IMG/VR virus record: IMGVR_UViG_3300045283_000155
Location: 1-50,458 of that record
Strand: one strand, 5' to 3'
From: a virus
Length of the DNA stretch: 50,458 bases
Part shown: piece after piece, positions 1 through 50,458 of the stretch
Numbering within the stretch: position 1 is the stretch's first letter
Layout: each line of letters begins with the position of its first letter
Notes under the pieces: generated by a model
What the model was told of the DNA's origin: nothing
What the model saw: only the letters and a program-made list of their open reading frames with translations
The model's database searches: none
Position numbers and translations under genes: made by a program

Positions 1-127
1 CAGCAAGGAGTCACTTACAAGGCGTACGTGAAAGCGGCCATGTTTTGGCCCGGGCCGCAAGGGCAAGCCTGGTACTCGGTGTGGGCAGTGTCATCGGCGT
101 TCGGGATTGTGTTCGCCGCGCCGTACA
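1..127. repeat. Terminal direct repeat, left copy
   Basis: Bases 1-127 are identical to 50332-50458. The coding frame of the minor tail gene continues without a break through the repeat. This is what an assembler leaves when it closes a circle with a 127-base overlap, so the molecule is complete and circular or circularly permuted; it is less likely a physical terminal repeat. Confidence 0.95.
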
Positions 128-1953
128 CCCCCACCCTGACTACTTCGCTTCTCAGCTCACCGCTTAACTACCGCGCTGCGTTGACGGTCACCGCACCCAT
201 TAACCTCCTGAACTCTGATGCGGCATCGTTTGAAGGAAGCCTCGGCGGGTGGGTCGCGGTCACCAACGGGGCCGCACCCACCTCATCCACCACCGACGCG
301 GCGGACGGCACCCATTCACTGCAAATGTCGTCAAGCGCAGCGGGCGACATGGTGTACCGCTCCCCCATCGACGGCAATGGGCAACCCAAGGTTGATGGCT
401 TGGTCACCTACACCGCGCTCGTGTCGTTCCACGCCGCCACCGCCGGCCGGTCCTGCAACGCCGGGATCAGGTGGCTCTCCATCACAGGTACGGCGATCGG
501 CGCCGACGTGTATGGCTCCAACGTCACCGACACCACCGGCGCCGGGGTTTACACGCAAGCCTTCTGCACCGCCGCTGCCCCCGGCAACGCGGTACAAGCT
601 GAGGTGCTCGCGAAGGTTCAGGCCACCGCTGCCGGCGCTGAGGTGCACCGCATCGACAAGGCCAGCCTCGCCGTCGGTTCCTCCACCACCTGGACCCCCG
701 GTGTGTCCATCGACGACCATGTGTTGTATCTCGAGCGGGGGGATCGGGTCAGTCCCCGCCGCGGACCCGCCGACAACTGGGCACATCCACAGGTCGCGTC
801 CGCCGGGTCGCAGCTGCAGGACCCCTCCTATGGCTTCAAATGGGACATCACGAAGGATCTGATGGAGTGGGTGCCGCTGGATAAGCTGATTACTAGCGGC
901 GCACCGTACGGGATGCTGCATTGGCAGCCCCGTGACCCCGCCTCAAGCGTCACTATTTTGCGGCTCGGGTCGTCGCAGAACACCCCCGAAACCGACTGGA
1001 ACTTCCCGGTCGTCGCCGGATCCAGCCATGCCGGATCGTTTTGGGCGTGGGTCGGCACGAGCACCCTGGCGGTCACCCCGAAGATTGAATGGCTGAACGA
1101 CGACGGCACGGTCAACTCCACCACCACCGGTGGCACCCCCACGTTGACCACCAGCCCGCAGCAGATCACCGTCACCGGCACCGGTGTGGGTTCCGGCGCC
1201 AGGCTGTTGCTGCAAAACAACACCGGCTCCAACAGCGTCGACATTTATGTCACCCGGATCGGGTGGGGATTAGGCACCACCGCGGTTGATGACAAACCAG
1301 CGTCCGGTGGACCCCTGGTTTGGACACCGGTCCGGTTCCAGGAAAACAGCACAGCGATGGGATCAGTGTTCGCGCCGCAGCAAGCACAAACCCGCACATT
1401 CAGCGACTTCGAGATGGCCCCCAACCGGCCGATCCTGTACCGGACACGGATAGGTGTACAGGTTGCTGGGGTGAGCATCATCAGCCCCAACAGCGCCTAC
1501 GCAACCCTGTTCACCACCCCACCCACCCGCACGATGCTCCGCTCGGCAACGGATCCGATGCTGGCGTGCGCCGTGTACCGGTCGGATGGGCAGGCGTCAG
1601 GTGGGCCGACACCGGCATTCAGCCGCCGCGAAAACGCCGCCATCTTCGATCCTCTTGGCCGTGACGGCGGATCGATCAAAATCCGGGACTGGGTTGGTGG
1701 TGAAGACGGCGAACTGGTCGCGGTCACCACCAGCGAGAAGCAGGCGCAACGCCTCGACGAACTCGTCAAATCCGCGAACGTCCTACAAATCCAATGGGCG
1801 AGAGGTGGTCTCAGCTATGTGCTGGTCACCGCCCGACCGTATGACGAGGATGTCTACTCGGTGCCGTGGATAGATGTTGATGACACCGTCGTCAACCCCT
1901 ACCTGCTGTACCGGGTGTGGAGCATCAGCTATATCGAAACGACCCGGCCGTGA
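1..1953 (+). CDS. Minor tail protein, C-terminal 650 residues (gene split by contig ends)
   Basis: This is the C-terminal part of an 896-residue protein whose first 246 codons are at 49594-50331. The reading frame is open from base 1, so the ATG at 28 is internal. The sequence is rich in Thr, Ser, Gly and Val, as in beta-sandwich carbohydrate-binding or tail-tip proteins, and has no obvious catalytic motif. It follows the tape measure gene directly, where actinophages encode the distal tail or baseplate protein. The stop overlaps the next gene start as GTGA. Function is inferred from position and composition. Confidence 0.85.
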   Translation, partial: QQGVTYKAYVKAAMFWPGPQGQAWYSVWAVSSAFGIVFAAPYTPTLTTSLLSSPLNYRAALTVTAPINLLNSDAASFEGSLGGWVAVTNGAAPTSSTTDAADGTHSLQMSSSAAGDMVYRSPIDGNGQPKVDGLVTYTALVSFHAATAGRSCNAGIRWLSITGTAIGADVYGSNVTDTTGAGVYTQAFCTAAAPGNAVQAEVLAKVQATAAGAEVHRIDKASLAVGSSTTWTPGVSIDDHVLYLERGDRVSPRRGPADNWAHPQVASAGSQLQDPSYGFKWDITKDLMEWVPLDKLITSGAPYGMLHWQPRDPASSVTILRLGSSQNTPETDWNFPVVAGSSHAGSFWAWVGTSTLAVTPKIEWLNDDGTVNSTTTGGTPTLTTSPQQITVTGTGVGSGARLLLQNNTGSNSVDIYVTRIGWGLGTTAVDDKPASGGPLVWTPVRFQENSTAMGSVFAPQQAQTRTFSDFEMAPNRPILYRTRIGVQVAGVSIISPNSAYATLFTTPPTRTMLRSATDPMLACAVYRSDGQASGGPTPAFSRRENAAIFDPLGRDGGSIKIRDWVGGEDGELVAVTTSEKQAQRLDELVKSANVLQIQWARGGLSYVLVTARPYDEDVYSVPWIDVDDTVVNPYLLYRVWSISYIETTRP

Positions 1954-2714
1954 CCGCCGTCCTTTACCGCGGTGACGCGTTAGCAGTCCTGCGGGACTTG
2001 CCGGATGCGAGCGTTGATGGGGTGATCACCGACCCGCCCTACAGCAGCGGCGGCATGTTCCGGGGTGACCGCACAATGGACCCGACGCAGAAATATGTTC
2101 CGACGAAAGAGGTCATCAACTTCCACCCGACCTTCACTGGTGACAATCGGGACCAGCGCTCCTACGGTTACTGGTCCACGCTCTGGCTCGGCGAGTGCCT
2201 TCGGGTGACCAAACTGGGCGGCACGGTCCTCCTGTTCACGGACTGGCGCCAGCTGCCGACAACTACTGACGCGCTCCAGGCTGGTGGCTGGGTGTGGCGA
2301 GGCGTAGTCGTTTGGGACAAGACAGCGGGCATTCGTCCGAGTGCAGGCCGATTCCGGCAACAGGCGGAGTTTGTTATTTGGGGCAGCAATGGCCCCATGC
2401 CCGTGGATTACACCGAGTCATGTCTCAACGGCGTCTTCACCCATGCGCCGTTCAGAGGCAAGGAGCACATCGCCGGGAAGCCGCTAGGGCTCATGCGGGA
2501 TCTCGTCGAGATTGTGCCACTCGGGGGAACCATTCTGGATCCATTCATGGGCAGCGGCACTACTGGTGTTGCTGCTGTTCTTAAGGGCCGCAGCTTCATT
2601 GGCGTTGAACTGGCTGATCACCACTATCGGGTCGCTGAGGATCGGATCCGCAGCACCGAACGTGGTTACAGGCCACCACCGTTGCAAATGGTGCTAGGCG
2701 CGGAGATAGCCTGA
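1950..2714 (+). CDS. DNA methyltransferase, DPPY type (N6-adenine or N4-cytosine)
   Basis: Predicted to transfer a methyl group from S-adenosylmethionine to an exocyclic amino group in DNA. The catalytic motif IV DPPY is near residue 29 and the AdoMet-binding FxGxG motif (DPFMGSGTTG) near residue 206; catalytic-before-binding is the beta-class order. About 254 residues, close to a small complete enzyme. The start is GTG at 1950, giving a 4-base overlap with the tail gene; an ATG at 1917 would lie inside that gene. No restriction endonuclease is beside it. It is an accessory gene inside the tail operon, perhaps to protect phage DNA. Base specificity cannot be read from the sequence. Confidence 0.88.
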   Translation: MTAVLYRGDALAVLRDLPDASVDGVITDPPYSSGGMFRGDRTMDPTQKYVPTKEVINFHPTFTGDNRDQRSYGYWSTLWLGECLRVTKLGGTVLLFTDWRQLPTTTDALQAGGWVWRGVVVWDKTAGIRPSAGRFRQQAEFVIWGSNGPMPVDYTESCLNGVFTHAPFRGKEHIAGKPLGLMRDLVEIVPLGGTILDPFMGSGTTGVAAVLKGRSFIGVELADHHYRVAEDRIRSTERGYRPPPLQMVLGAEIA

Positions 2715-3877
2715 TGTGGCCGGTGACGCAGCGGTTCATCGACACGTTAAGCCGAAGCCATGAACGCCGCTGTTACGTAGAGGTTTTGCATAACAACGTG
2801 GTTGCGACCACTCTCAACGCGACCCTGCTCCCAGATCCGGTCACGGGGAGTCTGGTGCAGTCCATCGGCGGTTCGATACAAGTCGACCGCACCGCAGTCC
2901 GGCGGAGCGGCACGGTCAACTTCGTGGACATCAGCCAAGATGCTGACGCCAACGAAGTCCTCGACCTGTTCCCCACCCTGGTGACCGAAATCCGGCCCTG
3001 GGTCGGGCTGCATTATTGGGACGCGCCCGCGGTCGACCCGCCAGGGGTCACCTCGTGGGAATACGTACCGCTCGGCACCCTCGTCGTCTCTGGTGTCGAC
3101 ACAAGCAATTACCCCGCCGTCAGTGTCGCCGGCTATGACCGGATGTGGCTGGTCGGCCCATTCGCCAACGCATTGTCGATTCCGTCTGGGACGGTGATCG
3201 CGGATGCGATGAACCTGATACTCGGGCAGCAGATCCCCACCGCCCGCCTAGACACATCCGGCATCGTCGCCACCGAGCACACCACCAGCGCCCTGTTGTA
3301 CGCGGAGCAGGACGACGCAGCCCAGAAACTGGCGGACATGGCCGCGACGACCGGCCAGGTGCTGTACGTGGATCAGATGGGTGTGTTCACCACCGACACC
3401 GAACCGTCGACGGATGACGAACCGGTCATGACCTACACCTCGGGGTATGGCGGGTCGGCGATGATGCGCCCGAAACAGGTGATCGACGCGTCCCAGGCGT
3501 ACAACAAGGTCGTATTCACCGGTGAAGGATCCGCGGTGCCACCGGTGCGTGGGGAGGCGCAGGACGACAACCCCGACAGCAGCACCTACGTCGGGAAGGT
3601 TGGGGTACGACCCTATTTTGCGTCTAGCCCGTTGATCACCACTCAGCATCAGGCGGTGCTGGCAGCGAAAACTAGGCTGCTGAATATTCTCGGCATTCCC
3701 GACACCATCAGTGTTCCGGTTCCCCCTAACCCGGCGTTGGAATCCGGGGACGTGATCATGGTGACCGACCTGTCGCAGGGCATCAACTTCCCGGTCATCA
3801 TCGACGCGTTCCCGGCCGCGCTACGTGCATCAGACGGGGAACAAGTTCTCACCTGTCGGCCGCGGGTGATTCGCTGA
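2714..3877 (+). CDS. Putative minor tail protein
   Basis: A 387-residue protein beginning MWPVTQRFIDTLSRSHERR. This opening, followed by a domain carrying phrases such as LGTLVVSGVDTSNYPAVSV, resembles the second minor tail protein that follows the distal tail protein in many actinophages. No catalytic motif is visible. It starts one base before the methyltransferase stop ends and its own stop overlaps the next ATG, so it is translationally coupled in the tail operon. Assignment rests on position and general similarity. Confidence 0.7.
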   Translation: MWPVTQRFIDTLSRSHERRCYVEVLHNNVVATTLNATLLPDPVTGSLVQSIGGSIQVDRTAVRRSGTVNFVDISQDADANEVLDLFPTLVTEIRPWVGLHYWDAPAVDPPGVTSWEYVPLGTLVVSGVDTSNYPAVSVAGYDRMWLVGPFANALSIPSGTVIADAMNLILGQQIPTARLDTSGIVATEHTTSALLYAEQDDAAQKLADMAATTGQVLYVDQMGVFTTDTEPSTDDEPVMTYTSGYGGSAMMRPKQVIDASQAYNKVVFTGEGSAVPPVRGEAQDDNPDSSTYVGKVGVRPYFASSPLITTQHQAVLAAKTRLLNILGIPDTISVPVPPNPALESGDVIMVTDLSQGINFPVIIDAFPAALRASDGEQVLTCRPRVIR

Positions 3878-4461
3878 TGGTGGATCTGACCCCAACCAAA
3901 CGCCGCGGAACGGTTATCAGTATCAGCATGACCCCCGCGCCGACAGTTGAGGTGCAAGTCGGTGCCGACCCATCCGTCACCGACTTCATGCCGTTCGTAG
4001 ACAGTTACGCCCCGCAAGTCGGTGACTATGTGGAACTCCTCGAGAACCAGGGCGCGTATGTTTGCCTCGGCTCGACCGGGTCGCCGGTTGCTTTCTCCGC
4101 GATCGGGCCAGGCGGCACCACCGACTGCACCACCGGTCAGACGATCGTCAGCCTTGCCGTCAACGTGACTTCCGGTCGCACGTACATGGTCGGCGGGTAT
4201 GTGCTTGGGGCTCAAATCACCGTGGCAGGCCGGCCAACCGTCAGCATCCGGGCCGGTGGCAGCGAGATAGGACCCAGCGTGCGCCCGATCGACCGGTTGA
4301 ACACCACCATCGGTGAGGTGATCACCGGCTACGCAGCCTATAGATATCTCGCGACCAGCACGGCTTCGTTGACGTTCTCGATGTTGGGTTCCGCTAGTTC
4401 GGGAGCGTTCCGGGTCGCCGCCAACGCCAGCCAAATCACCGTCGAAGACAACGGCATCTAA
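3877..4461 (+). CDS. Putative tail protein, beta-rich
   Basis: 194 residues, coupled to the preceding gene. The N-terminal 70 residues (MVDLTPTKRRGTVISISM, then VGDYVELLENQGAYVCLGS) look like a small OB-like or gp5-like barrel seen in actinophage baseplate proteins. The remainder is a beta-sandwich-like segment rich in Thr, Ser and Gly. Probably a baseplate or tail-tip component; the domain reading is inference. Confidence 0.65.
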   Translation: MVDLTPTKRRGTVISISMTPAPTVEVQVGADPSVTDFMPFVDSYAPQVGDYVELLENQGAYVCLGSTGSPVAFSAIGPGGTTDCTTGQTIVSLAVNVTSGRTYMVGGYVLGAQITVAGRPTVSIRAGGSEIGPSVRPIDRLNTTIGEVITGYAAYRYLATSTASLTFSMLGSASSGAFRVAANASQITVEDNGI

Positions 4462-4474
4462 GGGAGGGGACTGA

Positions 4475-4795
4475 GTGGCGATACCGTTGGCGGATCAGAA
4501 ATCCACCGCCGGGGATCCGGGGTTCACTAACCGGATCGAACCGGCGACGGTGCGGGCCGCGTTCACACAGTTCACCGCCACCGCGAATAGTGATGCGACG
4601 ATTCAGGCGCAGCGGATCGCCCTCGCCGACAAGATCGTCACCCAGCCCGGGTTCGCGGTACCGCAGTTCGCGTACTGGATCACCACCCAGCCGGGGTTCA
4701 CGAGTGTTGATGCGATCACCGATGCGCAGATCGGCACCCAGATCAGTAACAGCTTCGACCAGGTCGCGCAAATGATCATGCCGAAACCGTCATGA
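4475..4795 (+). CDS. Hypothetical small tail-module protein
   Basis: 106 residues starting GTG at 4475, 13 bases after the previous stop, with GGGAGGGGA upstream as ribosome-binding site. No recognisable domain. It repeats the phrase TQPGF (KIVTQPGF and WITTQPGF), a minor internal duplication. Its stop overlaps the next ATG. Likely a virion or assembly protein by position only. Confidence 0.65.
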   Translation: MAIPLADQKSTAGDPGFTNRIEPATVRAAFTQFTATANSDATIQAQRIALADKIVTQPGFAVPQFAYWITTQPGFTSVDAITDAQIGTQISNSFDQVAQMIMPKPS

Positions 4796-5265
4796 CGCGG
4801 GTTTACCTTGACACAGAGTTCATCGAGGATGGTCACACCATCGAGTTACTATCGATCGGATTGTTCACTGACGACAACCGCGCGTTTTACGCCGAACCGG
4901 CGGAGACCGACCGGAGCCGGGCTAACGAATGGGTGCGTGAGCATGTCCTCCCGCAGCTCGGTGGCCCGATCTTGCCACGTCGGGAGATAGCGGAGCAGAT
5001 CGTCGCTTTCGTTGGTGACAAGCCCGAGTTTTGGGGTTATTACGCCGACTATGACTGGGTTGCGCTCTGCCAGTTGTATGGCACGATGATGGACTTGCCG
5101 AACGGCTGGCCGATGTATTGCCGCGACCTGAAGCAATGGTGCGATGAGCTAGGCAACCCACGCCTGCCCGAGCAAGGCGACGGGGAACACAACGCCTTTC
5201 AGGATGCTTTTTGGAATCGGAAGGTGTGGGAATTCCTCGCCGCCCGAGCAAGCAGCGCACCATGA
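4792..5265 (+). CDS. RNase AS-like 3'-5' exoribonuclease (DEDDh family)
   Basis: 157 residues closely resembling the mycobacterial Rv2179c protein (polyadenylate-specific RNase AS). The N-terminus YLDTEFIEDGHTIELLSIG carries the DxE metal pair (Asp and Glu of DTE); WGYYADYDWVALCQLYG supplies the second Asp and its family signature; GEHNAFQDA near the end supplies the His and last Asp of the DEDDh set. All expected catalytic residues are present. The known family degrades RNA 3' to 5' with a preference for adenylates. Coupled by 4-base overlaps to both neighbours in the late operon. Role in the phage cycle, such as host mRNA turnover, is inference. Confidence 0.88.
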   Translation: MTRVYLDTEFIEDGHTIELLSIGLFTDDNRAFYAEPAETDRSRANEWVREHVLPQLGGPILPRREIAEQIVAFVGDKPEFWGYYADYDWVALCQLYGTMMDLPNGWPMYCRDLKQWCDELGNPRLPEQGDGEHNAFQDAFWNRKVWEFLAARASSAP

Positions 5266-6209
5266 CCTGGGTGGACACGCCTTGGCCGCAGGACCCAAAA
5301 CGGTTGAAGGCCGGCGGCTACGACATCATGCGGTACCTGTGCTCCGACTGGAACACCGGCCCCGGCACATCCATGCCCAACAAACGCATCTCCCGCCCCG
5401 AACTCGACGGGTATATCGCGGCCGGGGTGGATGTTGCGGTCAACTTCGAGGACGCCGCCGACGACTACCTGGGCGGATATCAACGCGGCAAGGAGAAAGG
5501 GCAGAAGGCCGGCACGTGGATGGCGACCGAGCTCGGCTGGCCATCCGGCGGGGTGTGCTGCTCCTCGATCGACGCTGATATCGGCACTAGCTGGGGTGGG
5601 TTGGCGCAGGCGTATCAGCTCGGGTTCTCCGATGGGCTGAAATCAGCCGGCCCATATCTGCCCGGTATCTACGGGTCGTCGATCGCGTTGAACGGTGCGA
5701 ACCATGACGGTACTGCGGTCGTGTTTTGGAAAACCGCTGCCCTCTCCTGGTCGCACGGTGTTGAACCTGATGTGCTGCACATGTGGCAGAACGGGTATTG
5801 GCCGTTCGGCTCGGATGCTGATCTGAATGTCACCGTGTTGGAGCCGATGGGTTCCTACCTGAACCCCCTGGGAGACGACATGACACCCGATGACTGGGCT
5901 GCGATGTCGAAGCTGATTGACGCTCGGCTGGTCAACTACTTCGCGAACGGTGAAGGCAACCCGAAAACCGGCCGCATCGTTCAAGCATGCAATACCTCGC
6001 TGGTACCCGTTAAAGCTTTCGTAGATACGCTTGAACCGGCCGTGGCGGCGCTACCCACGCTTGCGCAGATCGACGCCCTGATATCGAACATTGGGATCAC
6101 GTTGACGGATGCGCAGGTGGCGGCGTTGGGGGCGGTGTTGGCGCAGTCCGCTCCGCCGAACTACACCGGCACGGTTGATATTCGACCTGCCCCGCCCGTG
6201 ACCCCATGA
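5262..6209 (+). CDS. Endolysin-like protein with DUF1906 glycoside-hydrolase-like domain
   Basis: 315 residues; start ATG at 5262 overlapping the previous stop. Residues 1-205 match the DUF1906 (Rv2525c-like) TIM-barrel fold: GGYDIMRYLCSD, then AGVDVAVNFEDAADDY, then GVCCSSIDADI and GPYLPGIYGSS. This family is widespread in actinobacterial secreted proteins and actinophage lysins. The C-terminal part has Ala/Leu/Val-rich helices (VAALPTLAQIDAL) and probably binds the wall or forms oligomers. No amidase, peptidase or separate lysozyme domain is seen, and no signal peptide, so release would use a holin. Followed by membrane-protein genes, consistent with a lysis cassette. Confidence 0.8.
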   Translation: MTWVDTPWPQDPKRLKAGGYDIMRYLCSDWNTGPGTSMPNKRISRPELDGYIAAGVDVAVNFEDAADDYLGGYQRGKEKGQKAGTWMATELGWPSGGVCCSSIDADIGTSWGGLAQAYQLGFSDGLKSAGPYLPGIYGSSIALNGANHDGTAVVFWKTAALSWSHGVEPDVLHMWQNGYWPFGSDADLNVTVLEPMGSYLNPLGDDMTPDDWAAMSKLIDARLVNYFANGEGNPKTGRIVQACNTSLVPVKAFVDTLEPAVAALPTLAQIDALISNIGITLTDAQVAALGAVLAQSAPPNYTGTVDIRPAPPVTP

Positions 6210-6391
6210 CCGCCAACGCTGACTTCTACGGCGATGACGCCGAAGACATTCAGTACCTCGATTCTCTCGACTCCCGCGTCACAGTCTGGGACGTAACTAG
6301 TCGCAACTGGCGGACGCTGCGGCTACCCCTTACGACCACGACTACCCCCGTCACCTTCACGCAGATGTCTCCCTCGCCCCGTGACCACTAA
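6206..6391 (+). CDS. Hypothetical small protein
   Basis: 61 residues, acidic N-terminus (DFYGDDAEDIQYLDSLDS), Thr-rich C-terminus, no membrane segment. Coupled to the lysin by an ATGA overlap and overlapped by the following gene. Function not recognised; perhaps a lysis-module accessory. Confidence 0.6.
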   Translation: MTANADFYGDDAEDIQYLDSLDSRVTVWDVTSRNWRTLRLPLTTTTTPVTFTQMSPSPRDH

Positions 6392-6734
6392 GGCCCCGGT
6401 TGAGTTCAAGGTTGTTGCAGGCACATCCGGTGCCGGCGCGGGTTTCATACTCAGCCAGTTCATTCTGTGGCTACTCGGCTGCTGGGCGTGGGGCGCATCC
6501 TGGGCAGCGGACAAAGCCGTTGATGCTATAGCTGCGGTGCCGCAGCCGGCGGCTGAGATGATTGGGCTGGTTGTGACCGTGATCGGTGCCTACGTGTTCG
6601 GTTGGCTGGCGCCGCACACCCACCGACCCGCACCTGACCCGGATCCAACACCGGCACCTACCGCCCCGAAACCGATTACACTTGATCACGGGAGTGACGA
6701 TCTGCTCCACACCGAACCGCTACCCGAGGTGTAG
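6381..6734 (+). CDS. Holin-like membrane protein
   Basis: 117 residues, GTG start overlapping the previous gene by 11 bases. Two hydrophobic segments are visible: about residues 18-38 (AGFILSQFILWLLGCWAWG) and 58-75 (MIGLVVTVIGAYVFGWL). A Pro-rich, acidic cytoplasmic-type tail follows. Two membrane segments, small size and position right after the lysin fit an actinophage holin. Other membrane genes nearby at 6760 and 7573 could share or hold that role. Confidence 0.65.
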   Translation: MTTKAPVEFKVVAGTSGAGAGFILSQFILWLLGCWAWGASWAADKAVDAIAAVPQPAAEMIGLVVTVIGAYVFGWLAPHTHRPAPDPDPTPAPTAPKPITLDHGSDDLLHTEPLPEV

Positions 6735-6759
6735 CTGACCAATCCCGGGGGTGTGTCCA

Positions 6760-7569
6760 ATGGCGGACGGTGCCATACCGGAAGGCGCTGCGAGTCTAAC
6801 TGGGTGGACCCCGGTGCCGGACCCGACGAAGCTCACGACGGACGCGGTAGACAAGGTCAAGGCCGAGCTGAAGCAGATCATCGACGAACGGGACGCGCAA
6901 CGGACCCGTGATCTAGAGAATCTTCGGCAGATAATCGAGGCCCGTCTCGACGCCAGCGACATCGCCACCGACCTGCGGCTAGAAGCGATGCGGGAAGTCC
7001 GGCCGCAAACTGAGCGGCAAATCTTCCATCTGAGGGAACTACTCGAGCAGCGGTTCGCGCTGTCCGACGAGAAGTTTGAGGGTGTCGCGCAGCAGTTCCG
7101 GGAGCGGGACACCCGCACCGATCAGGCAGCGACCGCGTCGCAGCAGGCGTTGACGCAGGCTTTGATCGCCGCTAAGGAACTGGTTGGGCAGCAGAACGCG
7201 GCGAACGTCGAAGCCGCCGCCAAAGCGGAAGCGTCGACCACGAAACAGATCGATCAGATCACTGTGACGATGGCGAATGCTGAGCGGGCCAGCAGTGAAC
7301 GCACGGCGACTGTTGAGAAGTCGCTGACCGATCGTCTCCTCGAGTTGAAGGAACGTATCGACCGGGGCGAACCGGGGGCGTTCGATAAGGGTGAGAGCGC
7401 TGCGATGGTTGAGGCCCGCGCGGTCGCCGCCGCGCAGTTGGCTGTCGCTAACTCGCATCAGGGTGCGGTCGCGAACCGGATCTCCGCGAACGCCTTACTG
7501 GCCAGCGCCGTCGGGTTACTGATCACGGTCGGCGGCATCATCGTCGCCGTCATCCTCGCCCGCGGTTGA
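6760..7569 (+). CDS. Coiled-coil protein with C-terminal membrane anchor
   Basis: About 269 residues. ATG at 6760 preferred over GTG at 6751 because CCCGGGGG then sits at good spacing. A long charged, Gln/Ala/Glu-rich helical region (about residues 20-225) predicts coiled coil; the last 25 residues (ALLASAVGLLITVGGIIVAVILARG) form one membrane segment. Located between two holin-like genes, it could be a tail-anchored lysis or cell-envelope protein. Family not recognised with certainty. Confidence 0.7.
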   Translation: MADGAIPEGAASLTGWTPVPDPTKLTTDAVDKVKAELKQIIDERDAQRTRDLENLRQIIEARLDASDIATDLRLEAMREVRPQTERQIFHLRELLEQRFALSDEKFEGVAQQFRERDTRTDQAATASQQALTQALIAAKELVGQQNAANVEAAAKAEASTTKQIDQITVTMANAERASSERTATVEKSLTDRLLELKERIDRGEPGAFDKGESAAMVEARAVAAAQLAVANSHQGAVANRISANALLASAVGLLITVGGIIVAVILARG

Positions 7570-7572
7570 GCC

Positions 7573-7707
7573 ATGACGTGGCCGTGGGTCGCGCTGATCC
7601 TGGCTGGAAGCGTCGGCGGCGCGGTCCTCGGTGTGACGCTCTGGCTGATCTACCGCAAAGGCAGAAGCCGCTCAGATAAACAGGAGGATGCCAATGGTGA
7701 CCCGTGA
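7573..7707 (+). CDS. Small single-pass membrane protein, possible holin
   Basis: 44 residues: MTWPWVALILAGSVGG, then a hydrophobic stretch to about residue 27 and a basic, polar tail. One N-terminal membrane helix plus a basic tail is the topology of small class III-like holins or holin partners. It begins four bases after the previous stop and overlaps the start of the peroxidase gene, whose Shine-Dalgarno sequence lies inside it. Confidence 0.65.
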   Translation: MTWPWVALILAGSVGGAVLGVTLWLIYRKGRSRSDKQEDANGDP

Positions 7708-9271
7708 GATCAGCCGCCGCGCCATGCTTCAACGCTTCGGCATCGGCGGTGCCGCGCTCGGCGCAGTCACACTCCTCGACGGCGGCGGCAGGGCATTCGC
7801 CAAAGTGCCCACCGACACACCAGCCGCCGACCACCTCCCACCAGCCACCAGCAACCCCAGCGGCCTATCCAAGTTCGGGTTCATGTTCCCCCGCCTACCC
7901 GGGCTGCATGACACGGACCCGTCAATCGGTATGGACCAACTCGCCGCACTAGCCCTCTCAATGCAAGACCCCGGCGTCAACTTCCCGGCAGCGAACAATC
8001 GGGACAACACCGAATCAGCGTCGGTGTTCACCTACCTCGGCCAATTCATCGACCACGATCTGACGCTGGACCTGGAACCGCAGCCAACCGTGTTCTTCGC
8101 CCAAGACTCGGACGGGATGCTCCTCGACGATGAGGGCGGCTCGGTGTTCAACAACGAGTCGTACCGGTTCGACCTGTCCAGCGTTTACGGCGGCGGTCCG
8201 ACCCGAAGCCCGCAACTGTACGAGTCGGACCGTCTCCATTTCCGGGTGGTGGAGTCCAACGCGAACGGTGTGCGGGACCTGCCTCGTAACCCTGACCAGA
8301 CGGCGATCCTGGTTGAGCACCGCAACGATGAGAACGAGGTTATTTCCCAGGTTCACACGGCGGTCCTGAAGTTCCACAACGCTGTCGTGGATTCGGGTGT
8401 CCGCGACTTCGCGCGGGCGGCCATGCTTACGCGCCAGCATTATCAGTGGATCGTTGTGCACGAGTTCCTGCCGCACATCATCGGGCAGGACGTGGTCGAC
8501 GGCCTGCTGAACGGCACGATTCCACGGTTCTACAAGCCGACGGACATGGTGCGGCCGTTCACCCCGGTGGAGTGGTCCACCGCCGCCTACCGGTTCGGGC
8601 ATTCACAGGTCCGGCTCGCCTACCAGATCGCCCGCCCAGTGAGCGCCACCGCCGCGCCGGTCAAGGTGCAAGTGTTCAACCTGGCCGGCACCGACCTGCA
8701 CGGCGGACGCATGCTTCCGGCCGCGAACCTCATCGACTGGGGCCAGTTCGTTCCCGCCCTTCGCCGTCCCGAGAACACCGGCACCGAGGCCGGGGCGAAT
8801 GAGCATTTCAACTTCCCGCGGCAGATCGACACGTTCCTCTCCAAGAGTCTGTTCGCGTTGCCGATCGGTGGGCAGACCGGTGCCGAATCATCCGGCTCGA
8901 ATTCGTTGGCGTTCCGTAACTTCGTGCGCCAGTTCTTCTACAACACCCCAACCGGGCAGGCCGTCGCCGCGGCTATGGGTCTCCCGGTGATCAGCCCAAC
9001 CGATGCGATTGATCCGACCGTTGTGCCGGGTTTCGAGAAGGCGACCCCGCTCTGGTACTACATTTTGAAGGAGTCGGAGCTGGCTGGCGGTTTGAGGCTC
9101 GGCCCGACCGGTGGCCGCATCGTCGGTGACGTGCTCCTCGGCCTGATCGAATCAGATCCGCTCGGCATCATCCGGCAGCCGTTCACCCCGCAACCACCGA
9201 TCGCACCCACGGCGGGGCAGTTCACGATGGCTGATCTTCTTGTGTTCGCCGGGGTAGCGACCCGCCCGTAA
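7694..9271 (+). CDS. Tat-exported animal-type haem peroxidase
   Basis: 525 residues of the An_peroxidase superfamily (myeloperoxidase/peroxinectin-like, bacterial branch). ATG 7694 is chosen because AGGAGG ends six bases before it; ATG 7688 abuts the AGGAGG. Residues 1-36 are a twin-arginine signal (SRRAMLQ with Arg8-Arg9, hydrophobic core, cleavage after AFA). Catalytic residues by comparison with myeloperoxidase: Asp120 and distal His121 in GQFIDHD, Arg210 and Glu213 in HRNDE, proximal His303 in YRFGHS, Asn409 in FRNF. The C-terminus has family signatures PLWYYILKE, GGRIVGDV and MADLLVFAG. Known members use H2O2 to oxidise halides or organics. A complete, exported oxidase in a late phage operon is very unusual. 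Confidence 0.93.
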   Translation: MVTREISRRAMLQRFGIGGAALGAVTLLDGGGRAFAKVPTDTPAADHLPPATSNPSGLSKFGFMFPRLPGLHDTDPSIGMDQLAALALSMQDPGVNFPAANNRDNTESASVFTYLGQFIDHDLTLDLEPQPTVFFAQDSDGMLLDDEGGSVFNNESYRFDLSSVYGGGPTRSPQLYESDRLHFRVVESNANGVRDLPRNPDQTAILVEHRNDENEVISQVHTAVLKFHNAVVDSGVRDFARAAMLTRQHYQWIVVHEFLPHIIGQDVVDGLLNGTIPRFYKPTDMVRPFTPVEWSTAAYRFGHSQVRLAYQIARPVSATAAPVKVQVFNLAGTDLHGGRMLPAANLIDWGQFVPALRRPENTGTEAGANEHFNFPRQIDTFLSKSLFALPIGGQTGAESSGSNSLAFRNFVRQFFYNTPTGQAVAAAMGLPVISPTDAIDPTVVPGFEKATPLWYYILKESELAGGLRLGPTGGRIVGDVLLGLIESDPLGIIRQPFTPQPPIAPTAGQFTMADLLVFAGVATRP

Positions 9272-9309
9272 CTGATTCATCCCCCATCTAACGCGCAGGG
9301 AGTAGACCC

Positions 9310-9801
9310 GTGGCGTTCACCGCGATCATGGCCACCCAATACACGAATCAATTGGCCACGAAGACGATTAACATGTCGACGGATACGTTCCGGGTGATTC
9401 TGTTGACGTCGGCGACTACCGGCCTGGCTGCGGCGCAGGACACTATGACGACGATGACCTCCGTTAAGGCGGTCACCGGCTTCACTGAACTCGCCACCGC
9501 AGTAGGCGGCTCCAACTACACGCAGAACGCCAACAGCACCTCGAGCGGGCAGGCCATCTCCGGATCCACCTGGACCCGCACCGGACACGTGTGGACATGG
9601 ACCGCAACCAACCCCGTCTGGACCACCGCCGGCGCCGCATTCAACCCCGCCTACGCCGTGTTCTTCACATCCACCGGCGGGACTGATGCCACGAACTTCA
9701 TCATCTGTTGGTGGGATTTCGGGGGAGCGCAGCTCGGGACTGGCGGGAACTACACGTTGACCATCGCTGGTACCGGTCTCGTCACCGCGACAAGTTCGTA
9801 G
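9310..9801 (+). CDS. Putative virion surface protein
   Basis: 163 residues, GTG start after GGGAG. Thr/Ala/Ser-rich with alternating beta pattern and several Trp (WTRTGHVWTWTATNPVW). No signal peptide, no catalytic motif. Similar architecture to small actinophage head or tail decoration proteins. Position in a run of similar beta-rich genes suggests a virion component. Confidence 0.65.
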   Translation: MAFTAIMATQYTNQLATKTINMSTDTFRVILLTSATTGLAAAQDTMTTMTSVKAVTGFTELATAVGGSNYTQNANSTSSGQAISGSTWTRTGHVWTWTATNPVWTTAGAAFNPAYAVFFTSTGGTDATNFIICWWDFGGAQLGTGGNYTLTIAGTGLVTATSS

Positions 9802-9816
9802 GAGGTTGACCCTGTA

Positions 9817-10104
9817 ATGAGTGTCGGATACGCAGCGGATAAAGGGTCGATCGACAGTCGCGCCGGTAACCTGGCGCAGGTTTTGCGGGACAACTTTACG
9901 AATATTCAAAGCTTCCAGAAATGGCTGCTGGCAACCCCCGACGCGAATTTCACCGCGCTCGGCTACACGACGCAGGAGATTGCCACACTCAAATCCGCGT
10001 ACGTCGATCTGAACAAGCTCGCGACCATCTACCTGGGCACGGCGACGCAAGCCACCGCGTACGACTTCACCCAGTTCGCGAAGCTACTCGTCGGCGTGTT
10101 CTAA
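9817..10104 (+). CDS. Hypothetical small virion-module protein
   Basis: 95 residues, start ATG with a strong AGGAGG upstream. Predicted largely helical (QVLRDNFTNIQSFQKWLL), unlike its beta-rich neighbours. No membrane segment. Perhaps a connector between surface proteins or a fibre trimerisation partner; not recognised. Confidence 0.6.
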   Translation: MSVGYAADKGSIDSRAGNLAQVLRDNFTNIQSFQKWLLATPDANFTALGYTTQEIATLKSAYVDLNKLATIYLGTATQATAYDFTQFAKLLVGVF

Positions 10105-10110
10105 CTTCCG

Positions 10111-10803
10111 ATGCCGACACCCGTTATCGGCACCGTAGAGACGGTTGTCTCCTCCACATCGAGTACGACAGCGCTCGCCTCTGCGACTAAGACGGTGGCT
10201 ACCGGCGACATTTTCATTGCCATTGCGTGCACGGAGGACGCCAACTCGACCATCGGCGTATTCACCGACTCGAACTCCCGCCTGACGTGGACGCAATACA
10301 AGACGCTTGGCACAGCGGGCAGCGACTGTTACGTGCGTCTGTCTTACGGCAAGGTCGCTTCGACCGGCACCACTGTCGTCTCATCGGGGACGTGCACCCT
10401 GGCCCGTTGGCATTCGATGACTATCTGGCAGATAACAGGTGCGCAACTGGACACTACGCCCGCGTTCATCAGCAACGCGAACGCCGGGACAGCACCAACA
10501 GCCAACATCACGACGACCGCCGCGAACTCGCTGGTCATCGTCGGGCACGCGGATTTCACCGCGATGGCCCCGGGCACGCCCGCCTACCGAAACGGTGGAG
10601 CGCAAGACGGTATCCACGACAAGTCAACCACCGTCTATGTCGCCTACTACTACCATGCGGCGGTCGCGTCGGCTTCTACGGTGGCGATGGGTCAGACCAC
10701 GCCGACCGGTCAACATCCGTCGATGCTCGCCATCGAAGTCAAAGACGTAGGCGGCGCGACGGTCGGGCTACCGGAGATCGTGCTGCGGCAACGCATCTGC
10801 TGA
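10111..10803 (+). CDS. Putative tail-fibre or surface beta-sandwich protein
   Basis: 230 residues, seven bases after the previous gene. Ser/Thr/Ala/Val-rich and beta-patterned, with aromatic patches (VYVAYYYHAAV) and four Cys. Resembles the non-catalytic beta-sandwich proteins in actinophage minor tail clusters. It ends EIVLRQRIC. It shares the general style of the next gene (ATGDIFIAIAC against PATAGNALLAVL), hinting at common ancestry. Confidence 0.65.
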   Translation: MPTPVIGTVETVVSSTSSTTALASATKTVATGDIFIAIACTEDANSTIGVFTDSNSRLTWTQYKTLGTAGSDCYVRLSYGKVASTGTTVVSSGTCTLARWHSMTIWQITGAQLDTTPAFISNANAGTAPTANITTTAANSLVIVGHADFTAMAPGTPAYRNGGAQDGIHDKSTTVYVAYYYHAAVASASTVAMGQTTPTGQHPSMLAIEVKDVGGATVGLPEIVLRQRIC

Positions 10804-10819
10804 AAAGGAAGGGCGGGCC

Positions 10820-11593
10820 GTGTCGTCGTGGGTTAACCGGACAGTCCTATCAGGTGCGTCCATCTCCCAGAACGGCACCACCAGCCACACCTGCACATTC
10901 ACACCAGCGACCGCCGGTAACGCGCTATTGGCGGTGCTGGGGGCTGGGACACAGTTCACAACACCGACCGGCTGGACACTGTTCAGCGGCGGTGTTCAAG
11001 GCGGCTCCATGCTTGTTGTGTTCACGAAGACAGCCAGCGCCGCCGAGTCATCGTTCACGACAACCCACAACGGCTCGAACCCGCCAATACTCGGACTGGT
11101 TTACGAGTTCCTGGCTGGGACAACGTTCGGGGTCGCGACCGCGGTGGTGGCGCAGACCATCAACTTTCCGGTCACCGGCCCGCAATTAACGTCATTGACC
11201 GGCACCTACACCGGTTTCTCGGTACGCACCACCAACATGGGTCCGCACTCGAACTACCTTTCAACATGCGCGTGGACGACACCGCCCACCGTCGATTACG
11301 ACGGCTACAACCAGATAGTTAGCAGCCCCGGTGACACCTGCGGATTGACGATCGCATATGCGGATGGGCTGACCGGGTCGACGTTCAACCCGGACGCCAA
11401 CTATGCATCTCCCGGATCAGCGGCGGCTGGGGTCACGTTCACGGTGCTACCGGTCGCCGATTTCAGCATCAGCGGCCCCACCGCGACCCTTGTGGTCACC
11501 GCCCCTACGGGGTCGGTTGATGCGGGCGGCGGCAACGTCGGTGATGTGCAGCTTTCGCTAGTCGGCCATGTACGCCGAGTCAGAGGAGGATAG
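10820..11593 (+). CDS. Putative surface beta-sandwich protein with one 20-residue repeat unit
   Basis: 257 residues, GTG start after AAAAGGAAGGG. The main domain is beta-rich, with the phrases TPTGWTLFSGG and FTKTASAAESSF typical of repetitive phage surface domains. Residues about 214-232 (SISGPTATLVVTAPTGSVD) match the repeat unit of the protein encoded at 12064, so the two are modularly related. Likely structural; receptor binding is possible but unproven. Confidence 0.65.
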   Translation: MSSWVNRTVLSGASISQNGTTSHTCTFTPATAGNALLAVLGAGTQFTTPTGWTLFSGGVQGGSMLVVFTKTASAAESSFTTTHNGSNPPILGLVYEFLAGTTFGVATAVVAQTINFPVTGPQLTSLTGTYTGFSVRTTNMGPHSNYLSTCAWTTPPTVDYDGYNQIVSSPGDTCGLTIAYADGLTGSTFNPDANYASPGSAAAGVTFTVLPVADFSISGPTATLVVTAPTGSVDAGGGNVGDVQLSLVGHVRRVRGG

Positions 11594-12034
11594 GTGGCAC
11601 GTTTCTCAGCCGGTGGTCTCACCACCGCCGGATCCACGACCTTGCCGATCGCTGCCCTCGTAGCCGCCACCACCGTCCGGCCGCACATTTACGAGATCGG
11701 TGTTTTCAACGCCAGCGCCACCGCGGTCGCCCTGAAACTAGTTCGGATGACGACGGCGGGCACACCTGGTGCCACGTTGACGTCGTCGGATGTGAGCGAC
11801 CCCGAATCCTCCACAGTGTCCCTCGCCTTGCTGAAAAACACCTACAGCGTGACGGCGACCATGACCGACGCCGGGTTCCGCTGCCAGTTGGGTGCGGCGG
11901 TCGGTTCCGGGTTCGTGTTCACCTTCGGCTCCGAGGGTCTCATCGTTCCCGCTGTCGCTAACGCCGCTGTCGGGATTGTGGTGGAAAACGGCACCGGGCA
12001 AGCCTGCCAAGTTTATTACGCCTGGTGGGAGTGA
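11594..12034 (+). CDS. Putative virion protein
   Basis: 146 residues, GTG start with GAGGAGGA in front. Begins MARFSAGGLTTAGSTTLPI, followed by beta-rich sequence with a conserved-looking EIGVFNASATAVALKLVR. This resembles head- or tail-decoration proteins of actinophages. No catalytic motif or export signal. Confidence 0.65.
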   Translation: MARFSAGGLTTAGSTTLPIAALVAATTVRPHIYEIGVFNASATAVALKLVRMTTAGTPGATLTSSDVSDPESSTVSLALLKNTYSVTATMTDAGFRCQLGAAVGSGFVFTFGSEGLIVPAVANAAVGIVVENGTGQACQVYYAWWE

Positions 12035-12063
12035 CATTCGTTAACGAGTAGCGGGGAGCCGCT

Positions 12064-13215
12064 GTGGCAGCGCTGATCCGCTACGGAGTCCCACGAGACC
12101 GTGTCCCACCCGGGGCGACCAGCCGCCCAGTCGGCCCGATCGCCGCCGCGACCGCCATCTCCATCAACGCCCCTACCGCCACGGTGGTGTTGGCGGCCCG
12201 CACCGGCTCAGTCTCGGTAACCCTCCCCGGTGTTACGGCTGCGGTGGTTCTGGCTGCTCCGGCGGGTTCCGTCAGCGTCAGCATCAACGCCCCAACCGCG
12301 ACCGTTGTCCTCGCGGCACCAACAGGCACGATCGCTGTCACCTTGCCGGGCGTCACTGCGGCGGTGGTGTTCGCGGCACCGGTAGGCGGCTTCTCCACCC
12401 TCACCAACTTCTCCGCCAACGGCGTCACCGCCACCGTTGTGCTGGCTGCCCCGGCGGGGTCGGTATCGGTCACCCTCCCAGGCGCCACCGGCCAACTGGT
12501 CTTCGCCGCTCCCGCGGGCAAGGTTTCCGTCACCTTGCCGGGTGCGACCGCCACGATAGTATTGGCGGCGCCGGCTGGGGCCGTCGCGGTTACCCTCCCA
12601 GGACAAACCGCAACCTTGGTGCTGGCCGCCCCAGCCGGCACCATCAGCATCACCCTCCCCGGCGTTACGGGGACGGTCGTCTTCGCTGCACCGGCCGGGA
12701 ACTTCAGCACCGGTAGCTTTGTCAACATTCCTGGCGTCACTGCCACGATCGTGTTGGCGGCACCGTCCGGGGTTATCGCAGTCACCTTGCCCGGTGTTAC
12801 TGCGACCCTGGTTCTGGCCGCACCGACCGGGTCCGTTTCGGTCAACATTCCCGGTGTTACTGCCGCGGTTGTGCTGGCCGCACCCGCGGGCAAAGTGTCG
12901 GTCGGGATCAACGGGCCCACCGCCACGCTCGTGTTCCAAGCCAAGGCGGGCGGGTTCGCGGTCCCATTCCAAGCCCTCGGCGTCACCGCGGCGCTAGTCC
13001 TCGCCGCACCCGCCGGGTCGGTGCTGATCGCGCAGCTCGGCCGTGAGATCACCATCATCGCCGACCTCACCGCAACCCGGTACAGCGCCGACCTCACCGC
13101 CACCCGCTACACCGCCGACGCCTCGAGCAGCCGCTACAGCGCCGACGTCACCGCCTCGAGATACGGCTCCGACCAGACCAGCACCCGCTACGGGGCCGAC
13201 CTCAACGAACAGTAA
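12064..13215 (+). CDS. Repetitive beta-solenoid-like surface protein
   Basis: 383 residues, GTG start after GGGGAG. After about 30 residues come roughly fourteen units of 20 residues with consensus TLPGVTATVVLAAPAGSVSV (some units are extended to 26-28). The C-terminal 55 residues carry five 9-residue units of the form AD-x-T-x-x-RY-x. The first array has the strict hydrophobic alternation of a beta-solenoid or stacked beta-hairpin fibre; the second may be a helical or trimeric tip. No signal peptide. Probably a virion-attached fibre or adhesion protein. The upstream gene at 10820 carries one copy of the unit. Confidence 0.75.
   Translation: MAALIRYGVPRDRVPPGATSRPVGPIAAATAISINAPTATVVLAARTGSVSVTLPGVTAAVVLAAPAGSVSVSINAPTATVVLAAPTGTIAVTLPGVTAAVVFAAPVGGFSTLTNFSANGVTATVVLAAPAGSVSVTLPGATGQLVFAAPAGKVSVTLPGATATIVLAAPAGAVAVTLPGQTATLVLAAPAGTISITLPGVTGTVVFAAPAGNFSTGSFVNIPGVTATIVLAAPSGVIAVTLPGVTATLVLAAPTGSVSVNIPGVTAAVVLAAPAGKVSVGINGPTATLVFQAKAGGFAVPFQALGVTAALVLAAPAGSVLIAQLGREITIIADLTATRYSADLTATRYTADASSSRYSADVTASRYGSDQTSTRYGADLNEQ
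12157..13029 (+). repeat. Tandem 60-bp coding repeats (about 14 copies)
   Basis: DNA basis of the 20-residue protein array. Units diverge at third positions while the protein motif stays fixed, so the array is under protein-level selection and not freshly amplified. Confidence 0.85.
13060..13194 (+). repeat. Five tandem 27-bp coding repeats
   Basis: Encodes five 9-residue units with invariant Arg-Tyr (TRYS, TRYT, SRYS, SRYG, TRYG) immediately after the 20-residue array. Confidence 0.8.
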
Positions 13216-13225
13216 GGACACACCC

Positions 13226-13723
13226 TTGAGAAAACTCGTCGCCTTCGTCATGGCCCTCGCGGTGATGCTCGGCGTTGTCACCGCAACCGCGACAACCGCC
13301 TCCGCGTACACGGCTGTCCTCTATAGCTCAACCTACGGAAACGGTATCGGCGTCACTCGAGACGTGCCGTCTACTTACGGCTGGCACGCCGGCGACAGCA
13401 ACCACACCCTGAAGTTCCAAACCGACTGCAACCTAGTCGAATACTGGGGTACGCATGGCGCCTGGTGGGCGACCAACACGGTCACATCACTGCGGCCATG
13501 TCACTGGAAGCTTCAACAGGACGACAATCTAGTCATCTACCGGTCGAACGGGTCAGTGGCGTACGCGACCAACACGGTGCATAACGGCACCGAGGCGTTC
13601 GTGTTGCTCACCAACGGCTGCGTCAACATGTATCACCTAACCGGCGGATATGTGCACCCGGAGAGGCAGTTGGCTGGCACATTCGGCACTGACCTGACCA
13701 CCTGCGACGTGACGGTGGCGTGA
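13226..13723 (+). CDS. Sec-exported bulb-type (B-lectin) lectin
   Basis: 165 residues, TTG start at 13226 with AAGGA eight bases upstream. Residues 1-27 are a Sec signal peptide (MRKLVAFVMALAVMLG, ending ATTASA). The mature protein carries two copies of the mannose-binding signature QxDxNxVxY: QTDCNLVEY and QQDDNLVIY, the hallmark of monocot-type bulb lectins, and a degenerate third site (LLTNGCVNMY). Such lectins bind alpha-mannosides. In a late operon a secreted lectin could bind host-wall mannan or lipomannan, or serve lysis or release; this is inference. It follows the repeat-fibre gene. Confidence 0.85.
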   Translation: MRKLVAFVMALAVMLGVVTATATTASAYTAVLYSSTYGNGIGVTRDVPSTYGWHAGDSNHTLKFQTDCNLVEYWGTHGAWWATNTVTSLRPCHWKLQQDDNLVIYRSNGSVAYATNTVHNGTEAFVLLTNGCVNMYHLTGGYVHPERQLAGTFGTDLTTCDVTVA

Positions 13724-14055
13724 CGATGGCTGCGCAGGCAGGCAAAATCAACCGCTACTTCCGGGCCTTAGCTGATAAGGACATCTCCGGTGACGTGTTC
13801 GAATTCTCCCTGGATGAGGTCACCTGGGTCACCGGCACCTACGTCCCCGTCGGCTCCCTACCGCCCCGCCCGGCCGCTATTCATGCTGCTAACCCCGCCC
13901 CGTCCGGCTACACCGGCTACTGGTTCTCGGTGCTGACCGGCACCGGCTCGGGCCTGATCACGCAGCGCGGGAATGAAACGATGTACGGCAGGGCGACGGA
14001 CAGCCCGGAGTTACCGCATTTCGGTTGGTCGTTTCAGGTCGGCTGGTCCGACTGA
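13720..14055 (+). CDS. Hypothetical protein at the end of the late operon
   Basis: 111 residues from GTG at 13720 (GTGA overlap); ATG 13726 is an alternative. Beta-rich with several aromatic residues (YTGYWFSVL, FGWSFQVGW). No signal peptide or known domain. Last gene of the rightward late operon; overlaps a convergent leftward gene by 22 bases. Confidence 0.6.
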   Translation: MTMAAQAGKINRYFRALADKDISGDVFEFSLDEVTWVTGTYVPVGSLPPRPAAIHAANPAPSGYTGYWFSVLTGTGSGLITQRGNETMYGRATDSPELPHFGWSFQVGWSD

Positions 14056-14276
14056 TGTCTCCGGTCGATCATGTCGGCAAGTTCAACATTCGATTTGCCG
14101 TACGGCGGCCCGTCGGGCCAGACGACCTCAATGCGGGATCCGAAAACTGTGGAGCCGCCCCGCAGTAACGCAGCAACGACCCGCATCTCAGCGTGCCGTT
14201 CCTCTTCATGTTTACGGGTTTCTAGGATGGCCATCTGTACCTCTTCCGGCCACACCTCTAGCCCATTGGTTATCAC
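14034..14276 (-). CDS. Hypothetical small protein
   Basis: 80 residues, GTG start preceded by a strong GGAGGAGG. Charged, with a helical segment (ILETRKHEEERHAEMRVVAALL). Convergent with and overlapping the end of the late operon; possibly the last gene of the leftward operon beyond the hairpin at 14337. Function unknown. Confidence 0.6.
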   Translation of the reverse strand: MITNGLEVWPEEVQMAILETRKHEEERHAEMRVVAALLRGGSTVFGSRIEVVWPDGPPYGKSNVELADMIDRRHQSDQPT

Positions 14277-14336
14277 CGCGTACCTCCTCCCCCGACTAGA
14301 CTAGGGCTCGCCTTGGCGGGCATCACAGAACGGAAC

Positions 14337-14358
14337 GGCCCCCACTCTGGTGGGGGCC
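14337..14358. terminator. Strong hairpin terminator between convergent operons
   Basis: Perfect 9-bp stem GGCCCCCAC/GTGGGGGCC with a 4-base loop. On the plus strand it is followed by GATTTCGTCGTCTCTACTT, moderately T-rich; on the minus strand by GTTCCGTTCTG. It probably stops both the late rightward and the early leftward transcripts. Confidence 0.75.
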
Positions 14359-14371
14359 GATTTCGTCGTCT

Positions 14372-14548
14372 CTACTTGCAGGCGATCCGCATGACCGCTA
14401 GGTCACCGCGGCCGATCGCCTCCATACACGCCCGACTGATCGACGTCTGATCCACCGCATGCCCCACCCGGAAACCGACCAGGGTGACAGCTACACCGAA
14501 CAGCAGTATCAGGCCGTAGATGAGGACAGCCCGCTGGGTTACGGTCAT
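14372..14548 (-). CDS. Small membrane protein
   Basis: 58 residues from the ATG at 14548 (ATGA overlap with the upstream gene); ATG 14557 is possible. One membrane helix (VLIYGLILLFGVAVTLVGF), then a short extracytoplasmic-type tail with two Cys (RACMEAI and IACK). Last gene before the hairpin in the leftward operon. Function unknown. Confidence 0.65.
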   Translation of the reverse strand: MTVTQRAVLIYGLILLFGVAVTLVGFRVGHAVDQTSISRACMEAIGRGDLAVMRIACK

Positions 14549-15006
14549 GGTTTCCACTCCTCTTGATAGTCAGGATGGCCTAGGTAGGGGAGGGCGAGGA
14601 ACCGCACCGTGTCGCATGGTGCTATGACCCGGGCTGCCACATCCCAGTTCTCGGTGACACGGGCGGCGACGTTGGAGTCGGTGCATTGTCTGCACGCAGG
14701 TTGGCTGGGTGTGATCACCTGATCGTCGTAGCCAACGAGCGGGTATGACTCGTCGGTTGCCGCGTGGTCGGCGATGATCCGCCGTTTCGCGTCGCACTCA
14801 GCCAACACACGGGCCGGATCCCACCGGGCGATGTGCAGCGCATCCTCGTCCGGATCGAAGACATGAACTCCATTACCGGTCCAGCGGCCACCAGCCGTGG
14901 TGATTGATGTGGGGTAGTTCTCGTTATCGACGTGCCACGCCTCGCCGCCAGCTGCAGCGGCTTCGTCTTCGCTGATGCGGGCGAGCAGGAACTCAGCCAA
15001 CGTCAT
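14545..15006 (-). CDS. DUF6221 family protein
   Basis: 153 residues from ATG 15006. Recognisable as DUF6221, common in actinobacteria and their phages: MTLAEFLLARISEDEAAA at the start, HIARWDPARVLAECDAKRR in the middle, a CRQC pair, and the hallmark ending RFLALPYLGHPDYQEEW. Function of the family is unknown. Overlaps neighbours on both sides in the leftward operon. Confidence 0.85.
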   Translation of the reverse strand: MTLAEFLLARISEDEAAAAGGEAWHVDNENYPTSITTAGGRWTGNGVHVFDPDEDALHIARWDPARVLAECDAKRRIIADHAATDESYPLVGYDDQVITPSQPACRQCTDSNVAARVTENWDVAARVIAPCDTVRFLALPYLGHPDYQEEWKP

Positions 15007-15190
15007 CGGAAGGCTCAAAGGCTGAGGTGAACGCTTGGGCCTCGTCACCGGTCAACTGTCTACCGGACGGAAGCGTGAGAGTGAACCCAGGACCGAAGGT
15101 GCAGCCTCGGAACATAGCTAGCACGAAGTCGTCATTTGACTCGATCGGCAGCTGAACGTCTGCAGTCTTAGGCTTGCGGCGGAACTTCAT
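14993..15190 (-). CDS. Hypothetical small protein
   Basis: 65 residues; basic N-terminus (MKFRRKPKTAD) then FTLTLPSGRQLTGDEAQAF. Overlaps both neighbours in the leftward operon, indicating translational coupling. No known domain. Confidence 0.65.
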   Translation of the reverse strand: MKFRRKPKTADVQLPIESNDDFVLAMFRGCTFGPGFTLTLPSGRQLTGDEAQAFTSAFEPSDDVG

Positions 15191-15374
15191 CGGTCAGCTC
15201 GATTCGTAGGTTCTGGTCGGCGAGTAGATGATCCGCCGCCGCGGGCCCAACCATCCGCACCAACTCCTGCCGCACCGCCTCCTCCTGCTGCGCGCACCAG
15301 CAGCCGGGTAGGTGCGGGTTGGAGCTGTGAATACCCCAGCGTTCATTCCCCGGGTACTGGTCTGGGGCTGTCAT
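15168..15374 (-). CDS. Hypothetical small protein
   Basis: 68 residues from the ATG at 15374 (ATGA overlap). Contains HLPGCWC, a possible metal or redox site, and a helical C-terminal half (EEAVRQELVRMVG). Coupled to neighbours in the leftward operon; function unknown. Confidence 0.6.
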   Translation of the reverse strand: MTAPDQYPGNERWGIHSSNPHLPGCWCAQQEEAVRQELVRMVGPAAADHLLADQNLRIELTDEVPPQA

Positions 15375-15535
15375 GACGTGAGCCAAATCAGGGCGACGAC
15401 GACACCTGTTAGAACACCAACCCAGAGCGCCTTACTTCGGTGAATCGGCACCGCATGGGTGTAACGCGACAACACCCGATCCACGCCGAGTAGGGCGGCT
15501 GCGATAGCAAGGAGGGCGGGGACTGGGCTGGTCAT
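15371..15535 (-). CDS. Small two-helix membrane protein
   Basis: 54 residues: an N-terminal hydrophobic segment (VPALLAIAAALLGV), a short basic loop (RVLSRYTHAVPIHRSK) and a second helix (LWVGVLTGVVVALIWL). Four-base overlap with the next gene. Encoded in the immediate-early leftward operon, where phages often keep superinfection-exclusion proteins; that role is conjecture. Confidence 0.65.
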   Translation of the reverse strand: MTSPVPALLAIAAALLGVDRVLSRYTHAVPIHRSKALWVGVLTGVVVALIWLTS

Positions 15536-15575
15536 GACGGGCAGAGGAGGGCAGCTGCCGCGCCCTTAACGTGGG

Positions 15576-15965
15576 TCACTTTGCACGCTCCTGCCGATGT
15601 CCCCAATCCATCTGCCAACCGTCACAGGTCTCATCGCTGCAGTTGCAGGGGATCCCGTAGAGGCCCAGCTCGTGAAGCTGTTCGCCGGTCAGCCCGGAAC
15701 GTTCGGCGTAGCCCCGCTCGAACTCGTCAAGAGTCATCTGCTGGTCTGGTCTGGGCTCAAGCGCTTTGACACGACTTAGCGGTGAAAGGGACAGGTACAA
15801 GCATGCGTGACCGTCCCAGGCTTGGACGGCTGCTTGCGCTGCGTTCGTATCGTGCGACGCTTCCCATTCCGGGCCATACGTTTCGCTGTTCCATCCGCAG
15901 GAGCAGTAGGCCGTGTAATGGGTGCCGTAGCGGACGTCTAGTTCCAGTTGGTGGGTGGTTGTCAT
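15576..15965 (-). CDS. Hypothetical zinc-site protein, first gene of the leftward operon
   Basis: 129 residues from ATG 15965, which lies 7 bases after the -10 box and is therefore probably leaderless; an upstream ATG at 15977 lies inside the -10 box. Contains YCSCGW near the start and CNCSDETCDGW near the end, typical of actinophage zinc-binding small proteins. Under direct control of the 15-bp operator in its promoter. Function unknown. Confidence 0.7.
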   Translation of the reverse strand: MTTTHQLELDVRYGTHYTAYCSCGWNSETYGPEWEASHDTNAAQAAVQAWDGHACLYLSLSPLSRVKALEPRPDQQMTLDEFERGYAERSGLTGEQLHELGLYGIPCNCSDETCDGWQMDWGHRQERAK

Positions 15966-16002
15966 AGCAGCAAACATATGCGCTCAGCGCATGCGGTGTC
16001 AA
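15965..16002 (-). promoter_or_regulatory. Leftward early promoter PL with operator in the spacer
   Basis: Reading leftward: TTGACA (16002-15997), 18-base spacer, TATGTT (15978-15973), then 7 bases to ATG. The spacer contains the perfect palindrome ATGCGCT-C-AGCGCAT (15978-15992). A bound repressor would block polymerase. Confidence 0.8.
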
Positions 16003-16009
16003 GGGGAAG
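15980..16009. repeat. 30-bp direct repeat, copy 1
   Basis: Contains the operator plus the TGTCAAGGGGAAG element (a leftward -35 box in reverse). Matches 16134-16163 with a single mismatch at the 17th base. Confidence 0.85.
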
Positions 16010-16016
16010 ACAGGCA

Positions 16017-16060
16017 TGTCCCGGCTCGCTCAACCCGCAAAAGTCAGCCGAGCCGGGACA
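16017..16060. other. 12-bp inverted repeat in the intergenic region
   Basis: TGTCCCGGCTCG (16017-16028) pairs perfectly with CGAGCCGGGACA (16049-16060) across a 20-base loop. A second small hairpin CCCC-AAA-GGGG follows near 16067-16077. May be a protein-binding site, a transcript hairpin or part of attP. No gene is evident between 15966 and 16213. Confidence 0.6.
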
Positions 16061-16100
16061 CCCACACCCCAAAGGGGCAACCTGAGTAAACCAGCGATGT

Positions 16101-16135
16101 CAAGGGGAAGGAAACACACTAGGCACCGCCAGGGC
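16101..16135. repeat. Copy of the integrase 3' end (35 bp)
   Basis: Ungapped match (29 of 35) to 16553-16587, which encodes the last residues of integrase (LAVPSVFPSP). The same last residues and stop are also readable leftward here, so this is a duplicated gene end. The two copies are direct repeats flanking the two genes at 16214 and 16416. Confidence 0.8.
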
Positions 16136-16163
16136 GCTCAGCGCATGCGATGTCAAGGGGAAG
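16134..16163. repeat. 30-bp direct repeat, copy 2
   Basis: Second copy of operator plus TGTCAAGGGGAAG. Here the palindrome is less complete (GCGCT-C-AGCGCAT) and no convincing leftward -10 follows TTGACA. A third partial copy (GCGATGTCAAGGGGAAG) is at 16094-16110. Possible integrase arm sites or duplicated operators. Confidence 0.75.
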
Positions 16164-16178
16164 TACCAAAGATAGTGT

Positions 16179-16214
16179 TTGACACAACGTCCGTAGTGTG
16201 CAACACTACAGGTA
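16179..16214 (+). promoter_or_regulatory. Promoter and palindromic operator of the RHH cassette
   Basis: TTGACA at 16179, 17-base spacer, weak -10 AACACT at 16202, ATG six bases later (leaderless layout). The inverted repeat GTAGTGT-GCA-ACACTAC (16193-16209) covers the -10 region, where autoregulating ribbon-helix-helix proteins bind. Confidence 0.6.
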
Positions 16215-16423
16215 TGACAACGAGTAAGGTGATAGCCGAAGCTCGGCGGCTGGATGCGAAATGGCGCGAAGCGTTCGCGCGGCAGCAGGCAAACGACACG
16301 CCGCAGCGAGCACGGGCCGAAGCTGAGACTTGGAACGCACTGCGCGACGGCCGGGCATCTCTTGGGCTGTGTCTTGACCCGTATTGCTTCTACAACTATC
16401 CGTGCCCAGCGCACGATGCCTAG
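16214..16423 (+). CDS. Hypothetical small protein of the RHH cassette
   Basis: 69 residues from ATG 16214, likely leaderless. An N-terminal charged helix (SKVIAEARRLDAKWREAFAR) and a Cys-rich end (LCLDPYCFYNYPCPAHDA) that could bind metal. Overlaps the ribbon-helix-helix gene by 8 bases. The pair resembles a small autoregulated operon such as toxin-antitoxin, but no toxin fold is recognised. Confidence 0.65.
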   Translation: MTTSKVIAEARRLDAKWREAFARQQANDTPQRARAEAETWNALRDGRASLGLCLDPYCFYNYPCPAHDA

Positions 16424-16592
16424 GCCGGGTCCGCGGATGCCGCTCATCGGTATCCGCCTCGACCCCGAACTAGTCGCGAAGATTGATGAGGCGGCCGCCA
16501 TCGAGGGCAAGTCGCGGTCTGAAGTGGTGCGGGACATCCTCACCGAACGATTCACGGGGAAGGAAATACGGACGGCACCGCCAGGGCTGTGA
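16416..16592 (+). CDS. Ribbon-helix-helix DNA-binding protein
   Basis: 58 residues. IGIRLDPELVAKIDEAAAIEG supplies the beta strand and first helix, KSRSEVVRDILTERF the turn and second helix: an Arc/CopG fold. Expected to bind as a dimer to a palindrome, most simply the GTAGTGT inverted repeat in its own promoter. Its last 41 bases overlap the 3' end of the convergent integrase gene, and its C-terminal tail is encoded by the 35-bp duplicated segment. Confidence 0.8.
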   Translation: MPRPGPRMPLIGIRLDPELVAKIDEAAAIEGKSRSEVVRDILTERFTGKEIRTAPPGL

Positions 16593-17448
16593 TCGCCTCC
16601 AGGAAACCGGCCGTCCCCGCCGAATCCAACTGCACATACCCCCTAGTTGTGTCCACCGACGAGTGTCCCATCACCTGCGCCACCAGAAACGGATCCCGCG
16701 TCCTCCCGTACAACGCTGTGCCGAACCGGTGCCGCAGGGTGTGCGCCGTGTGATCTATCCCCAAACTGTGCAAATGCTTGTTGATGCGTTCGGAGACACG
16801 ACCCGCGCTCGGTGCACCGGGGCCGCCGTCCATGCGTTGAAATAGTGGTCCGCGCCTCGGCATACCCGCCTCGAGCAGCTCCCCGAGCACCCGAGCCGGC
16901 AATGGCACGATTCGCACTTTGCCGCCTTTCCCGTAGATCCGCATCGCCGTCGGCGGGCCCATGTCGATCATCTCGCGGGTGAGTGCCGCTATCTCCATAC
17001 ACCGGAGTCCACAGAAGGCGGCGAGGCTGATCCAGGCCCGTTCCGGTTGCCCCGCGGTTTCGATTGCTAACGCAACGTCCCCGTCAGCCATCGGCCTCGG
17101 CAGGTGCTGGCGGATGTGCTGCGGCCGGACGAGGGCGATGGTCGGGTCGTCGCGGCGGTGCCTTGCGGTGGCCACCCACCGGATGTACTGCCCGACGTGA
17201 ACGACTTCGTTGTGCATGCTGGCGGCGGTCAGATGAAACAGTCCCATCTGCCATACCTCCAATTGTTCGCGGGTGAGGTGGGCGACGGGTTGGCCGATGA
17301 TGCGGCGGGCCCGCATGACGGCGAGGCGTCGTTCCCGGATATATCGGGGCCGTTGGTTACGGAGTCGTAGATGGTCGAGGTGCAGAGGCAGCAGTGGCTC
17401 TGAATCCATCGAGGCAAGCTCCCGTGGTCGTCGTTGAGTTCCGGGCAC
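16552..17448 (-). CDS. int: Tyrosine integrase
   Basis: 298 residues; catalyses site-specific recombination between attP and a host attB. An N-terminal SAM-like DNA-binding domain (residues 20-105) precedes the catalytic domain with Arg149 (CGLRCME), Lys177 (GKGGKVR), His236-x-x-Arg239 (HTLRHRFG), His262 (GHSS) and Tyr271 (TTRGYVQ): the complete set. Short, XerC/D-like, without an obvious arm-binding domain. GTG start at 17448 with AGGAG upstream; an ATG at residue 14 is an alternative. Half-operators overlap its leader, suggesting repressor control. Its 3' end is duplicated 450 bp away. Confidence 0.93.
   Translation of the reverse strand: MPGTQRRPRELASMDSEPLLPLHLDHLRLRNQRPRYIRERRLAVMRARRIIGQPVAHLTREQLEVWQMGLFHLTAASMHNEVVHVGQYIRWVATARHRRDDPTIALVRPQHIRQHLPRPMADGDVALAIETAGQPERAWISLAAFCGLRCMEIAALTREMIDMGPPTAMRIYGKGGKVRIVPLPARVLGELLEAGMPRRGPLFQRMDGGPGAPSAGRVSERINKHLHSLGIDHTAHTLRHRFGTALYGRTRDPFLVAQVMGHSSVDTTRGYVQLDSAGTAGFLEAITALAVPSVFPSP
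16553..16587. repeat. Integrase 3'-end direct repeat, in-gene copy
   Basis: Partner of 16101-16135. Encodes the integrase C-terminus leftward and the C-terminal tail of the RHH protein rightward. A candidate recombination or att-core segment. Confidence 0.75.
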
Positions 17449-17451
17449 TTT

Positions 17452-17471
17452 ATGCGCTCCTCACATGCGCT
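17452..17471. promoter_or_regulatory. Tandem operator half-sites before integrase
   Basis: ATGCGCT occurs twice (17452-17458 and 17465-17471), 13 bp apart, immediately upstream of the integrase start. Each equals one arm of the 15-bp operator palindrome. Confidence 0.6.
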
Positions 17472-17524
17472 GGCTACCGCTACTCGGCGGTAACATGTGA
17501 ACGGCATGTGGTCCAGGGCACGGA

Positions 17525-17565
17525 AAGGGGCGGACCTATTACTGCCCAGAGGTGGTCCGCCCCTT
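17525..17565. terminator. Long hairpin upstream of integrase
   Basis: Perfect 12-bp stem AAGGGGCGGACC/GGTCCGCCCCTT with a 17-base loop, followed rightward by CCCCCTTAT. It can insulate integrase from transcription arriving from the repressor side, or be part of attP. The interval 17449-17634 holds no gene. Confidence 0.6.
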
Positions 17566-17634
17566 CCCCCTTATCCCCGGACCGGCCGGGGGGACTCGGC
17601 CCGGGGGGCTCATACCCGCCCCAGGGGTGATGCT

Positions 17635-17877
17635 CTAGACGATTTCTCGCTTGCGCTGAGCACCTAGCCGATCAAGTGCACGTTCGAATTGCACCCAAGC
17701 CCACGCGAGGGCAACCCCTGCCTGGGCCGCTTCTACGAATGGCTCAGAGCCTGCGAGGTCTACTGGCAGCTCTACGGTCACACTCTGAGGAGCGTTCATA
17801 GTTGGATCCTGTGTTGCTTCATCTCGCGCGAATGCCAGCAGTTGCATAGCCATGTGCCGTCGAACGACGCGTGCCAA
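17635..17877 (-). CDS. Hypothetical protein between integrase and repressor
   Basis: 80 residues from TTG 17877; a shorter start at ATG 17799 (AGGA upstream) would give MNAPQSVTVELPVDLAG and 54 residues. Contains a helical, Ala-rich region (EAAQAGVALAWAWVQFERAL). Not recognisable as an excisionase. Leftward, probably co-transcribed with the repressor. Confidence 0.55.
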   Translation of the reverse strand: MARVVRRHMAMQLLAFARDEATQDPTMNAPQSVTVELPVDLAGSEPFVEAAQAGVALAWAWVQFERALDRLGAQRKREIV

Positions 17878-17936
17878 AGCCAGAAACGTGGGAAGCTCAA
17901 GAAGCTCCGATGTGCAGTCATTTGGGCCCCGTCTCT

Positions 17937-18296
17937 CTAGGCGATGCGGATGGCCGCCGGCGCTGCCCCTGGCGGGGAGTGCGACTGGGTGTGCGGCACG
18001 ACGTTAGCGTCGCTGTGCGACATACAAAGGTATGTCGCATTGTCCTTCGCTCGGCTCATTACCTGGGTGATGTCCTCATCCATGTAGTCCGCCACCACCA
18101 TCAGGGTGGCGGCGTCGATCGGCACCTTCCCGGACAGCCGGCGGGATATCCACGACGGGTCGGTTACGCCGATGGCGCGCATAAGATCTTGCTGCAGGAT
18201 CCGCTTGCGTGCCATCGTGGCCCGCAGCTCAGCCGCTATCGCCTGCTGCCACTGGTCTCGCGTCAACCTCTTGTGAGGTGCTCGGCGTCTTGCCAT
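17937..18296 (-). CDS. Immunity repressor, Cro/CI-type helix-turn-helix
   Basis: 119 residues from ATG 18296, which is 7 bases after its -10 box (leaderless). LQQDLMRAIGVTDPSWISRR, then LSGKVPIDAATLMVVADYM, is a clear HTH_3-type DNA-binding domain spanning about residues 33-80. The C-terminus is Pro/Ala-rich and lacks a LexA-type peptidase, so induction would not use RecA self-cleavage. A perfect copy of the 15-bp operator lies in its own promoter, implying autoregulation. It faces the divergent Cro-like gene. Confidence 0.8.
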   Translation of the reverse strand: MARRRAPHKRLTRDQWQQAIAAELRATMARKRILQQDLMRAIGVTDPSWISRRLSGKVPIDAATLMVVADYMDEDITQVMSRAKDNATYLCMSHSDANVVPHTQSHSPPGAAPAAIRIA

Positions 18297-18331
18297 GTGA
18301 ACAAGAATATGCGGTGACCGCATGTTGTCAA
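18297..18331 (-). promoter_or_regulatory. Repressor promoter with operator
   Basis: Leftward TTGACA (18331-18326), 16-base spacer, TATTCT (18309-18304), then 7 bases to ATG. The perfect palindrome ATGCGGT-G-ACCGCAT (18309-18323) fills the spacer. Confidence 0.8.
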
Positions 18332-18373
18332 CAGCCAATCGTTTGCTCTGAGCGCAAACACACCGTACTTGGC

Positions 18374-18410
18374 TTGCACACATGCGGTTAGCGCATGTAC
18401 GGTCCGCACG
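18374..18410 (+). promoter_or_regulatory. Rightward early promoter PR with operator
   Basis: TTGCAC (18374-18379), 18-base spacer, TACGGT (18398-18403), then 6 bases to the GTG start. The operator ATGCGGT-T-AGCGCAT (18382-18396, one asymmetric base pair) fills the spacer. Drives the long early operon. Confidence 0.75.
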
Positions 18411-18844
18411 TGGCCGGAACTTGTCGAGTTGAAGGATGTCAGCGGCCGAGCCGTTCCCGTGGCTGGTGCGACGCCCACTACCGGCGATGGGAGAGGAACG
18501 GAGACCCAGGTCCCGCGCTGATAGGACCGGCACACCGCTACGACGGCTTGCAGGTTGAGGCAGCCAGGGTTCTCGGTATCCACCAGTCCGGTATCAGCCG
18601 GAGGATGCGCGGCGAGACCGCGTGGCGGGTCAACGAGCTGGATCTACTCGCCCAGGAACTGAACGTATCTTTGGACCAGCTGCTCAGGGTCGAGCCGAGC
18701 GTGAGAAGCAGGGAAGACAGGGTTTCAGCGGCACCTTCTACGGGGGTGCGCCGCGGGCAGACCTCGGCTGGTCCCGTCCCTCTCCCTGAGCAGCCTCAAC
18801 CTGATCTTAACGGCCGTGGCAAACGCCGAAAGGCCACACCGTGA
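18410..18844 (+). CDS. Cro-like regulator: zinc motif plus helix-turn-helix
   Basis: 144 residues from the leaderless GTG at 18410 (ATG 18395 would lie in the operator and before transcription starts). CRVEGCQRPSRSRGWCDAHY is a four-ligand zinc knuckle also seen at HNH-type actinophage proteins; EAARVLGIHQSGISRRMRG is a helix-turn-helix. The C-terminus is disordered and basic (NGRGKRRKATP). First gene of the rightward early operon and opposite the repressor, so most simply a Cro-type antirepressor of the same operators. Confidence 0.75.
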   Translation: MAGTCRVEGCQRPSRSRGWCDAHYRRWERNGDPGPALIGPAHRYDGLQVEAARVLGIHQSGISRRMRGETAWRVNELDLLAQELNVSLDQLLRVEPSVRSREDRVSAAPSTGVRRGQTSAGPVPLPEQPQPDLNGRGKRRKATP

Positions 18845-19515
18845 CCCGGCCACGTCTACTGGATCTGTTCTGCGGCGCTGGCGGTGCCGCGATGGGATAC
18901 CACCGCGCTGGGTTTGATGTCGTCGGCGTTGACAACCGGCCGCAGCCGCATTACCCATTTGAATTCCATCAGCTAGACGCCTTAGAAGTTCTGCACTGGG
19001 TGATTGACCCCGTAACCGCAACAGGGCAGTACATCACGGGAGACTGGGACGCCATTCACGCGTCACCGCCTTGTCAAGACCACGTGCGGGCACCCGGGCC
19101 GGCAGCCAAACATGGAACCGGGTGGATGCTGGCTGCCACTCGAGACCGACTCCTCGCCCAAAGCTTGCCTTGGGTCATCGAGAACGTGCCCGGCGCGCCG
19201 ATGCGGTCCGACTACAAACTCTGCGGTTGCATGTTCGGGCTACGGAAACTGAAGCGCGAACGATGGTTTGAGACGTCATGGCATGCGTTTGATCTGCGGC
19301 AACCCTGTAACCATCCAGAGCCGGTCATCAGTGTCACCGGCACCGGCACGCCGACCGGAACTTGGAAGGTCTACGGCTCGCTTCGCACCGCTGACTTTGG
19401 TGCTGTGCTTGGCATTGACTGGATGAATCGCGAGGAACTATCCCAGGCCATCCCGCCCGCCTACACCCAGCTCATCGGTGAACAGTTACTCGCCCACCTG
19501 AAGTTACCCGTGTAA
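18841..19515 (+). CDS. dcm: DNA cytosine-5 methyltransferase
   Basis: 224 residues, GTG start with GTGA overlap. Motif I LLDLFCGAGGAAMGYHRAGF binds AdoMet; motif IV ASPPCQDH has the catalytic Cys; motif VI is VIENVPGAP. Shorter than typical Dcm enzymes, with a reduced target-recognition region, as is usual for actinophage versions. No partner endonuclease is present, so it likely protects phage DNA from host restriction. Confidence 0.88.
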   Translation: MTRPRLLDLFCGAGGAAMGYHRAGFDVVGVDNRPQPHYPFEFHQLDALEVLHWVIDPVTATGQYITGDWDAIHASPPCQDHVRAPGPAAKHGTGWMLAATRDRLLAQSLPWVIENVPGAPMRSDYKLCGCMFGLRKLKRERWFETSWHAFDLRQPCNHPEPVISVTGTGTPTGTWKVYGSLRTADFGAVLGIDWMNREELSQAIPPAYTQLIGEQLLAHLKLPV

Positions 19516-19573
19516 GCGGCGGCGTCATGCGCTGCCACGACGCCGCCAACCGAACCTACGAAGGAGGTTCGCA

Positions 19574-19834
19574 ATGACCGATCCTACCGAAACCACCCGC
19601 GCAAGACACCGTGTTGATCCGATGCGGCCAGCCAACCCACGCGCCGACGAAATCGTGCACCACTACCTGCAGGAACACCCAGACCCGGACCCGGTGGACA
19701 CCGACCGTAAAGGCCGCAACCTGTTCGCCGGTTTGATCCTCTTCGTGGTTGGTCTCATCGGGGTCTGCATTGTCGCCGCTTTGTTCGCTGGGTTCACATG
19801 GTTGGTGCTGTTTCTCACCGGGAACATTTCGTGA
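19574..19834 (+). CDS. Small membrane protein
   Basis: 86 residues with AAGGAGG upstream. Polar N-terminal 50 residues (MTDPTETTRARHRVDPMRPA), then two adjoining hydrophobic segments (NLFAGLILFVVGLIGVCIV and ALFAGFTWLVLFL). Early-operon membrane protein of unknown function; overlaps the next gene as GTGA. Confidence 0.65.
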   Translation: MTDPTETTRARHRVDPMRPANPRADEIVHHYLQEHPDPDPVDTDRKGRNLFAGLILFVVGLIGVCIVAALFAGFTWLVLFLTGNIS

Positions 19835-20049
19835 CCAGGAAGGAGGTGTCGGGTGATGCAGCCCCGCTGCTTCGGCGGGTATCGGATCGGGTCGGAAGTG
19901 AGGCCGACCCGATCCACCCACTCCTCATCGCACTGGCCTGTTTCGGCGCCGCGTGGGGGACTGTGGATCTCATGATCGGGTTGATCATTGCCGCCAGCGC
20001 GATCGTGTTGTGCCTGTGCGTCCTTTACGCCCTGGACCACCTGCGATGA
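19831..20049 (+). CDS. Small membrane protein
   Basis: 72 residues from GTG 19831. After a polar start (VTRKEVSGDAAPLLRRVSDR), two membrane helices (HPLLIALACFGAAWGTV and MIGLIIAASAIVLCLCVLY). Forms a pair with the preceding membrane gene. Unknown function. Confidence 0.6.
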   Translation: MTRKEVSGDAAPLLRRVSDRVGSEADPIHPLLIALACFGAAWGTVDLMIGLIIAASAIVLCLCVLYALDHLR

Positions 20050-20240
20050 GCATCGACCAGGAGCGCCTGGGCCTACTTGCCGCCCGTGTCCGCGAGACAG
20101 ACACCGAATTTGAACATCTACTAACTACCTACGAAAAAGACGCTAGGCCTAGGCATCTTCATTCAGAGATAGGCGAGGCATGGGAGGCGCACATGCGTTC
20201 GCGCGATGCGCTCCTGCGATACGTAATGGAGAACGTCTAA
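20046..20240 (+). CDS. Hypothetical small helical protein
   Basis: 64 residues, ATGA overlap. Strongly helical and acidic (DQERLGLLAARVRETDTEFE). No known domain. Confidence 0.6.
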   Translation: MSIDQERLGLLAARVRETDTEFEHLLTTYEKDARPRHLHSEIGEAWEAHMRSRDALLRYVMENV

Positions 20241-20350
20241 TGAGTCGCTGTGCGGTTTTCGACACAACGTTCGGTATCTTCTTCCTCCTATCGCTGCCAG
20301 CGATTATCACGGGGATCGTTGAGGGAATCGTTTGGCTGGTGAACCGATGA
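20240..20350 (+). CDS. 36-residue membrane peptide
   Basis: MSRCAVFDTTFGIFFLLSLP and a second hydrophobic stretch ending WLVNR. Starts on the last base of the preceding stop codon (TAATG) and its stop overlaps the next gene. Position between overlapping genes supports translation; function unknown. Confidence 0.5.
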   Translation: MSRCAVFDTTFGIFFLLSLPAIITGIVEGIVWLVNR

Positions 20351-20451
20351 TGCGGGCCGAAGCTGCGGCCACCGCCGGCCTGGTCGGGTTGGTGTGTTTC
20401 GGGGCCGCGATTGTGTTGCTCCGCAAAGCCGTACAGGAGGCCACCTCATGA
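20347..20451 (+). CDS. 34-residue membrane peptide
   Basis: MMRAEAAATAGLVGLVCFG followed by AAIVLLRKAV: one membrane helix with a basic end. Overlaps both neighbours by 4 bases. Unknown function. Confidence 0.5.
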   Translation: MMRAEAAATAGLVGLVCFGAAIVLLRKAVQEATS

Positions 20452-20639
20452 CGCTAGATGAAGCGCGTCAAGCGATCGGGCGGAAGGTCGTCTATTGGCC
20501 GCCGGGACCAGCAAGGCCCTTCGTTCTAGCCGAAGAAGGCGTGATCACGTCCGTTAATGACAGCTACGTGTTCGTCCGCTACGGCTCATATGCCGGGTCC
20601 GCGGCCACGAACGCGGAGAACCTGGAGTTCATCTCATGA
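20448..20639 (+). CDS. Hypothetical small beta protein
   Basis: 63 residues, with GTACAGGAGG upstream. MTLDEARQAIGRKVVYWPPG, then EEGVITSVNDSYVFVRYG: an SH3-like small barrel pattern common in actinophage early genes. No function assigned. Confidence 0.65.
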   Translation: MTLDEARQAIGRKVVYWPPGPARPFVLAEEGVITSVNDSYVFVRYGSYAGSAATNAENLEFIS

Positions 20640-20857
20640 TCACGATGCAGCTCACCCCGCAAGATATCGCCGACGCCAAAAAGGTCATCGACGACGCCGA
20701 TTTGACCGGGCCGCAAGCGAAAATGCTGTACGACGCCCTATATCGGGCGCAGGCGAAGGTCGGTACCACGTATGAGATGGTGCCGGCACGTCGGGGTAGG
20801 CGTCCGTTGTGGGGGTTGCGGGCTGCCCGGAAACAACTCGGCAGCGGACCGTCATGA
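20636..20857 (+). CDS. Hypothetical small protein
   Basis: 73 residues, ATGA overlap. Helical (LTPQDIADAKKVIDDADLTG), then a basic C-terminus (PARRGRRPLWGLRAARKQ) that could contact nucleic acid. Unknown. Confidence 0.6.
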   Translation: MITMQLTPQDIADAKKVIDDADLTGPQAKMLYDALYRAQAKVGTTYEMVPARRGRRPLWGLRAARKQLGSGPS

Positions 20858-21150
20858 CTGGTCAGTTCGTGAGCGCAGCCGTACCCGGTCAACGGGACCT
20901 ACGGTTTTCCGCTGAGGACGTCTGCGAGATGGCTGGGGTCACCTACCGGCAGTTGGACCATTGGATCCGCAACAACCATCTTCAAGGCGATCACCTTAAA
21001 GACTTGGGGTCAGGGCATCCCCGCAGCTTCAGCCTGTCCGATCTTGTTGAAATCGCGGTGATGCAGGCGCTGACCGATGTCGGATTCCGGGTAAGCGTCG
21101 CAGCCCGTTTGGCATCAGCGGAACGCCGGCCGCATTGGGAGTCAGCATGA
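20854..21150 (+). CDS. MerR-type helix-turn-helix protein (possible excisionase or regulator)
   Basis: 98 residues. FSAEDVCEMAGVTYRQLDHW is the winged-helix start of the MerR superfamily (VTYRQLDHWIR signature), followed by SFSLSDLVEIAVMQAL. Short MerR-like proteins of this kind act in phages as excisionases or early regulators. In the early operon, away from integrase; which role applies is not decided by sequence. Confidence 0.75.
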   Translation: MTGQFVSAAVPGQRDLRFSAEDVCEMAGVTYRQLDHWIRNNHLQGDHLKDLGSGHPRSFSLSDLVEIAVMQALTDVGFRVSVAARLASAERRPHWESA

Positions 21151-21314
21151 CAACCGAGCAAGCGTGGCACCAACTGCTGACAGCTAGAGGCCATTTGTTC
21201 GAAGTGGCCGAATTCGGCAAATACACGTGTGAACATTGTCAGTTAACTGTGTCATGGCTGTTTGAGCCTGAGCGTATATCGGACTGTTCCCTCAACCCCG
21301 AGGTGCTGCGATGA
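21147..21314 (+). CDS. Hypothetical small protein with Cys pair
   Basis: 55 residues. MTTEQAWHQLLTARGHLF, then YTCEHCQLTVSW: a CxxC half zinc site, plus SDCSL. Overlaps both neighbours. Unknown. Confidence 0.55.
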   Translation: MTTEQAWHQLLTARGHLFEVAEFGKYTCEHCQLTVSWLFEPERISDCSLNPEVLR

Positions 21315-21406
21315 AACGGCTGTGGGTGTGGCTGCGCCGCCAATTCTCGCTCACTGCGCTGCTTGGTGCGTGTGACCGCGGACCCACCCGGACATCCGAT
21401 GACTGA
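21311..21406 (+). CDS. 31-residue hypothetical peptide
   Basis: MKRLWVWLRRQFSLTALLG and a short polar end. Amphipathic or membrane-associated. Four-base overlap upstream and 8-base overlap downstream; real but marginal. Confidence 0.4.
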   Translation: MKRLWVWLRRQFSLTALLGACDRGPTRTSDD

Positions 21407-21821
21407 CCCGCTACCCGCCGCGACACGTTGCCTGCTCGAGGACATCGCGGCGGGTAAGGATCCGTTTCTGATGATGTTTCAAGGTCGAGCACAAGACGAG
21501 TTGGCGAAGTATCCGAGGTCGCAGCCCGAACCAGCATGGTTGCAGGGCGACGTGGTGCTCTGGCATGACATGGCCTGGAGACGCCGAGGAGACGATTGGG
21601 TACGCCTCAACGACAATCACACTACGGGTGATTACGCCCCTGGGTTCTCCGCTGAGGCTGACTTGATTGCTCGTGGTGGTCGGCGGGTGTATCCGCCACG
21701 ATTCGCCGAACACGCCTCATGGCTACGGCGGATAGCCGCCGCCAACTTCGACAAGTACGAAGAGCCATACAAGAAGCTGCATCGTATCGCCGCTGACCTG
21801 GCCGGTGACACCGATGCCTGA
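21399..21821 (+). CDS. Hypothetical protein
   Basis: 140 residues from ATG 21399; a GTG at 21363 would extend into the preceding peptide gene. Contains QGDVVLWHDMAWRRRGDDWV and a helical C-terminus (YEEPYKKLHRIAADLAG). Mixed composition, no recognised domain. Confidence 0.65.
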   Translation: MTDPLPAATRCLLEDIAAGKDPFLMMFQGRAQDELAKYPRSQPEPAWLQGDVVLWHDMAWRRRGDDWVRLNDNHTTGDYAPGFSAEADLIARGGRRVYPPRFAEHASWLRRIAAANFDKYEEPYKKLHRIAADLAGDTDA

Positions 21822-22086
21822 CCTCGACACCAGCCGCTGTCTCACCGACGGGAACCTGACCATCTGCCTCGGTCCCAAAATGCGGGTGGTTAAAGAAGAA
21901 CGGCAGGAACCGATCTGGTGCTTCGGGGAACGTCGCCGCGTCGGCGGCGTGCACCAACTGTGGTCACCGGTCGGCATGTCCTACTACGACCCCCACTGGT
22001 CCTACACATGCGATGGCTGCGGTGATGACCGGCGCCTCGGCTTCGGCCGTGTCTGGATGTGGGATGAGGAGTACGCCGATGCCTGA
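21814..22086 (+). CDS. Hypothetical zinc-site protein
   Basis: 90 residues. Starts MPDLDTS, the same seven residues as the next gene. Ends with TCDGCGDD and RLGFGRVWMWDEEYADA; the CxxC suggests metal binding. Overlaps neighbours by 8 bases on both sides. Confidence 0.6.
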   Translation: MPDLDTSRCLTDGNLTICLGPKMRVVKEERQEPIWCFGERRRVGGVHQLWSPVGMSYYDPHWSYTCDGCGDDRRLGFGRVWMWDEEYADA

Positions 22087-22432
22087 CCTGGACACCTCCG
22101 TCGATGAACTCACCGACCTGATCTTGCGCACCCTCGATGAGCACCGGTACCGCCCCAACCGGGCCTGCATGCACGCCCTGTTCCTCCTGCGTGGTCGAGG
22201 GTTCTACCCGGACAGAGAATGGCGATTCGGTGAAACGGTTGTAACCCCGGTGTTGGAGTTGTGGGATCGGGCTGATGCTTGCTGCGCGAACCCCGTCGGG
22301 GAATGGGGTTCCGCCTACGTCCCGGCGGAGTATGCGGGGGCGTGGGGACAGCGTGAGGCGAACGAGTTGCGGTGGGACGCCCGGCAACTGATCCGCGACT
22401 ACCTGACCGGGCTACTCGGCGGTGACCAATGA
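22079..22432 (+). CDS. Hypothetical protein
   Basis: 117 residues. Begins MPDLDTSVDELTDLILRTLD, sharing its first seven codons almost exactly with the preceding gene. Central GFYPDREWRFGETVVTPVLE and a helical end. No domain recognised. Confidence 0.6.
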   Translation: MPDLDTSVDELTDLILRTLDEHRYRPNRACMHALFLLRGRGFYPDREWRFGETVVTPVLELWDRADACCANPVGEWGSAYVPAEYAGAWGQREANELRWDARQLIRDYLTGLLGGDQ

Positions 22433-22605
22433 GGGCCAAGCCGTGGATGACCTACCTGTCACCAGACGGGCGTCTCTTCGAATATTTGGACGCCGAGTTA
22501 ATTGAGGAGCAGGACGACGGGTTCAAGGTACGAGTTGCCGTCGCAATTGATGCGGGCCGCGTCGCATCTGTTGATGTTTTCGTGCCAAAAACGGAGGCGA
22601 CATGA
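22429..22605 (+). CDS. Hypothetical small protein
   Basis: 58 residues, ATGA overlap. MRAKPWMTYLSPDGRLFEYL, then LIEEQDDGFKVRVAVAI: a short all-beta pattern. Function unknown. Confidence 0.55.
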   Translation: MRAKPWMTYLSPDGRLFEYLDAELIEEQDDGFKVRVAVAIDAGRVASVDVFVPKTEAT

Positions 22606-22609
22606 CCTT

Positions 22610-22774
22610 ATGGCACCCGGCCTCGACGACTACCAACCCTTCTTCGACAACATCCGCAACGCCGACCAAGAACTGTTGGAGGCGCGCCGCTCCTATGACT
22701 GGACCCGTATTGAACAAGCCCGCACCGAACTACGACACGCCATCGAACAGCTCGTCAGCTTCATCATCCGATAG
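22610..22774 (+). CDS. Hypothetical small coiled-coil protein
   Basis: 54 residues from ATG 22610, five bases after the previous stop. Helical and charged (EARRSYDWTRIEQARTELRH). This frame is preferred over an overlapping low-complexity frame starting at 22602. Confidence 0.55.
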   Translation: MAPGLDDYQPFFDNIRNADQELLEARRSYDWTRIEQARTELRHAIEQLVSFIIR

Positions 22775-22782
22775 GGGCAGTG

Positions 22783-23160
22783 ATGGCTGACAGACCACAT
22801 GTGATTACAGGTCAGATGTTCGGTAAGGCTCTGGCGGATGTGGGCGTACTGGACAACTTTGGCACCATCCGACGGGTCGTGGTTGATGCCCAAGCGGACC
22901 ACATCGTCATGCTCTACATCGAACGTTACGGCGATGAACGAATGCTGCAGGTACTGCAAACATTGGACGGCGTCGAAATACGTGAGATGACACGCGAAGC
23001 TCCTTCCTCTGGCATGACTCACACAGCTCTACCAAGGGAAGACGAGAGTCCCGCAACCCATCACAGTGGTGGAGTAGGCGGGGCTGAGAACAGCGGCAGG
23101 GGTTCGGTGGATTCCCCCCACCATCGGACCCCTGCCGCCACAGAAAGGAACACACCATGA
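22783..23160 (+). CDS. Hypothetical protein
   Basis: 125 residues from ATG 22783 (GGGGCAG upstream; GTG 22780 also possible). MADRPHVITGQMFGKALADV, then RRVVVDAQADHIVMLYIERYG; the last 40 residues are disordered. Unknown. Confidence 0.6.
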   Translation: MADRPHVITGQMFGKALADVGVLDNFGTIRRVVVDAQADHIVMLYIERYGDERMLQVLQTLDGVEIREMTREAPSSGMTHTALPREDESPATHHSGGVGGAENSGRGSVDSPHHRTPAATERNTP

Positions 23161-23231
23161 AACGACATCCGATCAGCCGGGTCATCATCCGCCTTTATCA
23201 ACACCACATCACCCAACACACCCCACGGTGA
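23157..23231 (+). CDS. 24-residue basic peptide
   Basis: MKRHPISRVIIRLYQHHITQ and four more residues. Preceded by AGAAAGGAA and overlapping both neighbours by 4 bases. Plausible but very short. Confidence 0.35.
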   Translation: MKRHPISRVIIRLYQHHITQHTPR

Positions 23232-23305
23232 CAGCCGCGCCGGCCTGTCCTGCTCACAACTCGCGGCCCATGTCGGCATCATCGCATTCCTCACCGGGAA
23301 CATGA
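23228..23305 (+). CDS. 25-residue peptide
   Basis: GTG start overlapping the previous stop; MTAAPACPAHNSRPMSASSH and five more residues. Its stop overlaps the next ATG. Low confidence: only the chain of stop/start overlaps supports it. Confidence 0.25.
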   Translation: MTAAPACPAHNSRPMSASSHSSPGT

Positions 23306-23400
23306 TGTGCAGCAAATGCTCCGGCGGATCCTCGTCGGGGGCGGCGCGGCGCAGCTCAGGTATGGGGAAAACCGGGAAGCAGCAGAGAAAACGGAGATGA
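23302..23400 (+). CDS. 32-residue basic peptide
   Basis: MMCSKCSGGSSSGAARR with a CxxC and a lysine/arginine-rich end (GKQQRKRR). Four-base overlap upstream. Could be a small nucleic-acid-binding peptide; uncertain. Confidence 0.35.
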   Translation: MMCSKCSGGSSSGAARRSSGMGKTGKQQRKRR

Positions 23401-23409
23401 GAAAAGCGC

Positions 23410-23628
23410 ATGAAGACATGGCGATTAATCCGCGAGACCTCCGGTCCAGGAGTAGCCGCACCAGTGGGCGTAGTCGCCGAGGTGGCCGAGTTTGACACAG
23501 GCCAATGTGTGCTTTGCTGGTTGACTCAACCTGGCGCAATTGAGATATATCCCTCACGTTCCGCTTTGTCCGCAGTACGTGAGGCATCGGGTCGTTCCTG
23601 GCTAGAGGCTGCGTCGGAAGTAAGGTGA
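23410..23628 (+). CDS. Hypothetical small protein
   Basis: 72 residues preceded by GAGATGAGAAAAG. MKTWRLIRETSGPGVAAPVG, then FDTGQCVLCWLTQPGAIEIY. A similar small protein precedes nucleases in actinophage early operons. Four-base overlap with the nuclease gene. Confidence 0.6.
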   Translation: MKTWRLIRETSGPGVAAPVGVVAEVAEFDTGQCVLCWLTQPGAIEIYPSRSALSAVREASGRSWLEAASEVR

Positions 23629-24467
23629 CTCCTCGCCGGCCGAAGGGCCCACCGCAGCCCGCCAATGATAGCTACGGCTACCGGTATTACAACACGCCTA
23701 TGGGCCGGTTTATGTCCGTCACCACGATTCTTGAGCATGGTGTGCCGAAGCTGGAGTTGAAGCATTGGGCGGCGTGGGAAGCCGCGAAATGCGCGGTCGA
23801 CAGCATTCCCGACCTCGTTAAGGCTCGGGGTGACGAGGCCCGCCGCGAGATTACTTTGTGGATACAGAAAGCATCCGAACGGAAAAGCGACAAGGCGAAG
23901 AACCTGGGAAGCGCCATCCACAAATTCCTGGAGGCCCAGATATTGGGGCAACCAACCCCGGAATACACCGATGAGCAGCGCCCGTTCGTCGAGGGATTCG
24001 CCCGGTTCTTGGATGATTGGCAGCCGCAGTTCGAGGCCACCGAACTAACTGTGGCTAATCCTCAGCATCGTTATGCGGGTACGCTTGACGCTATAGTCCG
24101 GATCCCTTTGTTGGGCGATGGTTTGGGCATGCTTGATTACAAAACTGGTAAGGCCATCTGGTCAGAGGCGGGCACCCAACTAGCAGCGTATCGGCGGTGC
24201 ACGGTGGGATGGACAAAGCCTGAGGGTACTGAGGTTAAGCCACCCGCAACCGATTGGGGGCGCGTGCTGCATATCCGGCCCAAGGGTATGGAGGGCGGCA
24301 CCGTCAAGGGTTATGCGCTGCGATACATGGACACATCAGACGAGCGGTTTAAGAAGTTTCTGGCGGCGCAAGAGACGGCGGAGGATAACGCCCCGGATGG
24401 GCCGGCGTCGCGGGTGGTTGGGCCGCCGGAGAAACTGCCCACGGTGCAGGAGGAAATACCCGCATGA
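23625..24467 (+). CDS. Cas4/RecB-like PD-(D/E)XK exonuclease
   Basis: 280 residues, GTG start. The nuclease core is GTLDAIV (Asp), GLGMLDYKTGKAIWSEAG (Asp-x-Lys) and QLAAYRR, i.e. motifs II, III and QxxxY of the RecB nuclease family; an upstream LGSAIHKFLEA supplies the His of motif I. Actinophages usually encode one such enzyme for recombination and replication. There is no four-Cys iron-sulphur cluster, so it is not a full Cas4. Confidence 0.82.
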   Translation: MTPRRPKGPPQPANDSYGYRYYNTPMGRFMSVTTILEHGVPKLELKHWAAWEAAKCAVDSIPDLVKARGDEARREITLWIQKASERKSDKAKNLGSAIHKFLEAQILGQPTPEYTDEQRPFVEGFARFLDDWQPQFEATELTVANPQHRYAGTLDAIVRIPLLGDGLGMLDYKTGKAIWSEAGTQLAAYRRCTVGWTKPEGTEVKPPATDWGRVLHIRPKGMEGGTVKGYALRYMDTSDERFKKFLAAQETAEDNAPDGPASRVVGPPEKLPTVQEEIPA

Positions 24468-24766
24468 CCATTCATCGCTACGCACTGGACGATCATGCTG
24501 ACGGGCGTTACTGGATCATCGCCGGGCTTGTAGAACTCCAGGGTGGGCACGCTTCCCTCCCCACCGGGATATGCCCGGCAGGTCTCACTGAGATAACCAG
24601 CTGGACTCAACGCGGACGTCTTCACATCAGTACACGGGGACAGGACATCAAGAGGAGTCGGCAGATGGTCACCTTGTCCATACTCGCCCTCTCAATGTTG
24701 ATGTGTGGCTCAGCTGTCGTTGGCGCGCTTGCTCTAGCCGCGTATGTGTGGAGACATACGCCATGA
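24464..24766 (+). CDS. Membrane protein with C-terminal anchor
   Basis: 100 residues, ATGA overlap. Soluble N-terminal 65 residues (MTIHRYALDDHADGRYWIIA), then a strong membrane helix (LSILALSMLMCGSAVVGALA). Unknown function. Confidence 0.6.
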   Translation: MTIHRYALDDHADGRYWIIAGLVELQGGHASLPTGICPAGLTEITSWTQRGRLHISTRGQDIKRSRQMVTLSILALSMLMCGSAVVGALALAAYVWRHTP

Positions 24767-24936
24767 GCACATGCGAGATTTGCCATGAAAGACGTGGCTA
24801 TGCCGTTCGAAATGGCCGACTGGTCTGCAAGCCCTGCCGTGAATGGTGGGACTACTGGACGAATCTTTCACCAGCCGACCAGCGGAGAGAACTTGAGTCT
24901 ATGGCCCGATATGTGGAAGAGAGCGAGCACGTATGA
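24763..24936 (+). CDS. Small zinc-ribbon protein
   Basis: 57 residues. CEICHERRG and LVCKPCREW form a CxxC...CxxC zinc site in the first 27 residues, followed by a charged helix. Possible DNA- or protein-binding adaptor. Overlaps neighbours by 4 bases. Confidence 0.65.
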   Translation: MSTCEICHERRGYAVRNGRLVCKPCREWWDYWTNLSPADQRRELESMARYVEESEHV

Positions 24937-25364
24937 GCCCAATTCTTGAGAAGATTCTCAAGAGGCGTCAGATCGTCGGTGAATGCTGGGAGTGGACCGG
25001 TGCCTGGACGAACATGGGATATGGCGCGATATGGATCGAGGATGAGCAGCGACAGGTCTACGTCCATCGGCGTGCATATGAAATCTACGTAGGTCCAATC
25101 CCTGCGCATCTGGTGCTAGACCACCTCTGCGCTAATCCTCCTTGCTTCAACCCGAAGCACCTCCGCGCTGTCACACAAGGGGAGAATGTCCGCGCGCAGC
25201 CACGAATCGCGTTCCGGACCAGCTGCCGTGCCGGACATCCGTTAACGGGAACGAACGTCTACATCACGCCCAGAGATGGGCTTGTCAAATGCCGGGAATG
25301 CCGCAGGGTTGCCTGCGTCCAGTACGAGGCAAAAAGGACGGCGCGACGTCATGCCAATACTTGA
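24933..25364 (+). CDS. HNH endonuclease (HNH_3 type)
   Basis: 143 residues. CWEWTGAWTNMGYG, then VYVHRRAYEIYVGPIPAHLV, LDHLCANPPCFNPKHL and AVTQGEN are the signature of the actinobacterial HNH_3 family; catalytic His is in LDHLC and Asn in CFNPKHL. A second Cys-rich section (CRAGHPLTG, VKCRECRR) binds zinc. Could be a free-standing homing enzyme or a replication-associated nuclease. Confidence 0.85.
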   Translation: MSPILEKILKRRQIVGECWEWTGAWTNMGYGAIWIEDEQRQVYVHRRAYEIYVGPIPAHLVLDHLCANPPCFNPKHLRAVTQGENVRAQPRIAFRTSCRAGHPLTGTNVYITPRDGLVKCRECRRVACVQYEAKRTARRHANT

Positions 25365-26421
25365 TCTTCAGATCAGGGCCCGCGAACTCGGGCGGATTCG
25401 TCTCGGGCAGGTCGTCCCCACCAGCAACGGTAAAACCCGCCCAAGCAAACTGTCCCAATTCCGGTTCACGTCCTACAGCCGTGAACTCCTGCAGCATGTG
25501 GCCCGCTTATACGGCGGCGAGGTGCATGCGTGGCAGCCGCAAGGTGGTGGCCCACCCGGGTTCGAGGTGATCACCGATGCCACCCGTGTCCCCATCCTTG
25601 TCCCACCGCAACCCGTGTCGCAGTGGTACGAGACGTGGTCCGGTGGTGGCTGCACCCGGCGTTGCGACGGTACGACTGAGGTGATCACCGATCAGCCGTG
25701 CTTGTGTGATCCGGACCCGGAACGGCGGGAATGTAAACCCACCACCCGACTCAACGTCATGTTGCGGGATGTCCCCGGTCTGGGTGTGTGGCGGCTCGAA
25801 TCCCATGGCTACTACGCCGCGGTCGAGTTGCCGGCGGTGGCTGAGTTTCTGGCCCGTACGAAGGGTTATTTGCCGGCGGCGTTGGTGCTTGAGGAACGGG
25901 TTGTGAAACGCAAGGGGGTCACGTTGCGGTATTTGGTTCCGGCGATTGAGGTGGAAGCTGTCACCCCCGGGCAGCTAGTCGCTGGGCAGTCAGCGGATTT
26001 AGTAGCTGGACAACCGATAGACATCTCGGAATGGGTGGAAGTGCCCGAGCGGCCTCCGTTGCCAGCGCTGAGTGGTGATCTGTCGTTTGACATGAAGATC
26101 ACCAGCTCTGCCACCCGTGAAGAACTCCTCGGCATCCTTGACGAGCTGCACCGCGCCGGGCTTGAGAAGACGGAGACGGATCGCATCGTCGAGTTGGCTA
26201 CCACCCGGGCGCATGAACTGGGTGTGGCCCGTACGCCGCGAGGGCAGGTAGATGTTGATTTGCCGCCGAACGTTGATGACTTGTGGGTGCGGATCCTGTC
26301 GTTAGCACCGGACGGGTGGACATCAGGTGATGTGGAAACCGAGTTCACCCGGGCGACCGGTGTGGCTGCGGAGAAGGCTACAGCGGAGGATATGCAGGCT
26401 TACCTCAACAAGGTGACCTGA
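25351..26421 (+). CDS. gp3-like protein (phiC31/phiBT1 recombination directionality factor family)
   Basis: 356 residues from ATG 25351. Recognised by MPILDLQIRARELGRIRLGQ, PSKLSQFRFTS, VPPQPVSQWYETWSGGGCTR, LCDPDPERRECKPTTRLNVM and GLGVWRLESHGYYAAVEL, the conserved body of the gp3-like family. In phiC31 and phiBT1 this protein switches serine integrase to excision. Here integrase is a tyrosine recombinase, so gp3 must have another job, probably in replication next to nuclease and resolvase genes. The zinc-type Cys residues are retained. Confidence 0.85.
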   Translation: MPILDLQIRARELGRIRLGQVVPTSNGKTRPSKLSQFRFTSYSRELLQHVARLYGGEVHAWQPQGGGPPGFEVITDATRVPILVPPQPVSQWYETWSGGGCTRRCDGTTEVITDQPCLCDPDPERRECKPTTRLNVMLRDVPGLGVWRLESHGYYAAVELPAVAEFLARTKGYLPAALVLEERVVKRKGVTLRYLVPAIEVEAVTPGQLVAGQSADLVAGQPIDISEWVEVPERPPLPALSGDLSFDMKITSSATREELLGILDELHRAGLEKTETDRIVELATTRAHELGVARTPRGQVDVDLPPNVDDLWVRILSLAPDGWTSGDVETEFTRATGVAAEKATAEDMQAYLNKVT

Positions 26422-26777
26422 TGGGTCGACAGACAGCGTTTTCTAATCACACCGAGTTTGAACTGTGGGAAGTCAACTGGTGTGACCGCTGCCTGCGCGA
26501 CAAGGCATATCGCGAGCGGGACCAGGGCTACGGCTGTCCCATTCTCGCCAATGTGGTTATCGATAACAGCATTCCGCCAGAGTGGATTGAGCAACCATTC
26601 GAGTCTTATCCATTCGACGCCTACCACTGCATCGAGTTCCGGCCACCCGGCTGGCGTAACCCAGAACCCCAGCCGCAGCCACCGCCGCAGCCCGGACCCG
26701 GCCTATTCCCCGAACCAGAGCGGGCTGTGCGGATGCTTATCCAGCCTCAGCCAGTACGGGAGATGGCTGATGCCTAA
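26421..26777 (+). CDS. Hypothetical zinc-site protein
   Basis: 118 residues. MGRQTAFSNHTEFELWEVNW, then CDRCLRDKAYRERDQGYGC and PILANVVID: the three-Cys pattern of a small actinophage protein family that accompanies gp3 and Hjc. The C-terminus is Pro/Gln-rich. Function unknown; starts on the last base of the gp3 stop. Confidence 0.7.
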   Translation: MGRQTAFSNHTEFELWEVNWCDRCLRDKAYRERDQGYGCPILANVVIDNSIPPEWIEQPFESYPFDAYHCIEFRPPGWRNPEPQPQPPPQPGPGLFPEPERAVRMLIQPQPVREMADA

Positions 26778-27129
26778 CCGCCAGTACGAGGCTGGGCGCC
26801 GCTTCGAATACCGGGTCGTTAAAGACCTCACCAAACGCGGCTACAAAGCTAAGCGGACCCCGGGCAGCAAAGGCGTCTACGACATTCACGCCATCGGCGC
26901 CGGATACAGCCTGTTCGTCCAAGTAAAGTCCGGCAAGGATGACGCCAACTCCAGCCGGGAAGGCATGGAACACGCCGGGTGGAACAAGCTGCTTGACCAC
27001 ACTTCGGTGGTCTATGCGTATCTTCCTGTGGTCGCTGATCGGGATGGCCGCAAAATCCGGTACCGGTTGATCACCGGATACCACACCTACCGGTCCCGGG
27101 ACTGGCCAGCAGAGATGTACGAGCCGTGA
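26770..27129 (+). CDS. Hjc-like Holliday junction resolvase
   Basis: 119 residues from ATG 26770. GRRFEYRVVKDLTKRGYKAK supplies the conserved Glu, RTPGSKGVYDIHAIG the Asp and LFVQVKSGK the Glu/Gln-x-Lys of the archaeal-type Hjc PD-(D/E)XK fold. The usual EVK is QVK here, a Gln in place of Glu at one metal ligand, seen in some family members. Resolves four-way junctions in replicating DNA. Confidence 0.8.
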   Translation: MPNRQYEAGRRFEYRVVKDLTKRGYKAKRTPGSKGVYDIHAIGAGYSLFVQVKSGKDDANSSREGMEHAGWNKLLDHTSVVYAYLPVVADRDGRKIRYRLITGYHTYRSRDWPAEMYEP

Positions 27130-27335
27130 GCGAGATGACCACCGACCCATGCGGCCGCCCATCATTGGGAGTGCACGCTATCTGGCTACGGGCACTAGCC
27201 GATCAGCACGCCGACCCGGCACCGCCCGAAGCGTGGACGCAACGCGAGAAGGTTCTTCGCCGCATCGCGGACGACCTCGACCAGTTGCAAGCCGAACTCG
27301 CTACATGGGTGGGCTTGTTTGAAGGTGTCCCTTGA
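27126..27335 (+). CDS. Hypothetical small helical protein
   Basis: 69 residues, GTGA overlap. Helical middle (LRRIADDLDQLQAELATWV). No domain recognised. Confidence 0.55.
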   Translation: MSEMTTDPCGRPSLGVHAIWLRALADQHADPAPPEAWTQREKVLRRIADDLDQLQAELATWVGLFEGVP

Positions 27336-27508
27336 GCGATGACATGGACCGGCGTCTGGCCAAGTTGGAGGAGATGCTTGCGGCGATCAGCGAGTTGCAC
27401 ACTTCCTACGGTTGGAGCGAGGAGTTCTGCCAGGAGTGCGACCCGATGCTGGATTGGCCGTGTCGGACCCGACGCATCCTGGATGGCATATGCGGGGACA
27501 ACCCATGA
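27332..27508 (+). CDS. Hypothetical small protein
   Basis: 58 residues, TTG start with TTGA overlap. MSDDMDRRLAKLEEMLAAIS, then FCQECDPMLDWPCRTRR with three Cys, a probable zinc site following a coiled coil. Unknown. Confidence 0.55.
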   Translation: MSDDMDRRLAKLEEMLAAISELHTSYGWSEEFCQECDPMLDWPCRTRRILDGICGDNP

Positions 27509-27684
27509 GCCGGGAAGAAGCCCGCCTCGAGCTCGCCGCCCGGTGGGGTGCACCCACCCTGATGCGGGCCGCGGCCGCTGAGTACATGCACGTCCGGGAC
27601 TGGTTACCGCCCCTCACACGGCCGGCGCAGGACCTGCTCGACGCGATGGTGGGGCGGGATGATGACGGGGGAAAGGCAGCCTGA
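27505..27684 (+). CDS. Hypothetical small protein
   Basis: 59 residues, ATGA overlap. MSREEARLELAARWGAPTLM, helical, ending in an acidic-glycine tail. Immediately precedes the replication protein gene. Confidence 0.55.
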   Translation: MSREEARLELAARWGAPTLMRAAAAEYMHVRDWLPPLTRPAQDLLDAMVGRDDDGGKAA

Positions 27685-28278
27685 ATGGCACGGATCCGCG
27701 CGGTGAAACCAGAGGTTCGGCGCAGCCTCACGGTAGGTCAATGGCCTCCGGTTGTGCGTCTCGCGTGGATTTATTTGTGGGGATACCTTGATGATGAGGG
27801 CCGCGGCGTCGACGACATGCGTCTAATCGTGGCGGAACTGTTCCCACTTGACCGAAACGTTACCGAAAAAAAGATGGACTCTTGGCTGCAGCTGATGGCA
27901 TCTACGACCAGCGCGGAAGATGACGAACCGCCGGTGTGCCGTTACGAAGCTGGTGGCCGAAATTACCTACATGCCCCGAAGTGGGCGGTACATCAACGGA
28001 TAAATCGGCCGCAGCCTTCACGGCTTCCTCCGTGCCCGTTCCATGACCATTCAGTGAATGATTCAGTGAACGATTCACGGAGCGGTTCAGTGAACGGTTC
28101 ACTACCCTCGCGCGCGCCCGCGGATCAGGGAAAGGAAAGGATCAGGGAACAGGGATCAGGGAACGCGCGCGCGCGCCTGAGCCCTGATTGGACCCCGAAC
28201 CGTTCGTCCACAACCGACCAGCGGGTAGCCGCTGGGTTGGATCTTGCTAAGCGTCTCGAACGGAAGGCCATCCAATGA
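27685..28278 (+). CDS. Replication initiator-like protein carrying an origin-like array
   Basis: 197 residues. MARIRAVKPEVRRSLTVGQW, then RLAWIYLWGYLDDEGRG and YLHAPKWAVHQRINRPQPSR is the winged-helix domain of a common actinophage replication protein (replisome-organiser type). After residue 120 the protein becomes low complexity (SVNDSVNDSRSGSVNGS) because it is encoded by repeated DNA. This mimics lambda O, where the origin iterons lie in the initiator gene. The C-terminal 35 residues could contact a helicase loader. Confidence 0.75.
   Translation: MARIRAVKPEVRRSLTVGQWPPVVRLAWIYLWGYLDDEGRGVDDMRLIVAELFPLDRNVTEKKMDSWLQLMASTTSAEDDEPPVCRYEAGGRNYLHAPKWAVHQRINRPQPSRLPPCPFHDHSVNDSVNDSRSGSVNGSLPSRAPADQGKERIREQGSGNARARLSPDWTPNRSSTTDQRVAAGLDLAKRLERKAIQ
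28048..28190. other. Candidate replication origin: two iteron sets inside the initiator gene
   Basis: Five 12-bp units resembling GATTCAGTGAAC at 28048-28107, each with an internal TTCAnTGAA-type symmetry. Then three exact copies of GGATCAGGGAA at 28122, 28139 and 28153, with an inverted CCCTGATT near 28182. Alternating CG tracts lie at about 28109-28119 and 28164-28176. Confidence 0.7.
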
Positions 28279-28457
28279 TCGAGGAAGCCCTAGCCGTGTT
28301 TCGCGCAGCTGTCACCCAGTACTGGACCGCCGTAGATGCGGTCCACGGCGCTGACAGCGAATGGGATGGTTGCGTTCACTGCGATAACGCCGCGTGGAAT
28401 CTCGTGTGGGCTGCTCTTGACCTCGACAACGCCCTAGACCATGGGGGACGTCCATGA
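28275..28457 (+). CDS. Hypothetical small protein
   Basis: 60 residues. Helical, acidic, with CVHC (HCDNAAW follows). Coupled to the initiator gene by a 4-base overlap. Unknown. Confidence 0.6.
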   Translation: MIEEALAVFRAAVTQYWTAVDAVHGADSEWDGCVHCDNAAWNLVWAALDLDNALDHGGRP

Positions 28458-28912
28458 CACCCGCCGACGCGGCCCACCTGCTCGCCCTCGTCGCTGCATT
28501 CGACCGACGCACCATCGGCGAAACCGACGCCGTCGCCTGGGCCGACGCACTGGACGGATACACCCCGGACGAATGCGCCGAAGCGGTCCGCGACTACTTC
28601 CGCAACAGCGATGCGTGGCTGATGCCCACCCACGTCCGCGCCATCGTCAAAGCCAAACGTGCCGACCTCGCTGACCGCGCAGCCGCGTATCAGCATCATC
28701 AGGCGATCGCTGCGGTGCCCTACGAGCAGTCCGCGGCGCACAAGGCTTACCTCGAAGCGTCGAAAGTCCTTCAAGCTGCGATGGTGGCTAAATACGAACG
28801 CCTCGGGCAGCCCATGCCGGAGATCTCGGCCCATCCCTTCCGGCGGTGGACACCGAGAGCTGGTGACGCAGCGAAGGCGGCGTTGCGGGCCCGGCTGGAG
28901 GCCACAACATGA
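28454..28912 (+). CDS. Putative helicase-loader-like replication accessory protein
   Basis: 152 residues. MTPADAAHLLALVAAFDRRT, then WADALDGYTPDECAEAVRDY and WLMPTHVRAIVKAKR is a family found beside actinophage replication initiators. All-helical with no ATPase motif, so it would act as an adaptor or loader and not as an AAA+ loader. Assignment to loading is inference from position and family context. Confidence 0.65.
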   Translation: MTPADAAHLLALVAAFDRRTIGETDAVAWADALDGYTPDECAEAVRDYFRNSDAWLMPTHVRAIVKAKRADLADRAAAYQHHQAIAAVPYEQSAAHKAYLEASKVLQAAMVAKYERLGQPMPEISAHPFRRWTPRAGDAAKAALRARLEATT

Positions 28913-29148
28913 CCGACACCGAGATCACCCCAACCTTCCCAGAGTTGGGCGCAGACCCGAACCGCATCATCCTGCTCATCCGCGAGATCCGCGTGTTGGA
29001 GGAGCAGCTGCGGCTAGCGAACATCGACGCGTTCAACGCCGAAGCGAAACTCGGCGAGGTGCGGCGGTACATCGACGAGGCCGATGACGTCTCCTCGTCG
29101 ATGCTCATGCGGCGTTCGCTGCGACGAATCCTGGATGCAACAACATGA
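28909..29148 (+). CDS. Hypothetical coiled-coil protein
   Basis: 79 residues, ATGA overlap. Charged helices (LLIREIRVLEEQLRLANIDA) predict coiled coil. No function known. Confidence 0.6.
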   Translation: MTDTEITPTFPELGADPNRIILLIREIRVLEEQLRLANIDAFNAEAKLGEVRRYIDEADDVSSSMLMRRSLRRILDATT

Positions 29149-29384
29149 CCGACATCAACACTGGCGTAATCCGGACGCGCTGGCCTCTGACCGCGTGGCA
29201 TCAGGACCAAACCGCTGACGTCCACTATCTGTGCGACGAGGTGGACAAACTGACGGAGATGTTGACCGCAGCCACCGACACCGCGATACAACGCGGCAAA
29301 GCCATCGACGAGATTCGGGAGGCGTACCACCTGGAGCAGTGGTGGAAGCTTGACGAGATCCTGGACGGTGCCGATGGCGGCTAG
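29145..29384 (+). CDS. Hypothetical small protein
   Basis: 79 residues, ATGA overlap. MTDINTGVIRTRWPLTAWHQ, then a helical region ending DEILDGADGG. Unknown. Confidence 0.55.
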   Translation: MTDINTGVIRTRWPLTAWHQDQTADVHYLCDEVDKLTEMLTAATDTAIQRGKAIDEIREAYHLEQWWKLDEILDGADGG

Positions 29385-29529
29385 CCAAGTGTTGTATCCC
29401 TGCCCCGAATGTGGCTGGGAAGGTCCCCACTGGGAGTTCTCACCGAACGAGGCGGAGTGTTCCTCGTGCTACTGCGAGTTCAGCCTCGTCGATGAACGAC
29501 CGAACGACGGTGAGCCCGATGGCGGTTAG
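29374..29529 (+). CDS. Small zinc-ribbon protein
   Basis: 51 residues. YPCPECGWEGPHWEF and ECSSCYCEF form a CPxCG-type zinc ribbon. Overlaps both neighbours by about 11 bases. Probably a small regulatory adaptor. Confidence 0.55.
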   Translation: MAASQVLYPCPECGWEGPHWEFSPNEAECSSCYCEFSLVDERPNDGEPDGG

Positions 29530-30238
29530 CCCTTGCCCCCACTGCGGCGCCCCCATCGGCCACGTCTGGGTTGAGGGGCAATGTCTCAACGTCCCCGCCC
29601 ACGACCACCGCCGCGCCACCATCGGCCACCTCTGCCAACCCTGCCTCGACCGCATCAACGACCGGCTTGAACAGATCCTTGAGCTGTACGCAACCCTGCC
29701 GTTCGTCACCCCGATCGGAAGTGTTCCGGATGACATCGCCCCCCACCGGCACGTCAAAGGCGACTCAGCCCCAGCTCCGATGCGGCTGTCCGTCGTGGCT
29801 CTCCTGGACTCTCGTAACCACGCCACCGGGCACTACGCGACTGACGTGCCAGATGTGGCAGGCGTGCTCGACGAGTGGGCTAAGGCGCTATGCGACTGGC
29901 GAGGGTTGGCCGGCGCCAGCCTCAACAGAACTTTGTTCGCCAGCGTCCGCCTGCTAACCGCCCACGCCGCTCACGCTGCGGCCGCACCCTGGGTCGACGA
30001 CTACCAAGCCGAAATCGACTGGTGCTGGAACGCGCTGCGCAACGTTCACGGATTGTGCCCGCCGCAGGCGCGCCCAGTAGGCCGCTGCCCGTCCCAGGAC
30101 GGTGCTGGGCGCATGTGTGGCGGGGATCTGTGGCCGGACAAGGCCGGGGCCATGTCAGTGGCTTGTGGACGCTGTCAGCGTGTTTTCGGGTCCACCTACC
30201 TCCGCCATTTGGGCGGCATGATCGGAGACACCGCATGA
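29519..30238 (+). CDS. Zinc-binding hypothetical protein
   Basis: 239 residues from ATG 29519. An N-terminal zinc ribbon (CPHCGAPIGH then CQPCLDR), a central helical domain with HATGHYATDVPDVAGVLDEW, and a C-terminal second zinc site (CPSQDGAGRMCGG, then ACGRCQRVF). This architecture recurs in actinophage early regions, often called a DNA-binding helix-turn-helix protein. No enzymatic motif is seen. Confidence 0.65.
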   Translation: MAVSPCPHCGAPIGHVWVEGQCLNVPAHDHRRATIGHLCQPCLDRINDRLEQILELYATLPFVTPIGSVPDDIAPHRHVKGDSAPAPMRLSVVALLDSRNHATGHYATDVPDVAGVLDEWAKALCDWRGLAGASLNRTLFASVRLLTAHAAHAAAAPWVDDYQAEIDWCWNALRNVHGLCPPQARPVGRCPSQDGAGRMCGGDLWPDKAGAMSVACGRCQRVFGSTYLRHLGGMIGDTA

Positions 30239-30444
30239 CCAACCACCAAACAACCACCGAACACGTCCCCGTAGCTCGATCAGTAGCCGTCTGCTCCTGC
30301 GGCTGGCGTGCACACCCACAACTGTTCATCGAGTGGGCCGAAGCAGATGGCCGGGACCACGTAGCGCGACCCGAGGCTCCAGCGAAGCCCCCTGAGGATC
30401 CGATCTCGAAGCGTCTCCGCGCCGTCTTGGACGACACCGCATGA
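30235..30444 (+). CDS. Hypothetical small protein
   Basis: 69 residues, ATGA overlap. VAVCSCGWRAHPQLF carries a CSCGW motif, like the gene at 15576, suggesting a one-knuckle metal site. Unknown. Confidence 0.55.
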   Translation: MTNHQTTTEHVPVARSVAVCSCGWRAHPQLFIEWAEADGRDHVARPEAPAKPPEDPISKRLRAVLDDTA

Positions 30445-30731
30445 GCTACGCACTCTGCCCACGCTGCGGACGACGGTGGTCCGGACTGGCCCAATGCCAT
30501 TGCCCGACCTGTCACCGCCACTTCGGCGACATCAAAGGGTTCGACCGTCACCGACGCGATGACGCCTGCCTCGATCCAGCCACTGTGAAACGCCGCGACG
30601 GCAAACCCGCGTTCGAACAGACCATCAGACCGTCAGGCCCTGTTTGGCACGTGTGGTCACCGACACCCCACTGGAAGGCTAAAAGTCCCGCAGCGGCGAG
30701 ATCAGGAGTTGGCGCGGGGTATCAGGCATGA
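30441..30731 (+). CDS. FDXHR-type zinc-binding phage protein
   Basis: 96 residues. CPRCGRRWSGLAQCHCPTCH then HFGDIKGFDRHRRDDAC matches the FDXHR zinc finger typical of actinophages (FDRHR present). A Cys-His ligand set and basic tail fit nucleic-acid binding. Function of the family is unknown. Confidence 0.78.
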   Translation: MSYALCPRCGRRWSGLAQCHCPTCHRHFGDIKGFDRHRRDDACLDPATVKRRDGKPAFEQTIRPSGPVWHVWSPTPHWKAKSPAAARSGVGAGYQA

Positions 30732-30874
30732 AAGGCACCGATGACCAGTGGCGCAAACAGACAGCGGCGAACATGCGGGCAACCGCCGCGGTGCTAGCCG
30801 CCCGGATCACTGACCTGCGCCGCTGGGCCGATGAGCTGGACCCGCCGACCGACCCGACCGAGGACACCGGATGA
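30728..30874 (+). CDS. Hypothetical small helical protein
   Basis: 48 residues: MKGTDDQWRKQTAANMRATA, then a helix ending in DPPTDPTEDTG. ATGA overlaps with both neighbours. Unknown. Confidence 0.5.
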   Translation: MKGTDDQWRKQTAANMRATAAVLAARITDLRRWADELDPPTDPTEDTG

Positions 30875-31161
30875 CCCCAACCGCTGACCGCATCCAAACC
30901 GAAAAACAGCGCCGACGGGACACCATCGCATCCGACCGGGAACTCGTCATCGCCGGCCGGAAACAACCAACCCGCATCCAATCCCACGCCGACGAACACC
31001 CCTGGCCACTCATCTACCGCCCCAAAACCGACGAAGACCGCACACTTGAAGAAAAACGCCTCCGCCGAGCCACCCTCGCCTGCGCACAACGCGTCCTCGA
31101 CGGCAAACTCGCCCGCGCCGAGCTCCTCGAGCGGCTCGACCAGCTAGGCCTCCTCTCATGA
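30871..31161 (+). CDS. Hypothetical basic protein
   Basis: 96 residues. Very charged helical sequence (TEKQRRRDTIASDRELVIAG), then ACAQRVLDGKLARAELLERL. Codon use is more C/A-rich here, as in the 31.5-34 kb genes, unlike upstream early genes. Unknown. Confidence 0.6.
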   Translation: MTPTADRIQTEKQRRRDTIASDRELVIAGRKQPTRIQSHADEHPWPLIYRPKTDEDRTLEEKRLRRATLACAQRVLDGKLARAELLERLDQLGLLS

Positions 31162-31364
31162 TTGCGAAATTCGTTGGTGGCCCAGCGGACGGCAAAACCA
31201 GGGTCATGAACGATGACGGGAAACCGCCGGCCAAGGCGCGCTTCGTGGTGCAAGGCGAACAACTCTCGGAACGTACCTACCGGCTCGTCCCCTACGGGTT
31301 CGCTCGCATGGAATCCGACGACGTCGCCTTGTACACACCAGAGCACCCGGAGCTGCTCCCATGA
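31158..31364 (+). CDS. Hypothetical small beta protein
   Basis: 68 residues, ATGA overlap. MIAKFVGGPADGKTRVM then YRLVPYGFARMESDDVALY; the FVGGPADGK opening is a recurrent small actinobacterial/phage family of unknown function. Confidence 0.65.
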   Translation: MIAKFVGGPADGKTRVMNDDGKPPAKARFVVQGEQLSERTYRLVPYGFARMESDDVALYTPEHPELLP

Positions 31365-31561
31365 CCCGACAGTTGTCCACAATTCGTCCACAAGCTAGGG
31401 TGACTCCTACGTTCACCATGTCCACTGGCAGGTGGACGTACCGGAGTAGTCCGCCCAGTCGACCGGACAACTCCAACTCCTCCCCACCGTCACTTCCCCC
31501 GAGGTCACAGGTGGGGTGCGCGGGCTCGGCCCGTGACAAGCGGGCCGGGCACCGCCAATGA
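31361..31561 (+). CDS. Questionable 66-residue low-complexity protein
   Basis: Ser/Pro/Arg-rich (SSPPSRPDNSNSSPPSLPPR). It has ATGA overlaps at both ends, as real genes here do, yet the DNA contains promoter-, DnaA-box- and hairpin-like elements. It may be a regulatory interval that happens to be open. Confidence 0.35.
   Translation: MTRQLSTIRPQARVTPTFTMSTGRWTYRSSPPSRPDNSNSSPPSLPPRSQVGCAGSARDKRAGHRQ
31373..31437 (+). promoter_or_regulatory. DnaA-box pair, promoter-like boxes and inverted repeat
   Basis: TTGTCCACA (31373-31381), identical to the Streptomyces-type DnaA box, and TCGTCCACA 11 bp later. The same bases read as TTGTCC, 17-base spacer, TAGGGT (31396-31401). An inverted repeat GTCCAC-tggcag-GTGGAC is at 31420-31437; a CGGCCCG/CGGGCCG hairpin is at 31527-31547. 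Confidence 0.5.
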
Positions 31562-31809
31562 CCACCTACCCCTGCTGCAACGCAATCGGCGACATCCTCA
31601 TACGCCGAGAAAACGACAAGATACGAATCCTCAAAGCCGACCCACGCACAGCCGTGGTCGACGAACTATGGAACACCAACAACTTCGGATACCTGCAACA
31701 TCACGACGGCGTCATAACCATCCGCGACGACTTCGGCACCCAATACATTTACCGCGACCTCGGCCACTGCTACCTACACCAATGGCACATCATCGAATGG
31801 CCCGACTAG
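31558..31809 (+). CDS. Hypothetical protein
   Basis: 83 residues. MTTYPCCNAIGDILIRREND, then HHDGVITIRDDFGTQYIYRD: beta-rich with CC and a CYLHQWH segment. Lower G+C and A-ending codons compared with neighbours. Unknown. Confidence 0.6.
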   Translation: MTTYPCCNAIGDILIRRENDKIRILKADPRTAVVDELWNTNNFGYLQHHDGVITIRDDFGTQYIYRDLGHCYLHQWHIIEWPD

Positions 31810-31822
31810 AAAGGACCTGACC

Positions 31823-31912
31823 ATGGGATGGGACAACACCGCCGTTATCGCAATCCTCATCGAAGTCGGCGTCATCGCCCTCGCCGCACTCATCGGCCTA
31901 CTCCGCAAATAA
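31823..31912 (+). CDS. 29-residue membrane peptide
   Basis: MGWDNTAVIAILIEVGVIAL, continuing hydrophobic, ending LLRK. Preceded by GAAAGGA at good spacing. One membrane helix. Unknown. Confidence 0.5.
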   Translation: MGWDNTAVIAILIEVGVIALAALIGLLRK

Positions 31913-31916
31913 CGTC

Positions 31917-31985
31917 ATGCCTTGGTGGGCGTGGATTCTTCTCATCATCATCATCCTGATTGTGGTAGGCGTCATCGTCCTATGA
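31917..31985 (+). CDS. 22-residue membrane peptide
   Basis: A near-pure hydrophobic helix (MPWWAWILLIIIILIVVGV and three more residues). Four bases after the previous stop, ATGA overlap with the next gene. Small but well placed; together with 31823 a membrane pair. Confidence 0.4.
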   Translation: MPWWAWILLIIIILIVVGVIVL

Positions 31986-32131
31986 CCGTTCGACCACTCG
32001 TTTCGCGCAACGACGACCGAACCATCTCCATCGAATGGTGGGGACCGCGGCACGTCGTACATGTGATGCTCACGCGATACCGATGGTGGATCCAGGTCTA
32101 CGTCGGGAAGACCATTCGGAACGTGACATGA
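31982..32131 (+). CDS. Hypothetical small protein
   Basis: 49 residues: MTVRPLVSRNDDRTISIEWW, then VVHVMLTRYRWWIQVYVG. Beta pattern with Trp pairs; the gene at 32580 has a similar style (WTLGNWHVDVQQHPIWRLWF), suggesting a small paralogous pair. Unknown. Confidence 0.55.
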   Translation: MTVRPLVSRNDDRTISIEWWGPRHVVHVMLTRYRWWIQVYVGKTIRNVT

Positions 32132-32442
32132 CCGCTCTAACCTTTCTTGAAGGTGTTGGTCACGCTGACCACTGCCAAATATCGGTAACCCACCGACCCC
32201 GCACACTCCGCTATGTGTGGCATCACATACTCCCGCAAGTCTGTGGTGGTAAAACCGGTGCACCAAACCTGATCAGCGTCTGCGACGGATGCCACTACAG
32301 CATCCACATCCTCATGTGGAACATGGCCAACAATGTGCTCAACCCGCCGCACATCAACCGTGGGCAACTTGACTACGCGATGCGCGGCTACCAAGAAGCC
32401 CGAGCCGCCGGCGTAGCTGACCGCATACCCAAAGAAGCCTAA
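32128..32442 (+). CDS. HNH endonuclease
   Basis: 104 residues. YVWHHILPQVCGGKTGAPNL then ISVCDGCHYSIHILM: His-His at the first HNH strand, Asn in PNLISVC and His in CHYSIH, with two Cys-x-x pairs for zinc. A small nuclease, homologous to those near actinophage replication genes. ATGA overlap with the preceding gene. Confidence 0.8.
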   Translation: MTALTFLEGVGHADHCQISVTHRPRTLRYVWHHILPQVCGGKTGAPNLISVCDGCHYSIHILMWNMANNVLNPPHINRGQLDYAMRGYQEARAAGVADRIPKEA

Positions 32443-32583
32443 ATGGCCGGCGAATACCTACTAGCAGCAATCATCCTCCCCATCATCACCGCCATGCTCA
32501 TCTACTGCATCCGCGGCACACGCCCCAAACCCGAACCGCGGCGAATGATTGTGCTCACCAAACACGGCGACACCTGGCGATGA
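32443..32583 (+). CDS. Small membrane protein
   Basis: 46 residues: MAGEYLLAAIILPIITAMLI then a basic tail (RGTRPKPEPRRM). N-terminal membrane helix. Starts immediately after the HNH stop. Unknown. Confidence 0.55.
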   Translation: MAGEYLLAAIILPIITAMLIYCIRGTRPKPEPRRMIVLTKHGDTWR

Positions 32584-32753
32584 CATTGACATGGACTCTG
32601 GGGAACTGGCATGTCGACGTCCAGCAACACCCTATCTGGCGTCTCTGGTTCGGTCGCGTAACGAAGGGTTCAGTCGTTCAAGCGCACCGATGGGGACTGA
32701 CTAAACGTCAAGCGTATATACGCGCCCTTAGATATGCGATCAACCACCAGTGA
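32580..32753 (+). CDS. Hypothetical small protein
   Basis: 57 residues: MTLTWTLGNWHVDVQQHPIW, then a basic helix (WGLTKRQAYIRALRYAINH). ATGA overlap upstream and GTGA overlap with the translocase gene. Unknown. Confidence 0.55.
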   Translation: MTLTWTLGNWHVDVQQHPIWRLWFGRVTKGSVVQAHRWGLTKRQAYIRALRYAINHQ

Positions 32754-34171
32754 TCGTCGTCCTGCTCGCCGTCGGCATCACCATCGTGCTAGCGCGACGC
32801 AGCCAAACCGCCCGCAGATGGCTCGCCGGTCAACTAGTCGACCCCAACCTGGACCAATTCAACCGGTCCACGTTCTTCACCGGTGACCCCACCGGTGTAT
32901 CACCGTGGACACGCGCGTCAGTCCTCGTCCGTATCGCTGTCCGATACGGCTGCGTCGCTGTACTCCTGCTCACCATCATCGGCCTATTCACCCAACGCAC
33001 CCTCACCGTCGCTGCCCTACTCACCGCCGCCACGCTGATCGCCGCATGGTGGGGTTGGAACATTTGGCGCTGGGCCACCACCCGCGGCCTACGCCGAGAC
33101 GTCATCAACCCACTGTTCGACGGGCTACGGGCAACAGTCGGCTGGGATGACGGCATCAAACCCCGCGACGTCATCCTCGCCGGCAACGACTACCACAAAA
33201 CCGGAGTAACACTCCTCCCACCCTCCGAATACCAACGCCTAGACCCAGTGTTAGAACACACCGCAATAATCGCCTCAAGAACACTCGGCGGCGAATGGGA
33301 ACCCGACTTCGACCTAATCGGAGAACCGACCATAAGACTCCAACACGCACCACCACCACCAGATAGCGTCACCTGGGACCAGCTTGAGCTGCATCTGCTC
33401 GCTGTCGAATCCAGCAAACTACTACTCGGCCTCGGGTCACGCGGCCGCCCCGTTGTTATCGACCTCGACAACGAAACACCACACATCATGCTGTCCGTAC
33501 CATCCGGCGGCGGGAAAACCGTAGCCGCCGAACTATTGGGCTGCCAAATACTCCACCAAGGCGGCCAACTGATTGTCATCGACCTAGACCGCGCAACCGA
33601 CTGGGTCAAAGACGGCGACCACCTATTACCCGGCGTCACCTACGCCCGCACCGTCGAAGAAGCCACCGCAACACTCGCCCACCTAGCCCAAATATTCGAC
33701 CAACGCAACCTCGCCGCCGACGCAGACCCCAACTACAGCCCACACCGAATACTCCTCCAAGTCGAAGAACCCAACCGCACCGCCGGTGCCCTCGACCGCA
33801 CAGCCCTAACCACCCTCCGCGCGCTCTCATTCGGCGGACGGAAACGACGCATCCACGTCATGGTCACCCCACAACGAGGTGTCGCCTCAATCTTCGGCAC
33901 CGTCGACGGCGGAGCAGCCCGCGAAAACTTCAAATACCGGGTGCTCGGTGGCGACTCCGACCAGGACACCTGGGACCTACTCGCCAAACAAGTCACCCAC
34001 CGCCCCGAACCCACCAAACACCGCGGCCGCATGTTCGTCATCGACGGCAACACCTACAAAACGGTGCAGGTTGGTTACCTCACCGATGAGCAGGCACGGG
34101 CATGGGCCACATCCGGCGGCCCTTCACCAACACCACCACCCACCACCCAACCATTCATTGGCATAGCATGA
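32750..34171 (+). CDS. FtsK/TraB-like DNA translocase ATPase
   Basis: 473 residues, GTG start. N-terminal membrane part: helices near 2-15, 66-84 and 88-105. Residues about 115-235 form a linker domain; the P-loop SVPSGGGKTVAAELLG (Walker A) is near 247-262 and ILLQVEEPN near 335-345 is an altered Walker B. The layout and the SxGGGKT loop match actinobacterial plasmid/ICE FtsK/SpoIIIE-type Tra proteins, which pump double-stranded DNA. In a phage it could move or partition prophage or replicating DNA. Codon usage is rich in A-ending codons, suggesting transfer from another replicon. Confidence 0.8.
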   Translation: MIVVLLAVGITIVLARRSQTARRWLAGQLVDPNLDQFNRSTFFTGDPTGVSPWTRASVLVRIAVRYGCVAVLLLTIIGLFTQRTLTVAALLTAATLIAAWWGWNIWRWATTRGLRRDVINPLFDGLRATVGWDDGIKPRDVILAGNDYHKTGVTLLPPSEYQRLDPVLEHTAIIASRTLGGEWEPDFDLIGEPTIRLQHAPPPPDSVTWDQLELHLLAVESSKLLLGLGSRGRPVVIDLDNETPHIMLSVPSGGGKTVAAELLGCQILHQGGQLIVIDLDRATDWVKDGDHLLPGVTYARTVEEATATLAHLAQIFDQRNLAADADPNYSPHRILLQVEEPNRTAGALDRTALTTLRALSFGGRKRRIHVMVTPQRGVASIFGTVDGGAARENFKYRVLGGDSDQDTWDLLAKQVTHRPEPTKHRGRMFVIDGNTYKTVQVGYLTDEQARAWATSGGPSPTPPPTTQPFIGIA

Positions 34172-34175
34172 CGCC

Positions 34176-34370
34176 ATGACCGATCTAGCCAACGCACCCA
34201 AACGATTCATGTGCGAGAAATGCGCATCCCTCATGATCCGCACTGGGATCGGCGACAACATGAGATACCTAGCACCACCTAACCAACCTGATCCATATGA
34301 CGACGTTGATCCTGTCCGATGCAGTGAGGGCGGAGACCACGAACCGGTCAGGATCGGGATAAGCGCCTAA
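34176..34370 (+). CDS. Small zinc-site protein
   Basis: 64 residues. FMCEKCASLMIRTG has one CxxC, with VRCSEGGDH supplying further ligands. Coupled to the translocase by a four-base gap. Unknown. Confidence 0.55.
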   Translation: MTDLANAPKRFMCEKCASLMIRTGIGDNMRYLAPPNQPDPYDDVDPVRCSEGGDHEPVRIGISA

Positions 34371-34573
34371 TGGACAAAGACGAACAACTACTCGCCTACG
34401 AAAAGGTCAAACTCGCCGCACTCGGTATCTTCATCACCGGCTGGGCACTCGTTATCACATACCTGGCCGCCACAACTCCACCGACGGTAGGCATGCTCGG
34501 GGTGGTACTTGAGATGGTCACAGTGCCGCTACTGCTCACCAGCTCCATCCTCGAATGGCGGGCTCGCACCTAA
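34370..34573 (+). CDS. Small two-helix membrane protein
   Basis: 67 residues. Charged start (MDKDEQLLAYEKVKL), helices LGIFITGWALVITYLAA and MLGVVLEMVTVPLLLTS, basic end. Last membrane gene of the early operon. Unknown. Confidence 0.6.
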   Translation: MDKDEQLLAYEKVKLAALGIFITGWALVITYLAATTPPTVGMLGVVLEMVTVPLLLTSSILEWRART

Positions 34574-34804
34574 ATGGACACAGACGCACGTATCGCTGCA
34601 GCACTCGAGCGCATAGCCACCGCCCTTGAACGACCCACCGTCCTACCCATCTACCGCAGGCATATCGAGAACGGCCAGGTAGAACAACTCCTTGAACAAC
34701 TGAAAGAACTCGGCACCAACGTTGTACCCGTGTTCATCAGCACCCACACCGAGGGCACCCAACCGAACGGGGCGACACCTCAACTGATGGGGATACTCAG
34801 CTAG
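34574..34804 (+). CDS. Hypothetical protein, end of early operon
   Basis: 76 residues. MDTDARIAAALERIATALER is helical; then VEQLLEQLKELGTNVVPVFI. No domain. Starts directly after the preceding stop. Confidence 0.55.
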   Translation: MDTDARIAAALERIATALERPTVLPIYRRHIENGQVEQLLEQLKELGTNVVPVFISTHTEGTQPNGATPQLMGILS

Positions 34805-34830
34805 ATTGAGTACGAGTGGTTAGCGATGGG

Positions 34831-34946
34831 CAACGCCACGTGGCATTGCAACGCCCACGCTCAGGGGCACACCACACAGACGGGGGCACACCACATAGTC
34901 GGGGCACCCATCAGGGCATAGGGGTACACAGCCGAAGGGGTACACC
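34831..34946. repeat. Palindrome and five imperfect GGGGyACAC repeats before the HNH gene
   Basis: Palindrome CAACGCCACGTGGCATTG (34831-34848). Then GGGGCACACCACA at 34864 and 34883, GGGGCACCC at 34901, GGGGTACAC at 34921 and 34937, spaced 16-20 bp. No gene in 34805-34946. Probably binding sites for a late activator or packaging protein. Confidence 0.6.
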
Positions 34947-35216
34947 ATGACCCTCACCACCGCACAGCGTGGATACGGCGGAGCACACCAGAGGACACGC
35001 GCACAATGGGAACCCATCGTCGCTCAAGGTCGTACGCTCTGCGCCCAACCGGTGTGCCTCTACCCCAACCGCCTCATCGACCCATGGCAACGATGGGACC
35101 TAGGCCACACCACCAACCGCGACACCTACATCGGCCCATGCCACATGCGGTGCAACCGCACAGACGGAGCACGACGCAACCGCACACACAGACACGGACG
35201 CTTACCGCTGTGGTAG
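34947..35216 (+). CDS. HNH endonuclease beside terminase
   Basis: 89 residues. CAQPVCLYPNRLI, WDLGHTTNRDTYI and GPCHMRCNR form the HNH motif and zinc ligands. Many cos-type siphoviruses of the HK97 group encode an HNH protein just before terminase that assists cos cleavage (HK97 gp74 is the model). The same role is inferred here from position, next to a repeat-rich non-coding stretch. Confidence 0.82.
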   Translation: MTLTTAQRGYGGAHQRTRAQWEPIVAQGRTLCAQPVCLYPNRLIDPWQRWDLGHTTNRDTYIGPCHMRCNRTDGARRNRTHRHGRLPLW

Positions 35217-35472
35217 TACGACGTACGCACACAACGTACGCACCTACCTGTACGCATAACGGACACAAACGATCAACACAGCCAGCACCCGACATCCACA
35301 CCTGACACCCACACCCGACACCCACACCACCCCGCTGATCCACCCCCCCTGTCGTCACCCACTGCCACCGGAGGAGGGACACAATAGGGGGGGAGGGGCC
35401 ACACGGAATCATGAACACCGCTGACTGCCTCTCAGCGCAAATTTACATCCACCGTTCAGGCTGTTACGCATC
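35217..35472. other. Non-coding packaging region, candidate cos
   Basis: 256 bases without a credible gene, between HNH and small terminase. Holds CGTACGCAC at 35222 and 35235 with a related GTACGCAT at 35250, three tandem 13-bp units at 35288-35326, and C-rich then G-rich tracts (35342-35348, 35387-35393). This layout suits terminase binding and cohesive-end nicking, but the cut site cannot be read. Confidence 0.5.
35288..35326. repeat. Three contiguous 13-bp tandem repeats
   Basis: CCCGACATCCACA, CCTGACACCCACA, CCCGACACCCACA in perfect head-to-tail register. Candidate terminase small-subunit binding sites (cosB-like iterons). Confidence 0.7.
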
Positions 35473-35895
35473 GTGATTGGCGTAACGGTGACGCTAGGTA
35501 ATGAAGGGCAGGTGCGCGTGATTCGTCGGTGCGACATCTGCGGTGAGGAGTATGAGGCGGTTAAGCCGTCGTCGCGGTATTGCTCGGCTCGGTGCCGGAA
35601 TCGGAAGGCTCGGGGCGCTCCGGTAGTGGCTGAATTGCCGAAATTGGCGGCTGAGGGTGAGGTTTCGGCGCTGTTCAGACGCGATTTGGAGGCTGCGAGC
35701 CGGTTGGAGACGCCGCGGGGTGCCCTCGCGATGGCAGCAGCGCGGCGAATCGATGGGTCCACGTCGTTGATGGGTTACTCAACCCTGTTGAAGCAGGCCC
35801 GGGAGCTGTTTGACGCCGCAATCGAGGGTGCGCAGGCTGTGAACGATCCTGTGGATGAGCTTCAGGCGAGGCGTGACCGCACCCGAGCTGGTTAG
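35473..35895 (+). CDS. Terminase small subunit-like protein with zinc finger
   Basis: 140 residues from GTG 35473; later GTG starts (35485, 35518) are possible. CDICGEEYEAVKPSSRYCSARCRNRKAR-type N-terminus (Cys positions in CDICG and YCSARC) binds zinc and DNA; the helical C-terminal half is typical of small terminases. It lies between the candidate cos region and the large subunit, overlapping the latter. Confidence 0.7.
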   Translation: MIGVTVTLGNEGQVRVIRRCDICGEEYEAVKPSSRYCSARCRNRKARGAPVVAELPKLAAEGEVSALFRRDLEAASRLETPRGALAMAAARRIDGSTSLMGYSTLLKQARELFDAAIEGAQAVNDPVDELQARRDRTRAG

Positions 35896-37321
35896 ACCCG
35901 CATACAGGTCGGTTCCACCGTCGGCGAAGACGTTGGGGCCTATTGTCGCTGATTTGGCGGCTGATGTGGCGGGGTTTGCGCCGGATCCGGAGCAGCGGAT
36001 GGCGTTGGATGTCATGTTCGCTACTCGGCCGGATAACAGGGCGGCGGCGTTTGAGGTTGCGGTTATTTGTTCCCGCCAGAACTTGAAGACGGCCTTGTTT
36101 CAGCAGGCGGCGCTTGGTTGGTTGTTTGTGACGGATCAGCGGCTGATTGTGTGGTCGGCGCACGAGTTCCGCACCGCGCAGGAGGCGTTTCGGGACCTCG
36201 CAGGGCTGGTTGAGGGCTCGAGCTGGCTTCGGAAACGGTTGAAGCGGGTTTACGGCGGCGCCGGTGACGAGGCGATCGAGCTACTCACCGGGCAGCGAGT
36301 AATTTTCAAGGCCCGCACCTCCGGCGGCGGTCGTGGTCTGACCGGTGACAAGATTGTGTTGGATGAGGCGTTCGCGTTGCAACCAGCGCATATGGGTGCG
36401 TTGTTGCCGACGTTGTCGGCGGTTCCTGATCCGCAGGTGGTGTATGGGTCGTCTGCGGGGTTGGCGCAGTCGGCGATTTTGCGGTCGATCCGGGATCGGG
36501 GCCGGCCGGGTGATGACCCGTCACTGGCCTACATCGAATGGTGCGACGACCTGCCCGGTTCCTGCGCATCACCGTCCTGTTCGCATGAACTAACCGCGTC
36601 TGGGTGCGCTTTGGATGATCGGGACCGTTGGGCCCGCTCAAATCCGGCCCTCGGCCGGCGTATCTCGGTGGATTATGTGGCCGCGGAGCGGCGCGCGTTG
36701 CCGCCGGCGGAGTTCGCCCGTGAACGGCTCGGCTGGTGGGATGACCCGGCTGCGGCACAGATCGTTATCCCCGCTCGAGCTTGGAATGCCCGTGCCGGGG
36801 CTGAGGGCCGCCCAGACGCCCCCGTCGTGTTCGCCTTATCGGCGGCATGGCCGGACGCCGAAATGGGCTCCATAGCCGTTGTCGGCCGACGCGGCGGCGA
36901 GGTGTACGCGCAGCTGGTTGAGTACCGGCCGGGCACCAGTTGGATGCCGGCCCGGATGCGTGAACTGCAGGATGAACACCACCCAGCAGCGACCATGCTC
37001 GACGACAAAGACCCAGCAGCGTGCGAGAAGGCAGCGCTTGTGGACGCCGGGGTGAAGCTCACACCGGTCACGTCGGTGCAGGCCGGGCAGGCGTTCGGCA
37101 TGATGATCAGCGCGGTGATGGGTGATCAACCCTATCTGCGGCATTACGGCCAGGCTGAGGTTGCTGCGGCGGTGGCTGGTGCAACGAAACGGCCGCTCGG
37201 GGATGCGCATGTGTGGGCCCGGAAAGGCCCAACCGATATCAGCCCGGTAGTTGCGTTCACCGATGCCCTGTACGGGTTGGCGACCCGCACCGCGCTGACA
37301 CCGTTCGTGCTTCTCGGATAG
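35873..37321 (+). CDS. Terminase large subunit
   Basis: 482 residues from GTG 35873, preceded by AGGCGAGG; ATG 35855 would add six residues. The packaging ATPase has a degenerate Walker A (VICSRQNLKTALF, in place of the usual PRQNGKT), Walker B DKIVLDEAF, and a C-terminal RNase H-like nuclease. The first nuclease Asp is normally in a phrase like AVDVSPD; here it reads ALSAAWPD, so that Asp is Ser, though TMLDDKDPA and PTDISPVVA keep later acidic residues. Packages DNA into the prohead with the small subunit and portal. Confidence 0.88.
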   Translation: MTAPELVRPAYRSVPPSAKTLGPIVADLAADVAGFAPDPEQRMALDVMFATRPDNRAAAFEVAVICSRQNLKTALFQQAALGWLFVTDQRLIVWSAHEFRTAQEAFRDLAGLVEGSSWLRKRLKRVYGGAGDEAIELLTGQRVIFKARTSGGGRGLTGDKIVLDEAFALQPAHMGALLPTLSAVPDPQVVYGSSAGLAQSAILRSIRDRGRPGDDPSLAYIEWCDDLPGSCASPSCSHELTASGCALDDRDRWARSNPALGRRISVDYVAAERRALPPAEFARERLGWWDDPAAAQIVIPARAWNARAGAEGRPDAPVVFALSAAWPDAEMGSIAVVGRRGGEVYAQLVEYRPGTSWMPARMRELQDEHHPAATMLDDKDPAACEKAALVDAGVKLTPVTSVQAGQAFGMMISAVMGDQPYLRHYGQAEVAAAVAGATKRPLGDAHVWARKGPTDISPVVAFTDALYGLATRTALTPFVLLG

Positions 37322-37323
37322 AC

Positions 37324-37355
37324 AAGCGCCCCCGTACCGATGGGAGGGGGCGCTT
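37324..37355 (+). terminator. Hairpin after terminase
   Basis: Ten-base stem AAGCGCCCCC/GGGGGCGCTT, 12-base loop, starting just after the terminase stop. No T-run follows, so an attenuator or RNA-processing hairpin is more likely than a full stop. Confidence 0.55.
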
Positions 37356-37412
37356 GCTGCCAGAGGGCCAGGCCATGGCGTTGCTGGGTTTATACGGCAG
37401 AGCCAGCCGCCG

Positions 37413-37441
37413 GCTCCCCGCACCACAGGGATGCGGGGAGC
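37413..37441 (+). terminator. Second hairpin in the terminase-portal gap
   Basis: Ten-base stem GCTCCCCGCA/TGCGGGGAGC with a 9-base loop and no T-run. Between the terminase stop and the 35-bp duplicated start cassette. Confidence 0.5.
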
Positions 37442-37458
37442 TGTCCCGACTATACGAC

Positions 37459-37493
37459 AGGAAGTGTTTGTGTGACGTCAGTTCTTGACCGTG
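37459..37493 (+). repeat. 35-bp duplicated gene-start cassette, copy 1
   Basis: Identical to 37704-37738. Contains AGGAAG, GTG and the codons for VTSVLDR, so two unrelated small genes begin with the same RBS and first residues. Confidence 0.9.
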
Positions 37494-37666
37494 CGAAGCA
37501 ATTCATCGACGACGTGATTCGGATCAACGAGGAACACGGTATGCGGACGGTCATCTCAGAAGAGACCTATAACGAGGCCGTCCGCTCGGCCGCGAATGCA
37601 TACAAGCGGCTGAACCGTTCGGCGTCCGCCGAGCAACATTGGCGCGGATTTCCCGCGCAACCCTGA
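37472..37666 (+). CDS. Hypothetical small protein
   Basis: 64 residues, GTG start in the duplicated cassette. MTSVLDRAKQFIDDVIRINE, then ISEETYNEAVRSAANAYKRL: helical. No known domain. Confidence 0.6.
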   Translation: MTSVLDRAKQFIDDVIRINEEHGMRTVISEETYNEAVRSAANAYKRLNRSASAEQHWRGFPAQP

Positions 37667-37703
37667 CACGTTCGCCGAACGGTCCAACTCGCAGTCTAAC
37701 CCT

Positions 37704-37738
37704 AGGAAGTGTTTGTGTGACGTCAGTTCTTGACCGTG
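37704..37738 (+). repeat. 35-bp duplicated gene-start cassette, copy 2
   Basis: Exact repeat of 37459-37493, supplying the start of the membrane protein gene at 37717. Confidence 0.9.
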
Positions 37739-37941
37739 TCCCGGTCAGCCGAATCACCACCCAAGCGAAACAGGTCCACGCCGGCCGCACCGCGTTGACC
37801 CTCATCGCTGGGCTGTTCTTTGTGCTGGGCTGGGTGACGTTCAAGACGTTCGCTGTGCTGTGGTTGGCGATCGTATGGTGCGCGGTGGCGTGCCGTGAGG
37901 GTTGGCGGGAAGCGAAGAAACCGAGGCGTCCGCATGCCTGA
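37717..37941 (+). CDS. Small membrane protein
   Basis: 74 residues. Shares VTSVLDR with the previous gene, then has two hydrophobic stretches (ALTLIAGLFFVLGWVTF and VLWLAIVWCAVAC) and a basic end (GWREAKKPRRPH). Unusual as a membrane protein in a head-gene operon; could act on host envelope or DNA entry. Unknown. Confidence 0.6.
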   Translation: MTSVLDRVPVSRITTQAKQVHAGRTALTLIAGLFFVLGWVTFKTFAVLWLAIVWCAVACREGWREAKKPRRPHA

Positions 37942-38137
37942 TCTGCCAACGCATAAGGAGCTTCCACGCGACGTCAACGTGGCGCTCCATGTCGACTTGG
38001 ATGCGGCGGCAGCCTCGGGCGATGCCTACGCGTTGGCTCTTGGCCGGATGATTCAGGCCTCGGTTCGCGTGTTCCTCGACAAGGAGGCTGGCCCGGGCTC
38101 CCATTGCGGGTTGCCGGAGGAGCCACACCAGCTATGA
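37934..38137 (+). CDS. Hypothetical small protein
   Basis: 67 residues. MPDLPTHKELPRDVNVALHV, then a helical, Ala-rich section. Overlaps both neighbours. Unknown. Confidence 0.55.
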   Translation: MPDLPTHKELPRDVNVALHVDLDAAAASGDAYALALGRMIQASVRVFLDKEAGPGSHCGLPEEPHQL

Positions 38138-38460
38138 CTCGATATCTGGTGGACATCGACGAAGAACTCTTAACAGAGCAGCCGTCCTTAGATTTTCCTG
38201 CCGACTGGCGAATCGTCGAAATTGGCCCCGGGGTGGGGCCTCACCTTCGACGATGTGTCGTTGAGGACGGCAGTGCCCCGGCTGAGCTTGAAGGGCACCT
38301 CATCGACCCGACGATGCAGCGCGGCGCCGACGGCACCGTCAAAGTCGTATCTAGGACAGACCGCGGGTTCAGCGTCCCCATCAACTGGAAACCCGGCCAA
38401 GTTGAGCACATTCGGGCGTTACTCCGAGAGGCTGCTGATGGGGCTGTTGGAGCGGGTTAA
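38134..38460 (+). CDS. Hypothetical protein before portal
   Basis: 108 residues, ATGA overlap. Mixed alpha/beta (VDIDEELLTEQPSLDFPADW; VSRTDRGFSVPINWKPGQVE). Overlaps the portal start by 23 bases. Unknown. Confidence 0.6.
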   Translation: MTRYLVDIDEELLTEQPSLDFPADWRIVEIGPGVGPHLRRCVVEDGSAPAELEGHLIDPTMQRGADGTVKVVSRTDRGFSVPINWKPGQVEHIRALLREAADGAVGAG

Positions 38461-39820
38461 CACCCAGGTCGGCCCAGTCGCCGGACGGCCCCTCAACCTG
38501 TCCCTGGACGAATACGCGTCCTGGTTCTCGTATGGGGGCGCGAACTATCCGCTGCTGCAAACCACCTACAGCGGCATCGATCAGGAACGGATCGCGTGGA
38601 CCGCTGACGCGGCAGCGAAACGTTCCGGCCCGGTGTTCGCGTTGGTGTTGGCGCGGATGCAGGTTTTTTCACAGATCCGCTTTCAATGGACGATGTTCTC
38701 CGGTGCGCAGCCGGGGGACTTGTTCGGCACCCGCGATTTGAAGGTCCTCGAAAACCCGTGGCCAGGTGGGGTAACCGCCGACCTACTTGCCCGCATGGAA
38801 TGGGACGCCTCCGCCTCCGGGCAGGCATACATCAGGCGGAACGCCAACACCCTCCACCGCCTGTATCCGGCGTGGGTGACCATCGCGATGGGCTCACAGG
38901 AGGACGCCGAATCACCCTGGACCGCACCGGACACCACCGTAGCCGGCTATCTGTGGAACCCGCCCAGCGGTAAAGCCCGGTTCTTCACCCCAGAACAAAT
39001 CTGCCACTACGCACCGATCCCCGACCCTGACCGGCATTTCCTCGGCCAATCATGGATCACACCCGTGTTGCGCGAGTTGCAGGGCGATCAGGCGTCAACG
39101 GAGCACAAGTACCGGTTTTTTGAGAACGCAGCGACTCCGAACCTGGCGATCAAGTTCGACCCGTCCATCGGTGTCGACATGGTCCGCCAATTCAAAGAAC
39201 TGTTGGAGACGGAGTACCGCGGCGTCGCCAACGCCTACAAAACGATGTTCCTCGGTGGCGGCGCTGATCCGGTAACGATCGGATCCACGTTCAAAGACAT
39301 GGACTACGCCGTCGTGCAGGGCCGCGCCGAGTCCAGGTTGGCCGCAGCAGCCGGTGTCCCCCCGTCGTGGGTCGGGTTCGCTGAGGGCCTAGAAGGCAGC
39401 GCCCTTAACGCTGGCAACTTTGGTGCAGCGCGGCGTCGGTTCTCTGACGGGACGATGGCCCATTTGTGGGGTAACGCGTCGTCCTCGTTGCAGCAGATCA
39501 TGCAAACCCCGCCCGGCGCCTCCCTCTGGTATGACGACCGGATCCCGTTCATGCGGGAAGACGCCTCCGACATTGCTGCTATCCAAACAGCTGAAGCAGC
39601 GGTTATCGCGTCACTGATCCGTGAGGGCTTCGAACCGCCTTCAGTTGTGAAAGCCGTCAAAAACAATGACTGGACAGCGTTGAAGCATTCCGGCCTGCTC
39701 AGTGTGCAGCTGCAACCACCGGGCTCGGCAACTAAACAACTAGACCCGGGGATGCCTGATCCGATGAAGATGCCCGACATGGCGGGAGCCAACGGGAACG
39801 GGAATGGGGCACGTAAATGA
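38438..39820 (+). CDS. Portal protein
   Basis: 460 residues from ATG 38438, preceded by CGAGAGG; longer in-frame openings upstream overlap another gene. HK97-family portal signatures: AKRSGPVFALVLARMQVFSQ near the N-terminus, QAYIRRNANTLHRLYPAWV, FTPEQICHYAPIPDPD, then AVVQGRAESRLAAAAGVPPS and WYDDRIPFMREDASD. Forms the dodecameric vertex through which terminase pumps DNA. Its stop overlaps the protease start as ATGA. Confidence 0.9.
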   Translation: MGLLERVNTQVGPVAGRPLNLSLDEYASWFSYGGANYPLLQTTYSGIDQERIAWTADAAAKRSGPVFALVLARMQVFSQIRFQWTMFSGAQPGDLFGTRDLKVLENPWPGGVTADLLARMEWDASASGQAYIRRNANTLHRLYPAWVTIAMGSQEDAESPWTAPDTTVAGYLWNPPSGKARFFTPEQICHYAPIPDPDRHFLGQSWITPVLRELQGDQASTEHKYRFFENAATPNLAIKFDPSIGVDMVRQFKELLETEYRGVANAYKTMFLGGGADPVTIGSTFKDMDYAVVQGRAESRLAAAAGVPPSWVGFAEGLEGSALNAGNFGAARRRFSDGTMAHLWGNASSSLQQIMQTPPGASLWYDDRIPFMREDASDIAAIQTAEAAVIASLIREGFEPPSVVKAVKNNDWTALKHSGLLSVQLQPPGSATKQLDPGMPDPMKMPDMAGANGNGNGARK

Positions 39821-42165
39821 CGGCACGGCGCGAGCGTGACGGCCAGGGCTGGTACCGGATCACCAACCTAGATGGCGGTCCGTCACAAATCCTGATCTAC
39901 GACGAGATCGGGTTTTGGGGAGTGACTGCGCAACAGTTTCTCCACGATCTGGGGGCGGTGAACGGCCCCGTCGATGTGCACATCAACAGCCCCGGCGGCG
40001 ACGTCTTCGACGCCTATGCCATCTACAACGCTCTGGTTGCCCGACCCGGGGTGACCACGGTGGTGGATTCGTTGGCCGCGTCGGCCGCCTCGGTGATCGC
40101 GATGGCGGGTGAACAACGGTTGATGGCCCGCACCTCCCAGATGATGATCCACGACGCGTTCGCTGTCGCCGAGGGCGGTGGTAAGGACCTACGGCATATG
40201 GCTGACCGGCTCGACACTGTGTCGGGGCAGATCGCCGGCGTGTACGCGGACACCGCCGGCGGGCAGCCCGACTATTGGCGTGGGCTCATGTCCGCGGAAA
40301 CGTGGTTCACCCCGCAACAGGCTTTCGAGGCCGGTTTGATTACTGGTATCACCGGGGCCGCGCGAGAACCCGCGGCCGCTGCTACAGCCTCAGCCCCCCA
40401 TCCACGTGGGGGGCTTCTTAACGCCAACACGTCGATCCAGCCGACCGGTTGGGATCCGGACGGCGACGGCGACGACGACTCCGCCCCCCAGACGGATACC
40501 GACAACTCCCACTGGGATGCGGACGGGAACCAAACCAAATCAGTGCCAGGTCGGCCGATGCCGGGGCAGCCCCCCATCGAGCAGCCAACACCCAACAACC
40601 AAGCAAGTGCGGCGCCTGCGCCCGCAAACAACGGAAAGGGAAACCCCATGCCAGATGATCTGGGCGCGCTGACCATCGAAGGCCGCCGCACCCGCATCCC
40701 CGAAATCACCAACGAGCTGAGCGACATCGCCGGTCGGTGGCCGGCGTCGGTGTTGCCTGCCGACATTCAGGCGAAGTGGAACGACCTCGTGAAGGAGCGT
40801 CGGGAGCATCAGGAGGCGTTGGATGCGGTTGATGCCCGTAACGCGATCCTCGCGGAGCATTACGCCGCCAACCCGAACACCCACGATGTATCACTGACCC
40901 CCGGCGTGGACAACGGCCCCGCGCCGGGCACCTCGAACGCTAACGGCCGGCAGTCCTTCGGTGCCCCGAACGTGCACATCCGCGGTGACATTTACAACCT
41001 GGGTGCGATCCGGCAGCAGGCCAGCAACGAGGAGCAGCTACCCGGCCTGTACCGGGACTACGCGATGCGGGCCATCGAGGAGCACACATTCCCCGGCGCC
41101 ACCAAACTTGGTTCCAGCCGGGAAACGATGCAGGCCAACTGCGAGAAGCAGCTATACGTCACCGACGACACAACCGGCTGGGTCGCGCGGCGGATCCTCG
41201 CCACCGGCTCACCTGATTATCTGCGGGCCTACACCGCTGCGCTGAAATCGGGCAGGGCGCCAGGCGGGCGAGACGGCGAAATCCTGAACTTGGGTGAGTC
41301 CGACTCGGGTTCGTTCGCGGTTCCGTTCCAACTGGACCCGACCGTGATCCTCGTGTCGAACGGGGCGATCAACCCGCTGCGGCAGATCAGCCGGGTAGAG
41401 CAGATCACCGGGAAAGAATTCGACCTTGTCACCTCCACCGGTGTCACTGTGTCCCGTAAGGCGGAGTTCGCGCCTGAAACTTCCGTCGCACCGACCCTCC
41501 TGCAGCCCACGTTGCAGCCCAAACGCGTGTCGGCGTGGATCCCGTTCTCCGTCGAGTTGGAAGGCGACTGGTCCGGTCTGCAGGCGTCGATGATGGCACT
41601 GCTGAGTGACGCGAAAGACGTGGAAGAGTCGAACTCGTTCACGTTGGGCGCGGGTACTGGTGTGACCGCGGGTGGTGTCGTCACCCTCCAGTCAGGTGGT
41701 TCCCTCGTAACGTTGACCGGCGGCGTCTCAACCCTGTCGTTCAAAGACCCGGAAACACTCGAATCGGCGATGGCCCCCCGGTTCCGTGTAGCCGCCTCCT
41801 ATCTGGCATCGAAAACCACCTACAACAAATATCGGAACCTGTTCGCTGCGCAGACCGGATTCGCGACCGACCCGTGGAACCGGCCCACCCTCGGCCAGCC
41901 CCGCGAACTTTGGGGATACCCCGCGTACGAAGACTCCGACATGGTCGCCACCAACGTCACCGGCGACAAAGTCCTGTTGATGGGCGACTTCGGCCACGGC
42001 TTCCTCATCGTTGACCGTGTTGGGATGAATGTTGAGCTTGTCCCGACCGTCTTCGGCGCGGCCCAGGGCCAGTTCCCGACCGGTACCCGCGGTTACTTCG
42101 CTTGGTGGAGAAATAACTCGACTGTCCTGATCCTGAACGCGTTCCGTCTCGGCGTCGTCGGCTAG
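39817..42165 (+). CDS. ClpP-like head protease fused to major capsid protein
   Basis: 782 residues. Residues 1-190: ClpP-type prohead protease with VHINSPGGDVFDAYAIYNAL, catalytic Ser in DSLAASAASVIAMAG, His in MMIHDAF. Residues about 190-277: acidic, Pro/Asn-rich linker. Residues 278-782: scaffold-like coiled coil (LTIEGRRTRI, VKERREHQEALDAV), then an HK97-fold capsid protein (LRQISRVEQITGKEFDLVTS; YAFW-type end FAWWRNNSTVLILNAF). An internal in-frame ATG at 40648 with GGAAAGGG seven bases upstream would give a separate 505-residue capsid protein. So one gene probably yields both fusion and free capsid subunits. Confidence 0.9.
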   Translation: MTARRERDGQGWYRITNLDGGPSQILIYDEIGFWGVTAQQFLHDLGAVNGPVDVHINSPGGDVFDAYAIYNALVARPGVTTVVDSLAASAASVIAMAGEQRLMARTSQMMIHDAFAVAEGGGKDLRHMADRLDTVSGQIAGVYADTAGGQPDYWRGLMSAETWFTPQQAFEAGLITGITGAAREPAAAATASAPHPRGGLLNANTSIQPTGWDPDGDGDDDSAPQTDTDNSHWDADGNQTKSVPGRPMPGQPPIEQPTPNNQASAAPAPANNGKGNPMPDDLGALTIEGRRTRIPEITNELSDIAGRWPASVLPADIQAKWNDLVKERREHQEALDAVDARNAILAEHYAANPNTHDVSLTPGVDNGPAPGTSNANGRQSFGAPNVHIRGDIYNLGAIRQQASNEEQLPGLYRDYAMRAIEEHTFPGATKLGSSRETMQANCEKQLYVTDDTTGWVARRILATGSPDYLRAYTAALKSGRAPGGRDGEILNLGESDSGSFAVPFQLDPTVILVSNGAINPLRQISRVEQITGKEFDLVTSTGVTVSRKAEFAPETSVAPTLLQPTLQPKRVSAWIPFSVELEGDWSGLQASMMALLSDAKDVEESNSFTLGAGTGVTAGGVVTLQSGGSLVTLTGGVSTLSFKDPETLESAMAPRFRVAASYLASKTTYNKYRNLFAAQTGFATDPWNRPTLGQPRELWGYPAYEDSDMVATNVTGDKVLLMGDFGHGFLIVDRVGMNVELVPTVFGAAQGQFPTGTRGYFAWWRNNSTVLILNAFRLGVVG
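40392..40415 (+). other. Terminator-like hairpin inside the fusion linker
   Basis: Perfect 8-bp stem AGCCCCCC/GGGGGGCT (40392-40399, 40408-40415) followed by TCTTAA. It lies where separate protease and capsid genes would normally meet; may be a relic, a pause or recoding element. Two six-base homopolymers also make it sequencing-error-prone. Confidence 0.6.
40631..40650 (+). promoter_or_regulatory. Internal ribosome-binding site and start for free capsid protein
   Basis: ACGGAAAGGGAAACCCCATG: a purine-rich Shine-Dalgarno with seven bases to an in-frame ATG. The protein from here (MPDDLGALTIEGRR) begins exactly at the scaffold-like domain. Confidence 0.65.
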
Positions 42166-42176
42166 TCCACATACGG

Positions 42177-42209
42177 AGCGGGGGCCGAACCCCTCCCCGG
42201 CCCCCCGCT
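42177..42209 (+). terminator. Hairpin after the capsid gene
   Basis: AGCGGGGGCCG pairs with CGGCCCCCCGCT (one-base bulge) with an 8-10 base loop, then TCACCC. Downstream of the most abundant virion gene; may trim or attenuate the transcript. Confidence 0.55.
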
Positions 42210-42232
42210 TCACCCAAACGAAAGGCAGGCCG

Positions 42233-42451
42233 ATGGCCGCTGACGACATTCTCATCGCAGTCGAATCGGTCCTCACCGAAGTCGACGGCGAAAACGTGTA
42301 CATCACCGAAGGGGACCTCGCTGAGGCAGGTGCCGCGATCGTCAAAGGCCGGGAGCATCTGTTCGAACCCATCACGGTCAAATACAAGGCGGAAACCGCT
42401 GCGCACAAGAAGGCGCAGGCGGCCGCCGACAAGGCCGCCGACAAGGGGTGA
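42233..42451 (+). CDS. Small head-module protein
   Basis: 72 residues. MAADDILIAVESVLTEVDGE, then a helical, Lys/Ala-rich end (TAAHKKAQAAADKAADKG). AAGGCAGG upstream. Common position for a small capsid-associated protein. Function unknown. Confidence 0.6.
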   Translation: MAADDILIAVESVLTEVDGENVYITEGDLAEAGAAIVKGREHLFEPITVKYKAETAAHKKAQAAADKAADKG

Positions 42452-42454
42452 CCT

Positions 42455-42745
42455 GTGGCTGCCTTTACCGTTAACCGGGCTAAACACGCCACCCTGGGTG
42501 TGTCGACAGTTGACACGGTCACGTTCCCGTCGTTCGGCACGTTCCCGTACATCAACCTGTATTTGACGAACCGTGACCCCACCACGCCCATCTTTTTCAC
42601 GATGGACGGGTCGACGCCGACCGTCAACGGGGATGATTGTTACTGCTGCGCGCCCGGTCAGGTCATGATGGTCGGATTCTCCCAAGGCGGCGCGGTGAAA
42701 CTGATCTCGGGTGCCGCAGCGGCGTACAGCATTCAGGCGAGGTGA
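42455..42745 (+). CDS. Putative head decoration or connector protein
   Basis: 96 residues, GTG start three bases after the previous stop. Beta-rich (NRAKHATLGVSTVDTVTFPS) with GSTPTVNGDDCYCCAPGQVM, a style found in actinophage small head/tail proteins. Function inferred from position. Confidence 0.6.
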   Translation: MAAFTVNRAKHATLGVSTVDTVTFPSFGTFPYINLYLTNRDPTTPIFFTMDGSTPTVNGDDCYCCAPGQVMMVGFSQGGAVKLISGAAAAYSIQAR

Positions 42746-42978
42746 ACCTCAAAAAAGGGGTTGTCTCGCGAGAAGTTCCCGTCAGAGGCGAGTTTCCTCA
42801 TGGCTGGACGATCTTTGACTTCCGTGTGGAGTTAGACCAGTTGTCTCGCATACCTACGGAGCAACGCACCGAAGCTGAGGCTCATCGGTGGTGGCAACTC
42901 ACCGAGTGGTTCAAACCCGAGGTAGGAGGGCTAGCCGTATGGCGATCGTCACGCTCGCCGAAGCCCGCGCCCAACTGA
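42742..42978 (+). CDS. Hypothetical small protein
   Basis: 78 residues, GTG start with GTGA overlap. MNLKKGVVSREVPVRGEFPH, then QRTEAEAHRWWQLTEWFKP. Overlaps the connector gene by 40 bases, more than usual here, but the opening and coupling look genuine. Confidence 0.5.
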   Translation: MNLKKGVVSREVPVRGEFPHGWTIFDFRVELDQLSRIPTEQRTEAEAHRWWQLTEWFKPEVGGLAVWRSSRSPKPAPN

Positions 42979-43514
42979 ACTACGCCGACGACGACATCGC
43001 CGACGACACCGAAATTCAAGCCTACGTCGACATGATCACCTCCGTCGTGGAGGACTACAAAGGCGAAACCATCGAAGTAGTGTCGATCGTTGACGAGCTG
43101 GAGATTTGGCCCACCTACTGGTGGCAGTACAGCAAATTCCGGTTATGGTCACCGCCGGTCATCTCCCTGACCTCGGTCGTGTCGTGGGACGGGGCTATCA
43201 CTTGGAACGTCGCTGATATGCGGGTCGCCCAATCGGCGTCAGGGTTAGTGCGGATCATGCGCGGCCCGGCCGTGACAGGACTCGTCAACGTCACCTACCA
43301 AGCCGGTTACGCCGTTGTTCCAGCCCGGTACAAACGGGGAGCCTTGTTGATCCTGCAGCATTTGTGGGAGACGCAACGCGGTGTCGGCCTCGGCGCCGGC
43401 GGGGTCGTCGGCCTCGAGGAATTACACGAACGTGGCCTAGGTGGTCCCACGATGGGGTTCTACACCCGCAAAGCGATGGAAGCGTTAGGCGCCGGCCGCC
43501 CGGTGGTGGCCTAA
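42939..43514 (+). CDS. Head-tail connector (gp6-like)
   Basis: 191 residues from ATG 42939, with GGTAGGAGGG upstream. VTLAEARAQLNYADDDIADD at the N-terminus is the signature of phage head-tail connector (gp6/YqbG-like) proteins; the middle has SPPVISLTSVVSWDG and the end YKRGALLILQHLWETQRG. Forms the ring beneath the portal. Confidence 0.82.
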   Translation: MAIVTLAEARAQLNYADDDIADDTEIQAYVDMITSVVEDYKGETIEVVSIVDELEIWPTYWWQYSKFRLWSPPVISLTSVVSWDGAITWNVADMRVAQSASGLVRIMRGPAVTGLVNVTYQAGYAVVPARYKRGALLILQHLWETQRGVGLGAGGVVGLEELHERGLGGPTMGFYTRKAMEALGAGRPVVA

Positions 43515-43973
43515 ATGGCCTGGGGCACCACCGTTTCCGCTGTGAAAGCCGCACTCGCCTCAATTTTCGATGCGGCCCTTGACGTCACAGTGATGCAAAG
43601 CCGCGGCATCAGCTCGACAGCTAAACGTGACCTCCTCGTCGTCGGTTACCAATCCGAGGATGTGCCAGCTGTTGAGGGCCGGTTCACCGTCGAGATTATG
43701 GGCGCCAACCCGCTACGAGATCAGTACGTGGTCCACAACCGGATCATGGTCGCCAGAGGCTCCGGCGACATTCTGAAAGCCGAGGCGCGGGCGTTCGCCA
43801 TCCTCGCCGCCGCTGGGTCCACGCTTGCCGGGAACCCGCGGCTAAACAACACACCCAGTGTTCTGATCGCTTCGCTCGGCGCATATTCGCTTGTGCCGGC
43901 GCAGACATCGGGCGGCGGTGCGCAGGTCACTCTCCAATTCGACGTCGAAATTGATGCTTACACCACCGTCTGA
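43515..43973 (+). CDS. Putative tail terminator or head-tail joining protein
   Basis: 152 residues, starting directly after the connector stop. Mixed alpha/beta (WGTTVSAVKAALASIFDAAL, then VTLQFDVEIDAYTTV). Position after the connector matches stopper/terminator proteins; family not recognised. Confidence 0.6.
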   Translation: MAWGTTVSAVKAALASIFDAALDVTVMQSRGISSTAKRDLLVVGYQSEDVPAVEGRFTVEIMGANPLRDQYVVHNRIMVARGSGDILKAEARAFAILAAAGSTLAGNPRLNNTPSVLIASLGAYSLVPAQTSGGGAQVTLQFDVEIDAYTTV

Positions 43974-43985
43974 AAGGGCCTTCTC

Positions 43986-44324
43986 ATGGCGTTACTTACC
44001 GCGCAGCTCGTAACCCAGGCTGGGCCCGCGACCGTATACACCGCGGTCAACGCGTCGGACACGTTCGTCCCCAGCGACAACACATTCCTAGATATCAAAA
44101 CGACCGGCACCACGATCACCGTCACCGTTGCAAGCCCAGCCACATCCACCTGCAACATGGGTGTCGCCGGCGCAAGCCACAACCTAGTCCTGTCAGCTAC
44201 CGGCACTGCGCAGTACAAGATGGGGCCCTTTCCGGTGGCCCGGTTCGCGGACCCGGTTACAGGGCTAGCAACCGTCACATATTCCCCGACGACCGGCTGC
44301 ACCGCAGCGCTGTGCCAGTTCTAG
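43986..44324 (+). CDS. Hypothetical beta-rich structural protein
   Basis: 112 residues. MALLTAQLVTQAGPATVYTA, then VASPATSTCNMGVAGASHN; an all-beta pattern of a head decoration or minor tube protein. AAAGGG upstream. Position only. Confidence 0.6.
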   Translation: MALLTAQLVTQAGPATVYTAVNASDTFVPSDNTFLDIKTTGTTITVTVASPATSTCNMGVAGASHNLVLSATGTAQYKMGPFPVARFADPVTGLATVTYSPTTGCTAALCQF

Positions 44325-44334
44325 GGAGGCACCG

Positions 44335-44691
44335 ATGACTGATGACGAAATGATTTGGGTGGACAACCCCAACCTGCCGGGGCAACGCGTCTACACGTCC
44401 CGTGGGTCGTTGGCGCACCTCGGACGGTCCGGTTGGCAGGAAGGCCCAGCCGAACTCGAACCGTCCCCAGACGAACTTGACGCGGAACTGCTCGCCGCCG
44501 CTGGTTACGGCCCGGAACCTGAACCGGAACCGGTTGACTACACCGGCTGGTTGAAAGCTGATCTGGTTGCTGAGGCTGAGTCGCGTGGGTTGGACACCAC
44601 CGGCACGAAAGATGATCTGATCGGCCGCCTCGACGGCAACGACGTGACCGCAACCGAACCCGACCAACCCGCCGAAGAATCCGCCTCGTAG
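44335..44691 (+). CDS. SAP-like domain protein in head-tail module
   Basis: 118 residues. The C-terminal half, YTGWLKADLVAEAESRGLDT then TGTKDDLIGRLDG, is a SAP/Rho-N-like helix-extension-helix motif; the N-terminus has VYTSRGSLAHLGRSGWQEG. Small proteins with this motif are common between connector and tail tube genes of actinophages. Binding partner unknown. Confidence 0.68.
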   Translation: MTDDEMIWVDNPNLPGQRVYTSRGSLAHLGRSGWQEGPAELEPSPDELDAELLAAAGYGPEPEPEPVDYTGWLKADLVAEAESRGLDTTGTKDDLIGRLDGNDVTATEPDQPAEESAS

Positions 44692-44700
44692 GAGACCAGC

Positions 44701-45189
44701 ATGGTTGCAACACCCATCGCACTACCCACTGTCTACGTGCCGGTTTCCATCCGGCACATCTGCTGGTACCCGGCGGTCGCCAACATTTCGTCGGTGACCC
44801 GCGCTGAAATCAACGCTGGCACCGACCTGACCGGAGCTATCCCCTCTGACGGGGTGAAAGGGTTCACGGTGGCCGCGGATTTCGCGGACGTCGCCACCTA
44901 CGCCGGTGGGTTGACCGCGAAAGTCTCCAAAAACACTCTCGCCGCGGCCACCTCATCGCTGGACTTCCTCATGTCGTTGACGTCCTCCGATGTGCGTACC
45001 CTGCTGACCCGCGGCCTGTCCGGGTTTATCGGGATGCAATGGGAAGGTGACGTCCCCGCGCGGAAGCAGACCGTGTTTTCGGTGACGGTCGCGTCGCAGT
45101 CACCGCAACCAGACGGCGGCAACCCGGCGCGGATCACGATCGAGTTCGCCCTGTTGGCGTTCAACGAGATGCAGGCCATCCCAGCCTGA
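44701..45189 (+). CDS. Putative major tail protein
   Basis: 162 residues with TAGGAGACC upstream. Begins MVATPIALPTVYVPVSIRHI; contains RAEINAGTDLTGAI and FSVTVASQSPQPDGGNPARI, typical of tail tube proteins that set residues for beta-barrel ring stacking. Position just before a tail completion protein, chaperone and tape measure supports the call. Confidence 0.78.
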   Translation: MVATPIALPTVYVPVSIRHICWYPAVANISSVTRAEINAGTDLTGAIPSDGVKGFTVAADFADVATYAGGLTAKVSKNTLAAATSSLDFLMSLTSSDVRTLLTRGLSGFIGMQWEGDVPARKQTVFSVTVASQSPQPDGGNPARITIEFALLAFNEMQAIPA

Positions 45190-45617
45190 TGGCCGCTGGA
45201 ATCGAATTCAAGGTCGACACGACCGACGCGCAACGACTGTCATCCGATCTGCGGACCGCCGCCGGTCGGCTACCGGACGCGTTACGTCGTGGGGTGCGGG
45301 CCGCCGCTGAACCGGTCGCCGCCGGTATTCGGGCTGAGGCAGCATGGTCGACCAGGATCCCGGGCGCCGTTTCCGTCCGCGTCGAAGGTAACGCGGCAGT
45401 AGTGTCCATCGACTCGAGGATCGCACCGGAAGCGGGGCCGCTCAACAACCGCGGCCAAGCCGGCACATTCACCCACCCCGTCTACGGCAACGACTGGACC
45501 GTTGAGCAGCAGGCCCGCCCGTTCCTCGTCGAAGGTGCGCTCCGGGGGCAGGCTGAGGCTGACCGGCGGGTAGCTGCGATGCTCACCCAATGGGAACGGA
45601 ACGCCGGATTCAAATGA
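45189..45617 (+). CDS. HK97 gp10-like tail completion protein
   Basis: 142 residues, starting on the last base of the previous stop. IEFKVDTTDAQRLSSDLRTA then GRLPDALRRGVRAAAEPVAA and FLVEGALRGQAEADRRVAAM form the helical HK97 gp10/minor tail completion family. Normally located near the connector but here after the tail tube gene. Confidence 0.72.
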   Translation: MAAGIEFKVDTTDAQRLSSDLRTAAGRLPDALRRGVRAAAEPVAAGIRAEAAWSTRIPGAVSVRVEGNAAVVSIDSRIAPEAGPLNNRGQAGTFTHPVYGNDWTVEQQARPFLVEGALRGQAEADRRVAAMLTQWERNAGFK

Positions 45618-45627
45618 TGGGACTCGG

Positions 45628-45930
45628 ATGCTCGTAAATGTGATCTATTACGAGGAGAAGTGGGACAACTGGGATTGGGAGGAACTCAGCGTTCAGGAGA
45701 TGCTTCTGATCGAGGAGGAAACCGGGTTCGCCCGCATCCAAGGCCCCGACTCGCTTCTCGCCTCCGCCTACGCACACGAAGCTAGAGGCGCGCAGGCGCT
45801 GATTTGGTGGCTACGCGGTCATAAAGGCCACTCGAGGGCGTTGGGTGAGTTGAAACCGGGGAAGCTGCGGATTGAGCTGGTCCCGGAGGACCCTTTCGAG
45901 GAGAGTTCCGAGGAGACCGAGACCGACTGA
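45628..45930 (+). CDS. Tail assembly chaperone (zero-frame product)
   Basis: 100 residues: NWDWEELSVQEMLLIEEETG in the middle and a highly acidic C-terminus (EDPFEESSEETETD). Length, acidity and place directly before the tape measure match the lambda G-type chaperone that coats the tape measure. A slippery CCCTTTC near its end would add a second-frame domain. Confidence 0.8.
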   Translation: MLVNVIYYEEKWDNWDWEELSVQEMLLIEEETGFARIQGPDSLLASAYAHEARGAQALIWWLRGHKGHSRALGELKPGKLRIELVPEDPFEESSEETETD

Positions 45931-46049
45931 TCAAAATGTTCGCCGAGAAGTATCACTGGCTACCGCATCAGGTTGATCAACTCACCTACTACGATGTTCA
46001 GGTGTTACTCGGGACGACCGACGGGGTTGTCACCGAACCAGCGGGCTAG
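45876..46049 (+). CDS. Frameshift extension of tail assembly chaperone (GT-type)
   Basis: Open -1 frame after the slip site. Its product contains MFAEKYHWLPHQVDQLTYYD, a WLPHxVDxL pattern recurrent in actinophage second-frame chaperones. A slip at 45891-45897 would make a fused protein of about 140 residues. An ATG at 45936 would give a free 37-residue version, but no ribosome-binding site is seen before it. Confidence 0.6.
   Translation, partial: AGPGGPFRGEFRGDRDRLIKMFAEKYHWLPHQVDQLTYYDVQVLLGTTDGVVTEPAG
45891..45897 (+). other. Slippery heptamer CCCTTTC for -1 frameshift
   Basis: In the zero frame it reads C-CCT-TTC, fitting X-XXY-YYZ. It is 33 bases before the zero-frame stop, and the -1 frame is open from 45876 to 46049. 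Confidence 0.6.
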
Positions 46050-46145
46050 CCAATCGTTCGGTACTACACCGAGCAGGATGAAGCCTAGGAATGCGCAGCT
46101 GAGCACGATGATGAAGCTCCAAAACAGGTACGGGGCGATGATCAT
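46005..46145 (-). CDS. Small membrane protein of the PadR mini-operon
   Basis: 46 residues. MIIAPYLFWSFIIVLSCAFL, continuing hydrophobic to about residue 28, then a polar C-terminus (RWFGDNPVGRPE). Leftward, ATGA overlap with the PadR stop, so translated with it. Its 3' part overlaps the frameshift extension on the other strand. Candidate lysogenic-conversion or exclusion protein. Confidence 0.65.
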   Translation of the reverse strand: MIIAPYLFWSFIIVLSCAFLGFILLGVVPNDWLARWFGDNPVGRPE

Positions 46146-46396
46146 TGGTGGTTTCCTCCGAGTTCACGTTGACCGAGGTCGGTTAGTTCGTAGTACCGCC
46201 GAGGCGGTCGCCCAGCGGGGCGTTCGTCTTCCCAGCCATCGCTAAGCCAGCCAGCGGCAAGCAGACGATGCAGGATCGGATACAGCACTCCCGAACGCAT
46301 GCCCGTCTGTTTGGTGAGGTCGTAGCCATAGTGCCGAGCGGCCGGGGACGCCATGAGCGTTACCGCAACTCGCTGTAACGCCGGGGTCCGTCTCAC
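46142..46396 (-). CDS. PadR-family transcriptional regulator
   Basis: 84 residues, GTG start 46396, six bases after its -10 box (leaderless). RHYGYDLTKQTGMRSGVLYP, then ILHRLLAAGWLSDGWED, GRPPRRYYELTDLG: the winged helix-turn-helix of PadR repressors, complete but without a long C-terminal helix (subfamily 2 size). Encoded against the late operon between tail chaperone and tape measure, with its own promoter and repeated operator, so it is expressible from a prophage. Confidence 0.88.
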   Translation of the reverse strand: MRRTPALQRVAVTLMASPAARHYGYDLTKQTGMRSGVLYPILHRLLAAGWLSDGWEDERPAGRPPRRYYELTDLGQRELGGNHQ

Positions 46397-46440
46397 ACCA
46401 CGACCCTACATAGGTAGCTGCCCTATGTCAACATAGGTAG
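46396..46440 (-). promoter_or_regulatory. PadR promoter with repeated operator
   Basis: Leftward TTGACA (46431-46426), 17-base spacer, TAGGGT (46408-46403), six bases to GTG. ACATAGGTAG occurs at 46408-46417 and 46431-46440, with inverted CCCTATGT at 46421-46428 between them: a probable autoregulatory site. Confidence 0.8.
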
Positions 46441-46456
46441 AGGACTGGAGGGTGTA

Positions 46457-49400
46457 ATGCCTGACCGCACCCTCCGATACGTCCTCACCGCCGAAGACCG
46501 CGGCGCATCCGCAGCAATGGGCCAAACAGCGGCCGCCGGCGAGAAAGCAGCCGCCAAAATCGGGGGCGCCTTCTCGCAACTCGGCGGCATGATCGGCGGC
46601 GAACTCGGCGGAGCCATCGAAAAAATCGGCGCCGGGATCACTGGTCTCGGCGAACACGGATCCGAAGCAGGCAAAAAACTCGCCACATTCGGTGTGGCAA
46701 CCGCCGCAGCCGGCATCGCCCTGACAGCGTTGGGAGCGAACGGGAAACGCGCCACCGACCAACTCAAGGTTGCGATCGAGAACACCGGCAACTCCTTCGG
46801 TGACTACTCGGACCAGATCGAGAAGACGGTCAAGCAGCAGGAGAACTTCGGGCACAGAGCAGAAGACACCAAGAACGCGTTACAGAAACTCACCGAGGCG
46901 ACCCAGGACCCGACGAAGGCCCTCCAACTGATGGGCCTCACCGCGGACATCGCTGCGGCGAGACACATCGACCTCGTGGACGCGGCCACGTTGGTGGCCA
47001 AGGTCCTCGGCGGTACAGGAGGAAAAATCCTCGCCGCCTACGGCATCACCATGGAGAAGAACGCTGACGGCACCAAAAACGTTGACCTCGCTCTACAACA
47101 GCTGGCGGAGCGAGTGCAGGGGCAGGCATCCGCGTCGGTCGACAACTTCTCCGGCAAAGTCGACGTTGTCCTCACCAAGCTGCAGGACTGGGCCACTGAG
47201 ATCGGTTCGGTCATCGGCCCGGCGCTTAGCTACCTTGGTGGGGCTATAGCCGCCGCTGGCAAGGTCTGGCAATTCTTCCAGGAACGCTCCGCCGCCGCTG
47301 CAGCCGCTAATGCCCTTGTGGCCGCGTCGTCGACGGAGACCGCGGACATCGTTATCGCGAGTTCCGCGCAAATGGATGAAGCCATAGGCAGCATCGGCGC
47401 CACAAGCCGGCTGACGGCCGCCCAATATGTTGCGGCGAGCGCGGCGATCGAAGCGTCCAGCGTTGAGATGGCGGCCATAGCGGAGGGCTCCGCCGCCCAG
47501 TTCGATGCGGCGATGGCCAGCCAAGCCGCAGCAGCTAAGGCTACGGCGGCGGCTAACGCGGATGCCAGACTGAGCCTGCTACTACTAACTGGGGGTCTCG
47601 GGGTAGCGGCTGCTGCCATCGCCGCGGCGGCTGTTGGTGCGGTAGTGCTCGTCAAGGTGCTAGGTGACGGCACGGAAACCGTTAGGGCGACCGCGTCTGG
47701 TATTAAAGAGTTGAACAAGTCGCTGATGGACAGCGGCGGCTCTTTTGACGCCAACAGCCAGAAGATTCTCGCCAACACCCTCGCGCAAGGCGGCTACATC
47801 GACAAAGCAGCGAAGGCCGGGATCAGTGTCGGGGAACTGACCCTCGGTGTGACCGGTAACGCTGGTGCGATGCAGGTCCTGATCGACAAGTGGCGGGCGA
47901 GCGGGAAACCCAGCGAAGAAACGATCTTCAATCTGCAGCGGCTCAATAAAGAGTTCAACGCCTCGGCGGAAGCTGGGCAGAAAGCAGCGGCCTCTCAAAG
48001 AGCGGTCGCCGCCGCCGCGGACACCGCTAGTCCAGCGCTATCCGCAATGGGCCAGGAGATCCAGAAGGAGGACGCATACCTCGCTAAGAACAAGCTGACC
48101 CTAGAGGACGCGAAAAAGAAATTCGCTGACGCGCGTGCCGCGGCGTTCTCGTTCACCGCGGAGCTCGGCTACATGTCCACCGCGTTGGACATCTTGTCGA
48201 ACAATCAGATCAATGCGCGGCTCGGGCAGTTACATCTCGCTGACGCGTGGGATGTCGGGAAGGGCGCCGACTCGGCACTAACACAGCAGATCCAGGCGCA
48301 CGGTAAAAGCTTGCTGGAGAACACCCGCGACGGCCGGTCGAACCAAGAATGGTTGATCGGGCAAATCCTGACCATCAATCAGCAGGCGCTGCAGCAGGCT
48401 AAGGCGACCGGCAGCATAAAGCAGGGCACCGACTCGTTACACACCAACGAGGACGCGCTGCGCACCTCCGCTATCCAGGCCGGGTTCACCCGCGCGCAGG
48501 TGGATGCGCTGATCAACAAGTACAAGGCCACCCCAGGCGATGTGATGACGTCGATCCGGCAGCAAGGGCAGGAGGCGGTCGTCGCCAAACTCGGCGAGAT
48601 GGTGAGCATCCTTCAGCAGATCGCCGACCCGGCCGGGTGGAATGCGAAAGTTTCTCTCCAGTTCCAGAAGTTGAACACGTCGATGCCGCTCGCGGCGAAA
48701 GGCGGGCTGATCGGCGGTGGCGGCGGACCGACCGCTGACGACCGTCTGATCGCGGCCAGCAGCGGTGAGTTCATCATGAACGCCGATGCGACTGCGGCGA
48801 ATCTTCCGCTCCTCGCCTACCTCAATAACGGCGCCCAAAAGTTCGCGGCCGGTGGGCTCATCGGAAACGCTGGGGGACCTCATCTCGCCGGTCTACTCAA
48901 GCTCTCCGACTCGGCGAGCGGGTTCCTCGGCACGGCGTGGTGGAACGCGTGGGAAAACGGGATAGCTAAGGACGTCGCCAAACAATACTTCGACAGCCTG
49001 CCGAAACCAGGCGCCAGCATCCCCGGCGGTGCCGCACCATCCCCGGGAACCCTATCCGCTCTGCAGGATTATGCGTTTAGCCTGTTCCGCTATTACGGCT
49101 GGGATCAGAGCCAACTGGGCTCGTTAATAGCCCTATGGAATGGCGAGAGCGGGTGGAACCCGGCCGCGTACAACGCGTCCAGCGGCGCGACCGGTATCCC
49201 GCAGTCACTGCCGGCAAGCAAAATGGCTAGTGCGGGCGCGGATTACCTAACCAACGGGGCCACCCAAATCCGTTGGGGCGAAAACTACATCCATGATGTG
49301 TACGGTTCCCCGTCGGCGGCGTACGGGGCATGGTTGAGTCGGTCGCCGCATTGGTACGGGGACGGTATGCCACCGTCACTGTTTAAGAAACGCACATTGA

Positions 49401-49597
49401 TCGGTGTCGGCGAGTCCGGCCCGGAAACAGTAAGCGTGAGCCGCGGCGACAAACGCGGTGACTTCTCACCGCGGGCTATCGCTGCCGCAGTCGCCGACGC
49501 CCTGTCGGGTGCCACGTTCCGGTTCGACGGTGACGGCCTCGCCACGTTGGTGACGAAGAAGCAGCGCGACTACGCGGTGCGTGGGGGCCGGCGTTGA
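46457..49597 (+). CDS. Tape measure protein with transglycosylase-like domain
   Basis: 1046 residues; sets tail length. ATG preceded by GGAGGG. Ala-rich helices throughout, a hydrophobic segment near 373-398 (LLLLTGGLGVAAAAIAAAAV), and a C-terminal lysozyme-like SLT domain from about 865: YGWDQSQLGSLIALWNGESG with likely catalytic Glu897, then TGIPQSLPASKM and WGENYIHDVYGSPSAAYGAW. Such domains locally cleave peptidoglycan during DNA entry. Stop overlaps the minor tail TTG start by two bases. Confidence 0.92.
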   Translation: MPDRTLRYVLTAEDRGASAAMGQTAAAGEKAAAKIGGAFSQLGGMIGGELGGAIEKIGAGITGLGEHGSEAGKKLATFGVATAAAGIALTALGANGKRATDQLKVAIENTGNSFGDYSDQIEKTVKQQENFGHRAEDTKNALQKLTEATQDPTKALQLMGLTADIAAARHIDLVDAATLVAKVLGGTGGKILAAYGITMEKNADGTKNVDLALQQLAERVQGQASASVDNFSGKVDVVLTKLQDWATEIGSVIGPALSYLGGAIAAAGKVWQFFQERSAAAAAANALVAASSTETADIVIASSAQMDEAIGSIGATSRLTAAQYVAASAAIEASSVEMAAIAEGSAAQFDAAMASQAAAAKATAAANADARLSLLLLTGGLGVAAAAIAAAAVGAVVLVKVLGDGTETVRATASGIKELNKSLMDSGGSFDANSQKILANTLAQGGYIDKAAKAGISVGELTLGVTGNAGAMQVLIDKWRASGKPSEETIFNLQRLNKEFNASAEAGQKAAASQRAVAAAADTASPALSAMGQEIQKEDAYLAKNKLTLEDAKKKFADARAAAFSFTAELGYMSTALDILSNNQINARLGQLHLADAWDVGKGADSALTQQIQAHGKSLLENTRDGRSNQEWLIGQILTINQQALQQAKATGSIKQGTDSLHTNEDALRTSAIQAGFTRAQVDALINKYKATPGDVMTSIRQQGQEAVVAKLGEMVSILQQIADPAGWNAKVSLQFQKLNTSMPLAAKGGLIGGGGGPTADDRLIAASSGEFIMNADATAANLPLLAYLNNGAQKFAAGGLIGNAGGPHLAGLLKLSDSASGFLGTAWWNAWENGIAKDVAKQYFDSLPKPGASIPGGAAPSPGTLSALQDYAFSLFRYYGWDQSQLGSLIALWNGESGWNPAAYNASSGATGIPQSLPASKMASAGADYLTNGATQIRWGENYIHDVYGSPSAAYGAWLSRSPHWYGDGMPPSLFKKRTLIGVGESGPETVSVSRGDKRGDFSPRAIAAAVADALSGATFRFDGDGLATLVTKKQRDYAVRGGRR

Positions 49598-50458
49598 CGA
49601 TCACCGTGTTACGGCCGAACGGGATCGCCATTCAGGCCCCTAACCTGACGTTGACCGGCGGCGGCACCGTCATCACCGAAGTCAACGACAACTCCGACAG
49701 CACCTTCGTCAAAGGCAACGTCGACAAGGGGTACGCCCGCTGGTCCCTCGACGACATCACCATCAGCGGAACGCAACGCGCCCGATCCGTCAATGTGCGA
49801 ATCCGCAACGCCAACGACGGCTCCGGTGGCACCACCCAAGACACCCTCACCAACCTCAACTCGTCGGCTGGTGCGCATTTCGCCACCGCGAAATTCATCG
49901 GCGGCTTGACTAACACCCGCGGCACAACCGCCATCGTCACCTCAGCCGGCCCCCTCTGCTACTCGGGGCCTAACGGGGTCGCCTGGACGCAAACCGTTAT
50001 CAACGACCTGCAACTCCAGGTCACATGGTTCAAAGTCCACTACGGCACCGCTGGTTGGCAGAAAGTCTTCGAACTTTACTGCGACGTTGACGTCACCGAC
50101 CAACCCTCCGCCGGGGCGGTCACGGTCACCAACTTCACCAACAACGCCCGCCCCAACGTCGCCTTCGTTTACAGCCAGTCGGAGAACTATCATCAGTACC
50201 GGTATCAGGGCAGAATCTTCGACTCCGTCACCTACGGGGCGGCCGGGTTCAACCCGGACACCTCCATCCCGGTGTATGACACGGGGGAGGTCGGTGGTGA
50301 CGCCGCCAACTTCGACCTCACTTCCGATTTGCAGCAAGGAGTCACTTACAAGGCGTACGTGAAAGCGGCCATGTTTTGGCCCGGGCCGCAAGGGCAAGCC
50401 TGGTACTCGGTGTGGGCAGTGTCATCGGCGTTCGGGATTGTGTTCGCCGCGCCGTACA
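49594..50458 (+). CDS. Minor tail protein, N-terminal part (continues at base 1)
   Basis: TTG start at 49594 overlapping the tape measure stop; MTITVLRPNGIAIQAPNLTL and 226 more codons before the junction at 50331, after which the gene runs on from base 1 to 1953 (896 residues in all). Beta-rich distal tail protein, as expected immediately after the tape measure. The last 127 bases shown duplicate the beginning of the window. Confidence 0.85.
   Translation, partial: MTITVLRPNGIAIQAPNLTLTGGGTVITEVNDNSDSTFVKGNVDKGYARWSLDDITISGTQRARSVNVRIRNANDGSGGTTQDTLTNLNSSAGAHFATAKFIGGLTNTRGTTAIVTSAGPLCYSGPNGVAWTQTVINDLQLQVTWFKVHYGTAGWQKVFELYCDVDVTDQPSAGAVTVTNFTNNARPNVAFVYSQSENYHQYRYQGRIFDSVTYGAAGFNPDTSIPVYDTGEVGGDAANFDLTSDLQQGVTYKAYVKAAMFWPGPQGQAWYSVWAVSSAFGIVFAAPY
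50332..50458. repeat. Terminal direct repeat, right copy
   Basis: Identical to bases 1-127; marks circular closure. Confidence 0.95.

Follow-up and report, generated by a model that had tools for sequence, protein, structure and literature searches.

We found that a haem peroxidase gene in the 50,458-nucleotide stretch of viral DNA analysed here (the window) belongs to a phage-borne, virus-only branch, which is represented by one complete genome and at least 20 other bacterial-virus metagenome contigs. Drawing on sequence comparison and on a structural model, we consider it likely that the product is a catalytically competent, exported haem peroxidase of late infection, which would represent a phage-borne lineage of the peroxidase-cyclooxygenase superfamily and consume H2O2 outside the membrane. 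To our knowledge, an exported myeloperoxidase-type haem enzyme has not been described in phages before. The first-pass annotation likewise knew of no described phage with such an enzyme, and this agrees with our searches: tblastn against 50,697 phage records gave no homologue of the window protein or of two divergent members of the branch, none was present in PHROGs or among BFVD phages, and searches of open-licence papers in PubMed Central gave no case of a phage haem or animal-type peroxidase.

The peroxidase gene and its active site

Translation likely begins at the ATG at position 7694, since an alternative in-frame ATG at 7688 overlaps the Shine-Dalgarno sequence (Table 1). The first-pass annotation had read in this frame a complete An_peroxidase domain with a distal Asp120-His121 pair, Arg210, Glu213, a proximal His303 and Asn409. 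This reading was confirmed: the gathering score of the PF03098 profile, 25, was exceeded by the window protein (42.5 bits, E 4.2e-11) and by nine relatives, and each of these residues was found where it had been placed. The published superfamily signature consists of GQxxDHD, RxxE and a proximal His with Asn (PMC4420034). The window protein carries all of it, as GQFIDHD (residues 116-122), R210-N-D-E213, His303 and Asn409, and by this signature Gln117 would bind halide, Asp120 would form a haem ester, His121 would be the distal histidine, and Asp122 would be a calcium ligand.

When 16 viral proteins were aligned with 69 others (85 rows), Gly116, Gln117, His121, Asp122, Arg210, and His303 were invariant, and Asp120 was kept in 83 rows, including all 16 viral ones. 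Glu213 was invariant among the 16 viral rows, and position 409 was Asn in 13 of 15 viral rows and Asp in two. By a rough estimate, the gene is under purifying selection, with a dN/dS of approximately 0.21 to 0.58 for viral pairs more than 66% identical and dS saturated in three pairs.

The protein is predicted to have the alpha-helical peroxidase fold (AlphaFold model from a 70-row alignment; pLDDT 85.5, pTM 0.87). The best Foldseek match of this model in the PDB was the cyanobacterial peroxidase 8s6c (E 1.5e-16), followed by Dictyostelium DdPoxA, lactoperoxidase, and myeloperoxidase (probability 1.00), with moderate TM-scores of 0.5 to 0.6 and only 14 to 18% sequence identity to the solved structures. 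Signature and predicted fold thus bear out an animal-type haem peroxidase. Kinship with myeloperoxidase, which had also been proposed, stood as to fold and signature but not as to closeness, given this low identity to the animal enzymes and the bacterial origin of the nearest cellular proteins.

Table 1. Coordinates of features in the window
Feature	Position	Strand	Remark
Direct terminal repeat	1..127	.	Identical to 50332-50458
Rv2525c-like glycoside-hydrolase-like protein, lysis region (PF08924)	5262..6209	+	Homologues in relatives start at 5262
Small membrane protein, holin-like	6381..6734	+	By inspection
Coiled-coil protein with C-terminal TM; left flank of insertion	6760..7569	+	
44-aa single-TM ORF overlapping peroxidase start	7573..7707	+	Absent at same site in L149, L150
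Shine-Dalgarno AGGAGG	7682..7687	+	6 nt before ATG 7694; sequence read
Haem peroxidase gene, PF03098 fold, virus-only clade member	7694..9271	+	525 aa, intact ORF
Putative N-terminal export signal, residues 1-36	7694..7801	+	RR codons 7715-7720; inspection; cleavage site inferred
Distal motif codons Gln117..Asp120-His121-Asp122 (GQFIDHD)	8042..8059	+	Alignment; signature from PMC4420034
Catalytic Arg210 and haem-ester Glu213 (RNDE)	8321..8332	+	Alignment
Proximal His303 codon	8600..8602	+	Alignment
Asn409 (partner of proximal His) and conserved Arg412	8918..8929	+	Alignment
PHROG 644 protein; right flank of insertion	9310..9801	+	87-88% identical in relatives without peroxidase
Tyrosine integrase (PF00589)	16552..17448	-	Pfam
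Terminase large subunit, phage hallmark	35855..37321	+	Homology
Portal protein	38222..39820	+	Identity 41% with Gordonia phages, 57-59% with portal relatives in two actinobacterial genomes

Probable export signal

The N terminus has the layout of a Tat-type signal by inspection, with SRRAMLQRFG followed by a moderately hydrophobic stretch and AFA, in agreement with the twin-arginine signal proposed earlier. The arginine pair was invariant in all 12 viral members of the Tat subclade, whose signals are of the RR type with a less hydrophobic core. The remaining viral members have Sec-like or lipoprotein-like N termini or an unclear start (L178). No Tat-signal model of Pfam or NCBIfam scored above its cut-off in the window protein or its homologues; Pfam TAT_signal reached 18.7 bits, below cut-off, in the L002 homologue only, and the NCBIfam model matched the L003 homologue, also below cut-off. 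Parsimony on the tree needs one change between Tat-type and Sec-type export. Judged from the N termini, which are of the export type in nearly all members, export is conserved in the clade although its route changed once, and the window peroxidase is very likely exported. The most divergent member of the viral clade (L180, positions 2929-4362) has a lipobox-like AYGC at its N terminus and an antirepressor-like gene nearby.

Genome of the phage

The first and last 127 bases of the window are identical, forming an exact direct terminal repeat, and the window thus closes on itself at about 50,331 bp and is a complete phage genome. It encodes a terminase, a portal protein, a protease-capsid fusion, a tape measure, an integrase, and a repressor-like HTH protein, the last being a weak Pfam match of the Cro/C1 type, below its cut-off. 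Closure and the genes from terminase to integrase bear out the claim that the peroxidase is phage encoded. A chimeric assembly of host and phage DNA is unlikely, given the terminal repeat and the many independent viral contigs described below. Because of its tyrosine integrase, the phage is probably temperate. Terminase and portal resemble those of Gordonia and Mycobacterium phages at 41 to 45% and point to actinobacteria as the putative host.

The matches to a head maturation protease and a major head protein lie in one 782-aa ORF (39817-42165), which constitutes the protease-capsid fusion. A DNA methyltransferase gene is found amid the tail genes (1917-2714), and a second, of the C-5 cytosine type, at 18841-19515. 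The late region also encodes a highly repetitive protein with VVLAAPxGSVSVTLPG repeats (12064-13215), and a small protein at 13226-13723 has a signal-peptide-like N terminus and lectin-like repeats by inspection and no Pfam match.

Gene neighbourhood and transcription

Three TM-bearing ORFs lie upstream of the peroxidase gene in the window, and more late-region genes lie downstream. A scan of positions 6700 to 9900 for sigma-70-like promoters and for terminators gave neither, and Rfam had no match in the region. Because no such site was found and the start of the gene overlaps the upstream ORF, we infer that the peroxidase is transcribed by late read-through. The same scan speaks against an autonomous moron with a promoter and terminator of its own; the other mark of a strict moron, presence and absence at one site between close relatives, was observed (see below).

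Virion genes surround or adjoin the peroxidase gene, at varying positions, in L002-L005, L095, L097, L101, L104-L106, L112, L167, L173, and L178, and in most cases it runs in the same direction as the head, tail or post-tail genes of its block and is closely packed with them. L112 has terminase, portal, peroxidase, protease, capsid, and L097 has portal, protease, capsid, peroxidase; elsewhere, the gene directly precedes the capsid gene (L005), lies upstream of the tape measure (L106) or stands between terminase and portal (L104). These placements support, for the window and most relatives, the late-operon position assigned at first pass. Late transcription is not universal among carriers, since structural blocks do not include the gene in L100, L103, and L111, and in L103 it is reversed. 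This last copy (L103, 4574-6319) is a peroxidase of the L105/L106 type, runs opposite to its neighbours and lies away from virion genes. An all-against-all comparison of the contigs found general virion proteins common to subsets and, beyond these, no neighbour common to carriers that might be a partner gene; no H2O2-producing partner gene was identified.

The peroxidase gene comes and goes, since two close relatives (L149 and L150, whose aligned flanks share 71 to 89% identity with the window) are without it at the same site. In both, the counterpart of the gene at 6760-7569 is followed by a stretch of about 100 bp able to fold as a three-way-junction RNA; the counterpart of the 9310-9801 gene comes next in L149, and L150 ends there. 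A similar RNA-like element precedes the same right-hand gene in L151, where the peroxidase is absent between the same flanking regions. In the window, the ORF at 7573-7707 and the peroxidase gene stand in place of this element. This conserved RNA-like element (L149, 2030-2130; L151, 3090-3195; L150, about 4144-4215) had no Rfam match in any of the three and folding z-scores of -2.6 (L149) and only -0.9 (L151), and a pattern search gave two exact copies only.

Viral relatives and origin

Homologues in viral databases, to which the first-pass annotation had looked for support, were found: at least 22 further distinct contigs in IMG/VR, which are metagenomic assemblies with inferred hosts, carry relatives 41 to 62% identical to the window protein, and several additional matches are near-identical copies of L005. 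The carrier contigs are otherwise largely unrelated. In the stretch fetched, eleven of the first 12 had no further detectable gene in common with the window, and in L003 part of the tape measure is shared.

All 23 viral sequences in the tree fell on one side of a branch with a support of 100/99, in agreement with an earlier 17-sequence tree. By this sequence evidence, the viral peroxidases form a clade of their own, apart from every cellular homologue sampled (the 80 best loci of a pattern scan and 397 actinobacterial genomes). Residues specific to the clade include Val207-Glu208 before the catalytic Arg, Pro129/Pro131, and Tyr416. The nearest cellular homologues in a genome-contig scan were bacterial (Nitrospira, 41%; Nocardioides, 37%), with a best cellular score of 309 to 311 bits versus at least 439 for viral members, and no phage-type copy was present among the 397 actinobacterial genomes. 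A class-level search of 66 genomes, run without a positive control, gave no match. Recent host capture was rejected, as no cellular homologue in the genome-contig scan was closer than about 41%. Three distant peroxidases on viral-classed contigs (L113, L114, and L115) fall among cellular sequences in the tree and either have a separate origin or represent misclassified contigs.

Possible role of the peroxidase

Catalysis by peroxide is well supported by the anatomy of the protein. In the mechanism that we propose, haem b would be attached through ester bonds with Asp120 and Glu213, as family chemistry suggests, and H2O2 would react at His121/Arg210 to give Compound I, which could oxidize halides or thiocyanate (Gln117 is present) or organic donors. 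The enzyme would be made late in infection alongside virion proteins, would pass the Tat pore folded and with its haem (the sister subclade has Sec-type signals) and would act beyond the cytoplasmic membrane, both before lysis and after it. The benefit that we rank first, which is possible rather than probable, is the removal of H2O2 at the infected-cell surface and in the lysate, which would shield envelope and virions up to the moment of release.

The enzyme could instead serve as an oxidative weapon, producing hypohalous acids or hypothiocyanite that, in the surroundings of an infected or lysed cell, would damage competing bacteria or phages. The GQxxDHD motif, complete with its halide-binding Gln, and the halide oxidation seen in most studied superfamily members (PMC4420034) speak for this, as do export and release at lysis, which would place the product outside. 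However, the phage's own virions would also be exposed to the oxidant, neither an H2O2 source nor a halide gene was found in the neighbourhood, and the nearest bacterial families have no known substrate; we regard this role as somewhat unlikely. We find it unlikely, too, that the enzyme oxidizes tyrosines, phenolics or receptors and thereby cross-links proteins of the wall or virion or destroys receptors, which would keep progeny from rebinding debris or secondary phages from entering. Peroxidasins and ovoperoxidase do cross-link proteins, and late expression with virion genes and an extracytoplasmic address would suit such a role, but no conserved partner gene was found and the shared neighbours are general virion proteins.

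A lysogenic benefit, in which the prophage would equip its host with an additional exported peroxidase for coping with oxidative stress, had been offered by the first-pass annotation. The window phage itself is consistent with this, having an integrase and the weak, below-cut-off Cro/C1-type HTH match, and such an effect is reported for the secreted peroxidase, of another kind, that Liberibacter prophages encode (PMC12628843). As a general explanation, it is weakened and probably does not hold, since only the window record shows an integrase and none of the 12 other carrier records (many of them fragments, five longer than 46 kb) has a tyrosine or serine integrase. Neither an autonomous promoter or terminator nor a phage-type copy in the actinobacterial genomes was found, and we hold this reading to be quite improbable. 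It is very improbable indeed that the gene is an artefact, in which assembly fused a host gene with phage DNA, or a functionless relict. The empty site of L149 and L150, and the lack of the gene from between the same flanks in L151, would fit this. Against it stand the closed contig, the presence of the gene on at least 22 further viral contigs, in most of them next to phage genes, a viral clade that excludes all sampled cellular copies, and an intact ORF with a conserved active site.

The occurrence of a phage-only branch in largely unrelated tailed phages, under purifying selection, suggests that phages carry out, and profit from, peroxide chemistry beyond the host membrane. We put forward with considerable doubt the broader proposal that, for phages of soil and other bacteria, a dedicated and ancient haloperoxidase lineage confined to viruses serves as an extracellular enzyme of late infection. 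If true, this would be a chemical layer of attack or defence in lytic infection, with chemistry comparable to that of neutrophil myeloperoxidase. In animals, haem peroxidases of this superfamily play a central part in immunity, and their bacterial relatives have no known role. The branch raises a testable question about the chemistry around a lysing cell and enlarges the set of enzyme classes that phages are known to export.

Comparison with known peroxidases

The short bacterial peroxicins (family 5, PMC4420034) share the fold, the signature and the single domain of about 500 aa. The viral proteins differ from them in being phage carried, in forming a clade apart from the cellular homologues sampled (100/99), in having an export-type N terminus in nearly all members and in their clade-specific residues; the nearest sampled homologues are bacterial single-domain proteins, in a tree built without reference peroxicins. 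The peroxidase 8s6c, DdPoxA, lactoperoxidase, and myeloperoxidase have the same catalytic residues at 14 to 18% identity to the window protein. Asn214 of the window protein replaces Met243 of myeloperoxidase, so that presumably no sulfonium link is formed. The only significant viral fold matches in BFVD were an Orpheovirus haem peroxidase and a Yasminevirus alpha-dioxygenase, which belong to giant viruses of eukaryotes, not to phages, and are 12 to 14% identical.

EfeB/YcdB, of the DyP type, is a Tat-exported haem peroxidase of bacteria, although its fold is unrelated to that of the window peroxidase. The Liberibacter prophage peroxidase SC2_gp095, which we take to be a peroxidase of a different kind, is likened here by description and not by sequence. 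Prophage encoded, secreted and ROS scavenging (PMC12628843), it is a lysogenic effector, whereas the gene described here would be a late one.
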